From: Massospora cicadina
Lineage: Eukaryota; Entomophthoromycota; Entomophthoromycetes; Entomophthorales; Entomophthoraceae
Length of the DNA: 64,000 bases
Assembly: GCA_022478985.1 (NCBI GenBank)
Contig: JAKSZP010010599.1
Location: 1-64,000, forward strand
Reading direction: 5' to 3'
Shown here: piece by piece, positions 1 to 64,000 of the stretch
How the letters are laid out: each line of letters starts with the position of its first letter
Position numbering within the stretch: the first letter of the stretch is position 1
Program-made: the position numbers and the translations under genes
Notes under the pieces: generated by a model
Database searches by the model: none
What the model was told of the DNA's origin: nothing
Seen by the model: only the letters and a program-made list of their open reading frames with translations

Positions 1-2510
1 GTGGTGGAATTTCTCAACTGAGCTCATATCCGCACCATTTTCTGATACCCAGAAATAATGAAGTTAATTACTCTGAACAAATTATGGACAGCCATTCGCA
101 GTGCACCAAACCAAAAATGCCCAGGCCCAGATGGCATTCCATATGAGTTCCACAAAAAAAATTTCAAATATATATCCCCATTGCTGCTAGCCTCGCTTAA
201 CCAAAGCCTGTTGGAAACGCGCCTCCTACCAGGAGGACATGAGGCCTTTACTGTCACACTTTTCAAGAAAGGGGATAATCTTTACTTAGCCAACTGGCGC
301 CTCATTTCTCTAACAAACACAGACACCAAAATTTTAACAAAAATCATGGCTAACTGTTTAGGGACTGTAGCATCTGCCACCATCTCCCCAGAACAATTCG
401 GTTTCATCCCCAGAAGGTTAATTTGGGATAACGTGCACTCCGTGGCTAATGCATGTCAGTCCACAGCCTCTGGGGCACTGGTATTCTTGGACCAACAAAA
501 GGCCTACGATAGAGTAAACTGGGAATACCTAAGGGCCTGCCTCCATCAATTCCGCCTACCCCCCCCCCCCCGCTTCATAAACTGGGTAATGCTGCTCACA
601 GAATCTGCAACAATGGCAGTGCATGGCCCATGCTTCCTAACGGAAGTAGTCCGCCCTCAAAGGGGCTTGTGACAAGGGAACCCCTCAGCCCACTCTTATA
701 CAACTTCAGCCTTGACCCACTACTGCGAAATGTGAATGCCCAACTCACTGGGGTCCATGTGCTAGGCCAAACCCCAGTCAAGATGATGGCATTTGCAGAT
801 GATTGCGTGGTGGGGGTGTCTAATAACAAAGATGCACGCACGCTTGAAGCCCTCATCCAGGAATATTCCCGGGTAAGCAACGCGGCACTGAACACATCCA
901 AAACTGAAATCATCATCCTCGGTTAGTTTCAGAACTGCTGGGCCCCAGCAATTAGTTCCCAACCTGGCCCATCTGCTCGCCCACGTCCTCGCCTTACTAA
1001 CTCAACACACACCGCTCCACTGGTGCTCCCCTTCATGCCACGTCCTACCATAGGACCGGTGCGCCATCTGTACGTGTGGATGGAGGCAGGCGGATATGCG
1101 TCAGCAGTAATGAAGTGCCATATACTGGACAACGTGACGAAGCGAATCGCCTCTATCAGAGCCCACCCTACTACCCTCACTGGCAGGGTTGTTCTTGCCA
1201 ACTCTATGCTCATATCCAAAGTCTGGTTCGGAGCCCACGCCATCCCATTCTCCCCAAGCTTCTTCAAATCCCTGTATACTTTGCTGCAAGGATGGCTTTG
1301 GTCAGGCCGCCCTTCACCAGTATGGCTAGAGGTCATGTTTGGCCCTCATCATCAAGGTGGCATGGGCCTGATTGACTTCAAAGCCCATGCTGCCAAGATC
1401 CTGGGCACCTGGATCGCAGGCGTCACCGCTCCTACACTCCCATCCCAACACTGGTCCCGCGCGGCCTGCTCCAACTTCTCCCGAGCCTTGGGTCTCAACA
1501 ATTCATCAAACCCCCACTCCCTGATGAAACACCTCGCATCACACACATCGGTTACAGGTCCTCACGGGACTAAAACCCACTACAAACGAATCCTACTCTC
1601 CATGCGAAGAGCAGAGTGGAGAATTTGTATTAGCAGACATACAACCCGAAGAGGCCGCCCCTCTCCTCAGTTCACACAAGAGGTACAGGGGCTACCCATC
1701 CAAGATGGTGTGATCCCCATTCGGCCCCATGTCCTATCCAGGGTGGACTACCTGGACATGATGAACATCCCTTATTCCACTGAGACCCAAAAGACTATCT
1801 GGAAATATGCACACCATCCTCTGTTGCAGCCTCAAGTCCGCTCCCATGTGTGGCGCTGCCTGAGGCGGGTGTATCGTACAGCTGAGCGCTCTAGCGCTTT
1901 ACACTCATCCTATGTCGTGTGTGGCCAGTATGGAACGCTGTTCCACCGCCTGGAGAAGTGCCCCACCTCTAAAGTGATATGGCGCGAAGTTCAACGTCTG
2001 CTGGGCCAGGATCAAACGCATACTTTCAGTCTGTCAAGAGATATGTTTGCTTTATCAATGGCCTCCCCCCTTCCACCCTCCCTCCGTGCTATGGTGGTTG
2101 CAATCGCCATGTGGACTATCCACACGATTGTCTTGGATGCCATCGCTGGCTCCATCCCCACCCTCCCAGAAGCTGTCCACAGATTCCGGTCTCATTTGGT
2201 GGACCACTTTCAAGTGTAGATGTTTGGATACCTCCCACCGCATCGCCGACAGCTGGTCTCCTCTTGGTTCCCAGTCTGGTTCATCAAATCAGACCCCTTC
2301 CTCCACACGTGCTCAATAGTGGCTACGGACCCTTCACACGTTCCATCCCCCTCCCCATAAGTGGCGTTCCCGCTGGCAACAAAAGATAGCATCGCTTCTC
2401 TGGGGTGCCTCCCCTGGTACTAAGTTTGTCTTTCCTGAGTCATATTTGGAAGTGTCCGTCCCATGGTTGGCCTTCCCCGCAATAAATTTAAAATCTAAAA
2501 TTTAAAAAAA
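1..2510 (+). mobile_element. LINE-a, non-LTR retrotransposon, 5' end outside the window
   Basis: The 3' half of a LINE on the plus strand. It holds the reverse transcriptase and C-terminal zinc-finger parts of ORF2, then a short 3' UTR with the tail motif GTCCCATGGTTGGCC and an A-rich end (about 2480-2510). The same tail closes the other LINE copies near 34.8, 14.73 and 63.25 kb on the minus strand. By protein sequence LINE-a and LINE-c are close relatives (shared block ALSMASPLPPSL near the C terminus), while LINE-b and LINE-d are separate subfamilies. The 5' target-site duplication lies outside the window, so full length cannot be judged. Inactive: frameshift and stop codons in ORF2. Confidence 0.93.
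58..2219 (+). pseudogene. LINE-a ORF2 remnant: reverse transcriptase plus C-terminal zf-RVT
   Basis: The RT domain starts in the first frame: CPGPDGIPYEF, ITLFKKGD-like, GFIPRR and FLDQQKAYDRVNWEY, all typical LINE RT blocks. Near position 670 the expected RGLRQGDPLSP block is broken by a TGA at an Arg codon plus a one-base shift, and the frame continues from 630. The catalytic FADD is intact at 792-803. The same second frame runs from 1023 to the stop at 2217-2219 and includes the thumb/connection region and a zinc finger of the pattern CX2C...HX4C (CGQYGTLFHRLEKC, about 1919-1960). That stop replaces a Trp seen in LINE-c (FQAW), and homologous sequence (FGYLPPHRRQLVSS) continues after it. 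A run of 13 C's near 560 encodes an extra poly-proline not present in the relatives. Normally ORF2 nicks target DNA and copies LINE RNA; this copy cannot. Confidence 0.9.
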
Positions 2511-2619
2511 AGTTGATATTAGAATATACTAAGCCATATCTTAGGATATGATATAGGCTCTGATTGTACTAACAAAGAAGAGGGTAGCAAGGCAAAGAAA
2601 TCAAGTTGGCTGCCCTTCC

Positions 2620-3210
2620 TGATATGGAACATACCTTGGACCAATGTCATGGTTAAATGTCATCATAGAAGGGACAGATTATTACGACAAACCTGGTTTT
2701 GATGAAGCTAAGAGGACTAAGTTAGCAGGCCTGCCTGACCTGAAGCACACCCTGAACCAACGCTGGGTTCAGCAAATTATCTCAAAGTTGGTTCTGGGGG
2801 TGCGTGAGGTTATTAGATAAGCGTTACATCCATTGCGTTAAAACGCATCAGCTTTGTTTAGATTTATGACGGGACTTTATGGTTAATTGAAGAATGAGGT
2901 TTTGAACATCGATGAATCCCCCCCCTTGGGTTGGGACCATCTAGTACTAAAAAAAGAAGAATGAGGTTTTGAGACCCATTTAATTTGCAATATTACCAAA
3001 TCTGGGATGATTCAGCTAAAGATGATTACTTGTGTTTAGGCTTACTTGAGTTACAGTACCACAGCAAATGGTAATTTGTGTTTATTGGTTCAGTTGGGCG
3101 CAGTGCCTCTTCTGATGAATGATTATTCTCCCCAAAGTTTTTATTAGTGATTTCCTAGAACCAACCTTCTTTGTTGGTCGACTTGTTTATACAAATACCC
3201 ATTTGTTTAT
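2620..3210 (+). mobile_element. OR2-a: decayed copy of short ORF1-like retroposon family OR2
   Basis: The reading frame near 2690-2790 contains DLKHTLNQRWV, the signature of the OR2 family (compare DLRQTLDQRWV in OR2-d at about 41.9 kb and DLAHVVDDRWV in OR2-b at about 9.6 kb). Nucleotide similarity to OR2-d continues through the 3' untranslated part: an ACTTGAGTTA block, a TTGGGCGCAGTG block, then CTTTGTTGGTCGACTTG and an A/T-rich end near 3190-3210. The tail fits the LINE-style tail in form. The 5' boundary and TSD are not clear; it may have landed directly behind LINE-a. Frame broken by stops. Confidence 0.6.
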
Positions 3211-3485
3211 GTTTTTTCAATGTTATTGGTCTTGTAGGTTTAGGGAGCCCAAGTTAGCTCTTTTTACACTCTATTGGCTTCTGTTTATCCACCATAGTAA
3301 CTAAGCAACTGCTGGAGTGTGGCCACCAAGTCCTCTAGCTGACGAGGGGAAGGCCATCTTTGTAGATGCGCCAAAATGGTCTCAGTAGGATTTATAGTGC
3401 ACAAAAAAGCTAAAGATGTCAAAATGGAAATGACAGCAGGGGAAAATAGTATATTAAAAATTAAATGAAATCTAGTGAATAAAAT

Positions 3486-3519
3486 AGGCCAGTACCCTCA
3501 CAAGTAAGGGCACTGGCCT
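3486..3519. repeat. 13-bp inverted repeat (hairpin)
   Basis: Left arm AGGCCAGTACCCT and right arm AGGGCACTGGCCT pair over 13 positions with one T/C difference that would be a G-U pair in RNA; the loop is CACAAGTA. It stands alone in about 700 bp (3211-3907) in which I see no gene. It could be an RNA hairpin, a protein-binding palindrome or the end of a foldback element. No function is assigned. Confidence 0.7.
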
Positions 3520-3924
3520 TTAATCATGGAAGGGTATTACAGGTGGTGGCACTGATCTTGGGTTCTGTAGCTCTTGTATTAGCATCTCCTCTGGCTTCAG
3601 GTTCCTGTGTTTACGCTTGAGGGGAGAGGGTCAGTTAACAAGTTAGCACGTGAACTGAGGGTAGGAACAGTGATGGGGCATGCATGAATGGCTGACCCCA
3701 ATTTAGCTTTCTTAGAACTTTTTGAATTTTTTTCCTAAATCAAGGCGTGCTCCATCTTTGCAGGTCTGGCGCTCAATTGAAAGCGAATTTCTAAATTATT
3801 AGAAAGAGAAGTTGGGGAATTACATTAAGGGAAGGGAAAATTGGGGTCAGTGTTCTCAAAATATATTGGTGTAATTGCATATTTGTTTCTTAAGAAGCGT
3901 AAAGAGGTCAGAATATTTTAAATT

Positions 3925-5825
3925 TAAATTGGATTAAGCCACGCCAACCAAGGGATGGACATTACTGACCATCAATGAGCAAAAGAATCAAATAAACAAA
4001 TGACGGAACAATAAAACCAAAACAAAACCTCCAACCAGGCGGGGAGCGGAATACCATTAGACCACCATGGCAGAGGGTGAGGGGGTTGGGCAGCTCTTCT
4101 ATAGGCATATTCTTCAAGACAGAATCATTATAGTTGTAGAAATGGACAAAAGTGTAGCCAGGGCATTGGGGCATCAGTGTGGTTGGGTGGATGAAAGTGA
4201 GCATGAGTTGTCTTCAAGGTCAGCTTGGAAGTCAGCTTCAAATAATTCCACTAGATGATGTTCAGCTTGAATGCAGTCATTGGGGAGTTGGGCAAAATTG
4301 GTTATACTTAGGTTATGTGATTTTAGCAGTTGGGTCAAAATCTTCTAGTTTTACCACATGTATGACAGAAGCTTCAGCATCTTTAAATAAATAGGTGATT
4401 CTGCCTCATGCTGCTTCAGGGAAATAAGGGGGAAGTCAATTGTGGTCAGCCATTCATGGTATTGAGAAACTGATTGGGCCACTTCTTTGCAAAGGTTTAG
4501 GCAATGGGGTGAGGCCACCCTGCTAAGGCGAGCTGGTGGTCACTTTGGTAGGGAATGGCATTGGTTTTAAGAGAGAATTGTTTGGAGGATAGGGATTTGT
4601 CAAAATCAGAATTGTAGAATTTGGCCCATTCAGAATCCATCAGGCTGAGAGGTTCACTGATCTTCTTATTTGTAATAACATTGCTTGGTTCATCAACCTT
4701 GGCCAATAGGTCCCATGGATTTTGGTTCACAAGAATAGTGGATGAAGAATTCAGGTGGGTAGTAGTCAAATGGACTGCTTGAGTGCTAATGGTGGTACAC
4801 GCCTGACTCTGATTGGCGGGGGTGAAATTGGGTGAGTTAATGGGGGCGGTTGATTTGGTGGGCCGATTTCCCACTCTGGCCCATCAAGCAAGAATATTGA
4901 GTGAGATGAGGCAACAAAAGAGCCCATTCAGAATCTGCTGAATGAGGTTCAGAAGCCACACCAGAGGAAGTGGCTCAGGGGCAAGATTTTCTGAAATGGT
5001 CAAACAAAAACAGAGGGGACAAATTTGGTGACCATTATCCACTCAAGCCCAAAAAAATGCTTAGACGCCTCTGCAATATGAGAATGGGGGGATTTGTTGG
5101 GCTAAGGCAGGGTGGTGTGGGATTATGGTGGCAGTGGCCCAAGGGGCAGCAAGGCGCTCTGCACCAGAGGGAACAGTGAAGATGAGGTTGGGCTGAGTCC
5201 CATAAACCAAAAGCCCTCCATCAATTGTTCATATAAAACTTGGGGTGGGGGTGGGAAGTGAGGGATGAAAAGGACACCACCATTGTGGTATCTGAAGGAA
5301 GGCAAGTTTGGGTAGTAGGTATGGGAGTGTTTTTGTAAATAAGGGGAGTAGAAGATGCTGATTATACTCCTTCATCTGGAAGCCAATGTCAAAATAGCCC
5401 TTAAATGGGCGGAATTCAAAAAAAGTTATCTGGTGAAAATGCAGCTGTGGCAAGTTTGATAATTGCCTTGTTGCATATGGAAATAAACGCCCATAGTCAA
5501 CACATAGGCAAAATTGGATTATGGAACGAGGGAGGGCGAGAGAATGGAGTCAAGAAGGGTGGATGCACGCAAGGTGGAGCGGTAAGTCAAATGAGGGACA
5601 AAATGTCTGGTAGAGGTTGGCGGGCTATTCAAACCTATGCAAACTCTCTTGCCTTCAGGGCAAAAAACGCTAGGCGGTGGAGCACCTCTGCCTCACACTG
5701 GAGCAGCAGGCGGCGGATCTGAGGACATCAACAGGAAAACGGATGTGGCCAGATGTCAGTGGTAAAATTAAACTTTTTTTAAATCTTTTCTCAAAATTAA
5801 TTTCAAGCGAAAGAAAAGTTTTACA
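3925..5825 (-). mobile_element. OR1-a: full-length ORF1-only retroposon with 17-bp TSD
   Basis: A 1.9 kb insertion on the minus strand, flanked by the exact direct repeat TCAGAATATTTTAAATT at 3908-3924 and 5826-5842. Read on the minus strand it begins with an A/T-rich leader and a CATCTGGCCACA block shared with OR1-b, then a single long decayed reading frame, and ends with GTCCATCCCTTGGTTGGC and an A/T-rich tail, the 3' tail of the LINEs in this window. There is no RT or endonuclease. The long variable TSD and shared tail indicate target-primed reverse transcription using LINE proteins supplied in trans. Boundaries are strong because both TSD copies are identical. Confidence 0.85.
3960..5740 (-). 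pseudogene. OR1-a protein remnant, ORF1-like
   Basis: Decayed coding sequence of the OR1 family. From the N terminus: a proline-rich start (PPPAAP, APPPSVF), a segment matching the LLPYANNAIIK region of OR1-b, a segment starting LPSDTTMVVSFSSL that corresponds to the first strand of an RRM-like fold, a linker with ATSSGVA, then NPWDLLAKVDEP, and near the end DAPMPWL-like and ELPNPL. The order is the same in OR1-b (about 30.05-31.85 kb) and OR1-c (40.8-49.5 kb). Stops and frameshifts occur throughout. By comparison with LINE ORF1 the likely role was RNA binding; that is inference. The C-terminal third has no match I recognise. Confidence 0.65.
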
Positions 5826-6039
5826 TCAGAATATTTTAAATTACTGGTTTTTTTGGGAAATGGTTGGCGTTATTGTGTACTTGCCTGAGGTACTTCTAAC
5901 GTTTTGGTAGAGTTGCTTTCTCTACATAAGAGCTTATTCTTTTCAACATACCAAGTGATAGGCAGGAGGGGGATTTGAGTGGGCACAAATATAGAATATT
6001 TCTAAAATAAAATTGGCCTTTCCTATCTAAAAAAGGGTA

Positions 6040-6470
6040 GTAGGCACCATCTGGCTTTTTGCCCTTAGTGAGAAGCCATATAAGTCTGACCTGAGCGTGG
6101 ACATCTTGAGGTCTCTAATAACACAGGGCATTTTTTTGTCCATACTAATGATTGAATATGGTGAACACCTGAAAATCCTGGTCCCCTCCTGATTGAGGGG
6201 TCCTAGAACCCTAACACCAATCTGCACTTGGTTAATGTCTCAGCTTTATGGGCCCAACCAAGTTTTTCATTTCTCAGTTTCCTATTTATTTAAACAATTT
6301 TATACACCCTGTCCTTGGGTCCTCTGTGCTCCAGCACCTTTCAAGGTGACCTATTCCCATTATTACTGGTGGCGAGTTCCCTTATTGTGTGGCTGTGCAT
6401 TCTGAACCACCTTACAAAGAATGAGAACGTTATGGACACTCTCTTGAGAACTAATGTTAGTTAACGGTCA
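6040..6470 (-). mobile_element. OR1-e: fragment of an OR1-type retroposon
   Basis: Read on the minus strand this stretch matches 8030-8420 in order: GAGAGTGTCCATAAC, then AGGACCCAAGG with a GGGTGTATAAAATTGT block, then ACTTGGTTGG and ACCAAGTGCAGAT, then a CTCAAGATGTCC block where OR1-d has CTCCTTGAGGAGGTC. A weaker match exists in OR1-c (41160-41490). Thus 6.0-6.5 and 8.0-8.4 kb form an inverted pair about 1.5 kb apart. Only an interior piece is present; no coding frame remains open. Position in the family is inferred from OR1-c, where the matching block follows the N-terminal coding part. Confidence 0.55.
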
Positions 6471-7984
6471 AGTATACCCAAGTTGGTACTAAAGAGTTTT
6501 TTGATGTGATCTCTGGAATTTCATCAACAGCTTTAAAATTACAAGTTATTCTTTAAACAAAAATGGGTTTTTCATTTAATTGTGAAATGGAGAAATGAGT
6601 ACCAATTCAAATAACATATTACTCAATCTTGGGAACATTAAACATTAATTTAGGGCTTGAGTTTGGGTATACTCAAGCTATATTATCAACATTTATAAAG
6701 GTCTAATATTATTGGCTTGATTTGGCTCATTTCTGCAGAAAAATGACCATGTCCCATCTATTAATATCCTTTATAGTCATTTCTTCTAAACCAACTTCTT
6801 TGTTCGTTAAATACCTTTTAAAGTAACCCTATACAAAGTATATCAGACTAATATTTGGTTTGGCATTGTCACAGACCTCTTCAAAGAGGTCTCAAACACT
6901 ATTTATTATTTTATCCTCAATAAATTATGTGCTAAACCTATTTTTTCTATTAGTGGAATCTGGTGTTAAGGAATCCAGCATGCTAAATAAAAATCTAGCT
7001 TCCTTTGTGGGTACGCCAAGACCCACATGGGCAGCCAAGGATACAAGGCACCTCTGGTTTCAAAGGACTATGGTTAGACAATGGAGAAGGTGTTGAAAAG
7101 GCTCCAACAAAGGGATTGTTGCCATATGTCTTTTCAACTTATTAAATAAATAGAGTAATTATTTTTCTAAAGAATAAGCTTATATTAAAATTTAACAGAA
7201 ACTTAATAAAATCATTAACCTAACATCCTACCAATAACAGGGTGATGAGTCTTATGTTGTAGGGGTACTAAAAGCTAAACTAAAGTAGTAGGGGTTGATT
7301 TCTGATTTTGAGTCCATAAAATTACAATTTTATATAACAAATTTTGACCTCAATAGTATCAGCTGACGTTCCAAGCTATTCTTGAGTCATTTTCATCAAC
7401 TCCTAGATGCCTAAATTCATTTTTTTTATTTTTTGAAGGATTTTTAAGGTTTGATCCTTGTTTTTGGCCTTTTTTCTTCAACTTTTTGCTTGAATTTGGC
7501 CTACTAGATAGGTACCCCCACTTAGATTAATTTCTGGTTGAGCTCCCTGTTGGGGGACAGGGAAGAAAAATTATGGTTAAGAGCTTTTTGATCCTTTCAA
7601 CGTCTTCAAAAAGTTGCTTGAATTTTAATAAACCTTTCAGATTTTGACAAATGGATGAGTTTAGCCTGAGTGGTAGATAGGGAAAAGGTGTGTGGCAATC
7701 AGGGATGGGCAGCAGCTACCCATCTTTCGTCTAGGGTCTATCCTAGATCATAGATCTGGGTGAGGGGCAGGGCCTTGTGATTTGATCCCTTTTTGGTTCT
7801 AAATGGGTGCACACCCTGTCCATCTTGATGACTGGCACCTGGACTCACATCTTAACTGATCCAAATTGAAGCTCCAAAAAATCCTAGACTACAAGTTGCA
7901 CTTGATCAAGGCTCATCCTTGGAGTCCAATCAAGGCATCTTTCTTGTTTACCTCGCTATTTATATAATTTTTATTTTATTTTCA
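6471..7984. other. A/T-rich stretch with no recognisable gene
   Basis: I see no coding frame with a known family signature, no terminal repeats and no tail motif here. Short open frames exist on both strands, but none has a homologue elsewhere in the window. It may be older degraded repeat sequence. Confidence 0.5.
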
Positions 7985-8420
7985 TTGGTCATCTAGGTGT
8001 TGACACCATTTATGGCCTTTTTCCTATTTTGTGTCAGGAGAGTGTCTGTAACTCTCTAATTTCTGTAGAAATGGTGAGGAATGCCCCACCACACCAACAG
8101 GGAACAAACTACCAGTAGCACAGGGAAGGGGGCCCCGTGGAGGGTGCCAGTACCAAAAGGACCCAAAGTGAGGGTGTATAACATTGTATAAATAATGAGC
8201 TAAAACAGAAATACGAGGACTTGGTTGGACCCCAGGGAGGAGTCCTTTACCAAGTGCAGATCTGAATCCAGGTTTTTCAGGGCCTCTATCCATAGAGGTC
8301 AAGGTCTTTACCTGAGGTGAAAGAGAATTGGTGAATAGTTTATATAAAAATGACATATATTGATTAGGACCTCCTTGAGGAGGTCTGCACACAGGTCAGA
8401 CCAAGGGACCATGTTTGCCC
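7985..8420 (+). mobile_element. OR1-d (first part): interior fragment of OR1-type retroposon
   Basis: Matches OR1-c at 41150-41490 (GGAGAGTGTCTGTAACTCTC against GGAGAGTGTCTATAACTCTC, later a GACCTCC...GAGG block followed by GCACACAGG) and matches OR1-e in inverted orientation. At about 8369-8390 it holds a 7-bp stem, GACCTCC / GGAGGTC, around TTGA. The coding potential at the start corresponds to the PFVRRVSITL segment of OR1-c but is disrupted. The region 8421-9400 that follows shows nothing I can name. Confidence 0.5.
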
Positions 8421-9412
8421 TGGGGCCCAGCCCACGTGCCTAGAAAGGAACCAGCATCCCTAGAGGAGCAAAAGGGGTCACAAGCCTCAGGTGGACCCCC
8501 TATCACAGTTAGGTGACTTGCTCATGTGGTATATGAGCGCTGAGTTACTGCACTGCACCCTAAAGATTCTCCATCCCTGCCTCTACCCCTCCTCTACCCT
8601 GTTAGAGATGATAGAGGGGGTCTGTAGAGAGTTTGCCGAGTCCAGGGGCCACAGAATGGCCCCTGGGACTCACTTCACCTCTGGAAATTTTTTGCCAAAA
8701 TTTAACAAAAACAGGTCAATTTGAATTTTGGGCCCAGCTCAATAATTCTGGGCCATGGAAGCCAAAACAGGCTACCCAGGACAAAAATTGAATTGGGCTA
8801 CAATTTGGGCACCTGACCAATTGTTGAGTGAGCAGGCATAATTGTCCCAACCTCCTTGATCGGAACCAGGAAGTTTGGGACATGTGGCCAGCCTGACTCA
8901 AATGGTCAGGTCCCAGGTTGGCACTATTGACTTGACTTGGCCCCAAAATTTGGAAAAAGTTAAAAATTTTTATTTTGCCAGGGTCTTGAATGCCCCCTGC
9001 TCACCACTCCTCCAGCCAATCAGAGACCACCACCGAATCCCAAGGGACCAATCCCTTGATACCTCTCCCCAATGCCTCCCCAAATTCATAAAATAACAGA
9101 CCTTCCCAGGGGCTGTCATCAGTTTATTTTAATTTCTCGCCTAGTGATACAATTAAACCCCTGTGCTCCACTCAACCTGTCATGGACTCTGTCCTTAATA
9201 TTTTTACTTAAAAAATTCTGCCAATCAATCTGGCAAAGCGCGTCACAGCTCAAGTAATTGTCTTGACGATTGGCAACTGGGTTGTTTGGTCAATCAACCC
9301 CACCACCCAGCAGATCATTATGAATTTCATAAAACAATTTGCGTCAGATTGCGTGTACTCTCCTTCTGCCACTATCATAAATCTTTTTGTTTTGAACCCG
9401 TCTCTATGCCCC

Positions 9413-9900
9413 AGACTCTTGTTTGCCAGAAGTTGCTCACTATGTGGGACAGCACTGGAGCGACCCCATCTTTATTGTCACTGGGTATGGACCCCCACAA
9501 AACTGTAAGTTTGTGGGAACAACCCCTGAGGATAAATTTGGGAGATATTTAACTTTCAGAACAAGAAGGGGAAGAAGCCAGCGGCTCTCTCCTTCATCAC
9601 CCTGGGCGATTTAGCCCATGTGGTGGATGATAGGTGGGTGATGGCGTACCCCTTGAAAGTTGCATTGTGTTCCCCCTGTTTAACCATTATGAGATATTGC
9701 AGAAAATTCATGGTGTGTATGAAGAAGTGACAGCAGCCAGGGGTCTCCGCCACCCAGGGGTTGGTAGCAATTCTCCTCCTCAAGTTGTCCCCAACAAATT
9801 GAGTTCTGCCGAGGTATTAAAGTGGGTTCCACCTGAAGGAAATCGAATGAATCAGTTTTTGGTGTGGGAATTCCAATCCGTCATGGCCCTTTATCATTAA
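9413..9900 (+). pseudogene. OR2-b: ORF1-like OR2 protein remnant
   Basis: Two frames joined by a shift near 9560 give a continuous family match: VAHYVGQHWSDPIF, then VGTTPEDKFGRYLTFR, then KKPAALSFITLGDLAHVVDDRWVMA. In OR2-d the same blocks read VGINPKDKAGR and DLRQTLDQRWVWA, and in OR2-e DLAHMVDKRWVTA. The segment resembles the LINE-b ORF1 stretch with TRTRWDKV that follows a VKI-type strand, so an RNA-binding role is plausible but inferred. Further downstream HYEILQKIHGVYEE matches OR2-e weakly. The 3' end is not clear; no good tail or TSD was found. 9900-10380 shows nothing else. Confidence 0.55.
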
Positions 9901-10459
9901 TAGCTGAAAGCCTGTACCTGATAGTCACAGGTGCACTAAACCCCTCTTCAACCCAGTAGGAACAGCCTTATGTGGTTTGGCCATATGCACCCCTACTCAG
10001 TTGCTTAATGAAGTAACGCCAATCTGCCAAGCGTAATCACAGCAGAAGGGGAAAGTTGGAGGCAAATTTTAGTGTGAGTTGTCTGGCCAGGCCAGAATTG
10101 ATCGACGTCATGGAATTTTGGGATGCCAATCCATCAAAAAAGTGAAACTTTTTAATACTATTCCCAAGGATGCATGAAGTCGTCTGGGTCCCAAATTTGG
10201 TTGTGATCTTATAAGGCGGTGAACCCCAGCAGGTTTTGCTGTAATTCCATTTTATTCCTTTCCTTTATTTTGGGTCTACAATAGAAATATTGCAAAATTA
10301 CAAATTTATTGTTGAGTTAGAAAGTTCTATTGAATCCTTAGTGACGATAATTCCCATTTTGGGAACCCCTGGATTCTCCTCATGGCTGTTTTTAGTTTTT
10401 CATCCATCAATATGTATGGATGTACCATAAGTATTCTAGCTGGGATTCTGGTGTTCAAT

Positions 10460-10780
10460 CATCCAGAGTTCCAGACCAGTCTTATTCTTATCAGCACGCT
10501 CCATGACACCGACCCTTATGTGAAAGTTCTTGTTTGCCCAGGGGGCTTGGAGCACCTCTATCAGGGAGAGCTCAGCCCCAATGCTTGCACGGGCCCCCTT
10601 TGCACTCCATTTCTGATGTTAATCTAATGTCAGAACTGAATGCCCTATGTCTATATGTGAAACTAATTTTAAGCTTCAAAGGCATGCAACTGTGGAACCA
10701 TGAGGATTTGTCATCCTCCCTGCCTCCACTGCCCTTGGGAGTTTCCTCTGCAAGACCTGTGGTTGCCCCCATTGCAGTTA
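10460..10780 (+). pseudogene. possible OR1-d (second part): RRM-like segment
   Basis: A plus-strand frame reads VLVCPGGLEHLYQGE, which lines up with FVVPHGVDHLEDPHD in OR1-c (about 42.24 kb) and with VFAVPSGEEHLDVPH in OR1-b. If OR1-d is one element, about 2 kb lies between its two parts, including OR2-b. The match is short and the zinc-knuckle part is not clearly preserved, so this is tentative. Confidence 0.35.
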
Positions 10781-10984
10781 CTTAGTTTGCCTTGGGGGAC
10801 TTCAGTATGTTAATTAACTTTTACTTTTCTCATGTCCACGCTAAAACCCCGCTCCTCTGAGTAGTTTGGACCACTGTGCCCATGGCATTCTGGGCTATCC
10901 ATTGAGTGTTCACGCACCCCAATTAAGGAGCCCAGTTTAATCTTTCTCAGTCGTTTATCTGACAGAGCATCTGATAAATGGAAA

Positions 10985-11560
10985 CTAATGGGGTCTTTAT
11001 TAAGACGGGGCAATCAAAAAAGGAAGATTGACTTCAAAAATCATTATTAAACAATTAGTGGGAAGCATCATCCATTGGGCGAGGCACTACGCAGAAATTG
11101 AGCCAATAAATTCAACTTCCCAAACATTAGCATATGTAGCTCAAGTAAGCTTGCACTAGAGATGGTTGACTAAAGTTGAATTTTTCTGTATTTAGAAAAA
11201 TTATAAATCAAATGGGTCTTGGAGCCCCATTCTCCAAATGAATGTAGAGTTCCTTAATAAAATTTCAAGATAGTTGATGCGTTTTAACGCAGTGGATGTA
11301 TTGCTCATCTGACCATCACGCGCACCACCAGAATTAACTTGAGCATACATTGCCTTTACCAAGCGTTGGTCCAGGGTGTGCATTGGGTCAGGCAGGCATT
11401 TTAATTTTGTCCTATTGGCTTCATCACGCCCAGCCTTATCTTATAATCTGTCTCCTAATGATGTCATTTAACCATGACATTATGTTAGTGGTATGTTCCC
11501 ATGTTGTTTGGGTGTGTTTCCCCATCACCTCTCTGGGAACAGGGGATCTTTAAAAATTCT
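10985..11560 (-). mobile_element. OR2-c: decayed OR2 retroposon
   Basis: On the minus strand the frame reads DKAGRDEANRTKL, then DPMHTLDQRLVKAMYAQV, closely matching OR2-d (DKAGRQEAQRVKL, DLRQTLDQRWVWAKYAQV). Nucleotide similarity continues through the 3' part (a TTTAGAAAAATT block, an ACTTGAGCTACA block) to a tail CCTTTTTTGATTGCCC followed by TTAATAAAG near 10990. The conserved Trp of RWV is Leu here. TSD not recognised. From 11560 to 12326 I see no gene. Confidence 0.6.
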
Positions 11561-12326
11561 CTTGAGATTAGACTACCAACGCTTCTATTTTATGTGCATG
11601 CAAAATCTATGTGTAGGGCTTTCTTCGAATATTACTGGGTTCACTGTCCATTATTGACAGTTTCTATGATGCTCACCGCTGTATTTTTGTTTGATTTTGC
11701 TTATTGAACAGCTTGGAGGTATTTTTAATACAACCAACTGGGAGGTCTCTATCAACCTATTCATACCTGGAAGGGTTAAACCTTTCAGGTCCGGATGTAA
11801 TTTTTATGAAAAAGCTCAGGAATATCTTCTGAAATTCATAAGAAATTAGTTTCTTATCCTTCTTTTGAGATTTTATAAATACACTTTAAAAATCCCTCAT
11901 CTGCTCCTTGTGGGGCTAACTTACTGTGTCAACTTTTACCATTACAACCAGATGGGTTTATATAGCTCAAAGATCTCAGCCACATTATTTAAGTCTATAG
12001 AAGGTTTAAATGCATTATGGAAGCACGTCACATTGACCTGTCTTCCTTCTAAACCTTCTCCAAACTTTTTTAATTTGTCAGGTGGGATGCTTTTTTGTGT
12101 CCTAACAAATGAATCCTGCAGCTAACCCAGCCCCTACCTTTGTCAGTCGTAGTTAAACTTTATTTTTCTAAACAACTATTTATATTCCAGCATTGAACGC
12201 TCAGATGTGGAGGGCTCCACCTGCTAACTTTGATTGCGTGATCAAAGCTCTCCTTGACGATTTTCTCCCCCCAGCCAATAAAGGGAAATGTAATTATACC
12301 ATGAAAGTTTCACTTTTGGAGGTCTT

Positions 12327-12783
12327 TGTCAGAATCCTGGGTTAATGCTACAGATTCTTTGTTGTTTTTTGTGGGCCAGTGACCTGAATCTTGAGGGTGT
12401 TGGTTTCTTACCTTGGTTACTTCTTCTGGTTGAGAAGTTTTAATAATTCCACATATTGAGTCTGGTGTGGTATATTCCAAATTTATTAAAAATCTTACTT
12501 AAAATTGCAAAAAGGTGAGAAAAAGCGTACCATTTATTATTCTAATCACTTTTTAAAGGAATCAGGGAGGTTAATCATCTAAAATATAGGCCGCCCAAGA
12601 CTAGATCTAATAGATAAAGAAATCAGGGATTTGATACAAACCCCATCTTTTTAGTTGATCTGATTGAGCTTTTCACAGAGCTTGAGTTTGAACCCTGACC
12701 AAATTTTGGGTTTTTGGTCAGTTTAGGATTGATTCCCATTATGTGACACATCCAAATCAGTCATTCGGATGGGAATCATGACA
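12327..12783 (-). repeat. G3 3' LTR
   Basis: About 457 bp, starting TGTC and ending GACA on the minus strand. It matches 25054-25516 along its length (for example ATTGAGTCTGGTG, AGGGAGGTTAATCA, CTAGATCTAATAGATAAAG). The inner border is marked by the purine tract at about 12784-12795. Confidence 0.88.
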
Positions 12784-13140
12784 ATACCCCCTCTAGATCT
12801 TGGCGTAGGAGGGAAAACGGACAAAGAAAGTGGCTATGAACACGATTTAAAACTGTGCCCTGAAAAACCTCTACAAATGAGTGTTCATTGACCCGCTTAT
12901 AAATGACTTTGTAGGGCCCTGACCAGTTGGTGCTCAGTTTGTGATCATGACCTCCAGGCTGGTGATGGTAGAATAGGACAAGGTCATTTGGCTGGAAGGT
13001 GTGTAGGGGATCATGCTTATCTTTGAAGAGAGCAGTTTCTCTACTGGTGGTGGCAGACAAGTTTTCAGAAGTCAGGACCTGAATCTTATGATCTCATTTG
13101 TAATACTTTGCATATTGTAAGGCACCAGCTTGGAGGTGAC
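12776..13140 (-). pseudogene. G3 integrase C-terminal domain remnant
   Basis: Last part of pol on the minus strand, ending beside the 3' LTR. It reads ALQYAKYYK, then FQPNDLVLFYHHQPG, then WSGPYKVIYK and VEVFQGTVLNRVHSHFLCPF. This is the usual GPF/Y-type end of a gypsy integrase (LxxGDxVLL ... GPYxV). It is separated from the integrase core (14099 onward) by about 0.9 kb of unrelated sequence. Confidence 0.8.
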
Positions 13141-13149
13141 TTTCATTAT

Positions 13150-13980
13150 GATATGGAGTAAAAAGCCTTAAAATTTAAACCAGTTAGGTTTGTGGTCACT
13201 GGTACTCCCACCATGAGGACCTGTGCAAGGTGAGCAAGAAGAGTGTAACATTCTAAATGACCTCTAAAATGATTAAGAATAATGTACACCACTATTTACC
13301 CTAGTTGGAAAAGGAGTGCTTAGTGTTACATGATAGGTGGAACGTTTGAGGTCTTGTTGAAAGGTTCTCCCTTTGGCAAGTTATTCAATAAGAAGTACAA
13401 AAATGGGTTCTGGTTTGGAGGTGTCAAGTGGTCCTGGGCAGTTGGCATCACAATATTTACCAGCACACTGGATAGGAAGAACTGCAATAAAAGTACTAGG
13501 TTCCAAATAATCATAACTAATACAAAAGATAATAAAGATCAAATTGTAACAAAATCCTTTATGCTAGCTTAAGCTTACACTTAGATAGCCTGGTTTATTT
13601 ATATTATAAGATATGAGTGTAGATTACCTCAAATGATTAGGGATATAAGACAGTAAAATGTTGCATTGAGGGTAGATTACCTCAATGATTAGGGATGTAA
13701 GGCAATAAAACGTTGTATTGAGGGTACTCACAATGCACTTCAGTTTTAGAGTCCATATGACCCAAAAGTGCATAGGAAGAACCTCAATGCGACTATAACT
13801 AAAGCAGATTCCTAAAAACAGATGATGGCGATAATTAAATTTGAATTGAATCAAATTGAACAAATGTTCCATTTTGAAATAAATTGAATTGAATAAAGTG
13901 AATTAAAAATTAATCAAAACCAAATTAATAGAATTTGAATAACTAAGTAATTAGGAAAATGACACTCAGTTTAGAAGAAC
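13150..13980. other. unidentified segment splitting the G3 integrase, with a tandem repeat
   Basis: The G3 integrase frame stops near 13980 and resumes near 13140. The DNA between is A/T-rich and carries two adjacent copies of a ~53-bp unit (about 13619-13671 and 13672-13724; both hold TAGATTACCTCAA, GATTAGGGAT and AAAACGTTG/AAAATGTTG). No terminal inverted repeats or tail motif were recognised. It is probably another insertion or an eroded part of the element. Confidence 0.5.
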
Positions 13981-14098
13981 TGTGAAATAGAATAGGATCA
14001 CAATCCTGACACATAGAGACTTTAGGTGCTTTAGGGGAAGCTTGGTCTAGCATCGCCTGAACTTTGGAAGGCAGATTGGGATTTCTGCCATATAACAC

Positions 14099-14715
14099 TT
14101 AAAATGGCGAAATTTTATTAATTTGATGGTAACTACTAGCAATAGGCCAGAATTGCACTAGGCGAAATTTGGGGCTAATGAAGGGGTCAGTCATAGCCAT
14201 TTTCTGGAGGGTTTCCATTATAGTGCCATTTACCCACTCTACTTTTCCATTGGTTGCAGGATGGTAGGGGGTAAAGAATACCTGTGTAGTTCCCATCAGG
14301 TCAGCTAAATATTTCACAGCGTTGAGTGAAATTTTTTTCCATTATTGGAAAGAATGATGTTAGGGCACCCATGCTGGGTAATACTCCTGTTATACAAAAC
14401 GTGGTGGTAGCCTTTGCTGAAGCAGTGGGGAGCAATAAGCCTGAGATACACTTTTTTATATGGTCCATGGCTAGTAGGAGGAACTGATGTCCATTGGAGG
14501 CTCTAGGAAGGGGTCCCACAACATCGATGCTAATAGTATGTAATGATTTACAATGTGGGACCACTGGATGTTGAGAGCGAGGATTTGGTCCAGCTTGGCT
14601 TTTACATACAAGACAAGACTCCAATACATCCTGAGTAGAAACAAGCATTCCTTCCCAACAAAATTGAGTATTAAGCCACTGGTAGGTTTTCCAAATTCAC
14701 CAAGGCCAACTTGCC
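14099..14715 (-). pseudogene. G3 integrase zinc-binding end and catalytic core, broken
   Basis: On the minus strand: the end of the H2C2 zinc region (ESCLVCKSQ, CX2C), the first catalytic Asp in ISIDVVGPLP (about 14523-14525), and the third catalytic residue Glu in NGKVEWVNGT (14237-14239). The second catalytic Asp, expected in a LSDNG block, is Asn (LSNNG; codon at 14344-14346), a G-to-A change. A frameshift separates the two halves near 14310. LINE-b entered just upstream of this fragment, cutting the zinc-binding region. Confidence 0.85.
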
Positions 14716-14942
14716 AATGTCCTTTTTATTTAACCAAGGCAAGCTGACCAGGGGACGGGCATTACCAAGTATGTGTGGAAAACGAAGATAGATAAAATTG
14801 GGCACCCCGGGGTACTCAGGTTATCCATGTTGCCAGCGGGACTTCCAGGTATGTGGGGATTGGTGCGCTACTACGAGGAGGTTTCTCCCACTATGGAGCA
14901 GGTGTGAAGGAAGGGGTCTGTGTGGAGGAACCAGAGTGGGAA

Positions 14943-17249
14943 CTACGATTCTATGAGTGCCTGTTGCCTTGGCCTCATATATCCATAGAGCCAGGCTTGA
15001 AAGTTCTCCAGTAAGTGGACGTGGATTCTGTTGATAACCCCATGGATGGTTGAGACCATGCCCCTGAACGCATCTAAGGCAATGGTGTGGATTGTCCACA
15101 TTGCAATGGGTATCATTAGGGAGCGGATGGTAGATGGGATTGGTGATTCAATCTGGAGCGCGAGGAGGCTCTTTGACATAGAAAATTCCTGCTTGTTTTG
15201 GATCTTAAGCAGGCGCGCGACTTCCTGCCATATGGCTTTGGTTGTGGGGCATGTCTTTAGGCGGTGATGTAGGGAGCCCTCCCCTCCACATACTGTGCAG
15301 GTTGCGTGGAGGGAATTGGAGCGGTCCGCCGTCCTATAGGTCCTTCTCAGACAGCGCCAGGTGTTGGCTCTTACCCTCAGCTGTAGGAGTGAGTGGTGCG
15401 TCATTCTCCACACTGTCTTCTGTGTGGTTAAATCGTAGGGGATGTCCAACGCATCTAGGTATTTGATTCTAGCAATGGTTGGGGTCATAGCAAGCATGTC
15501 TCTCTGGGGGTGGTTTTCTGGATTTCTTAATTTAAAGTGGGGCTAATGTCCCCTTCCCCTGCACAGTGCCAGTGTTCTTTACGGTCCATACCATATGGCA
15601 GATGGTTCAGAGGATACGTTTGAAGTGAGGGGGGTTCCATGCGGGCCCATTGCTGTAGGGTGTTTAGTAAGGTATGAAAGTAGTCCGGGTGGGCTATGTG
15701 GGTTGGTTAATTTGAGCGCCTGTGCGAAGTTAATTCTCGCTGCCCTGGACCAGCGTTGCTGCGGGAGGTCTGGGGCAAGGACTTCCTTTATCCAGGTACC
15801 CAGGATGCGGTAGGCGTGGCTCTCAAAATCCATTAGTCCCATGCCTCCACTTGAGCGTGGGCCAAAGAGTGTTTCCATCCATATGGGAGGATGGGATCTG
15901 GGCCACAGCCAGCCCTGGATGAGCGCGCGGATTGATGTTATAAAGGTGGGTAAGAAGGCGATTGCGTGGGCAGGGTACCATAGTATTGGGAGGATGAGTG
16001 AGTTAGCAACTGCTACTCGCCCCATTAGTCCTGAGGATCTTCCCTTGAGGGAGGCGACGCGTTTGGATACCTGCTGTAGTAAGTTGCTTTCCATTGTTTC
16101 ATTGGCATATCCCCCTGTTTCCAACCATATCCCAAGGTGGCGGACAGGAGTGGTGGTGGGAGGTGATGCAAAGGGTAAGATAAGTGGGTTTTTCCTTTGT
16201 ATGGGGGTTTGAGGTTCTGGTGTTGTAGCCTAGTTGTTAGTGTACTTGCTTAAGAGAATGATTTCTGTTTTCCTTTTGTTGAGCGATGCGTTGCTCACCA
16301 TAGAGTATTCATCTAGGGTGCGTTCCAGCTGTCGGGCATCATTGTTGTTAGCTATACCTGACATGCAGTCATCCACGAAGGCCAGTATCTTGACTGTTGG
16401 CTGGCCTTGTGCAGTTATGCCCATGAGGCGTGAGTCAATTACGCGGAGGAGTGGATCAAAACTGAAATTATACAGTAGTGGGCTGAGGGGGTCCCCTTGT
16501 TTGAGCCCTCTGTGTGGTGTGATCTTGTTAGTTAGGAATCCAGGGCCACATACAGCCATGGTTGCAGATTCTGTGAGGATCAACTAGTTTATGAATCTGG
16601 GTTGGAGTTTGAAAGCGTGTAGGCATTCCTTTAGGTATGGCCAGCTAACGCGGTCATATGTCTTTTCCTGGTTTAAGAAGACTAGGGCTCCAGTTGCTTT
16701 GGACTGACATATGTTTGCAACAGGGTGTATGTTGTTCCAGATTGAGCGCCCTGGTATAAACCCAAACTGGTTGGGTGATAGGACGTCATAGGCAATTGCG
16801 CCTAATCTGGCTGCTAAAATTTTTGTTGGAATTTTTGTGTCAGTATTAGATAGTGCGATTGGACGCCAATTGGTCAGGTCCAATCTGTCACCCTTTTTAT
16901 ATAAGGTTATGACATATGATTCATGGCCACCAGGTAGGAGGCGTGCTTCTAGAAAGCACTGGTTCATAGATGCCAATAGGAGGGGGACAATTTGTTGAAA
17001 ATATTTTTTGTAAAATTCATAGGGTATCCCATCAGGCCCTAGGCATTTTCTACGTGGTGCACCGCGGATTGTATCCCAAAGCTCCTCCCGTGTAATTAAA
17101 TTTAGAATATTGTAGCTCGGCGATGTGCTTTGTATTCCAGCAGTTTGTATAAATTTTGTGATCTTTTGTGGGTCTGTCGGTGTATCATGGTATAATTTAG
17201 TGTAATAGCAGTGTACTTCCGCCTTGACCTCCTCAGGGTCAGTTGCCAC
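14943..17249 (-). pseudogene. LINE-b ORF2: reverse transcriptase and zf-RVT
   Basis: One frame over 769 codons, interrupted by only a handful of stops. Blocks in order: CLGPDGIPYEFYKKYF, ITLYKKGD, NWRPIALSNTDTKI, GFIPGRSIWNN, FLNQEKTYDRVSW, then a TAG replacing Trp after PRFIN (16584-16586), RGLKQGDPLSPLLYNFSFDP, and the catalytic motif FVDD (16379-16368; usually FADD). After a stop at about 16230 the same frame continues at 16124-15579 and 15497-14943, with the C-terminal zinc finger CTVCGGEGSLHHRLKTC. Because the frame is conserved, decay is mostly by base change, not by indels. Confidence 0.92.
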
Positions 17250-17279
17250 GGTGCGTCAGTCTTATGGACCTGTGTTCAT

Positions 17280-18440
17280 GTGGGCTGGTTGCCACAGGAG
17301 TGAAATTGGCAGAAGAAATATGTCAAACATGTTTCTCCTTCCTTTATGAACTTACCTTTGTTTAAAACTTTGATTCTGTGTTGGTGCTCAAAGATGAGGA
17401 TGTTTGGTTGGGCGGATATTTCCGCCCATTTGCGTCCCCAGTTGGGGCTATAACCAGGTCTCTGAGTATTATGCTTGAGGTGGTCAAGTTCCACCAAGGT
17501 AAGCCTGATTGTGGCTGTATTGGCAGTGTACTTACATGATGCGATATGTCAGGTTTTATTGATTAGTTCCTTTTTGAAATTTGTTAATGTTGAAATGGGA
17601 TCTGAAGTGAATGGGGCTGAGAATTATTGATTCATGGCCTTATGTTCAACCCATTTGGTTATTTTGGGTAATTTTATGTTTCATGGGTGTAACTTTCTCC
17701 AGGGTGACACCTGTGCATGGGTTCAGGCTGGTGATAACTGCACCAAAACAAGTCAGTGGTCGAAAAATTGACTTTTTTGTTGTAAATTTGGAAATTTTTG
17801 TTATTGGGATTACAGAACGAGGATGTGATCAATGCAGCCCATTGATATAAGCGTTCCCTCACGTATGTTGGGCCATGTCATGTGGGGAAGGAGTGGTGAT
17901 CTGAGGGGGAGGGCATCCTGTAGGCCAAGGGATGCCTTCATTGTGAGGAATTTGATGTGTCCCGGTGGGTATCCCCTGGGGTTCAGCCACTGGTCCGTGT
18001 CAGGGTTATCCCAGAAGTTAAAGTCACCCAATAGGATGGTATCTGGTGGGAGGGTGAGTATTGGAATAGTTTTGAGAAACAATTTTCTCTCAGCTGTGGT
18101 GCACAGTGCATAGCTGCATGCTATCAAGATTGTTTCCTCTTGGCATGTGATCATTGCTACCAGGATGCGGCCATGAAGGTATGACGAGGAGTTTGTAATT
18201 TTAAAATCTTTTGTTATTTCAGATGATCACCACACAGTGAGACGTCCATACTTATTGAGATGGTGAGACCCTAGCTGACCAGGATCCTTCTTCCCCTTGT
18301 AGACAGTGGGTTTCTTGGATGGCCAAGATGTCTACAAGGGGTTTTTGCAGGAAGTCCAGCTTTAGGTTTGGGACGTTTGAGACCTGGCTCCCGCGATATT
18401 TAGCATCCCTATTGACACTGAGGTGCCCGCGGCGCCTCAG
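17280..18440 (-). pseudogene. LINE-b ORF2 endonuclease (APE-type) domain remnant
   Basis: N-terminal part of ORF2. The AP-endonuclease motifs are recognisable: AIQETHCLQG (about 18300-18330), ILLGDFNFWDNPDTDQ with the GDFN active-site block (about 18000-18040), and HMTW followed by CIDHIL near the C terminus (about 17820-17890). The frame differs from the RT part, so at least one indel lies between. This domain normally nicks target DNA to prime reverse transcription. The end of the region (17276-17497) is a linker of unknown function. Confidence 0.82.
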
Positions 18441-19857
18441 GAGCTGTTGGGAGGGCCCTCTGGCCCAAACCCACCATGGCTCAATTTGGCCTTGCTCCGC
18501 ATCTGTACTCCAACTCTCTCAGTGACAATGTCAGTTCCCTTGATCTGACTCGATTTTGCACAGGAATTGCGGTTTTTGGAATTTTCATTATCTTTTCCTG
18601 CACATATCTCATGATGGTTCAATGTGAGGTGTTGATTGTGTTCTGTAATTTTGGGGTTCGAATTTGGAAAATTAAACACCACATTTTCTACCATATTGCG
18701 GTTGAATTGTTCCTCAAAGTATGCATGATTGATGCCACTTGGTGACTCAGTCAAATTGCTGTGAAAATTTTCAGCCTGGGCATATTGTTCTGTTTTTGGC
18801 TTGGTGAATATCCAAAATATCCTCTTGAATTTGCCTGGGGTTGATGGATGATTTTACGTGCACTGCTGCCTTAGCCGCTGCCTGCTTGCGGGCTTTTTGT
18901 GCCACTTTGCGTTGTTTATGTGTAACTGAGTCTATGATTGAGTAAAGTCCATCTTCACCCCAGTGGAATGGGTGGTGACCATTGATCATTCTGGCGAAGT
19001 TTTTGTTACTTTCGTCCATGGCTTCCTCATAGTAGTCTGCTTCCATTAAGCTCTCCTTCATGGGGCATGCATGTTCCTTGTGTCCCAATGAACCGCAGTG
19101 GTTGCATATAGGTGGTGCACGTTCCAGTGTAACTTGGAATGCGGATGACTGTCCCCCATCTGCAAAGTGAAACTCTGCTGTGCGGGGGATTCTTGATAAG
19201 TCATCTTCCACTTTGGGGAATGGGTTAATTACGGCGATAGCTTTGCCTGTGCACAGGGTTGGCAACAGGCGAAATTATTGTAATTTGAGTTGCATAACTT
19301 CTCCATAGGCTACAAGCACTTTGCGGAGCTCCTCCTTGATTATCTTACAAGGAAGGTTTGTAGGGCGCAAGTCAAATGAGATAAAAAAGTTTTCACTTTG
19401 TCCCATCTGGTGCGCGTGGTGTGCACTATTTTTTTGCCCTCAGGAAGGGAAATTTTGATGCAGACTTTTGCTGCAACCTCCGCTTCTTCAGCTGTTCCAA
19501 AACCAATATTGATCCAGCTGCAGCCCATGTTGTTGGTGGCGACATATACCGCGTGGGGGAAAAGGGGTGGCTGTGCCTCGCATGTTTTCTCCCACAGGGT
19601 CAGGGACTCATCCCCAAGGAAGATTCAGAGCCCATGCTCCACCTTTGAAAGGGGTTGTTACATTGGATATACATGTATTGATCTTGTTTTATAGTAAACA
19701 CCATAAACCCAGAAGGTGTCTGAGTTTGTGGTTTCTTGGTGGCTTGGGTTCCTGGTTCCCCTCCAGGGCGTTTTTTGCCCTTGGGTGCACCATTTTGCAC
19801 ACCTCTTGATGTGACGCTCACCCAGGTTGTATTAGATTTATTATCAAAATCGCCCAT
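18437..19857 (-). pseudogene. LINE-b ORF1: RNA-binding protein with CCHC knuckle
   Basis: Starts MGDFDNKSNTTWVSV behind a purine-rich leader. The middle reads DAVYVA-like (HAVYVATNNM), GCSWINIGFGTAEEA and HTTRTRWDKV, then EELRKVLVAYGEVMQLKL (an RRM-like segment), then CTGKAIAVINPF and the knuckle ICNHCGSLGHKEHAC (CX2CX4HX4C, 19106-19065). A Lys/Ala-rich basic stretch follows (QKARKQAAAKAA). Three or more frame breaks are present. By analogy with LINE ORF1 proteins it packaged LINE RNA. The knuckle and the YG segment are what link the OR1/OR2 retroposons to this protein. Confidence 0.85.
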
Positions 19858-20139
19858 CTCTCCTGTGTGATTATCAAATTTGCTGTTAGAATCAAATTGT
19901 AGTAATTAAAATAATTTTACAGGAAAGATAAGAAAAATTCTCTAATGTCTTTCTAATATGATATCAGTAAAAGCTGATGGTCTTATATAAGGCAACCATT
20001 GTTTAGACATAAGGTTGCACGATTGTCCGTTATTGACTTGGAGATTTTTTTGATCTTTTCGCTAGTTCCTTTTAAAGGTTTGGGGGTTTATCCTTCCATA
20101 ACTGTGGTTAGGTTAGAAGGTCATAGAGTAAATCCTCTT

Positions 20140-21640
<1,501 letters not shown>

Positions 21641-22382
21641 AAATATAGCCATATTCCTTGAGAAGATTTTCCAAATCCTGGCGTCCGTTTGGGGTAAGAT
21701 TATCCCCAATTTTACTGTCAACTAAAGCAATGGTAGGTGGGGGATCAAATCCTAAATCCTGTAACAAGACAAAACAACTAACAACGACAATACTCTTAAT
21801 AAAACATAGTTTTACATAGGTGATAGGGGCATGCTGAGAGACCTGGAGAGGTTTAGTGGTTAAATTCCCTTATAGAATAGATATAGATTTCCCGTAGACA
21901 GGATCCAAACTATTCAGGCAGGATAACGCTTTCTTGATGAAGGGTTTGGGTGGTCACTAACTCTAAAATTTAATCAGGCGGGGCAAGAATCTAAATCCCC
22001 ATATCCGCAATGACTTGTGAGCCCAAGGGTATTGTGATGGGATGAGTGGAATAAAGAGGGATCTTCCTTTGGGATCCACAGCCTCTTGTGGTAGCTTGGT
22101 TTTCCCCCAAGACTTGAAATTTATTTTTTCATATGGAGGAAGGGTATTCGAGGAGGAATGTCCATTTTTTAGGGGCTCCTTTACTTTTGACGGGGAGTTC
22201 AAATATTAATGGAATCTAATACCCTAGTAGGGGCAGGTATTTTTCCTTGTAGTTGTTAATGCAGTTAAGCTCCCGCATCATCTGGACCCCAATAAGAAAC
22301 TCATAGTTATCATTTTCTAGAGCAACGGCAGGGGCAGTAATTAATAATTTCCTAAAATGAAGAGGTAAAGCAGAATAGCCTC

Positions 22383-22709
22383 CTATTGCCTTAGTTGACT
22401 GACTAACTGCCGTCCCATATCAGCTTTGTGAATCAAGTCTGGCACCATTTTTATCTTTTGGATAAGCCAGGAGTAAATAATGTTAACCGGAGAACCAGTG
22501 TCAATTATCACCAGGGCTTTAACCTTATGGACTACTACTTCAACTTGAACCACTAAAGAACCAAATTGGGAATTAATTGCTAATAGACTGTCACTAGGGA
22601 TTTTCAGTGAAGCAAGCAGAGGATTCTGCTTTGTCCAAACTTGGGGTTGTTCAATACATTTGAAAGTTTTATCTGCCAAGGATTGGCTTTCTATAGAAGA
22701 GCTGACCAC
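22383..22709 (-). pseudogene. G3 aspartic protease
   Basis: A 108-codon open stretch with the retropepsin active site VIIDTGSPVNII (Asp near 22500) following a hydrophobic strand (VVVHKVKALVII). DTG is intact. About 700 bp between this and the RT holds decayed sequence without a clear second protease motif. Confidence 0.82.
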
Positions 22710-22959
22710 CGATATTTGTTTGGGTAACTGTCTAACATAGAAGTAAGAAAGCCTAAGGTTTTAATTTCCTTGAATAGACAGAATGACTGAAACTTCTGAT
22801 GGGGCAGCTAACACAAAACAACCAGAAGTACCGGGGATACAACTAGAACTAGAACAAGGGTACTGAGGCACTTGTTTTCTGTCAGCATAGGGAGCCTCCT
22901 GCCCTATTCTGACTGATCTTTTGATAACTTACATTGAAGGATGCAGAAGTTGGCTACAA

Positions 22960-24910
22960 TGTGGTTGTTTCTTCTGCAATGAGTGCAATATAATTCAGGT
23001 GTAAGTGTGTTGGGGGATGTAACAGCCAATACTTATGACTGGGGCTTGTTTGTATTAAAATGAAGTGGCCTGACAGGCTTATGTAGCTTAGGCGGAATTT
23101 CCAAGATATCCTCTTTAATATGAAGGAGGGACGTTTAGTTAGGCTTCACTGCTTTAAGATAAAGTAAAATATTAGGCATAATTTTAAATGCCAAAAACGC
23201 AGTGGTGATGGCATCATCTAACATAAGGAAATTCCCTGCAACCAGAGTTTGTGCTTCAAGGTAAAAATGGTGAGTGAATTCACTGATAGTTTCCCCATAA
23301 TTAAGGCTGATACCAATAAGGTTTGTTTTTGGTTAGTTAAGGTTAAGTTACTCCTAAATTCTTGGAGCGAGGCAGTCTTGGCATCAGCTCAAGTACAACA
23401 GTGCATCAGATGGGGGACCATAATGTCCTGAGCCATATGGCTAAGACAGTTTGTCAAGTGCTTAAGCCTTTGGTGGTCAGTTGCTTACTATATGGAGCTT
23501 TCATAGCAATACAAAAAGAGAAAATATTTTCTTTCCAGGGACATATTTTTCTTTAAACGAAGGTTTAAACGTACCACTTGGGGGGTTGGAGGATGAACGA
23601 CATGAAAAGATATGGGGACAGTTCTTTCACCTAATGAAGAGGCAGTATCTCAAGAATACATTTGAGGTTGAAGTGCATCTAATTGCCTCCGCAGATCATT
23701 TAGGTCATCAACTATCAATTTTACTTGTTCATGGGCGGCACTGAGAGCCAATTTTGTAGCAACGAGTTGGTTTAATTGGCATACTTCATATTTAGTGTGA
23801 TATTGGCAGATTAAAGGTTGAGTTGATGTTGTTCAGTAGTGAGCACTTTTTGCTCTAATCCATGAACCAGGGTAGGTAGGGTGGCCAAAACTCAAGGCGT
23901 TCATGATGAACAAGTAAGGAAACTTTAGGAGAGAGGGAACTCCATACTGAGTAAGTTGGGCTCCTGGGGAACACATCCATATTGTACATCAAGGTTTTTT
24001 ATTTGATAGAATAATGCCTGCAGGCGTTCATCAAGGATTCCAGATCACCACTGAGTCCAGGAGGACCTCCGGGCTCTGGGGTCCCCTTTCTCCATCTTGT
24101 ACATCATGATAGGGGGTCCTCTATAACCATCCTTTCCATCACGGTCATGGGGTCTTTATACACCATCACGTCAATCATAACTTGGAGGTACACGATCACC
24201 AGGCCCTCCTTGAAACCTGGAGTTATAGTTATTTGTTCAGGACTTCCCCTAATTAATGGATCATTTCCTCCAAGTTTTAGAGGCGTTCATTGACAGAGGT
24301 GAGAAAGTTTTCAAACTCTGAGCGTACTTCATGGGTACAATCTATGATTTGGTTATGGATAACAATCTCTAGTTGGCTAAAATGAAAAGTGAGATCCAAT
24401 CAAATGAAACTCATGACTCCTTGATCTAAGCGGGTAAGCACATCTTGTATCTCATTAATAAACTGCCAATTTTCTAAAATCATGTTTCGATTTTTGTGGC
24501 AAATTGAGAGGCAGATTGATAGAGTTGGATGGGCTGCTAGTGTATGGTCTCTGATAGCTGCAAGTGGCATAGTATTTCCTGATAATGGAATACCGCAACT
24601 TGAAGCAAATGGTATAAGGTGGAATGGAAAAAGTGATGCAGATAGCATTCCATATGGCCAGCTCTGACTTGTCCTACAGCGAGTGAAGAACTTTGAGCTA
24701 AGTTCATCATAGGGGCTGGCATAACGAGAGCTCTCCTTCTATTAGCTCAGCCCCAGGGAAAAACGCCCCAGATAAGAGGATCTGGAGAGCTTCAGCAAAG
24801 TCAGAGAGATGTAAGCTGTATTGTTTGACGGATGGGACATGGAGTATCACTTCCATAGAAGGATAGAAAAGAATATAGTGGTTAGTTGTGGTATCATCAA
24901 CATTCATATT
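22960..24910 (-). pseudogene. G3 gag remnant
   Basis: Decayed gag between the 5' LTR and protease. Near its end, at about 22968-23010, a knuckle-like motif YCTHCRRNNHIVANFC has spacing CX2CX4HX5C, one residue longer than the standard CCHC. Upstream there is a region rich in Arg/Asp/Gly repeats (about 24050-24210; two TACACGATCACC/ATAACT-type units) and an N-terminal part with several short frames (24400-24907). Identification as gag rests mainly on position. Confidence 0.6.
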
Positions 24911-25032
24911 GATTGCCCAGTCACAGAGATGGGCAATTTCACGATCTGAGGAGTTTTACAAAACTGAATCGGTGTTATCAATTTTTGTTTTTTTATTTAT
25001 TTTAATGATTTTCACTGTGAACTCAGGGTGCA

Positions 25033-25050
25033 ACCTGGAAGGGAGCACCA
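25033..25050 (-). promoter_or_regulatory. G3 primer-binding site
   Basis: On the minus strand the sequence just inside the 5' LTR reads TGGTGCTCCCTTCCAGG. G2 (TGGTGCTCACTACAGG, 43048) and G1 (TGGTGATCCTGCCAGG, 54376) have nearly the same sequence at the same place. TGG is the expected complement of a tRNA CCA end. The tRNA is not identified. Confidence 0.7.
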
Positions 25051-25053
25051 GTT

Positions 25054-25516
25054 TTATCAGGATCCCAGGGTTGATGCCAAGGATCCTTTGTTGTTTTTTT
25101 GTGAGCCAGTGACCCAAAGCTCAAAGGTCTTAAGTTCTTTCCTTGGTTGCTTCTCCTAATTGATATAAGTTTTATTAATTCCAGATATTGAGTCTGGTGT
25201 TAATTACCAAATTTAATACAATTTTCACTTAAAATTGCAAAAAAGTAAGAAAAAGTGTACCATTTATTATTCAATAAACACTTTTTAAGGGAATCAGGGA
25301 GGTTAATCAGCCAAAATCTAGGCTGCCCAATCCTAGATCTAATAGATAAAGAATTGGGGATTCAATATAAACCCCACTTAATTCGTTCAATCTGATTGAG
25401 CTTTTCACAAAGCTTGAGTTTGAACCCTGACTAAATTTTGGGTTTTTTGGTTGGTTTGGGATTGATTCCCATTATCTGATACATCCAAATCAGTTGTTTG
25501 GATGGGAATCTCTACA
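25054..25516 (-). repeat. G3 5' LTR
   Basis: Matches the 3' LTR at 12327-12783. On the minus strand it starts TGTAGAGATTCCCATCC and ends near the primer-binding site. The terminal CA has been lost (AAAACTGG at the junction). 25517-25830 outside it holds nothing I can name. Confidence 0.87.
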
Positions 25517-25830
25517 GCCTCTATAATTACCGCCTAAACAGCTTTTCTCTTTTAGAAAATGGATGAGTCCTACACTGCCACACATTTATCTTGGTGAATT
25601 AAGAGATTTGGAAAGGTTCAGCCTTGTTTCATTATAAGAATCATCAGGTTGAATCTCTGCTCCAGAAAACCTTATCACAAAATATAGATAACCATCATTA
25701 GATATGGATCACACCTTTATGGTAATGGATATCAACGTTTATACAGCTATCAGATTGGAAATTCAGTCATTGGAACCAAAAATTTCAGTCTAAGTGTAAA
25801 TTCATAATAAGAAATGAGTATTTTATAGGT

Positions 25831-27126
25831 TGTTGTGAACTTTGCAATCTGCTACATCAGGCCTCTGCCAATGTGCCAGGCCACAAAGTATGAGGACCTC
25901 TGGTCCTTACTGTATCGCCTTAATAGGCGTACCAACCCCCTACAAGTCCATATCCAACCATTAACTCAGCAGATCAACAACTTCACCTTAGCGCCATTGG
26001 CCCCTTTTGGGAGTGCACCGGTGGTCCTCAGCCCCAATCCTTGGTGGTCCAACCCCTTAATACATCTCCCTTATGACCAATTGCCAGCCCCTCTTGGACG
26101 TGAACTGGCAAGTTCATCCTCATCTTAGGATCCATGGCTCCCACGCTATACCACACTCATTGCTTACGGCCATCATCCCATCGTTGTTGGCGGCTGGTAG
26201 GCCAAGTTTTCATTGGGAGTTTCTTGTAGGGATGAGGTATGGGAGCTGGCAGCGTTGGCCACTCCAGGCGCGTCACCCAACACCTGCCTTGGGGATCTCC
26301 TGTTCCATCTTTTACCACCAAGCTGCTTTTAAACAATAATAAAAAGATGGACAAAAGAGAGACCTTTATTATGAGGGAACTCACTATTTATAATTTTGAT
26401 ACTTCACCTATACAAATCCATCAGCATCCACTGCCAGAACCTCAACCAATTGTCTTCATTTTACTAAGCCTCATTCCCTAATAAACTGTCTTTCCCAAAC
26501 ACCAAATATTTAATTCAACACATCCTTGGTATCAGTTGCCAGTTTGTCATATGTAAATTACTATTATAAATTATTATTGAATATCCTCCCACATCAATCG
26601 CCAGTAATTAGAATCAGAGGCGGCAGAAATTACTCTTACTTGCTCTCAAAGCGGCAATCTTACATTCTGCTGACAATACAATTATCCTTGGCATAAGTCG
26701 CCAGCTATTCCCTAGATGATTAACTGATTGGACCATCCTTAGCATTAATCATCAGTAATCCTGATAATCCAACGTCAAAGATTGGCATTCCAGCATTAAA
26801 CATTAATCAAATTGAACGTTCAATTTATTATCAGTGTAAGTTGCTGTTAAATCCTCCTAATTTAATGTCAATAATTAATATATCATCCTCGGCCTTAGTC
26901 ACTGGTGATCAAAATACTTAGAAATGCTGTCAGGGATTGGCACAACAAATCCAGCCTCAGCAGAACCATTGAAATGGCTCGCCCAACTTAGATGGGGAGC
27001 ACAGTTTGGCACATATATCATTATTTATCATCAAAACCAGGTAACTGATCATTCTGCTGGGACTGACCACTCTTGACCCTAATTTTGGAAAATAGAAGAG
27101 GAATCCATCTAGCTAATTTACCAACA
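25831..27126 (+). repeat. G5 LTR copy I (5' LTR)
   Basis: About 1296 bp, beginning TGTTGTGAACTTTGCAAT and ending CCAACA. It aligns end to end with copy II (27310-28601) and, inverted, with copy III (51504-52975). The first 500 bp is open and reads VVNFAICYIRPLPMCQATKYE; the corresponding residues in copy II are NFAICYIRALPLCQATQYEE, so differences are conservative. The second half is A/T-rich with repeated CATC/CAGT words. Flanks TAGGT (25826-25830) and TAAGC (28602-28606, after copy II) may be a decayed TSD. Confidence 0.82.
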
Positions 27127-27309
27127 TTTCCTCCTCTTAACCAGATGGTATTCCTCCAGCATGATTTCACCTTCTCGGTGGGCCAAAATTACCTCAGCGC
27201 CCCTCATCCATGAGGCGCCAGGAATGTACCAGTGGCTTTCACCAACTCCTAATCATATCTTCAACTACTTGATCATTACGCCAGCGAAGCCCCAGGTAGT
27301 GAGCACCAA
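27127..27309 (+). mobile_element. G5 residual internal segment between two LTRs
   Basis: Only 183 bp separates the two G5 LTRs, so this element has lost its gag-pol or is a short non-autonomous form. The last bases (CCCCAGGTAGTGAGCACCAA) resemble the sequence next to LTR copy III (CTCCACAAGTGCCCCAC), suggesting that both are the element's 3' internal end. No convincing primer-binding site directly follows copy I. Confidence 0.6.
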
Positions 27310-27556
27310 TGTTGCGAATTTTGCAATATGCTACATTAGGGCTCTGCCATTGTGCCAGGCCACACAGTATGAGGAGTGCTGGTCCTTGCTGTTTCGCCTT
27401 CATAGGTGTGCCAACCCCCTGAAAATCCACGTCCAACCCACCAACTCAGCAGACCAACAACTTCACCTTTGCACAATTATCCCCTTTCAGAAGTGCACCA
27501 GTGGTCCTCAGCCCCCTTTCTGGGCGGTCCAACCCTTTTATTCTTCTCCCACATGA
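27161..27556 (+). pseudogene. open frame running from G5 internal DNA into its 3' LTR
   Basis: 131 codons open across the LTR border at 27310. It reads HEAPGMYQWLSPTPNH, then NVANFAICYIRALPLCQ and CWSLLFRLHRCANP. A second open stretch follows in another frame to 27857 (SHWGFLVELRYGSRQRWPLQ), matched by copy I near 26200-26280. I recognise no domain. It may be the C terminus of the last gene of the element, which would then overlap the LTR. Confidence 0.4.
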
Positions 27557-28601
27557 CCAATTGCCAGCTCCTATTGGGTGTTCACTAGCAAGTCCATCCT
27601 CCATCCTGGGGCCAGGGCTCCCACTCTATATTACCCTCATGGCTGATGGCCTTCAGCCCATCATTGTCGGTGGCCAGTTGGCCAGGTCCCATTGGGGGTT
27701 TCTTGTAGAGCTGAGATATGGGAGCAGACAGCGTTGGCCACTCCAGGCACATCTTCCCGTACTTTCCTTGAGGATCTCATGTCCTATCTTCTACCACCAA
27801 GCCGCTTTCATTAATCTAATAATAAAAATATGGGCAAAAGAGAGATCTTTATTATGAGGGAATAACAAATATTATACTAGGCTACTTCACTTATTCAAAG
27901 CACATTGGCATTCACTGCTAGAACCTCAACTAATCGTCTTCACTTTACTAAGCCTCATTCCCTGATAATCTGTCTTTCCCAAACACCAAATATTTAATTC
28001 AACACATCCTTGGTATCAGTTGCCAGTTTGTCATATGTAAATTACTATTATAAATTATTATTGAATATCCTCCCACATCAATCGCTGGTATTTAGAATCA
28101 GAGGCTTCAGAATCACTCTTGCTTTCTCTCATAACAGAATCCTTGACATTCTGCTGGAATTACAATTATCCTTGGCAAAATTCTTCAGTCAATCCTTAAT
28201 TGATAATTGATTGGACCATTTTTGGCATTAGTCATCAGTAATTCTGATAACCCAATTTTAAATTGGCATTCTGCCAATAAAAATTAGTAAATTAAACACT
28301 CAACTTATCCTCAGCATAAGTTTCTTGTAAATCAAAATTTCATATTAATAATTAAAAGATCATCCTTTACCTTATTTCTGGTGATCAAAACGCTAATAAT
28401 TGCTGTTAGAAGTTGCTCTCAACAAACCCCCCTCAGCAGAACCATTAAAATGGCTCACCCGACTAAATGGGGATCACAAATTGGCGCATATTAAGATTTA
28501 TATCATTAAACTAGGTAATTGATAATTCCGCTGGTAGTGAGCAATCTTGACCCAAATTTTATAAATAATAGGGGAGGAACCAATTAATTATTTTACTGAC
28601 A
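27310..28601 (+). repeat. G5 LTR copy II (3' LTR)
   Basis: About 1292 bp, beginning TGTTGCGAATTTTGCAAT and ending ACTGACA. It aligns with copy I over the whole length with many scattered differences, except for 27970-28085, which is identical to 26486-26601 over 116 bp. Confidence 0.82.
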
Positions 28602-29349
28602 TAAGCTCTTGGAGGTCTAGACCTGAACCAGTTTATGCTTCTCAGATCATCCCGGAGAGCACTTGCCTTATCTCCACTTTAACATCTGCATTCAGGGGGC
28701 ATAGGAAAACTTAATACCGTATTATGGCAGTAGGTATGCTAATGCAGTAATTGTAGTTGGTTATGTCCCTTCAGTGGTAAGTGTGGCGAACTATCCCATT
28801 ACATTTGTGATACAAAAAATGTCCTTGAAGATTAATATGCCTGAAGTAGACCCTACTAATTGATTATTTTCACTTTCTGTTTTGATAAAGAATATTCTGG
28901 GTATTTTTTCCGCTAATCTTTCTTCCCCCAAGGAAAAGTTATGACATCTACTATGGTGGATAAGTGCCTCAGAGAACTTTATTGATCAAGGCCTAGCCAA
29001 ATACCTTGAGTTAGACTGTTTACCTGGCGGTGTGGTTAGTGCAGATGACTCACACTATATCCTAATATTAAAAGTTTAGCGTCTTGATGATTATCAAGTT
29101 AATAATTACCACATTGATGACAACTTCTTGATAACAAAACACCTGCTGTATTTAATCATTTTGGTATTAGATTGGTGTTATGGAATTAATTTTAAAACAA
29201 ACTTGAAGGCTAATACTCTGACTTTGGCCTTGAAGAGTGGGAAGGAAATAATCATCACCATGTCTGAGGTAGATACTCTGAGCTTTTGCCACAATGACTT
29301 TATTGCCAAGCTGGATTTTTCTCAGGGAGTGCTGATTAAAAAGGGTTGA
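28602..29349 (+). pseudogene. orphan gypsy aspartic-protease remnant
   Basis: From about 28950 the DNA encodes a broken retropepsin: GTGGATA then a one-base shift and CTCAGAGAACTTTATTGATC, which fits a VDSGASENFID active site with a damaged Gly, followed by GLAKYLELDCLPGG and then an open 73-codon stretch (29128-29346) with LVLDWCYGINFKTNLKANTL, the usual GLDWL-type region. It lies just behind LTR copy II but no gag precedes it, so it may belong to G5 after a deletion or to another element. 29350-29950 shows nothing else that I can name. Confidence 0.6.
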
Positions 29350-29970
29350 GACAATTGTGATAAGTTAACTAATGGATCACAGAGCATCACTGGGCAATAT
29401 TAGGAAGTCTTGCTTTCTGGTAGGTGGGACTTTTGTTCATGTTTACAATCAATTTCAACCATGTTGAGGCCTTAAAATAGTCTTGACTATGACCCTAAGC
29501 ATACCAGAGCTCCTCTCAACTTCTTCTGGTAAACAAACAGGCCTAGTCCAAACCTTTGACAGTTATTCCTCTATTAGATAGCGTTATTAGCACCAAATCA
29601 AAATCAAAATGGAAAGATTCTGTGAAAGTTGTTAATTTATTATGAAATTCACTTATATATATAATATATTGGGGATTTGGGGATTTTAAGTAGAAATTGG
29701 TGTATAACAAGTCAATCTTCAAAAAAGGTAATTCTTTATTTTTATCATGGTTTCAGGGTTGGCGGAGTCCAGATCCTCAATGCTTGTGATCTTTGGGGTT
29801 GTCTCCACAGATTATACTATGGAATTCTTTTTATTTAATGGTTGTTTTTAAAGTTGCCTGACTCCAGTGGCTCCTAGCTCTTGCTGTTGCTCTCTTAGTT
29901 TGTTTTTTTTAATTAAATGTTATTATAAAATTAATTTGTTTCCCAATTAAGTAATTTTCATATAAAACTT

Positions 29971-31904
29971 TTCTTTACACTTAATATCACTTTAAGAAAT
30001 TTTTTTTAATAAAGCGTTTAATTTTCCACTGCCATCTGGCCACACCCATAAAAAAAATGTCCATGGATCCACCGCCTGCTGCTCCAATATGGGGTAGTGG
30101 TTTTCCACCGCCTAGCGTTTTCCACCCTGCAGCAAAAACATTTTCACAAGGTCAAATAGCCTGCCATCTACTTCAAACCGTTTTGTTCACCCACAGGAAT
30201 TAGTGCTCCACCTGGCGTGCATCCACTCTTATCACCCCATCCTCTCACCCTCCCTTGTACAATATCTGATATTGCCTATGTGATGATTATGGGCGATTAC
30301 TCCCATATGCAAACAATGCAATTATTAAATTAGACACTGCTGCATTTGCACAGGCTGGAATTATCAATTTCTACTGATTTAAAAACTATTTTAATATTGG
30401 CTTCCAGATAGAGGAGGATGCTGCAACAGTGGATTCTACTCCCTAATTTACAAAAACACTCCCATCCCTACCACCCAAACTTGCCTTCCTTCAGACACCT
30501 CATTAATGGTGTCCTTCACATCCCTCCCATCTCAACTACCACCTCACCTATTATATGATCAGTTAATGGCGGGGCTTCTGGCTTATGGGACACAGACCAA
30601 CCTTGTCTTCGCCGTTCCTTCTGGAGAAGAGCACCTTGATGTACCTCACGCCACTGCCACCATAGTCCCACACCACCCTGCCATAACCTTTTTTCCCATG
30701 CTTTTATTGTTGCAGCGCCTTAGCATTTCTTTTGGGCTTGGGTGGATAATGGTCACCAAATTTGTCCTTTCTGTTTCATACTTGATTATTCCAAAAAATC
30801 CAGCCCCCAAGCCACTTCCTCTGGTGTGGCCTTTAAGCCATATTCAGTGGATTCAAATGGGGCGTTTTGTTGCCCCTCCCACTCAACGCTCTTGTTCGAT
30901 GGGCTAGAGTGAGAAAGTGGCCTCCACCAAACCCACCCACACTATCCCACCTAATTTCACCCACACCAATAAGGAACAGGCCTGGACCACCATTACCACC
31001 CAAGCAGCCCATTTGACTCCTAACTAACCAAAATCTCCATCCACTATTCATGTGAACCAAGATCCATGGGACTTATTGGCCAAGATTGATGAGTCAGGCA
31101 ATGTAAACAATGAGGACTCTGGTGAACCTCTCAACCCCTTGATTGTATTTGGGCCAAATTTTGCATTTTTTTTATTTTGACAAATCCCCATCTCCAAAGT
31201 GATTCACTCCTAAACCCAATGCCATACCCTACCAAAGTGACCACCAGCTCACCTTATCAGGGGTGGCCTCACCCCATCAGCCAATCCTACGCAAAGTGGT
31301 GGCCCAATCCATTTCTCTATACCACCAAGTGCTGAGCATAATTGAATTCCCCCCTAATTTCCCCAAAGCTGCATAGGAGGAAATCACAAAATTGGCCACT
31401 GAAGCCACTAATGCGGTCATGCATGTGGCACAACTAGCAGATTTCAACCCATCTGCTAAATTCACCTGACAAAGTATCACCAATTTTTCCCAACTTCCCA
31501 AAGACCACATTCAAGCTGAACACCATATAGCAGAATTTGTTGAAGCTGTCTACCAAGCTGATCTTGAGGAAGGTAACCAACTTTTCGTCTACCTCCACCC
31601 CCACCACGCTGATGCCCCCATACCATGGCTCTCCGCTTTTGTCCATTTCTACAATGACTTCAGTGATGCTGACCAGCTGAATATGTCTGTAGAGGAGCTG
31701 CCCGACCCTCCTCACCCTCTGCCATGGTGGGTTAGCGGTATACTGCTCCACGCCTCGTTGGAGTTTTATCTTTGGTTTTTTGGTATTTTTTGGTGGTTTT
31801 TTGGTTTTTTGATCCATTTGATTATTTCGTTCTGTTATTTTGCTCATTGAGTATTGGTAATGTCCATCCCCTGGTTGGCATACCTCAAATAAAATTTAAA
31901 TAAA
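29971..31904 (+). mobile_element. OR1-b: ORF1-only retroposon
   Basis: About 1.93 kb, plus strand. The leader (AAAACTTTTCTTT, then TTTAATTTTCCACTGCCATC) matches OR1-a. The 3' end reads GTCCATCCCCTGGTTGGC followed by CTCAAATAAAATTTAAATAAA, the LINE-type tail. Flanks GTAATTTTCATATAAAACTT (29951-29970) and GTAATATTCTTATAAACTT (31905-31923) look like one TSD with a few changes. No RT or endonuclease is encoded. Orientation is opposite to OR1-a. Confidence 0.8.
30049..31850 (+). pseudogene. OR1-b protein remnant, ORF1-like with knuckle
   Basis: Starts MSMDPPPAAPIWGSGFPPP. It then has YGRLLPYANNAIIKLDTAAF, a stretch LPSDTSLMVSFTSLPSQLPP and LYDQLMAGLLAYGTQTNLVF (RRM-like, parallel to EELRKVLVAYGEVMQLKL of LINE-b ORF1), then WVDNGHQICPFCFILDY (CX2CX4 with Tyr in place of His, about 30735-30785), a Ser/Ala-rich linker, NQDPWDLLAKIDES, and near the C terminus HIAEFVEAVYQADLEEGNQ and HHADAPIPWLSAFVHFYND. 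The last 30 residues are hydrophobic, partly from a GGTTTTTT-type simple repeat at 31775-31815. Several stops and shifts. RNA-binding role is inferred. Confidence 0.65.
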
Positions 31905-31923
31905 GTAATATTCTTATAAACTT

Positions 31924-34780
31924 GAAGTTATATAATTGAGAAAAACTATTGTGTATGCGGTAATGGTAATGTGTACATCATTGGTGGGAAAACCCATAGG
32001 TATAAAATGGGGTCTTATAGGGCATCATATTTGAGATTGGGCTCATACTCATTTCAACCATGATTTATACTGGTGCGTCCTTTGAAGTAATAATTACAAG
32101 ATAAATTATTTTGGTGGCCAATGGGTATATAAGAGCCTCTGTAATTGGAAATTTTGACTACTTAAAGTCTATAAAATGGGCTTATGATTTCTTAAAATTA
32201 TTTTGATCATTGCCCATAGTAGGAGAAATTAGTTATTATCAAGGACAACTTAGGAATTATTATAATTTTTACTGATAATAGTATTATTAATAAAATGTTT
32301 TAATTTTCTGAAGGAGTCTTTCCATAGGGTAAAGAATTAACCCCTTAACTGGGCTTTTCTTGACACTAACCTCCCCAAGATGAGACCTAGGAAATGCCTT
32401 TAGTTGCCATGCGTAGACTTGATTATAAGTAATGTGGGTTGTATCTTTCTTATTAATATACTCAATTCCTCTTCTCATAAAAACATTTGCAGATCCCATA
32501 CATAACATATACTTCTCAGGATGTCCTCCACAAACATGTTTAACATCACTTTCTGTCCTACCTTGAATATAGCAACTTAGCTATTATCTCACTATCTTTG
32601 GTACTTTTTTTAAGAGACTTCATAATGTTACTGATGTTAAGCTGAAATTTTGATAATTTCTCATCTAACTCTTCTTGTTATCTGCTGTGGGGTAAATTCT
32701 TTCTATATATGTCATTTACTGGAGCTAACAAGCTCATTAATGTGGCTTCTCTTCTGTATAGTGCTTTGAATAATGATATGCCAATGCTACAATGGTAACT
32801 CAACCAAAAAAGGGCTGATGGCAACGAGAAATCCCATTTGAGCTAGGGTTAACTGAATTCAACAATTATTATTGATGCAAGGGTTTCATTCCCTCTTTCC
32901 ACACTTCCATTGCTTGAGGGTGTGTATGGTGTAGTAAACTACTGCTTAACTCATATTAAGACCTTAGGCGTTTCATAACTTATGAGATGTATTTCCATCA
33001 TTTTAGAGAAGTTGTATGTGAGGGCATCTTTGGCAAGTAAAAACCTGGTTGACCAAGATTATGCAGTAATCCTATATTTTAGAGTCCTTAACTGCTAATG
33101 CTTTTAAACACTTGTTTAAGTGATTTATTAAAACATTGATGAACTTTTACTACTGGATGAATCTAGATATGGAACTACAATACTACTAAGGACCTTAATA
33201 AAAGGTGCACTTGGAGGTACAGGCTGAACTCAAACTTTCTTTGGATGTGGTTTGTATTGGGCACATTCAACATAGAGCTTCAGAGCAAGGAAAATGTAGT
33301 CCAACATTGCCTCTCAATAGAATCTCTCCTTTAGCTGCTGGTATGTCTTCTGCAGACTTCTATGCCCTACTTGACGGTGTCTTTTAACAATTATCACCAT
33401 ACAATCATTTGACTTTAATTACCGTAACCATTTTATCATATTCTAGCATCCCCAGCTTTTCATCCCTGAAATTCATCTACTTGAACAATCATTTAAAATT
33501 CTTTTCATTGCATCGTCCTTTTCATACCATTCCCTCGGTCTTTTAGATAGTTTTAAAATTCTATCACTATCAGGTTCCTTCCAGTGGAAGATGAGAAATT
33601 TAAAAAGCCATCCGCATTCAGGTGCTTCTCTTTAACTCAGTTCAGGTTCTTAAAATGATACCTTTGCAAATGAATGGCCCATATTACAAGTTTATTATCT
33701 GGGTCTTTCATGGATGTTAATAATACTATTGAGGTATGATCCATGATTATTTTGAAGTGTACACCATTATTTGTAAGGTCAGAAGCGACGTACTGCTCTT
33801 ATCACACCTAAACTCTCATTCTTTAACTGTATAGTTGAGCTCTACTATGCTAAATGTCTTCATATAAAATTCTCTTGTTGATCCACTTCTTTCTAATACA
33901 TTCAAGTAAGAAGGCGCCCATACCCAAATTGTGATTTCAGTGTAGACTTAGAAGGTTCTCATAAAGTCCAAATATAATCAGGACAGGCTTCCATCAGCTT
34001 CTGCCTGAGTTAGTTGAAAGCATCCTCTTATTTTGTTTCCAATTGAACGGTACTACCTTGTTGAGCAGGTGAGTGAGTAACACAACAATGTCCAAAAGGT
34101 CTGGAACAAATTGTTGGTAGTAGCCTACCAAGCCATAGAGCAAATAGAATCTCTCATGCATCTGGGGGAACTTACCTGACGATGGATTTGACTTCCCTTG
34201 TTTAGGCCTTTATTCCACATAAGTTTACTTCATGGCCAAGGAATTATAACTAACTCTTCAATGATAAGCACTTGAATACCTTCAAATTAAGTTGCTCTCT
34301 CAGGCGTCTAGAAACTTCATTTAAGTATTTCATGTGATCCTTGAATTTCTTGCTGAACACTGTGATGTCAGCTAAGTAGTAGATTACACTCATTATTTTT
34401 AGACCTCTAAGGTTCTGATATTTTACTTACTAGAGCATAACTGGGCGTTTCACAAGCCCTGTGGCATACATGGTGGTTTTTATAATCCTTGGCTGGTTAA
34501 TAACGCACAATTTTACTGGTCTTTTGGTGAAATCTCAATCTTGCAGTATCTACTTGCCAGGTCTATAGTATGGAAGCATAAAAGTACTCTGAGTTATTTC
34601 AAAGCATTATCAATATCTGGTAACTGTTATAAGTTTTCGTAGCCAAGTTGATGTTTCTTATGTAATCCATAATTACTTTGTGGGTCCCATACTTCTTTCA
34701 CACTAGTAGGAGGATCGACGCCCAGGGAACCTTAGGAGGGATTATTAGTCCTGCATTCATAAGCTGTTGCAATTCTTAAT
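31924..34780 (-). pseudogene. G7: Ty3/gypsy pol remnant (RT, RNase H, integrase)
   Basis: Heavily decayed minus-strand pol. RT at about 34780-34100: LMNAGLIIPPKVPWASIL, MDYIRNINLATKTYN, then VIYYLADITVFS-like, with Ala where the first Asp of YxDD is expected. RNase H and connection at about 34000-33400 are only suggested (NESLGVIRAVRRF). Integrase at about 33060-32600: FTTPYTPSSNGSVERGNETL, which holds the catalytic Glu, and SLPSALFWLSYH. No LTR was found on the left side, where sequence near 31.9-32.5 kb is unclear. LINE-c lies upstream of the RT block, and G7 continues on its far side at 40075. Confidence 0.7.
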
Positions 34781-35028
34781 AAATGTCCTCTTCTTAAAAT
34801 TAAAATTTAAAATTTATTCAGGGAAGGCTGACCAAGGGATGGATACTTCCAATAAGACACTAAGAACATAAACTTCAGTGAGAGGAGGGCACCCCAGAGA
34901 AGCAAAATCTATCTCCTGTTGTCAGTGGGAACGCCAAGAGAATGGGAGGGGGTAACCTGTGCAGGGGCAGGCGCCACTATTGAGAACGTATGTAGGAAAG
35001 GGTCTGAAACTATGAACCAAACCAGGAA

Positions 35029-38000
35029 CTAGGATGAGACCAACTGACGGCGACGTGGTGGGAGGTACCCAAAAATCCACGCTTGAAAGTGGTCCACTAA
35101 GTGCGACCGGAACTGGTGTACAGCTTCTTGAAGGGTGGGGGTGGAGCCTGAGATAGCATCCAAGACAATCGTGTGTATAGTCCGCATAGCGAATGTGAAT
35201 ACCAAGGCATGGAGGGAGGGTGGAAGAGGGGAAGCCATCGATAAAGCAAACATGTCCTTAGACAGGCTTAAGAGCTGTGCCTGATCCTGGCGAAACAGAC
35301 GTTGCATCTCACACCATATCACTTTAGATGGAGTACACTCTTCCAGGAGGTGAACCAGCGTTCCATACAGGCCACACATGACACTGGATGAGTGCAAAGT
35401 GTTAGAGCGTTTGGCATTATGGTATACCCCTCTAAAGAAGCGCCACACATGGGAACAAATATGCGGTTGCAGAAGAGGGTGGTGGTCATACTTCCAAATG
35501 GCTTTCTGGGTATCTAGGGGGTAGGGGATGTCCACCATGTCCAGGTAGTCCATCCTGGCCATGGTAGGGGGTCGCATCGGTATCACTTTATTCAGAATGG
35601 GGAGACCCTGTACCTCCTGGGTGAACTAAGGCGAGGGGCGCCTCCTCTGGGTGGTGTGCCCACAGATGCAAATTCTCCACTCAGCACTCTACATGGAGAG
35701 GAGAATTCTCTTGAAGTGGGACGACGTCCCATGTGGGCCCGCAGCAGAAGGATGTGAGGCAAGTTACTTTAACAGAGAGTGGGGATGGGAAGGATTGGTG
35801 AGGCACAGGGCGCGGGAGAAGTTGGAGCAGGATGCGCGAGACCAGTGCTGGGCTGAGATTGTAAGGTTATTAACGGCAGCGATCCAGATGCCAAGGATTT
35901 TGGCAGCATGGGCCTTAAAGTTGAGCAGGCCCATACCACCACTATGGCGAGGGCCAAACATGACATCCAGGAGCACCGGCAGTGGGCGGCTTACCAAAGC
36001 CACCCTTGTAGAAGGGCGTATAGTGACTTGAAGAAAAAAGGGGAAAAAGTGATGGCGTGGGCCCCAAACCAAACTTTAGAGAGGAGCATAGAGTTGGCAA
36101 GCACCACCCTGCCTGTAAGGGAGGTCTGACGGGCTTTGAGGGAAGCTATGCGTTTCATAATGTTGTCTAGGATATGGTTTTCCATCACCGTTGAGGAATA
36201 CCCTCCTACCTCCAGCCACACCCCCAAATGGCTGACAGGGCCAACAGTGGGGCTTGGCACAAAGGGTAGCACAAGCGGGGCAGAGTGGGGTGGGGTGGGC
36301 AGGGCAGGGTAACAAGCCCCATGCGCTAGTTGGCGAGTCTGTTAGGAAAGAGGGCGCTGGGGCCCAGCGGGATTGATACTGACCAAGGAGAACAATTTCG
36401 GTTTTAGAGGCGTTAAGTGCTGCATTACTTACCCTGGAGTAAACCAGGATAGTATCTTCAAGCGCGCGTGCATCATGATTTTTAGGCACCACAACCACAC
36501 ATTCATCAGCAAACGCCAACATCTTGACAGGGGCTTAGCCTTTCACAAGGACCCCAGAAAGGTGGGTATTCACATTCTGAAGAAGTGGGTTAAGGCTGAA
36601 GTTATACAAGAGTGGGCTAAGAGGGTCCCCTTGGCGCATTCCCCTTTGAGGGCGGACTACATCCGTGAGGAATCCAGGGACATGCACAGCCATTGTAGTG
36701 GATTCCGTTAGCAACATCACCCAATTAATGAAGCGGTGGGGGAGGCGGAACTTGTGGAGGCAGGCTCTGAGGTATTCCCATTTTACTCTATCATAGGTCT
36801 TCTGTTGGTCTAAAAATACAAGTGCTCCAGAAGCCATGGATTGACAGACATTGGCTACGGCGTGTATATTATCCCAAATTGACCTTTTGGGGATAAAACC
36901 GAATTGCTCAGTGGAGATGAGGGCAGAGGCAGCAACCCCTAGACGGTTAGCCATGATTTTTGTAATTTTTTTTGTTTCTGTGTTAGTGAGAGAAATGGGG
37001 CGCCAGTTGGCCAAGTCTAGATTATCCCCTTTTTGTACAATGTAATCGTGAAGTCCTCTTGCCCTCCAGGCAGAAGGCGCGTTTCCAGAAGGAATTGGTT
37101 CAGAGAGGCAAGCAGCAAGGAGGAAAAATCTTTGAAATACTTCTCATAGAACTCATAAGGGATGCCATCTGGGCCTGGGCAATTTCAATAAAATGCACCG
37201 CAAACGTCAGACCAGAGCTCATCCCAAGTAATCAAATTAATCAACTCTGGGAATTGGCAAATGGTGCAGATGTGTGCACTTTTGAGAAAATTTTCCATTT
37301 TCAGCTGGCAGAATTGGATTGGATTGATACAATTTGGAGTAATATTTTTGTATTTTGATTGCCACTTTGGCTGGCATATCCGCGACGGAGTGATCTGGCC
37401 TTCACACCTGTGTGCAGGCCAAGCTCTGGCATGATGCGAAGAATTTTTGAAAAAAGTAAGTGGAGCATGTATCACCCGCTGTAATATGCTTTGCTTTATA
37501 CTGAACACAAACCCGATGCTTGTGTTGTCTCACCAGTGCATTGAGGCAGGCGGACACTTCTGCCCACTTGTGACCCCAAGCTGGGCTGTAGGCAGCAGAG
37601 GGTACGTTAGACTCCAGGTGGTCCAACTTTGCCAATGTGCGCAAAATGACTGCCGAGGCAGCCCATGAGTGGCAGGAGGAGAAGTGACGAGCCTGGCAGA
37701 TCATATTCACTTTTAAGTTTGACTAGTTGAAAATTGGATCTGTACATTATGGTGTGACAAACTCTGGAGCCGAGGTCACAAATCTCGCCCATGAGGAAAT
37801 CTTGGTGACACAATTTTTGCTGGGCAGAGTTTGCACCATTTTGGCGCCTGGGCTGCTGGATTGGATAAACTGAAAGAAATTGATACCATCCTGTGGTTGG
37901 AGAAATCAATTTTTGTCATGGTGAAGTGGGAAATTTGGGTTTGAAATTTCAATGGCGCGATAATAAGGTTGATGCGGGACATGGACCTTAGCTGGCTGTT

Positions 38001-38600
38001 GTGTACATGGGGGCGCGACATGTTAGAGAGTAATGGGGCATGGCATGAAAAAGTATCGAACAACCCAAGGGTGGCTTTGAGAATGCAAATTCAATTTGCT
38101 TCTGGGGGGTGTAGCCGATGAGGGCCAGAAGTCTGTGGATGGGTTCATCCAGAAGTTCATGTCGCTAACAATGAACAGGTTGGGGGTAGCAGAAGGGAAC
38201 GGGCAGCCAAGAAAAATTCCCAATGTTCACATGCACAGGTTGGGGTATAAATGTTAACAACCGCATGAAATTCATCTTCCATGAAAAGGTGATAACAAGG
38301 ACGCGGCTGTTTAGGTATGTATTAGAAGAATAAATTTAAAACTACTGTTCACACAAACTAGCAACCCACAGTGCATAGACCAGAAGGATAGGGAGGGGAG
38401 GAGTATGGTTTGCCATGCTTCCTCATTACCGCGCAGACAGTGGGTTTCCTGAATGGCCAGGATGTTATGGGTAAATTATTTTGTAAAAAACACAATTTCC
38501 TATCCTGGGATGGTGAGGCCTTGAGTCCAGCGATGTTCAATGTCCCTAAAGTAAAGGCTCCCCCATCGCACCTTAGTTGCGAGGGAAAGGACACCATGCC
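35029..38600 (-). pseudogene. LINE-c ORF2: endonuclease, reverse transcriptase, zf-RVT, broken
   Basis: Endonuclease: TLGTLNIAGLKAS and AIQETHCLRG (about 38420-38560), VSDMNFWMNPSTDFW in place of GDFN (about 38150), and a C-terminal part to about 37700. RT: MANWRPISLTNTETK, GFIPKRSIWDN, FLDQQKTYDRVKWEY, RGMRQGDPLSPLLYNFSLNP in one frame (37014-36535), then after a stop in the same frame the catalytic motif is FADE instead of FADD (36513-36502). The C-terminal region is split over several frames (36272-35764) and ends at 35586-35029 with a degraded zinc finger (SVMCGLYGTLVHLLEEC, first Cys lost). Two catalytic sites are damaged, so the copy is dead. Confidence 0.9.
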
Positions 38601-38624
38601 CTTCAGCCTTCTCTTTTTAGTACA

Positions 38625-39880
38625 TCACTGCGCTGAAGTGCAGGTGTTCTGTGATACAGAGTAATTGTCAGAGTGGGAAGCCTTGGCAGTGGGGTTCGCG
38701 TTGGCTTTTGACTTCACTTTTTTCCCTGCTGTGGGCCAAGTTTTTTGCAGTTTGTGCATTTGTGGAGCACCATCACTTGGAGGTGGAATTTCTGCAGGAT
38801 TGCTAGTGCGCAACTCAGTCCCAATCGATGCTTGGGTGCATTGGTCAGGTGAAACCAATTTGTCCATCAGGATTTCAGCTTGGGTGGTCCAATTGGCTTG
38901 GGCTTCCAAATATGATTGGTTGAGGGACTCACGGGCTGCTTCTGCTGCAAATGTCTTGATGTCCTCCTGAGTCTGGGCTGGTGGGATAGCATATGCGGCT
39001 TCAGCTACCTTCTTGGCTGCCACCTTGCGGGCCTGTTTGGACTTCTTACGCTCTTGTGGGGACACTAGTTTTACTTGGATGTAGCAGCCTTGCGCTTCCC
39101 ATGGGAATGCTGTGTCAATGTCTAGTGGTGGTTCAAAGTGGGCTTCTGCACCACACATTGCATCTGAGAGAAATTCATTTCTATGAATACCCTCCTTGGT
39201 GGGGCAGGTATGGGCCTTGTGGCCAAAAGCGCGACAGAACGTGCAGATGTGGGGTGCGCTATACACGGTTACCCTGAATGGATGGGTGTTTTGCCCATCA
39301 ATTTCAACATAAGTGGTGTTTGGGATTTATATCAAATCCTCCACTATCCCCGCGGATGGGGTGAGAACAGCAATCGCTTTACCTGTGCACAGGTTTGGCA
39401 TTAGCATAAAACACTGCATTTTAAAGGATTGTATTTCGCTGTATATGGTGAGGCCAGCCTTCAGGTGGTGCTCAAGCATGGTGCACTTGACCGTTGTGGG
39501 TAGGATTCCAAAAGTCATGAAAATTTGGTTAATTTAGTCCAGCGGGTGCGCTTCATTTTGAATACTCATTGACTGTCCAGGAGGTCCACTACTACGCGCA
39601 CTTTTGTGGCTTCATCTGCCGCTTCCTTATTTTGAAGCCAAGATCCAGCCAACCACGTGACATGGAGTGGGGTGCGACATACACCGCGTCTGGTAAATGT
39701 GTGTGTACATCTCCACAAAACATCTCCCAAAGCGCCATTTGCTGGATATCCAGGAAAACATGCACCCAATGTTCCACCGATAATAGTGGTTTGGAGTGCG
39801 GCGTATTGATGAAATGGTTGCAGCACACTTGCCAGGCCAAAATTTCTGGGGAAATGGTAACTGCCAGTTTTTATTAAGTT
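38625..39880 (-). pseudogene. LINE-c ORF1: RNA-binding protein with CCHC knuckle
   Basis: N-terminal part (39840-39566) reads HLPDAVYVAPHSMSRGWLDLGFK and DEATKVRVVVDLLD, matching LINE-b ORF1 (HAVYVATNNMGCSWINIGF). CTGKAIAVLTPSAGIVEDLI (39400-39327) matches CTGKAIAVINPFPKVEDDL. An open 213-codon stretch (39266-38625) has the knuckle ICTFCRAFGHKAHTC (CX2CX4HX4C), a basic region (RKKSKQARKVAAKKVAEAA) and a Ser/Pro-rich tail. Broken between these parts. Confidence 0.88.
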
Positions 39881-40074
39881 TATTTATTCCGCTGGACTCA
39901 CCGGAGCGTTTACAAAATTTGGTTGATGTGGGGCCAACACCTGTGCCCTAAACTTTACTCGCCCAACAGCTCCCCAATATTCGGCGCCAACTAATCTCCT
40001 TTATGATATTATCAAACTTTACCTAGACTTGAAATGAATTTGTTGCAAAAGTGTTTGCAATGAGAGAGAAAAAG

Positions 40075-40820
40075 AAATGTCCTCTTCTTAACTCTTGTAC
40101 TGGTGGTAAGGCTTTGATAAAAAAGGTACGGCATTCCAGTGATAATTATTTGAACTTTCCCTTTAAGATGCCATAATCAAGTCTAATTCTAAAAATGTCT
40201 GAATACTGATGAAAGAATTCTCTGAGTTTACTTCCTTCTTGTATAGCTGGCTCTTGCAGCCCAATCTTGTCAATGTGGGAATCGTCAAATAATGATTCAA
40301 TTCTGGCTATGCATGCATCTTCACTTTAGAAATGGGTTGACACTTCATGATACTAACAGAATGTTTGACAATTCTCTCTAATAAGCTTAAACTTTCCTTT
40401 TGTATGTTGAATTGTAAAGGTACAGGTATCCCAGAGGGTTCCTTATCTCTAAATCCTTTAGTACAAATGATCTTGCTCATCGTCTATTCTTAGTATGGAT
40501 GCTTATGTTAACCAGCATAGCCTTTTATTCTCCAAATTAGTAAATCCATCTTCTTTCTGGAGCTTAAGGGCAAACCAGATGTTGATAATTGGGTCTGACC
40601 AAACATAAAAAATTGACCAAATAACAATACTCCCAAACCTTCTATAAACCTCACATAACCCTCTCCCTGATGCCTTTATCTCACAGCAGATTTATTCATA
40701 TTGATACACCATCAGATATTTCACCATGCAATTACCTTATCTTTCTTTCGCTTTGATACCTAAATCAAAATCAAATAGATTTTAAAAAAAATACAAAACA
40801 CGACCTCTTGATCAAGCCAT
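40075..40820 (-). pseudogene. G7 upstream remainder behind LINE-c
   Basis: The G7 pol frame picks up after the LINE-c TSD: minus-strand MPYLFYQSLTTSTRV at about 40090-40140 precedes the RT block at 34.78 kb. The rest is A/T-rich with no protease or LTR motif that I can support. It ends near the start of OR1-c. Confidence 0.45.
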
Positions 40821-40821
40821 T

Positions 40822-41499
40822 GCTTACCAATGTTGATGAAATTGACGCCTACTGCCCCAGACTGGGGTGGTGGTGTGCCGCCATCTGGTGTCTTTCAGCC
40901 GCCGCCAAAGCGCGCCTGGGCTGGCTCTGATAGCCCTCCCAACGCTACCAGGCGTTATGTCTCCCCTTGGGACTTGGCCCACCACCTCGCAAGCTCTTAG
41001 GTGGTGCTTAGAGCCCTTTGGTGCTCCCACAGAGCAATTTGCATTTTGGCCTCTGGGTCAAATATGGGAATCTCTTCCCATATGCAAGCGCGGCCATCAT
41101 CAAGATGACCACGGCGGTTTTCAAACCCACCAGCTATAATAACTTCTGCCCCTTTGTAAGGAGAGTGTCTATAACTCTCATGTTCCCAGAGTGGCAGTGT
41201 GAGGTGCACCAGGCTAACGCCAGGGAACTAGCCGTTAATGCCAAAGTGATTAGAGCCCAGCAGTTGGTGTAGATCAATAACAACTTAGGCATAAAAATGC
41301 GAATTCTATAATAAAAACCTCATAAAAGGCAACGCGGTGCACATATCAAAAGGGGCTAAGAGACCCAGGTTGGAGGGAACCTGGGCAAACAAATGATTAA
41401 TGAGGGGAGAGCTGCAATATACTTGTAATGACAAGGGTAATGGAGTGCAAGACCTCCTCAAAGAGGTTTGCGCACAGGAGCGTTCAGAATATCATAAAA
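40822..41499 (+). mobile_element. OR1-c, first part: N-terminal OR1 coding segment
   Basis: Plus strand. Begins near 40835 with MKLTPTAPDWGGGVPPSGVF, matching the PPPAAP...GAPPPSVF start of OR1-a. YGNLFPYASAAIIKMTTAVF (about 41065-41130) matches YGRLLPYANNAIIKLDTAAF of OR1-b, and FCPFVRRVSITLMFPEWQ follows. About 250 bp to 41488 is longer than in OR1-a/b and matches OR1-d and OR1-e. The segment ends in the ATATCATAAAA duplicated by OR2-d. The element continues at 42080 and again at 48618. Confidence 0.7.
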
Positions 41500-42079
41500 T
41501 TTTAAAAACGTAAACAGTAAAGGTTTATTTGGGAAGTTGACCAACAAGGATGTTGGTCAGGGAAAACATATTTAAGCTCAAATGGGGGAATAGGGGTTAT
41601 GCCGCAGTGGGCCCAAGCACCAACTCACCAATAGGGCAATACTGTCATCTGATTTAGTTATATAGCCCAAAACTGACTTCACTTGAGTTATCGATTAAAG
41701 TTGGACTTGAACTGTGCGCATTATTTTGTAAATAGAATGGTTTTTGAAACCCCGTTCCTTGACAAACTAAATCGAACCAACCACGTTTATTTGGTAGATG
41801 GTTAATTTTAACGCCTGGCTTGACTTCAGGGGCTGGGCGTTTGGCACACCCCTAGTCCTAACCTGGGCATATTTTGCCCAAACCCAGCGTTGGTCCAGGG
41901 TTTGCCTCAGGTCAGGAAGGTCCTGCAGCTTCACCCTCTGGGCCTCCTGGCGCCCAGCCTTATCTTTGGGGTTGATCCCCACTATTATGTTATGTGCGCA
42001 TGACATCTTTAAGGGGTACTTTGCCTCGGCTTCCACTATAGAGCTGATGCAGCAGCACCAGTCAAGCTGCAATTAATTT
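41500..42079 (-). mobile_element. OR2-d: retroposon insertion with 11-bp TSD inside OR1-c
   Basis: A 580-bp minus-strand insertion flanked by identical ATATCATAAAA at 41489-41499 and 42080-42090. It has one open frame of 101 codons (42072-41770) with IIVGINPKDKAGRQEAQ and DLPDLRQTLDQRWVWAKYAQV, ending GSI, then an untranslated part and the tail CCTTGTTGGTCAACTTCCCAAATAAACC (reported here as its two halves: CCTTGTTGGTCAACTTCCC, then AAATAAACC) near 41520-41555. The copy is 5'-truncated compared with OR2-b/OR2-e. TSD plus tail identify target-primed insertion. It is the best preserved OR2 frame in the window. Confidence 0.85.
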
Positions 42080-42540
42080 ATATCATAAAACCTTTGACCA
42101 CCATTGGCACCCAGCTCCCAGATGAGGCCACTTTGGTGGTCCAGTTCGCCGGGTTTCCTTCCTCCTTTCCCCTGAACGCCTCTGCCATGAGCTCACAGAG
42201 GGTTTGGCCATTTATGGCTCAGATCTCATGTTGCAGTTCGTGGTGCCCCATGGGGTGGATCATCTGGAAGACCCTCATGACTTTGCGACAATCTGCCCAT
42301 TTCATTGTGACACCCACCTCGCAATTCCCCCCTGCACCATGATCAGGTCCGCCCCTGATCATCCTTTTTGGGCGCACGTTGAAAATGGCCACGCCATCTG
42401 CCCCTTGTGTTTTGAGCTCAATCACTAAAAGTGCAAGTGCAAGTGCCATATGGCTTCTGCTTCTGCTTCTGCCACTTCCAACACTCCCCCCTCTGGCACC
42501 ACCCCAGCAGCTGCCTCACCCCAATCTTCAAATGGGGCGT
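42080..42540 (+). mobile_element. OR1-c, second part: RRM-like segment and zinc knuckle
   Basis: The OR1 frame resumes: LPDEATLVVQFAGFPSSFPL (42120-42180) matches LPSDTSLMVSFTSLPSQLPP of OR1-b. After a frameshift ELTEGLAIYGSDLMLQFVV and PHGVDHLEDPHDFATICPFH follow. The knuckle ICPLCFELNH lies at 42396-42425, with Cys codons at 42399 and 42408 and His at 42423; the fourth Cys falls after a TAA, as KCKCKC. Thus the spacing is CX2CX4HX4C, as in LINE-b ORF1 (ICNHCGSLGHKEHAC). A Ser/Ala/Thr/Pro-rich linker follows and is cut by G2 at the target site GGCGT. Confidence 0.72.
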
Positions 42541-43046
42541 TATTGTGAATTTAATATGACCTGACGATAAGTCTATGGTCATTCAGCGAAATGAATGGAA
42601 TCCACTGGAATTAAACTGGTAATGGTAATATAAGCACTTCAAAATGAGGCGATATTGGATTGTTGGTAAATCGCCTCCAATTGGGCGTTGTGAGATTAAT
42701 GAACGAAGATTTGATGAAACCAATGAGATACGGAGAATTGAGTTACTAAGCCATGTAAGTAATATAATCCAAAATTATTAGAATATAAGCAGGATGAGAC
42801 AAACAAGGAGAGGGGGTTTTTTGAAGTAGAAGAAGAAGAGTGAGCGCGAGCAGGGAATATCCGCTATATATTTTATATTAAATAAAAGTAGTGTAGTTGG
42901 GTCAATTACCTCCTATTCTTATATATATCTAGTTATTATGTTTAATCAAGGTAAATGATCTCCATATCGTTTGGCCGTTGCACAGTGGGCTAAACCCTGC
43001 ACGATTCATTTGGCGGTAATAGACCATATCCGCCAAAAAGTTAACA
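42541..43046 (+). repeat. G2 5' LTR
   Basis: 506 bp. Begins TATTGTGAATTT (the 3' LTR has TGTTGTGAATTT, so the terminal TG was changed to TA) and ends GTTAACA. It contains an 8-bp inverted repeat GAGGCGAT / ATCGCCTC (42646-42653, 42670-42677) also present in the 3' LTR, a TATATA-rich promoter-like region near 42870-42930 and AATAAAAG near 42883. Confidence 0.95.
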
Positions 43047-43047
43047 G

Positions 43048-43063
43048 TGGTGCTCACTACAGG
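43048..43063 (+). promoter_or_regulatory. G2 primer-binding site
   Basis: TGGTGCTCACTACAGG begins one base after the 5' LTR. It is nearly the same as in G3 and G1, so the three gypsy families appear to use the same or a related tRNA primer. The tRNA was not identified. Confidence 0.75.
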
Positions 43064-43135
43064 TGGCCCATTGATCAACTAATAACAACTTCTTCAATTA
43101 AATCTATGGCGCAACCATCTCGCTTTGATGGCGTA

Positions 43136-44250
43136 CTACCCCGGTGATTGAACTATCTCACTATGGGGAACTAAAGCTTTCCCTGGATAACTTACTTCAG
43201 GCGCAAAAAACGCTTTTTCATGAGAATAAAATTATTACTGAACAGCTCAATCATGCCTTCCACCAACTGCTCCTGGTAGGTGACCATGCTAACCAGCTTG
43301 CAAATTTCTTGAGCAGCATGATGGAGCAGCTAGACTGTGCGGAGTACAATTTATATAATGTTGTTAAAAAAAGAAGTCAGCAGTGACAGGCTGCCCTCAT
43401 TTAACTGAGATAGTAACATACATGGATTTTTCAAGTGGTTCAAGTTTGCCATAGAGGGGGCTTCTGATCAATAAAAAGCCAAACCGTTGTTAGCTGTGTT
43501 GGATGTTTCCAGTGCTGATCAAGTTATTTGTTATCTTAAAAACAGTACTGTAGCTTACCAAGTGGTGAAGGAGACTGTAATTCGCCTGTTTGGGGACAAA
43601 GCGAAAATGGCTCAGCGCAAAGAAGATTTTTTAGCAATATCATTTTCTAAAAAATGAATCTTTAACACAGTTTGTGGAGCGATTCACTAATGAGGCTCAT
43701 GTATTGTTGGGTGAAAATGTCTTATCTAATGAGGAGTGGGAATAGCAATGATGGAGGCTATCAAGCCCTACCGCGAATTGCATAATGCTATGGTGTGCAC
43801 CCTTCAGGAGGATGCGGAGTTACTCAAATCATCCATCAATTACATCTTCTATCCGCCACCTTTAGTGCTCCCAATGTGGAGTGGAAGTATCCTGTATCTG
43901 CTATGGATACTTCACAAAATAAAGGATCCCACCAATATGGGGGTAATCGGTGGGTCGCTCCTCGGACACTTAACTCATGGGTGGGTCCTCTACGTCCCTA
44001 TTATGGTCAAACCGCTTATCCTTGGGCCCATAATAAACCGTGGTTCAATAGTAGACCTAGATCTTCTGGGGTGATTCCAAGACGAGTGCTGGTCCCAAAC
44101 ACTTGTTTTTTGTGTGGCCAACCAGGTCATTATGCAGTTAGCTGTTGGGCCAAACCAAGGGTCCACAAAGTATTTGTTGTCTCATATGAACAGGGAAAGG
44201 GTGATCGGAGTAGAGACAGGATGCTCTGCTTCCACTAATTCAATTGTAAT
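43136..44250 (+). pseudogene. G2 gag with CCHC knuckle
   Basis: Three or four frame pieces. N-terminal: a helical, Leu/Gln/Asn-rich stretch (ELKLSLDNLLQAQKTLF, EQLNHAFHQLLL; 43144-43383), then a capsid-like middle (VIRLFGDKAKMAQRKEDF at about 43580) and a Tyr/Trp/Pro-rich part. The nucleocapsid knuckle is CFLCGQPGHYAVSC (CX2CX4HX4C, about 44104-44145). Several stops separate the parts. Confidence 0.8.
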
Positions 44251-44610
44251 TGTCCCTGATGTACAACATGAATCACCCTGTTTCAGCCCTGGGGCACCCT
44301 ATGAGGTATTACTATATGAATAGATCCCTTACCACCTTTTGGCCTCAAGTTGAGGAAGAGACCCCAATGATGCAGACATAGAGTTTCGCCAAGACGTGGA
44401 TAAGCCATATGCCTGGCAGATCCTTACGCGGAATGGTACAATTGGCGGTGACCCCTCTGCATATGTTGCAGCTTTGGAGGGAGTGGAGGTGGCTATTCCT
44501 GTAGAAAAAATTGCCCAAGAGTATCCTCATGCTGGGGCTGGTATGCACACTTTTTGAATAATCATACGCCTTTGAATGTTTATGTATAAAACACAAAAAG
44601 TTCTTCTTAT

Positions 44611-45102
44611 TTGGAATGCACCTATTGTGAGATATTTGTACAGAATACCAAAATTTGGGCGATCATAGATACAAAAGCTCCTGTCAATATAATATCCACC
44701 AAGATTGTGGCTAAGCTTCCACTGAAGCCAGATGTGGACCACATAGTAGTGTATGGAACTTCGGGGGCCCATAGTACTGTGTCAGAAGGCACATATAGCT
44801 CATTGCCCTTGAGGTTTGGCTCTGTTGGCATATCTGCTCCAGCTGTGGTGTTGCCTAATAACCATTATGACATGTTGATTGAGGCTGCATTTATGCGGCA
44901 CTTTGGGGCTGTGGTTAATATGGCAGATGAAACCATCAGTATACTGGGACAACAGATCCTTATCTATTTTACTTCCCGCGGAGTCCCAGAGGACCCAATC
45001 CGCTCTGGACAAATTAATCTTGCTTATAGCAATAGTGTGATTCCTGTAAAATATTTGACGGATGAAGTGGAGGACCTGAATGCTTCCAAACCAGATCTAT
45101 GA
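44611..45102 (+). pseudogene. G2 aspartic protease, active site altered
   Basis: 164 codons open with WAIIDTKAPVNIIS; the expected DTG has Lys for Gly (AAA at 44674-44676). Downstream PNNHYDMLIEAAFMRHF is the second conserved region of gypsy proteases. Then a linker reaches 45480, including ANLQKEVMKVWRHQVVAYL, which is similar to G4. Confidence 0.85.
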
Positions 45103-45639
45103 GTACAAAGGGATTCCGCTACGAGCTGCAAATGCTCGGACTATCCTTCAGGGCATCAGGTCATAATTGGGACAGAGCTCGAAATTGATATTCTGGGAGG
45201 TCTGTATGGAGAGGTTGTGGGGCCTTATCACCAATTGCGGCTCAAACCACATGTGGCTCCTGGGTTACTGCTACCAGGGCAGGGGGAAGTGAAGGTGTTG
45301 ATAGCAAATCTGCAGAAGGAGGTGATGAAGGTTTGGCGGCACCAAGTGGTGGCTTACCTGCACCTGATCTCTATTGATGAGGTCCACCAGGTACATGACT
45401 TTGGTTTGTGGGAAGATCTCAGCTTGCCCTAAAAACCCCCCTCAGCGTAATGACAGTGTTTCCGCGAGAGGCATTAAATGGTCTATTGGAAGATCAGAAG
45501 GACAGGGTGATGGATCTGTTTAAGAAATATTGCAGCATTTTTGCAACCAATGACCACAACTTGGGTTGCGCTCGTAGGGTTGTGCATTGGGTGGACATGG
45601 GAGACCACCCCTATCAGGCCATGACCTATCCACCGCTCA

Positions 45640-46880
45640 AAGGCAGCAGAAGAAGTTGTATCTGCAGAAATAGATACCTTGGTGGGATAGGGAATGTTGG
45701 AGCCGTCAAAAAGTCCTTGGGCATCTCCGGTGCTAATTGTAAAAAAGAAAGATGGCTCCAATCAAGTAGTAATCAAATATCAGAAGCTTAACAGCGTTAC
45801 GAAAAAAGATTTGTACCTGCTCCCACAAATTGATGACACTTTAGATCGGTTAGGTGGGTCAAGTATTTCTCGGCTATGGACTTGATATTGGGGTACTGGA
45901 AGATTGAGTTGCCCATGGTGGAACAAGAAAAGTGTGCTATAATTACCACAAAAGGATTGTTCTAGCCTACGCGTATGCCACAGGGTTTATGTAATACCCC
46001 GCTATATTTCAGCAGGCTATGGATACTATTTTGAGCGACCTAATGCTGTCTTAAATTCTTGTCTACCTTGACAGTATCAACGTATTTTTGCGGACATTCA
46101 CGGAGCATCTTGAACACCTGGAGCAAGTATTCTGCCACCTAGCTGAAGCTAATATCAAGATTAAGCCCCAAAATGCCACTTTATTAAAGAACAATTGGAA
46201 TACCTAGGCTTTGTGGTGGACTTCAAAGGGCTTAGTCCACAGCTGGCCAAAGTGGAAGCTATCCACCAGATGACTCAGCCAAGCAATAAGCAAGATATCC
46301 AGGTGTTCTTGTGGATGGTCAGTTACTACCCGCGGTTCATTCCCACTTTCGCTGTATTGGGGCTCCACTATTTGAGCTCCTTAAAAAACGCTGCATTCAC
46401 CTGGACAAATCGACGTCAAACCACTTTTGATGTATTACAAAAAGCATTGGCTAACGCGCCTGTTTTGCAATACCCCAATTTTGAAAAAGAGTATATTGTG
46501 CAAACAGACGCTTCACTTTCTGCTTTAGGGGCTGTGTTATCACAAAAAGACAATGACGGTGTGGAGCACCCAATTGCATATTGGGGCTGCAGTTTAACTG
46601 GCCCTGAACGGAATTACACCATAAATTAGCGAGAGTGCTTAGCGCTGATTTATGCATATAAACAATTCTGGGTTTAACTCAATGGGGTGAAATTCAAAGT
46701 GGTAACAGATCATGCCTTCTTGCGCTGGCTACAGAATCTGCAGGTTCCTAAAGGGCGACTAGCGTGATGGGCGTTGAAGCTCTAAGCTTATGATTTTGAG
46801 ATCACGCATCAGCCAGGGGCAAAGCATCAGAATGAGTACTGTCTTTATCAATTACCCACGGTTGCCATTACAGCAGATGT
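45640..46880 (+). pseudogene. G2 reverse transcriptase and RNase H, broken active site
   Basis: RT: SPWASPVLIVKKKDGSNQVV (about 45715-45770), YFSAMDLILGYWKIEL (shifted frame), RMPQGLCNTP, then VYLDSINVFL where YxDD is expected (YLDS, 46064-46075). Thumb: EYLGFVVDFKGLSPQLAKVEA, RFIPTFAVLG. RNase H: IVQTDASLSALGAVLSQ and VEHPIAYWGCSLTGPE (46195-46626), then VTDHAFLRWLQNLQVPKGRL. At 46758-46800 the normal RWALKLQAYDF reads with TGA for Arg and TAA for Gln. Loss of the second RT Asp means it cannot polymerise. Confidence 0.92.
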
Positions 46881-46889
46881 GGCAGATAA

Positions 46890-48040
46890 ATGTACAAAAA
46901 AATGATTGCAGGCAAATATCATTATGAGCCACTGCCCATAATCAAAGTGTTGGACGGGCTTAGGCAGGATACCTTCTTGCATGATGGGAAATTATATAAG
47001 AGGATTGGGGAATTAATGCTGAGTTTTTCAAAACCTCTGCCAGGCCCGCAATCATTATGGATGCCCATAGAGCGGTAGGTCATGGAGGGTTGAAAAAGAC
47101 GTTGGAGTTCTTATGGCCCTACTACTATGGGGAGATTATGCACTATGATGTTCTTGAGACGGTTGGTTGTTGCCATCAGTGCCAAGTGGAGAAACCATTT
47201 CACTGGAAAACCACCTACCAGTTGATTAAGCCTCAGTTTGCATGGCAAACAGTTTCATTAGATGTGGTGGGGCCTCTGCCAACTGGCGCAAACTGCTCCA
47301 AATATATAATAGTCGCCATCGACCATTTGACCAGATGGGTAGAAGCAAGGGCTATCAAGGATTTGGGGGCTGTAACTACCACCAAGTTCATCCTGGAGTG
47401 CATTAATCAGTGCTATGGTTGTCCACAATTTATCCTAATGGACAATGGAACTAATTTCACATCAGATATATTGGCCAAGGTGAATGAGCTCATGGCAATC
47501 CGCGGGGTTTTAACTACCCCCTAGCTTCCTGAATCTAACAGAATGGTGGAACGGGTTAAAGGGACCTTGGTAAATATTCTACGCAAGCTTGTAAATGAGC
47601 AGCCGTCATACTGGAGCACCCTTTTATCCACCACTGTCTTTGTGTACAATATCAGCTACCACTCAGCAACTGGTAAGTGTCCTTTCCAATTGCTCTATGG
47701 ATGACATCCAGCGTTGCCTTCATTGCTTTACTCCTGTGTGGAGGATACCAACGGAGTCAAACCTCACCGCTATTTGTCTACCTTAACAAATATGTGATTA
47801 AACTCCAAACTGAGGTATATTCCACTAGTATTGCCAAGAAGATTTGGGATCATGCGGCCAATCAATGTAGACGCAGTGGTCTTCCGCAGTTTGGGGTAGG
47901 AGAATTGGTCCTGTTTCATGACCAACATGGTTTTGGAAGAAGGAACAAGCTCGCTAGCATATGAAGTGGACCATTTGAGATCATTGAGAAGATCAGGGCT
48001 GATGCATACACCATTAAGGTACCCACAAGTGATCAGATAA
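46890..48040 (+). pseudogene. G2 integrase
   Basis: H2C2 zinc domain: [17 protein letters not shown] and [10 protein letters not shown] (about 47060-47200). Catalytic core: Asp in [10 protein letters not shown] (47261-47263), Asp in [10 protein letters not shown] (47441-47443) and Glu in MVERVKG (47549-47551), spacing D-X59-D-X35-E, so all three catalytic residues survive. A TAG at 47522 and a frameshift near 47600 break the frame. The C-terminal part has FGVGELVLFHDQHGFGRRNKL and ends just before the purine tract and 3' LTR. Confidence 0.92.
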
Positions 48041-48115
48041 TCAACTGAGTACATGCGAAGTTCCTCCGGCCATACAAACAACAGAATACTTATCATCCAG
48101 TCAAGGAGGGGGTAA

Positions 48116-48617
48116 TGTTGTGAATTTAATATGACTGGATGATAAGTCTATGGTCATCCAGCGAAATGAATGGAATCCACTGAAATCTAACTGGTAACAG
48201 TAATATAAGCACTTTGAAATGAGGCGATATCAGATTGTTGATAAATCGCCTCAAATTGGGCGTCATGAGATTAATGAACAAAGATTTAATGTAACCAATG
48301 AGATACGGCGAATTGAGTTACTAAGCTGTGTAGATGATATCATCTGAAATTATTACAATATAAGCAGGATGAGATGAACAAGAGAGGGGGTTTTTTGAAG
48401 TAAGAGAAGAGTGAGCGCAAGCAGGAATATCTCCTATATATTTTATATTAAATAAAAGTAGTGTAGTTGGGGCGATTGCCTCCTATTTTTATACATATCT
48501 AGTTATTACGTTTAATTTGAGGTCAGCAATCTCGATATCATTTGGTCGTTTCTCAGTGGGCTAAACCCTGCGCAATTCATATGGTAGAAATAGACCATAT
48601 CCACCGAAAAGTTAACA
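48116..48617 (+). repeat. G2 3' LTR
   Basis: 502 bp, TGTTGTGAATTT...GTTAACA. Aligns over its whole length with the 5' LTR; most differences are transitions (for example GATAAGTCTATGGTCATCCAG against TCATTCAG). Confidence 0.95.
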
Positions 48618-49530
48618 GGCGTGATCCTCCCACTATCAACCTTGTCAAATTCTGGCATGGCTTCTAAAGCTGCAGCCAATTAAAATTTTAAGAATTTGGT
48701 TGTTTTATGGTGCCCTGAACCAATGGCTGAAACATTTTCAGCTGAGCAGCCATGGCTGACAGCTTGTGGCCAATCAGGTACTGCCAACCTGCCAACTATG
48801 GTGGCTGGGCTGGCACTAGCTGATTTAAATCCATTTGAAGCGCTCAAATGGATTGATAAGTCAGATTGGGCTTATTATGTTAAGCCTAATTTGCTTTGTA
48901 AAAATTCTTCGTAAATCCTCCCAATTCATGCCTCATCTGTTTTCATCCTAAAAATGGGTTTCCAATTTATAAAAATATAAATAAAATGGCAGTTGAAGCC
49001 GCTGCTGCTCCTGCCAACGCCCTACTATGCCAGCAACTCCATGTGGCGATGGAACCCCTGGTTGAGGGTATTCCTATCCCCAATTTCCCTGATGATTTTG
49101 AGTAAGATGAAAATATTAAATTGAGGAGCTCGCTTTTGGTGTGAGCTGCGCTTGCATTGGCGTGGCAAAAACCTCTCTCTTTGACCCCAACTATCCCCAA
49201 ACCCACCAGCGCATAAAGTCTTTCACTTGTGTGCCAGCTCTCATCACTTTTGCTAAGCATCAACTTGCTCAATACGTTGAGGCGATGGATACCGCTGGCC
49301 TCATAAACAAAGAAAACCCGCAGCTATACCTCCTCATGCCCCATGTCACTGATGCCCCTACCCCTATGTTGTCAGCCATGATCCACAAGCTAAAGTGGGC
49401 ACCAAACAAAAGTTTCTCCAAAGCTTCCACGCCTTTTGATATGACTTCCTAGGCTGATAACCTAGGGGCTATATTAGGAACCTTTTTAAATTCATATTAA
49501 TCCCTTTGTTTGGCCCATTTGCAAATAAAG
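48618..49530 (+). mobile_element. OR1-c, third part: C-terminal OR1 segment and 3' tail
   Basis: Continues OR1-c after G2. It contains ALKWIDKSDWAYYVKPN (about 48838-48890), MAVEAAAAPANALLCQQLHV (48984-49045), then HQLAQYVEAMDTAGLINKENP and MPHVTDAPTPMLSAMIHKL (49260-49400), which match HHIAEFVEAVYQADLEEGNQ and HHADAPIPWLSAFVHFY of OR1-b. The tail ATCCCTTTGTTTGGCCC and GCAAATAAA at 49498-49530 is a diverged LINE-type tail. Several frame breaks. The matching TSD at the left end was not found. Confidence 0.68.
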
Positions 49531-49914
49531 ATGCATGGCGGCTCCCACTTTTGGGTTGGGCACCACTAGTGCTAAAAAATCAGATATTTCACCATAATTT
49601 TCCAGAACCTTTATCAAGCTTTTATAAGTTAATTCATCTTATAATCCTGACTTTCAGTGGATTGGTCCATATTAATTCATCAATCAAACGCCCAAAAGAG
49701 TTCCATTATTCTAAAATTGCCCACTGATTTCAATGAAGATGACACTGCCAAATATTCTAAAGATGCCTTCAACATTGAAATAATGGCATAAAGCTTCGCT
49801 GCTATGCCAACGGCTCATTAGTGAGCCTAAATGGGAAATCATGGTATGTTTGGGGACTTAGGGGAAAATGATACATGGGTATGACATATATATTAGAAAC
49901 GGGCCTGGTATAGG

Positions 49915-51521
49915 ATGGATAGTCGCAGAAATGCACATTTTAATCATCTATACTCTTCAGAATTTGGTTTCAGTTACAATGAGAGTGTTCTGCTGGAAAT
50001 ACCCAATGAGACTTCAGAGGACTTGAAAAAATTTACATTAATAAGCTCTTTTATTTGTATCAAACTTTCCATTTATTTTAAGGTATACTGTCCTAGTACA
50101 GTTTTACCTAATTAAGTGAAACAACACTTGTGACAATTTCAACCAGTTGTAATTCAGATTGCAACATTCTAATTTCACTACATAGTTCACATTTTGACGA
50201 CTTTATAGTAGAAATTAAGGAAATAATCACCATTAGCCAGGATCACGATTGCTTTGTTACTGGATTCAGGGAGAAGTATCCCCTCCAACCCATTTACATA
50301 GAAGGGCTCAACCAAGACCACTTTACTCAGTAATTTGGACAACAAAGAGAATTATGGCCCCGCCATAAAGCTCGTCCCTGTAGCACCTCTAGCCTCCTGG
50401 TCTTAACATAAGACGACTTACATGTTCTCTGAAAAACGTTGAGGAGTTTATGGGGTGGCTCTCCCATATAGCATCTTTCTGTTTAAGGTATCAACAAAAA
50501 ACATGGTAATGGTCAGGAGTTACAAGAATTAAAATTATCTGTACTCAAATCATCCTTTTTTCAAGAGATGATGATGTCCTTCCCATGATTAAGAAGATTA
50601 AAGCTCAGTTGCAAATAGTTGAAATGTTTGCTCAAAAAATCTTCCCATCAATATGAAAGATTATGTGGACCTCTCCCAACATATCATTGAGATCAGTGGA
50701 CTGGAAGATTCCTCAGAGGCTCAATGCTAGGACAACCAGTTGCTGGCGGATTGACTGAATGGTAACTTTTGAGAGGCTCATACGGTCATTCCACACAACC
50801 AAGGCCAAACCAGCAAAGCCCATCTCCGAGTAGACAAACTTATTAACCAGTTGAATGCCAATCTGGTCCACATCATTGGCAAGATGTTAAACCAGTATCA
50901 TGAATCATCCAATGGGTAGCCAATATAACCCATCACTTGCGGCCAGGTTGAAGAATACAATAACGCAGAGGTAGTGCAGCATACAGCTTCAAAAACTGCC
51001 AATAAGAAGGCCCACGCTCATACCAGACACATCATATGTCAGTTGATGGTAGAGATTGACTGAAAGATTGTACGCATCTCAGGCGCAGTGATTAATCACC
51101 ACAATCAGATTCAAGACCTTGTGAAGAGCATCAAGTTTAGTCAACACATGCTCAACAGCTTAAAGGAATCCTAAATGTGTCTATCCAAATTTATGACCGC
51201 CTGAGTGGAGAATATAGATTGTTTGAAGACTTGGCACAGGACCAGGTATTGAATTAAACCACATCACTCAGGAAAATGTTGACTTAAAGGCCTGACTTGC
51301 CACAATAGAATTAAGACTATTTGAATCAAGCAATCCCTAGAACACAAATGCTGATATTTTTCCAACAATGGGATCAGTTTCAGGATGAAATTAGAAGCAA
51401 TCTCTGTAGATGCCAACAGGGCTCTCCCATTGGAAAATCAAAGGAAATCTTACCTGAAGCGTATGGGTCCAGTCCTGCAGACTCAGATTCTGATGATGGT
51501 GAGTGTTGGGATATTAACTAG
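49915..51521 (+). pseudogene. unidentified retroelement debris, gag-like helical region
   Basis: Short frames (49915-50112, 50130-50330, 51321-51518) and a decayed stretch from about 50650 with long polar helices: HLRVDKLINQLNANLVHIIGK, HTRHIICQLMVEID, SIKFSQHMLNSLKES. Ends DSDSDDGECWDIN. It resembles the helical N-terminal part of gypsy gag proteins in composition only. It lies directly left of the inverted G5-type LTR copy III. No catalytic motif; assignment is weak. 49531-49914 shows nothing. Confidence 0.3.
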
Positions 51522-52975
51522 ATAATCCATCAATTAATTACAAGATTAGTTTTATAATAGTTGAGGATGGTTACCAGCTATTTTACTAGTTATGGTTATA
51601 TATATAATGACTCAAAACCCAATTTGTGCTCCCCATTTGGTTGGGTTGGGCTGTATCTATTTACCAGATCAAGAAAGTGTTTGGGATGATCCTGAAAGAA
51701 AAAAGATGCATTTTTATACTGGTGGCTAAGGCCAAGGATGTTGTAATGAAGTTTGTTGCTATTACTGATGGTGGATTACCAATTTGACATTGAGTATATT
51801 CAGGAATGATCCCCAATAGTGTTTTGGACCAAATTGACACCAGTGACTGAGACTAGGATGTCAATAATTCTTATCAAATTGAGTCAAATATTTAATTTGA
51901 CTTTGTAAGAGTATCAAGAATAATCCACAATAGTGTTTTGGCCAATTTTGACACTAGCAACTGATTATGAGGATGTTGATACATATTTTATCATTTAATT
52001 AAATTAGAAGTGTGACAAATTGAGATCTGACGTTAAGTTTTGTGATCACTGATGACTGAGGCCTAGGATAATCCAAACAGTTTACTATTTTAAGTTCAGC
52101 TGGCCATTTGGGCTGAGGAGGAACAAGTTTAATGGCTTTAGAGCAGAGGGATCCAAGAGTGGTCTGAAACTCAAGCGCAAGAGGGATATTAGATGAATGC
52201 AGTATGAAGTACTGGCAATTTTAACCAAAGATAATTCCAAGAGAGTTATAATAAAAAATTATAAGAGCAAATCAGCAATGGACGCTGAATGAACCAAAGT
52301 AATATATTGGACGTGGATAATATAAATTAAGCAGGGATAATTGCCAGCCAGAGAGCTGATGATTGTAATCGCTAGTCAGAGTTCTGAAGATTAATAAATG
52401 GTAATTAATGCAGATGACATAGAAGGTCAGGGTAACGCCTATAAATAGTTGAATCTCTCTATTAATAAAAATATCTCAAATCTTCAACCCTCGTTTTTTT
52501 TTTAATTAATCGTTGGATTTCTTAACTTTGCTAGTTTTCAGAGGACTGAGGTTAGCTTATCTGGTAGAGGTTGTACTGAAGATCCAAAGAGGCTAGATGC
52601 TGGGTTAAAACACCTGGAGTGGTTGGCGAAACTAACTCCCAACCAAAGCTGTAGAGAAACCCTGAGAGAACCTTGCCAAAAGCCACCAACAATTATGGAC
52701 CAGAGGGACTGAAGGGGAGGAAACCTGAGGGAGTCAAAGTATAATGCTGAACCCTAATTGGCGGTTAATTCCCATGAAAAGGACATCTGAGCCAGATTTA
52801 GTGGTTAAGTCTTAAGAGTTAATGTTGTTGATCTGCTGGGATGGTGGGTTGCCCTGCAGATTTGTAGGGAAAGGTCACCGATGATGGTGAAGGAGAAAGG
52901 GCCAGCAGTTTTCATACTGTTTGGTCTGGCACACTAATAGAGTCCCAAATATTGCAAATTGCAAAATTTGCAACA
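51504..52975 (-). repeat. G5-type LTR copy III, apparently solo
   Basis: About 1472 bp in minus orientation: starts TGTTGCAAATTTTGCAAT (right end) and ends CCCAACA (left end). It aligns with copies I and II through the first 500 bp (GTGTGCCAGACC, CAGTATGA, CAGCAGATCAACAAC) and at the other end (AACCAAATGGGGAGCACAAATTGG against ACTAAATGGGGATCACAAATTGG, given as their cores). The frame through the LTR start reads VANFAIC, as in copy II. No second LTR in this orientation lies nearby, although the adjacent sequence (52976-53050) resembles G5 internal sequence. Confidence 0.72.
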
Positions 52976-54009
52976 GTGGGGCACTTGTGGAGCAGAGCAT
53001 TCCAGTGGTTTTGATATTAATACCCCACCTTTTAACAGATTGATTCAAATTGTATCTCAGAAACTTCTACTTAAGCTGGCTTAACAGCCTCAAAAAACTG
53101 CAATGAAACCTCAACTCGCCCTATGCCTGTTGCTGGCCCTTCCATCTCATCTAAATTTTGGCTCAAGGACCAGCAGTATAATTAGGCTAACAGCGCCATA
53201 AAACCCCAGTCAAGCAAACAAGGACGCTGGTGGATAAATAGTTAACCCTATCAATTTACCAGATTTTTACAAGAAATAGATTATACATACATCCTGTTGC
53301 TATTTAAGATTAGCATGGACAGTGCAAAAGATAAGGACAAACTGGCAACCTTGAACTCGTTGGACCTCAAGAGACAGGAGCTAGTGATTCCTAAGATCAG
53401 CAAGACTGGGGTGACTTAAAGAAATATGAAGATTATCATTAATAATTTTGGCATAGCAGTGGAGATGATAACCTGAAAAGCCGCCTTCATCAGCATCTCC
53501 TTCTATAAAAACAAAATTATTTTTTATTTTTCCATTTACATCTATCTTGAAGCTCAAGTTCTATATGGCGCAAAATCCTTAAACAACTATAACGCGCAGA
53601 TTGATCTAAGAAATACATTCATACTGTATAAAGAAACATACCAAGACATAATACCCATGTTAAATGATGAATATAACATATTGCAAATGATGAACTATCT
53701 GTGCCACTGCACCGTCATTTTTAAATTTTCCCAACAAGGGTAATCATGATAATTGAGAAAGCCAGAGCAAATTCCTCCATCAGGACAACAAAGAAAACTT
53801 ATTAGCTACCATTAAGCCTGGCAGACCCAACTTCTGCTACATCACATGCAACAACGTGGCACTTAAGGACAGTACGCTAACCAGTGCAACGCCAAGGGGC
53901 TCAATTCTGAAGTACAATATATGGGAGTCGCAGGTATTGAAGAACAGAGAAAAGAATGAGTGGAGTAGAAATGTGATTTTATAGCTTTACTGGATCCCAG
54001 CCTACTCCT
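52976..54009. other. unclassified segment left of G1, with weak coding signal
   Basis: Plus-strand frames: MDSAKDKDKLATLNSLDLKR followed by QELVIPKISKTGV at about 53318-53420, and IDLRNTFILYKETYQDIIPM at about 53600-53670. The right edge resembles gag of a retroelement and would continue after G1 at 59481, but I recognise no family. Confidence 0.35.
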
Positions 54010-54372
54010 TGTCAAATGTATAAATAATTCCGTGCTAATCCATTTGACTAATAATTTCACATTCATAAAATATTCATTTTTATCCTATTTTACTTAATTC
54101 CCCTAGAATATTCTAGGCACCTTAATATCCCTAGATGCAGGTATAAATACCTGCAGTCCTTATCACAATAAATCATCAGATTCAAAAGTTTAATTTCTTG
54201 TTGTTTTCTTATATTCCAGTTTTTAAGATTTCTCCTTCCCTTGGCGTTTTAAGTTATAAACGCCCAGGATGACTGATGACCGCCAAGGCGACTATCCTGA
54301 AAATCCTGGGAATTACGCTTTGCCACCTGCCGCCCACTGGGGAATACACCAGAATACCTTAGTTGCATGACA
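54010..54372 (+). repeat. G1 5' LTR
   Basis: 363 bp. Contains GGTATAAATACCTG (TATA-like, about 54140) and AATAAATCATC. Near its 3' end it carries an in-frame start ATGACTGATGACCGCCAAGG (54269), conserved in the 3' LTR (ATGACTGATGACGACCG). As the primer-binding site follows at 54376, this start lies inside the LTR and not in the internal region. Confidence 0.88.
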
Positions 54373-54375
54373 AAT

Positions 54376-54391
54376 TGGTGATCCTGCCAGG
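54376..54391 (+). promoter_or_regulatory. G1 primer-binding site
   Basis: TGGTGATCCTGCCAGG, three bases after the LTR end. Same form as in G2 and G3. It fixes the LTR border, which would otherwise be drawn earlier because of the ATG at 54269. Confidence 0.7.
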
Positions 54392-54399
54392 GAACCTGC

Positions 54400-55520
54400 G
54401 AATGCCTTCCAAGGCCAGGCTGCTACCCTGACGTTAATGAAACTTTAAACCAGGCAAACCCTAGAGAAATTTGAAAATGGTCCAATAGATGAATGGTTGG
54501 AAGCCTATGACTCTTGGTGAGACAACTATGATGTGAGTGACGGTTAATGACTCCGTGAGGTACCTAGCCTTCTAACAGGTGTGGCAAGGCGGTGGCATAG
54601 TGCCAACCTCCCATTAGAAACCTGGGGTGAATGGCAGGAGCATGCCCATGCCAAGTTTCAGATATCTACCACACAACTATGAGAGAAGTTCCGGTGCATG
54701 CACCTAAAGGATTATGATAACCTTGGCCATTTCCTGAATAAATTTAAGGACCTACTTGGACAATGGCACCAATCTAGCAACCAATGCTGCGACAATATGG
54801 ACCAACATTACTGAAATGGTTCATTGATGCTTTAGAAGAACCATACCTAAATGCTGTTCTGGTTTCCCAACTTTCATGTGCCAACCATGCCATTGAAGTC
54901 TGCCGCCAATATGTTCGTCTAGCCAGCCATCGATCTACAAAATCAAACACCAGAAGGCTTAAGCTAGAGGAGGAAGAACCTGAGGGTGAGGCTACCACAA
55001 AGTTTCAACATATCAACCCACCCTCTGAGTTTACCACACAGATAAATGCCCTTTCAGAGCAAGTACAACAGCTCACTATGCTAGTACAAGGACGACCCCC
55101 ACGAAACAACCTTAGCTGCCACAATTGTAATGAGCCCAGGCATCATTTTAGACAGTTCTGAAACCCCTGCTGTCGGTGCAAAGTGGTTCACCTAGATGCA
55201 AGGTGTCCTGCTAGAGCTAATCGAAGAAATCATGATGCACGTCCAGCTCCTGGGCAGGTGAATTTGCTCAGTCCGTACCCCATCAGTACCTTAATCTGCC
55301 ACCAATGCCTTATGGGGGAGCGCCAGTGGGACCCTTTCCGCCGTATCCCTATTTTTATACATTCCCACCACTAAATGAATACTATGGGATGGGGACAATG
55401 CCTTACCAGCACCCCTATATTGGACCACCACCAGGACAGCCTCGGCCCCCCCTCCAACAGATTGAATACTCATTAGCAAAGCCTGAAACAGAACAAGCCT
55501 GACAACTCCTACTGGCAGAA
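54400..55520 (+). pseudogene. G1 gag remnant
   Basis: Capsid part: FENGPIDEWLEAYDSW, PLETWGEWQEHAHAKF (about 54470-54660), typical of gypsy gag. The nucleocapsid has SCHNCNEPRHHFRQF followed by TGA where the last Cys is expected, then CCRCKVVHLDARCP, a second knuckle with one residue missing (about 55115-55210). A Pro/Tyr-rich spacer follows (GPFPPYPYFYTFPPLNEYYG, 55320-55385). Stops at several Trp and Gln positions. Confidence 0.8.
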
Positions 55521-56059
55521 ATATATGCTGCTGAAAAATGGAAGCAAGGAGAATTAGTAAGCTACAATATATATGACCCAACAAAAAAGATGAGAATTGA
55601 TGACAGTTTTTGACCCAGAGCAGAAAGAACCTAATGAACCACATGGAGTACCTATGGAAGAATATGATGAACCCAGAGGAAAACAAGATGATACATCTCT
55701 CTAATTACCCAAATTTGCCAAGCAGGCGATAGAAAACCTGCAGCCTCAACAATACCCAAGTAATACAGCAGTTGTCCCTACAGAAACTCATCAAGTAGTG
55801 AAGAAAACAACTGCCACAAAGTTCCAAGTTCCACAACAACCTATGATACCAGTTCCTAGCCCAGTGTCATACCAATCAAAAGGGGTCTCAGCTACCAAGA
55901 TTTTAGAAGAGACAATTATCCCAGTACCCCTTGGGGAACTGTTCAAGTCTATCTGGCACTATGGCAAGACCTACACCAAGCCATTGGGCTAACTCAGCTT
56001 CAAAATGGAGGCCCAAAGCATAAGTTCTTACTTACTAATACAAGAGAACCCCGCACCAA

Positions 56060-56474
56060 GGGTTCCCTCTTTAGATACTCAGTGCCCATCCTTCTTGATA
56101 CAGTTTCTTCAGAAAATATTGTAACAAAGAAGTTCCTTTTGGACATTGGATATGAGGACATCCTTCAGAGTGACATGATCTTCCTGATGACTGGTGGAAC
56201 TCAACAATCTTGTTGTGTTCAAGTATTTAATCTTCCTGTGGAGATAGCTGTCAAAATTTGCTATATTGATTCAGTAGTCTTTGATCACAACCACTTCCAT
56301 TTGTTGCTTTCCCAGAAGGCCCTGAAAGAGTTTAGAATACATTTCAACTTTGAATCGGACCAATGGTTTATGCAGATAGAAAAAAGAATGAAGCCTCTGA
56401 CTGTTACATATTCCAATCCAGAAAGGCCATCATATACCCCGGCGCAACTGTCTACCTACTTGTGTGATGAGTAA
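56060..56474 (+). pseudogene. G1 protease region
   Basis: VPILLDTVSSENIVTKKFL holds the active-site Asp (56097-56099), but the expected D-S/T-G is DTV. Then VFNLPVEIAVKICYIDSVVF and FHLLLSQKALKEFRIHFNFE, the usual second part. 130 codons open to the stop at 56472. The region 55520-56060 upstream is a Gln/Pro-rich linker. Confidence 0.72.
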
Positions 56475-56489
56475 ACAGAAAAAATTAAT

Positions 56490-57880
56490 GCCCTAACCCA
56501 CTTGGAGGATCAGCAAAAGGCAAATCTTTTACAACTACTCTTACAATTTGAGACACTTTTCTTCCATGATGGCGATGATGTTCCTCTCTCAACCTTGGGC
56601 TCACACCAGATTGATGTCAGTGATGCTAAACCTATTGCCAGATGACCCTACCACCTGCACCAAGCACAAGAAAAATTTTTTGAAGCAGAAATCAAGAAAG
56701 GTTTAGCCAGTGGCCTCATTCGCCTTTCTCAATCACCGTGGGAATTTCCTGTCATAGTTGTTCCAAAAAAAGGAAAACTCCGCTTATGTGTTGACTACAT
56801 CCCTCTAAACTGAGTAATAAAGAAAAATGCATACCCGATGCCACTGATCACAGACATCTTCAATACCATGGAAGGCTCTCAGTAATTTACCAATATCGAT
56901 TTGCTCTCTGGATACTATAAACTGGCAATGGAGGAGTCTATCCCAAAAATGGCATTTGTCACCAAATTTGGACAATTTGAATACATTCAAATTCTCTTTG
57001 TCTTACTGGAGCTCCTAGAACCTTCCAAAAGGTTATGAACGAATTATTTGCTGGACTAACAAGTCTTTGTGTCACTATTTACCTTGATGATATCACCATC
57101 TATTCAACTAATTTCAATTAGTACCTGCAGGACCTAGAAGATTTACTTCGTCGGATTAAGGAAGCAAACCTTGGCATCAATGAGTCAAAGCTGATACTCT
57201 GCACTAGAGAGCTGAAGCTACTAAGGCACATTATCTCGCCAGAAGGAAAACGCACTGACCCCTCTAAGGTGGAAGCCATTTCTACCTGGCCCATTTCAAA
57301 TAATGCAGCTGAACTCCTTTGTTCTCTGGGAACTGTCAACTACTATTGGGCCTTGATTCCAAACTTCAGCAAGATAGCCGCTCCATTGTACCAACTCAAG
57401 AAGAAGGGAACCTCTTGGGACTTCAGTGATTTGGCCCACCAGAATTTTGGCAGCCTGAGAAAAGCTTTAGTTTAAGCTCCTATTTTAATCTTCCCCAACT
57501 TAGATAAAGATTTTAGGTGTTCACAGATGCCAGTGATTCAGACATTGGAGCTGTGCTTATGCAGCTTTGAGGAAACAAGTACCTACCTGTTGAATTCATC
57601 TCCTTGAAATTTTCTCAGGCGGAATACAATTACTCAACATATTAGAAAGAGGTTCTAGCTGTGGAATTTGCTCTTTGTAAATTCAGATATTATCTGTTGG
57701 ACCAACGGGTCACAGTGTTAACTGATAACTCAGCAGTAAGTTTTATGCTAAATAACCCCATTCAAATGGTCGCCAGGTACACTGGAGATATAAGCAAATG
57801 GAATTCGATTTAAAATGGTGCACCTCTCTGGACAGCTTAATGCAGTAGCGGATGGGCTATCACAAATTCACAATAATCCA
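56490..57880 (+). pseudogene. G1 reverse transcriptase and RNase H
   Basis: RT: KGLASGLIRLSQSPWEFPVI, VVPKKGKLRLCVDYIPLN, FTNIDLLSGYYKLAMEESIP, then after a shift GAPRTFQKVMNELFAGL and VTIYLDDITIYS with intact YLDD (57080-57091). Thumb: HIISPEGKRTDPSKVEAIS and YYWALIPNFSKIAAPLYQL. RNase H: FTDASDSDIGAVLMQL (57520-57570), YLLDQRVTVLTDNSAVSFML. At least six stops, several at codons for Gln, Trp or Arg. Confidence 0.9.
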
Positions 57881-57901
57881 TCATAACCAGCAGTCTTCCA
57901 T

Positions 57902-59110
57902 ATGGGGGAGATTGATCTTAAGAATGAGCTCCTGCAAATATGGAAGTTCCTAGAGGATTTTAAAGTATCAAGTGATGTCCAGGATACGTTATCATTTAAA
58001 AAACGTTATATAAAATTTCTAACATTTGAAGGGAACTTATATGTACGTACTGAGGGGTCAGTAGCCCAAGTGGTCCGAAGAAGCCAACGTGTGCAGCGGA
58101 TTAAGGAGGCTCATGATGATGCCGTACACTTTGGAGTACAAGCCACCTGGTTGAGATTCTGCGCTGTATACTTGTGGGCAAACGCCTACACTGAAGTTAG
58201 CAAGTATTTATCCACATGCCATGCATGCCAAGTCTATGCTAAGTCACCAAATGCTTAGAAACCCCTAAACCCTATAGCAACACCTGAACTATTTGAGATG
58301 TGGTACCTCGACAATTATGGCACCTTTAAGGGTTGCCACTGATGGATAATAGTATATTCTAGTGGCTACTGAATACTTTAGCCGTTGGCCTGTTTCTAAA
58401 GCAGTTACCCGAGATGATGCTGCTACCACAGCCCAGTTCCTATATAAAGAGATCTTTACTATCTATGGACCACCTCATCTTATCCTGACTGACTGTGGAT
58501 CACACTACAATAATAAATTAATTGAGGAAATGTTAGCCCAGGTATGCACTCGCTACTCCACGACAGCAGCATCAATCCTCAGTTTAACGGACTAAAAGAA
58601 TGGAAGAATCAAACACTGATGCATGCCCTGGAACGGAGCACCACAGCTAACCCTGATAAATGGCCTGAACGCTTACCCACCATCCTTTGGGCATACCAAA
58701 CCAAAATCCATAGTACTATCAAATGTACAACATATGAACTACTGTTTGGAATAAAGTTCCAGTCCAACCCATTAGCCAAGCAACTCATCAACCATTTTCC
58801 ATCAACCCACCACTTAAAACGGTCTGACATGGAGAAACTGGTACAAGATCATGCCCATCAAATGAAGAACAACTCTGACAACCACCTCAAGACCCTCCAG
58901 GTTTTTACATTAGGAGATCTAGTCCTCCTGTATCGAAATGAACTTATAAGCTCCCGCTCCAAGAAAAATCACCCACATTTTATAGGGCCTTTTAGAGTTA
59001 CTAAAGTACTCCCATATGGAAACTACAACCTAAAAACCCTTAATGAAGCGCCATATCAGTCAATATTCAATGGTAGCCGTCTTAAATTTTATCAGTATAA
59101 AAATGCTTAG
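57902..59110 (+). pseudogene. G1 integrase
   Basis: Zinc domain: AHDDAVHFGVQATW and TCHACQVYAKSP (H-X4-H and CX2C; about 58110-58250). Core: first Asp in MWYLDNYGTF (58305), TEYFSRWPVSKAV, second Asp in LILTDCGSHY (58491), Glu in NGLKEWKNQTLMHAL (about 58595). A frameshift lies near 58545. The C-terminal domain is open for 188 codons (58544-59107) with LGDLVLLYRNELI and HFIGPFRVTKVLPYGNY, the GPF motif. It ends at the purine tract. Confidence 0.9.
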
Positions 59111-59115
59111 GGGTT

Positions 59116-59480
59116 TGTTGAATGGATAAGTATTTCCTTTCTAATCCATTTGACTAATAGTTTCACGTTCAAAAAATATTCATTTTTATCCTGATTTCAC
59201 TTAATTCCCCTAGAATCTTCTAGGCACCGAAATATTCCTAGATGCAGATATAAATACCTACAGTCCTTATCAAAATAAATCATCAGATTCCAAAGTTTAA
59301 TTTCTTGTTGTTTTCTTATATTCCAGTTTTAAGAAATCTCCTTCCCTGGGCGTTTTAAGTTATAAATACCCAGGATGACTGATGACGACCGCCAAGGCGA
59401 CCATCCTGAAAACCCTGAGAAGTACACTCCGTCACCTGTCTCCTGTTAGGCAATACACTAGAATACCTTATTTTCTGACA
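59116..59480 (+). repeat. G1 3' LTR
   Basis: 365 bp, TGTTGAATGG...CTGACA. Aligns with 54010-54372 throughout, including TATAAATACCT and the ATGACTGATGAC start. Confidence 0.88.
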
Positions 59481-59918
59481 CTTTAAACCAACCCCTGATG
59501 ACACAACGCTTTTTATTCACCTGTTGTTGCTGAAGACTCACTATAAGCTACCACCCACTTAATCCGAGAGAACCATACCAACCAAGCTGCCAAAGTGGTG
59601 TTTAAGCTCTACATACAGCAGCTTATGCAGTACAGTATACCATTTGCTTCCAGTGACATGCTAAGACTAGAGGGGGTTATTATGGCCATTCTCTTGGATA
59701 ACTAAAAATATTAGCCATTCATTATGCGATATTTTACAGTCTTATTTGGGTTAAGCCAACAAGCTTGGCGTACATTGTCAGGCGAACAGAAAGTAAGGAT
59801 TAGACTGGCCTTCCAACCCAGATTCCAGAGCACCCAAATGGCGAATCAGAATGCCAGAGGCACTGCTGCTGGTACATTGAATATGGAACTGGAAGGGAGT
59901 TTAATTTTCAACAGATAA
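59481..59918 (+). pseudogene. unclassified gag-like debris right of G1
   Basis: Frames KVVFKLYIQQLMQYSIPF and LRLEGVIMAILLDN (59605-59705) and an open 64-codon stretch LFGLSQQAWRTLSGEQKVRI (59724-59915). Possibly the continuation of 52976-54009 across the G1 insertion. No known motif. Confidence 0.3.
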
Positions 59919-59927
59919 AAACTGAAT

Positions 59928-60833
59928 TTTGGGGAGGGTTGTTTTTATTGGAAAATTTAAGGAAGGAGAGTCAACCAACAATCTTCTCAGTGTGATGTGA
60001 ATGATTAAATAGTCATCAATTTGGAGGGAAACAAGCTGATATTGGGTCCCGCGAGTTTGACCTAAGCTGCGAATTATTCAGGAATGGGCGGGTTAGTTCA
60101 CTGGGAACTGACATCGCAAAATTTGGCGGCGGGCCAAGTTGCAGTCAGTTTAACCTCATACATCTGAATCAAAGCTTGGCTACATTTCTGATAGTTGACA
60201 TGATGGCGTTTGGCTCAACGAGTGGCGGGAATCCCCCAAGACCACCCCACATATGGGTGGACCCATTTGGTTGGGAATGGGTTTGGGACGCCCAACCCGC
60301 TCATGCTTGATCACTGGGCCATTCATTCAGTCAGAGGCATTGCATCTGGCACAACACCCAATTTGCTGGCAGGAAGCTTCAAAACCTTATCAATGGTATC
60401 CGATGCTATCACCTGCCCATTGGGGGTGATGCCTGATGGGTTTGGGAGGGGAGAGATTTTTTCAATCATTGTGTTAACTGAATCACGACCATTGGGCATT
60501 CTGGCCAATAGATTGGTCTTCATACCTTTTCAACCATTTGAAATCTGAGCATCAGGCTGATTGCCGCTTGAATTAGTTGCGATCAATTCCATTTCAGCGA
60601 TCTCAGTGCAGATTTCACTGATTCCTCATAACAGTTCTGCTGAGGAGAGTGTGGGTACCAGAAGCGGGATCTGAAGTGGAAGGGCTGTTACCCAGCGCTT
60701 GTCTACCATGTGAGCGAGATCGCCCTGAGTAACAAGGGGTATGACCATCCTCTTTGGTACCTTCTTGCTTGGGAATGGAAAAATGGCCCGATCAACGCCC
60801 AGAGGACGTTCACTGGGACTTAATATATATACT
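59928..60833 (-). mobile_element. OR2-e: longer OR2 retroposon copy
   Basis: On the minus strand: PSERPLGVDRAIFPFPSKK, VIPLVTQGDLAHMVDKRWVTA (OR2 signature, about 60700-60770), then EICTEIAEMELIATNSSGN, an open stretch KISPLPNPSGITPNGQVIAS (60520-60323) and a C-terminal part to about 60050. The 3' end reads TTGTTGGTTGACTCTCC followed by TTTTCCAATAAAA near 59945-59985, a LINE-like tail. AAACTGAAT lies at both ends (59919-59927 and 60834-60842) and may be the TSD. It preserves more C-terminal sequence than OR2-d. Confidence 0.55.
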
Positions 60834-60849
60834 AAACTGAATGACTCTA

Positions 60850-63243
60850 ACTACTAAAAATGTACTTACGTTGACATTAGCATTGGAAAAGTCCAAGTCA
60901 GAGCTATATGTAGCTAACAGATCCCCTATAAATTTTTATCAACTAAATTATTTAAAAACTGGGGTTATCTCCAGATATTGATCATCCTAAAGAATATGGA
61001 ATAGCGGGACAAACTCAACCACCTCATTAGGTGCCTACAGTGTGCTCCCACTAAGGTTCAGTTCTCTCATCATTTCAGCTCTTGCGATTATCCTACCAAA
61101 CACCAACTACAATATCCTTATCAAGACATCTTTCATGAGGATCTAAGAAGTTAAAAACCAATATTGAAGAAAATAATCTTAAATCCTAAGCCAGAACCTG
61201 CCAATGTACTATCAGTGCGGTGATCAACAGACTGAGAGATGAACCTCGCTGCTTGTAAACCTGGCCTTTAAAGACAGAATTACCCTTATCTACCAGTAAA
61301 GGCGTGGTCAAACTATATATCTACTAACCATAATATTAAGAGCGTTAGTATTCTGCTGAGTTTTGGACGTCAATTGACCAGTTTAACCAGTTTAACCAGC
61401 CATCAGGCTATAGTGAACACAGATATTGATCTGAAGATTTGTCAAGTTTATAAGGTGATATGTCTGCGCCCTTTATCCGCTCATACTGAGAACCAATTGT
61501 GGCGCCAGTGCTCATTCTCCCAGGTCATTGGGAAAATAACATATTACTAGACAACCTCTACCAGCACCCAATCCAGCTAAATCAACATCAAATCGTTGCC
61601 TTCCTCCATATTCTACCAACAGAAGAAGTACAAGGTGTGCACAAATTTGGGCCAATCAAGGAGTTTATACTGTAAGAAAAAATTGTGAGGTTACTTAATC
61701 ATCTATACCTTTCAAGTTTCTTGTTGGCTTTATAAATGAAAAAAAGTAGGCACTGGCCTTATACAAAAATATAAAAGATCTTTTGCAATGATCAACTTTG
61801 ATTTGAGGTGAGAAAAAGATGTGTTGCAACATAATAACACCAAAACTACCCACAGATCCACATTTTTCCCTATCCACCAGTCCAAGACAGCGGATGAAAT
61901 TGTCAATGAAGAAATATACCAGAAGATCCATAAGGAGATGCTAGTGCCCTCAAAGAGTCCATGGGCTTCACTTGTACTAATAGTAAATAAAAAATGTCTG
62001 TCCTTGTAGAGATTGACTTCCAGCAACTCAATATTATAGTATAGAAGGGCTCCTACCCCTCCCAAGAAATGATGACTCTCTTAACCAACTTGGCGGGTTA
62101 AATACTCTCCGCCATTGCCTTGTTTTTTTGGTTACTGTCATATTTATTTCCTTAGGAAGAATAAGAACATGCGCCAGTATAATGACACAAGGACTGTTCC
62201 AACATAAGTGAATGCTGAAGGGGTTATGCAATGTCCCTGCCATATTCTAAAGGGCAATTTATAGCATCTTGGTGGATATCAAGATTTCTTGAATATTGGT
62301 TTACTTGGATTATTTAAATGTTTTTGAGGACATTCTGTGGAAATATTTAATATCTGAAGGAAGCTTCCCGCTGGCACCGGTGCTAATATGTAAATAAAAG
62401 CTAGAAATTGTAACTTCTAAGAGCAGCTTGTGTACATGGGCTTTGTTATAGAAAAGGGGCCTGCGCCACAGACAGCTAAAGTAGAGACCACAAAGATGTT
62501 GAGGACACTTATCAGCAACCGGGAAATCCAGGGTTTTTTTGAGATGGTCAGCTATTACCGGCAGTTCATAGACAACTTTAGTAAGATAATGGAGCATCTA
62601 TTTTTAACTATTGACGAAAAGAACTCAATTCTAATGAATGACAAACGGTCACCTGACCTTTGTTTGACTTTGCACCTGCCTTATTATGGCGCCAATCCTC
62701 ATATACACAAACTTTAATAAACCATTCATGATTAAGAATGACGCCTCCCTCATCAACGTAGAAGCTGTGTTGCTTTAACTTGATAATTAAGGTCTAGAAC
62801 ACTTTATGCATATTGCAGCTGTATGTTAGTTATACACAAACAGAATTACATTTTTCAAGTAAGAATGCTTAGTGGTAGTCTAAAAATATAAGCAGTTCCA
62901 TGCTTAAATTTCACAGAGTTCAACTCAAGGTGCTAACCAAACAAAATTTGCTGAGATGGATGCAGAACCTCAAAGAGCCGAAGGGATGCCCAGCTCAACG
63001 GGCGTTGAAGTTGCAGGCATAAGACTTTAATATTCAGCATCATCCCACCATGAAGCATCAGAATGCTGACGGACTGTCTAAGCTCCCTACTGTTGCATTG
63101 ACAACCCACATGGCAGATGGCCTTTACAATGAGGTGCTTAACAGACAATATGAGAAGGAACCAGAGGAAGTACAACGTGCCTTGTACTAACTGATGAAGG
63201 ACACTATAGTCAGGGATAGAGAATAGTTAAAATTAATTGAGAC
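60850..63243 (+). pseudogene. G4: Ty3/gypsy remnant related to G2, cut by LINE-d
   Basis: Plus-strand gag-pol debris. HQIVAFLHILPTEEVQGVHK (about 61590-61645) matches HQVVAYLHLISIDEVHQVHD of G2. RT: VPSKSPWASLVLIVNKK (61945-61995). Thumb: YMGFVIEKGPAPQTAKVE and FFEMVSYYRQFIDNFSKIM (62430-62590). RNase H and beyond: LLRWMQNLKEPKG and DFNIQHHPTMKHQNADGLSK (62945-63085). The integrase is missing because LINE-d begins at about 63245. No LTR seen. A CCAGTTTAA duplication occurs at 61378-61398. Confidence 0.72.
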
Positions 63244-63244
63244 T

Positions 63245-64000
63245 GTAAATATATATTTTTATATGAGGATGGCCAACCAGGGGACAGACACATCCGATAT
63301 GTAAGTAAGAGGAAAATGGGAAACACAATAGGGAAAAGAGCGCAAAACAAAGGAAATCAAAAATATGACTTGGCATACTTGGGTGTGGCTGAGGCCACGG
63401 GTGGTGGGTGACTAGACCTTAAGTGGCATGGCAGCTCAGGGACTAGTAGGGTGTACCGCCTATGAAGACTGTGAAGTTTTCAATGTCATAGCAAAGGAAC
63501 CAGATTGGAATCCAGTTGCACATCCATTTCTTCCATTTGTGTTGGAGTGAGCTGAACAGCCAGGCTTGGAAGTGGTCGGCCAAATGGCTGTGGAACCTGA
63601 TGATGGCTTGGTTGAAATTGTGGAGGATCCCGTTGAAGGTGTCGAGGGTAATTGTGTGAATGGACCATATTGCAATGCTCACAATTAGAGCCCTTAGTGT
63701 CTGGGGGATAGGCGAGGCCATGTTAAGTGCCAGGATATCGCGAGATAGTTAGAATTTGGTTGTAGGTGATTTTTGAAACAAGTGCATCACGTTGGCCCAG
63801 ATATGCGCGGATGGCGGGTACTCTTCCAGGCGGTGTGCTAGTGTGTTGGGTCCGCCACAAATGGCACATGTCTTGAACATTGAGAAAGTACGGTTAGCTG
63901 TTCTAAACGTATGGCGCATGTATCGCCACACTGTGGAGCACACTTGTGGGGATAATAGGGGGCAGGTGACGAGGTCCCACACCTGCTTTTGGGTGCACAA
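63245..64000 (-). mobile_element. LINE-d: 3' end of a non-LTR retrotransposon
   Basis: Minus strand, continuing past the window edge. The tail reads GTCTGTCCCCTGGTTGGCC and ends TATAAAAATATATA near 63250-63290. ORF2 C terminus: a zinc finger CAICGGPNTLAHRLEEY (last Cys replaced by Tyr, about 63870-63820), then MASPIPQTLRALIVSIAIWS and HSHLADHFQAWLFSSLQ to 63443, the same end region as in LINE-a and LINE-c (FRSHLVDHFQ). A frameshift or stop near 63745 separates the two. It inserted into G4. Confidence 0.9.

Follow-up and report, generated by a model that had tools for sequence, protein, structure and literature searches.

SINEs are short and non-coding and have a Pol III-derived head. For stringent LINEs (UnaL2 and others), the sharing of a 3' tail with a SINE is described as going together with recognition by the partner's reverse transcriptase (RT) (PMC4176376). 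The mammalian HAL1 elements are presented as LINE-derived and non-autonomous, encoding the ORF1 protein only (PMC5753468). In the fungus Magnaporthe oryzae, the telomere-bound MoTeR2 is reported to have no RT and to share its 5' and 3' ends (860 bp and 77 bp) with the RT-bearing MoTeR1, its unique part being credited there with no obvious function (PMC7367193). The trypanosomatid elements L1Tc/ingi (autonomous) and NARTc/RIME (non-autonomous) share a functional 5' end, Pr77, characterised as a promoter with a ribozyme, and NARTc and RIME are stated to have no coding capacity (PMC8190864). In Blumeria, LINE ORF1 sequences known as EKA occur at high copy, with an RT downstream in one of the 34 full-length fragments reported, and are read as degenerate copies together with co-opted genes or effectors (PMC4641428); a non-autonomous retrotransposon encoding a peptide is also reported from this fungus (PMC6022647). 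Within the literature that we searched, mostly open-access, no ORF1-only LINE satellite outside mammals was named among the top papers.

Massospora cicadina, an entomophthoralean fungus parasitic on cicadas, is described as carrying 6.3% L1-type LINEs, unlike its relatives; of the entomophthoralean genomes compared, it is reported as the only one rich in LINE sequence (PMC10515909). We analysed a window of 64,000 nt from this species (GenBank assembly GCA_022478985.1, contig JAKSZP010010599.1, positions 1 to 64,000 of the forward strand). From the letters of the window, an initial annotation had proposed three copies of a retroposon, OR1, that would encode one long protein and no RT or endonuclease, end in the same tail as the neighbouring LINEs, be flanked by long target-site duplications (TSDs) and be mobilised in trans, with HAL1 as a parallel.

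The focal OR1 copy lies on the forward strand at 29967-31898 and is a full-length member of subfamily A with a broken frame. Its boundaries were set from a TSD of 22 nt with 3 mismatches (29945-29966 and 31899-31920). It pairs with a second full-length subfamily A copy on the reverse strand at 3925-5825 (74.6% identity over 1995 nt), also with a broken frame and bounded by an exact TSD of 17 nt (5826-5842 and 3908-3924), so that the long TSDs proposed for these copies are borne out. The tail likewise stands: that of the focal copy, GTCCATCCCCTGGTTGGC plus an AATAAA-type end, occupies 31862-31895 (+) and matches the tail 18-mer without mismatch, and the tail core of the second copy (3943-3960, reverse strand) has one mismatch; at up to 3 mismatches the 18-mer has four matches in the window versus 0.10 expected. 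At its 5' terminus the focal copy bears a decayed hairpin (29980-29996, +) with a 5-bp stem, ATCACT in the loop and a minimum free energy of -1.5 kcal/mol. The remnant of a ~568-aa ORF1-like frame, with an RRM-like and CCHC part and a C-terminal part, was traced at 30057-31718 (+) by tblastn with the OR1-B protein (40-46% identity), the matches being spread over several frames. No ORF of at least 150 aa in the window's ORF list lies inside either copy, and the pieced-together frames contain 8 stops (29967-31898) and 6 stops (3925-5825), with frameshifts on top. The proposal of one long protein per copy therefore fails for both of these copies, and it holds for other copies, described below, in which the frame is intact.

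The third copy is old. Its left pieces lie at 40822-42500 (+), split by an insert at 41156-42008, with matches to the OR1 protein and to its relative P0010 (see below) at 40830-41155 and 42013-42497; beyond a stretch bearing an LTR element, a right piece at 49120-49383 (+) matches OR1-B residues 451-539 (E 8.5e-7). Protein matches thus uphold the three-piece OR1 copy that had been drawn at 40822-49530, without the recognisable tail ascribed to it, none being found at its end at up to 3 mismatches. The insert of ~850 bp is 69-72% like parts of a stretch of locus L025, on the opposite strand. The LTR-like element inside the third copy (42534-48626) has direct repeats at 42534-43055 and 48109-48626 and two frames that resemble, by eye, a protease (44611) and an integrase (47057). 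Elsewhere in the window, 54009-59473 is bounded by LTR-like direct repeats of its own (54009-54364 and 59115-59473) and includes a frame at 58544 that looks integrase-like, again by eye, and 25831-28464 consists of two tandem copies of a ~1.48-kb unit whose blocks are 75-93% alike.

Two LINE families accompany OR1 in the window. A search with one of the window's LINE proteins matched a single protein, from M. cicadina (69% identity over 51%). A LINE-A copy of 5277 nt (34798-40074, reverse strand; tail core 34844-34827) comprises an ORF1 with CCHC, an RT and a C-terminus, and is bounded by an exact 17-nt TSD (40075-40091 and 34781-34797); its family's endonuclease piece matched Exo_endo_phos at E 0.012, below the cut-off. 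Another LINE-A copy is cut by the window edge (1-2490, +) and retains the RT, the C-terminus and a tail at 2454. A LINE-B copy, with approximate ends, lies at 14720-19930 (reverse strand), with its tail core, GCCCGTCCCCTGGTCAGC, at 14743-14760 (reverse strand); its tail is 84.8% identical over 46 nt to those of the OR1 copies L027 and L017. Among LINE-A copies TSDs score 14 or more in four of six, the highest of 30 cross pairs being 10, and a clear TSD is absent in the other two; clear TSDs were found for 2/7 LINE-B end pairs. The LINE-B family has at least 40 matches at 93% identity or more (all 40 scored, the best of 6298 candidates, window included) and could act as a helper. At the far edge, 63250-64000 holds the 3' end of a LINE that shares 49% identity with LINE-A at the C-terminus; it may belong to a third LINE lineage bearing the common tail motif.

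In the M. cicadina assembly that was searched (1.47 Gb in 16,968 contigs), OR1 is present genome-wide as units of ~1.9 kb. The exact tail 18-mer occurs 2346 times (1168 + 1178), versus 0 + 0 for the reversed control. Twenty consecutive matches to the 18-mer, taken by this criterion alone (the first match, near a contig end, was omitted), comprised 15 OR1 loci, 4 LINE-A loci and one left unassigned, and at least 13 of the 15 OR1 loci extend to the 5' end region. When the genome was searched with the window OR1 copy (a 1.85-kb query, tail included) and 40 of 8260 candidates were scored, 37 spanned nearly the whole query and 36 had alignments that took in the tail core; both counts include the window itself. 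For 29 of 32 OR1 tails the 5' end was located, and with a TSD defined by a score of at least 12, 21/29 ends have one (median 17 nt), versus 0/812 mismatched flank pairs; a clear TSD is absent in the remaining 8. The duplications directly flank the OR1 units, and the insertion sites are varied. In units with a TSD, 1853-1928 nt separate the hairpin motif from the tail, an interval that accommodates the two UTRs, the 3' one short, and a single frame. Because these parts fill the ~1.9 kb between the TSDs, there is no room for an RT. OR1 comprises at least five subfamilies, 48-75% alike, all with this 1.9-kb layout.

The TSDs and the A-rich end are those of LINE-type, target-primed insertion, and the RT of its own that an autonomous LINE would possess is missing from OR1. 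As in a HAL1-like half-LINE, both endonuclease and RT are absent, given the TSD-bounded units of ~1.9 kb and a protein without a Pfam RT domain. The initial annotation was right on this point: the units hold one frame and no RT or endonuclease, and a check for an RT downstream of OR1 found none in what was searched, with 37/40 matches spanning the unit and TSDs directly at its flanks. In the 3' flanks of OR1 at two loci, L030 and L040, we observed a tRNA-like short repeat (GGGGTGGAAGGCGAGTTGGTA... GGTTTGATTCC) with an A-rich end, perhaps a tRNA-derived SINE, whose tail is unlike that of the local LINEs.

Intact OR1 frames of ~568 aa are found at loci outside the window. Among 14 loci taken by protein match from the best matches (L029-L042), the frame is open from the ATG to the normal end or beyond in six, of which L029, L038 and L041 end as expected (L038 is without its 5' end), whereas in L030, L035 and L036 the final part is shifted. 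Subfamily B is young; in older OR1 copies the frame is broken. Between subfamilies, dN/dS was 0.41 (A-B, 36 pairs) and 0.30 (B-C, 27 pairs), for frames that were picked by tblastn and are biased towards conserved ones; the other 8 of the 10 between-subfamily comparisons were saturated and gave no ratio. In all ten, differences at third positions exceed those at positions 1 and 2 (for B-D2, 307 at third positions versus 210 at first and 170 at second ones). Within subfamilies dN/dS was 0.36-0.85, as expected because copies decay after insertion. Substitution patterns thus point to old constraint on the OR1 protein.

Relatives of the OR1 protein are few. A profile search, in which the best 8000 word-sharing candidates were scored, returned 43 proteins, all from M. 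cicadina except P0010, an intact relative of 587 aa with 39% identity over 94% of the OR1-B protein. P0010 comes from a 1857-nt contig of another dataset with the source code lgn, which we take to be Logan. No Pfam family fits the OR1 protein, RT included, and a PDB sequence search with P0010 found nothing. Pieces of OR1 are present as annotated M. cicadina proteins. One M. cicadina record, P0011, entered as DNA topoisomerase 2, opens with ~100 C-terminal residues of OR1, which reflects an erroneous gene model or else the exonisation of an OR1 end.

Profile comparison indicates that the OR1 protein is a distant homologue of the LINEs' own ORF1. With hhalign, the OR1 profile matched a LINE ORF1 profile built from seven LINE-A and one LINE-B sequences at a probability of 96.4 and E 1.1e-9 (a single comparison), ~27% identical over 153 columns and collinear across the RRM-like stretch and the CCHC knuckle. 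Independently of the profiles, the OR1-B protein alone found the window LINE-B ORF1 by tblastn (E 3.6e-4). By both methods OR1 possesses the LINE-type ORF1 of a HAL1-like half-LINE. In the eight LINE copies whose ORF1 region was read (7 LINE-A, 1 LINE-B) no OR1-type ORF1 was present, and LINE-A and LINE-B each carry one of their own with an RRM-like part and CCHC. AlphaFold models were poor (pLDDT 49 for OR1 and 38 for LINE ORF1). In a fold search with the OR1 model, most of the best 50 of 673 PDB matches are RRM proteins by title, and no match reaches E 0.001 (best 0.035); we treat the RRM-like nature of the stretch as a lead.

The LINE tails at 2454, 14760, 34844 and 63289 are variants of the OR1 tail motif, which is present in all 14 OR1 loci picked by protein. 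Consensus tails were built from copies not fetched by the 18-mer, namely 17 OR1 copies on one side and four LINE-A copies plus the more distant LINE at 63289 on the other; the loose pattern used to find tails missed the LINE-A copy at 34844 (which reads ATCCATCCCTTGGTCAGC), and it was left out. The two consensuses agree at 16/18 core bases and at 31 of the last 46, a level that 0/100,000 shuffles reach, versus 32/98 for the bases immediately upstream. The claim that OR1 and LINE tails are alike beyond chance is thus confirmed for the consensus of sampled copies. Consensus tails of five OR1 subfamilies match LINE-A (the LINE at 63289 being counted with it here) and LINE-B alike, at 26-29/36 positions. 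LINE-B had been considered as the specific helper on the strength of the 46-nt match to L027 and L017, and this was dropped, the tails being about equally near to LINE-A and LINE-B.

The predicted energy of the tail's own hairpin was unremarkable (z 0.03, -0.86 and 0.52). A candidate compensatory change in the tail (CCA..TGG, CTG..CAG) was also rejected because CpG deamination explains the CG/CA/TG variation at the two dinucleotides: 49 tail-like matches vary in this way, with combinations that do not pair among them. This variation suggests CpG methylation and deamination in M. cicadina.

A likeness at the 5' end formed no part of the initial annotation and is added here. In both OR1 and LINEs the first bases form a pyrimidine-rich run, after which comes a hairpin presenting a UCACUU-type motif in its loop, and the likeness between them is confined to ~40 nt. 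The stems differ by family (TTGCAA/TTGCAA in LINE-A, GCTCAAA/TTTGAGC in OR1-B, TGCTCAG/CTGAGCA in OR1-D2), and the arms match within an element, not between families. LINE-B keeps the run and the motif; its 5' stem is mostly weak, ATAAC/GTTAC being commoner than the full GTAAC/GTTAC stem, which is found in 2/10 ends.

Register-free folding was applied to 24 ends, comprising all those seen of LINE-A (6), OR1-A (4), D1 (2) and D2 (4), two of three OR1-C, four of the similar OR1-B and two of ten LINE-B. In twenty the predicted fold places the motif in the loop; the exceptions are two OR1-A ends (A_W3m and A_L026), one OR1-B end (B_L012a) and one of the two LINE-B ends folded (LB_L055). The native mean of -5.92 kcal/mol compares with -3.06 kcal/mol for 480 between-family chimeras, and 0/3000 permutations were as low; chimeras of LINE-A and OR1 halves gave -3.83 and -1.21, versus -6.02 and -6.45 for the native hairpins. 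An earlier test, with the register set by hand, took ten ends: a single one each from LINE-A and OR1-B, plus those A, C and D ends that are better preserved. W29, W3m, L026, L012b and L022 were left out for their decayed stems, and the remaining LINE-A and B ends because they nearly duplicate those used; 66/70 pairs formed versus a mean of 57.4 after swapping, and 1/20,000 swaps reached 66. When each of six families was represented by a single end, the count was 41/42 pairs, which 4/720 permutations reach. Alignment A3 gives no common pair table because the stems lie at different distances from the motif, and no Rfam family matched in the six OR1 or LINE loci searched. With the 5' likeness added to the tail, OR1 shares both termini with LINE-A at least.

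We consider it very probable that OR1 is a non-autonomous, HAL1-like half-LINE that makes an ORF1 protein of its own and borrows a LINE ORF2 in trans. An ORF1-only element that ends like the complete LINEs beside it most likely borrows their copying enzyme, and the HAL1 parallel drawn at the outset is strengthened by the remote homology of the OR1 protein to LINE ORF1. From these features we infer that OR1 uses LINE ORF2 in trans, that its protein acts in cis and that the hairpin has a role. The OR1 RNA of ~1.9 kb would run from the 5' hairpin through an ORF1-type RNA-binding frame to a short 3' UTR ending in the LINE tail. Its protein, composed of an RRM-like stretch, a CCHC knuckle and a long C-terminal part, would coat its own RNA in cis; such cis action is probable because selection would hardly have preserved the frame over such a time if the protein were freely shared. 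A LINE-A- or LINE-B-type element would supply the ORF2 protein, with its endonuclease and RT; this protein would recognise the shared tail and begin target-primed reverse transcription. The shared 5' hairpin may be a second terminal signal, acting in initiation, packaging or cDNA completion; a precedent for a functional shared 5' end is Pr77 of trypanosomatids, as described (PMC8190864). A more ambitious reading sees OR1 as a long-lived and diversified clade of coding satellites of fungal LINEs, with satellite and helper tied by the 5' hairpin and the 3' tail and with a cis-acting ORF1 under selection. We advance it tentatively, as falling somewhat short of an even chance, and rate it slightly lower than we otherwise might because so few LINE-B ends keep the full stem. 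If it holds, a hairpin with a UCACUU-type loop on changing but matching stems would be a new LINE cis-element, needed for the copy to be packaged, initiated or completed.

Other origins of OR1 were weighed against the half-LINE reading. Homology between the OR1 and LINE ORF1 proteins would also be seen if OR1 copies had arisen, by internal deletion or truncation, from an unsampled autonomous LINE with an OR1-type ORF1, with no separate satellite lineage, and half-L1 elements are reported to have arisen repeatedly from L1 in mammals (PMC5753468). We nevertheless think this unlikely, as the 1.9-kb layout is common to at least five subfamilies, whose divergence shows selection on the protein, 37 of the 40 scored copies span the unit, and the eight LINE copies read in the ORF1 region bear a different ORF1. 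Nor do LINE-A and LINE-B need to borrow an ORF1, each having one with an RRM-like part and CCHC, which makes it quite improbable that OR1 and the LINEs are mutual partners in a two-part retrotransposon, the OR1 protein serving LINE RNAs in trans, even though one kind of 5' hairpin on both RNAs and long-term constraint on the OR1 protein would suit such a partnership. TSD-bounded mobile units, conserved non-coding ends and many decaying copies are hard to reconcile with a family of LINE ORF1-derived host genes maintained for the host's own use, a proposal made for the powdery mildew EKA genes. Co-option of LINE ORF1 copies is described in Blumeria, where, according to the same account, AVRK1 and AVRA10 lost the CCHC part that OR1 keeps (PMC4641428); despite this precedent, and the pieces of OR1 annotated as M. 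cicadina proteins, one of them joined to a topoisomerase II gene model, a host-gene origin seems to us highly improbable.

As a half-LINE, OR1 is of a known kind, represented by HAL1, MoTeR2 and the tail-sharing SINEs; what is notable is that it is non-mammalian, has at least five deep lineages and shares both ends with its presumed helper. Like HAL1, it offers an ORF1 protein only, derived from a LINE, and is non-autonomous. Unlike HAL1, it has a fungal host, a specific 3' tail and a shared 5' hairpin, its subfamilies are deep, and across the 153 aligned columns its ORF1 shows ~27% identity with the ORF1 of the local LINEs; descent from mammalian L1, which defines the HAL1 clade, does not apply to an element whose 43 protein relatives, among the best 8000 candidates, are from M. 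cicadina bar P0010. MoTeR2 is similarly fungal, RT-less and joined at both ends to an RT-bearing partner, whereas OR1 is dispersed over varied insertion sites, shares only short ends (~40 nt of 5' likeness) and has a constrained ORF1 homologue. The 3' tail shared with a LINE recalls the LINE-dependent SINEs, but OR1 is 1.9 kb long, codes for a ~568-aa protein and has no Rfam match. With L1Tc/ingi and NARTc/RIME it has in common a 5' end carried by autonomous and non-autonomous elements alike; unlike NARTc and RIME, it codes, and no Rfam family was recognised in the six OR1 or LINE loci. The Blumeria EKA sequences resemble OR1 as LINE ORF1 sequences at high copy in a fungus, most with no RT found downstream, and differ in being read as degenerate copies or co-opted genes.

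The OR1 family resides in one of the largest fungal genomes. If our reading is true, half-LINEs with a selected ORF1 are no mammalian peculiarity. Constraint on an ORF1 that has no ORF2 would separate the functions of a LINE by evolution, with ORF1 acting in cis and ORF2 open to borrowing, and the 5' hairpin would offer a compact signal, open to experiment, for the final stages of LINE insertion, which are poorly understood.
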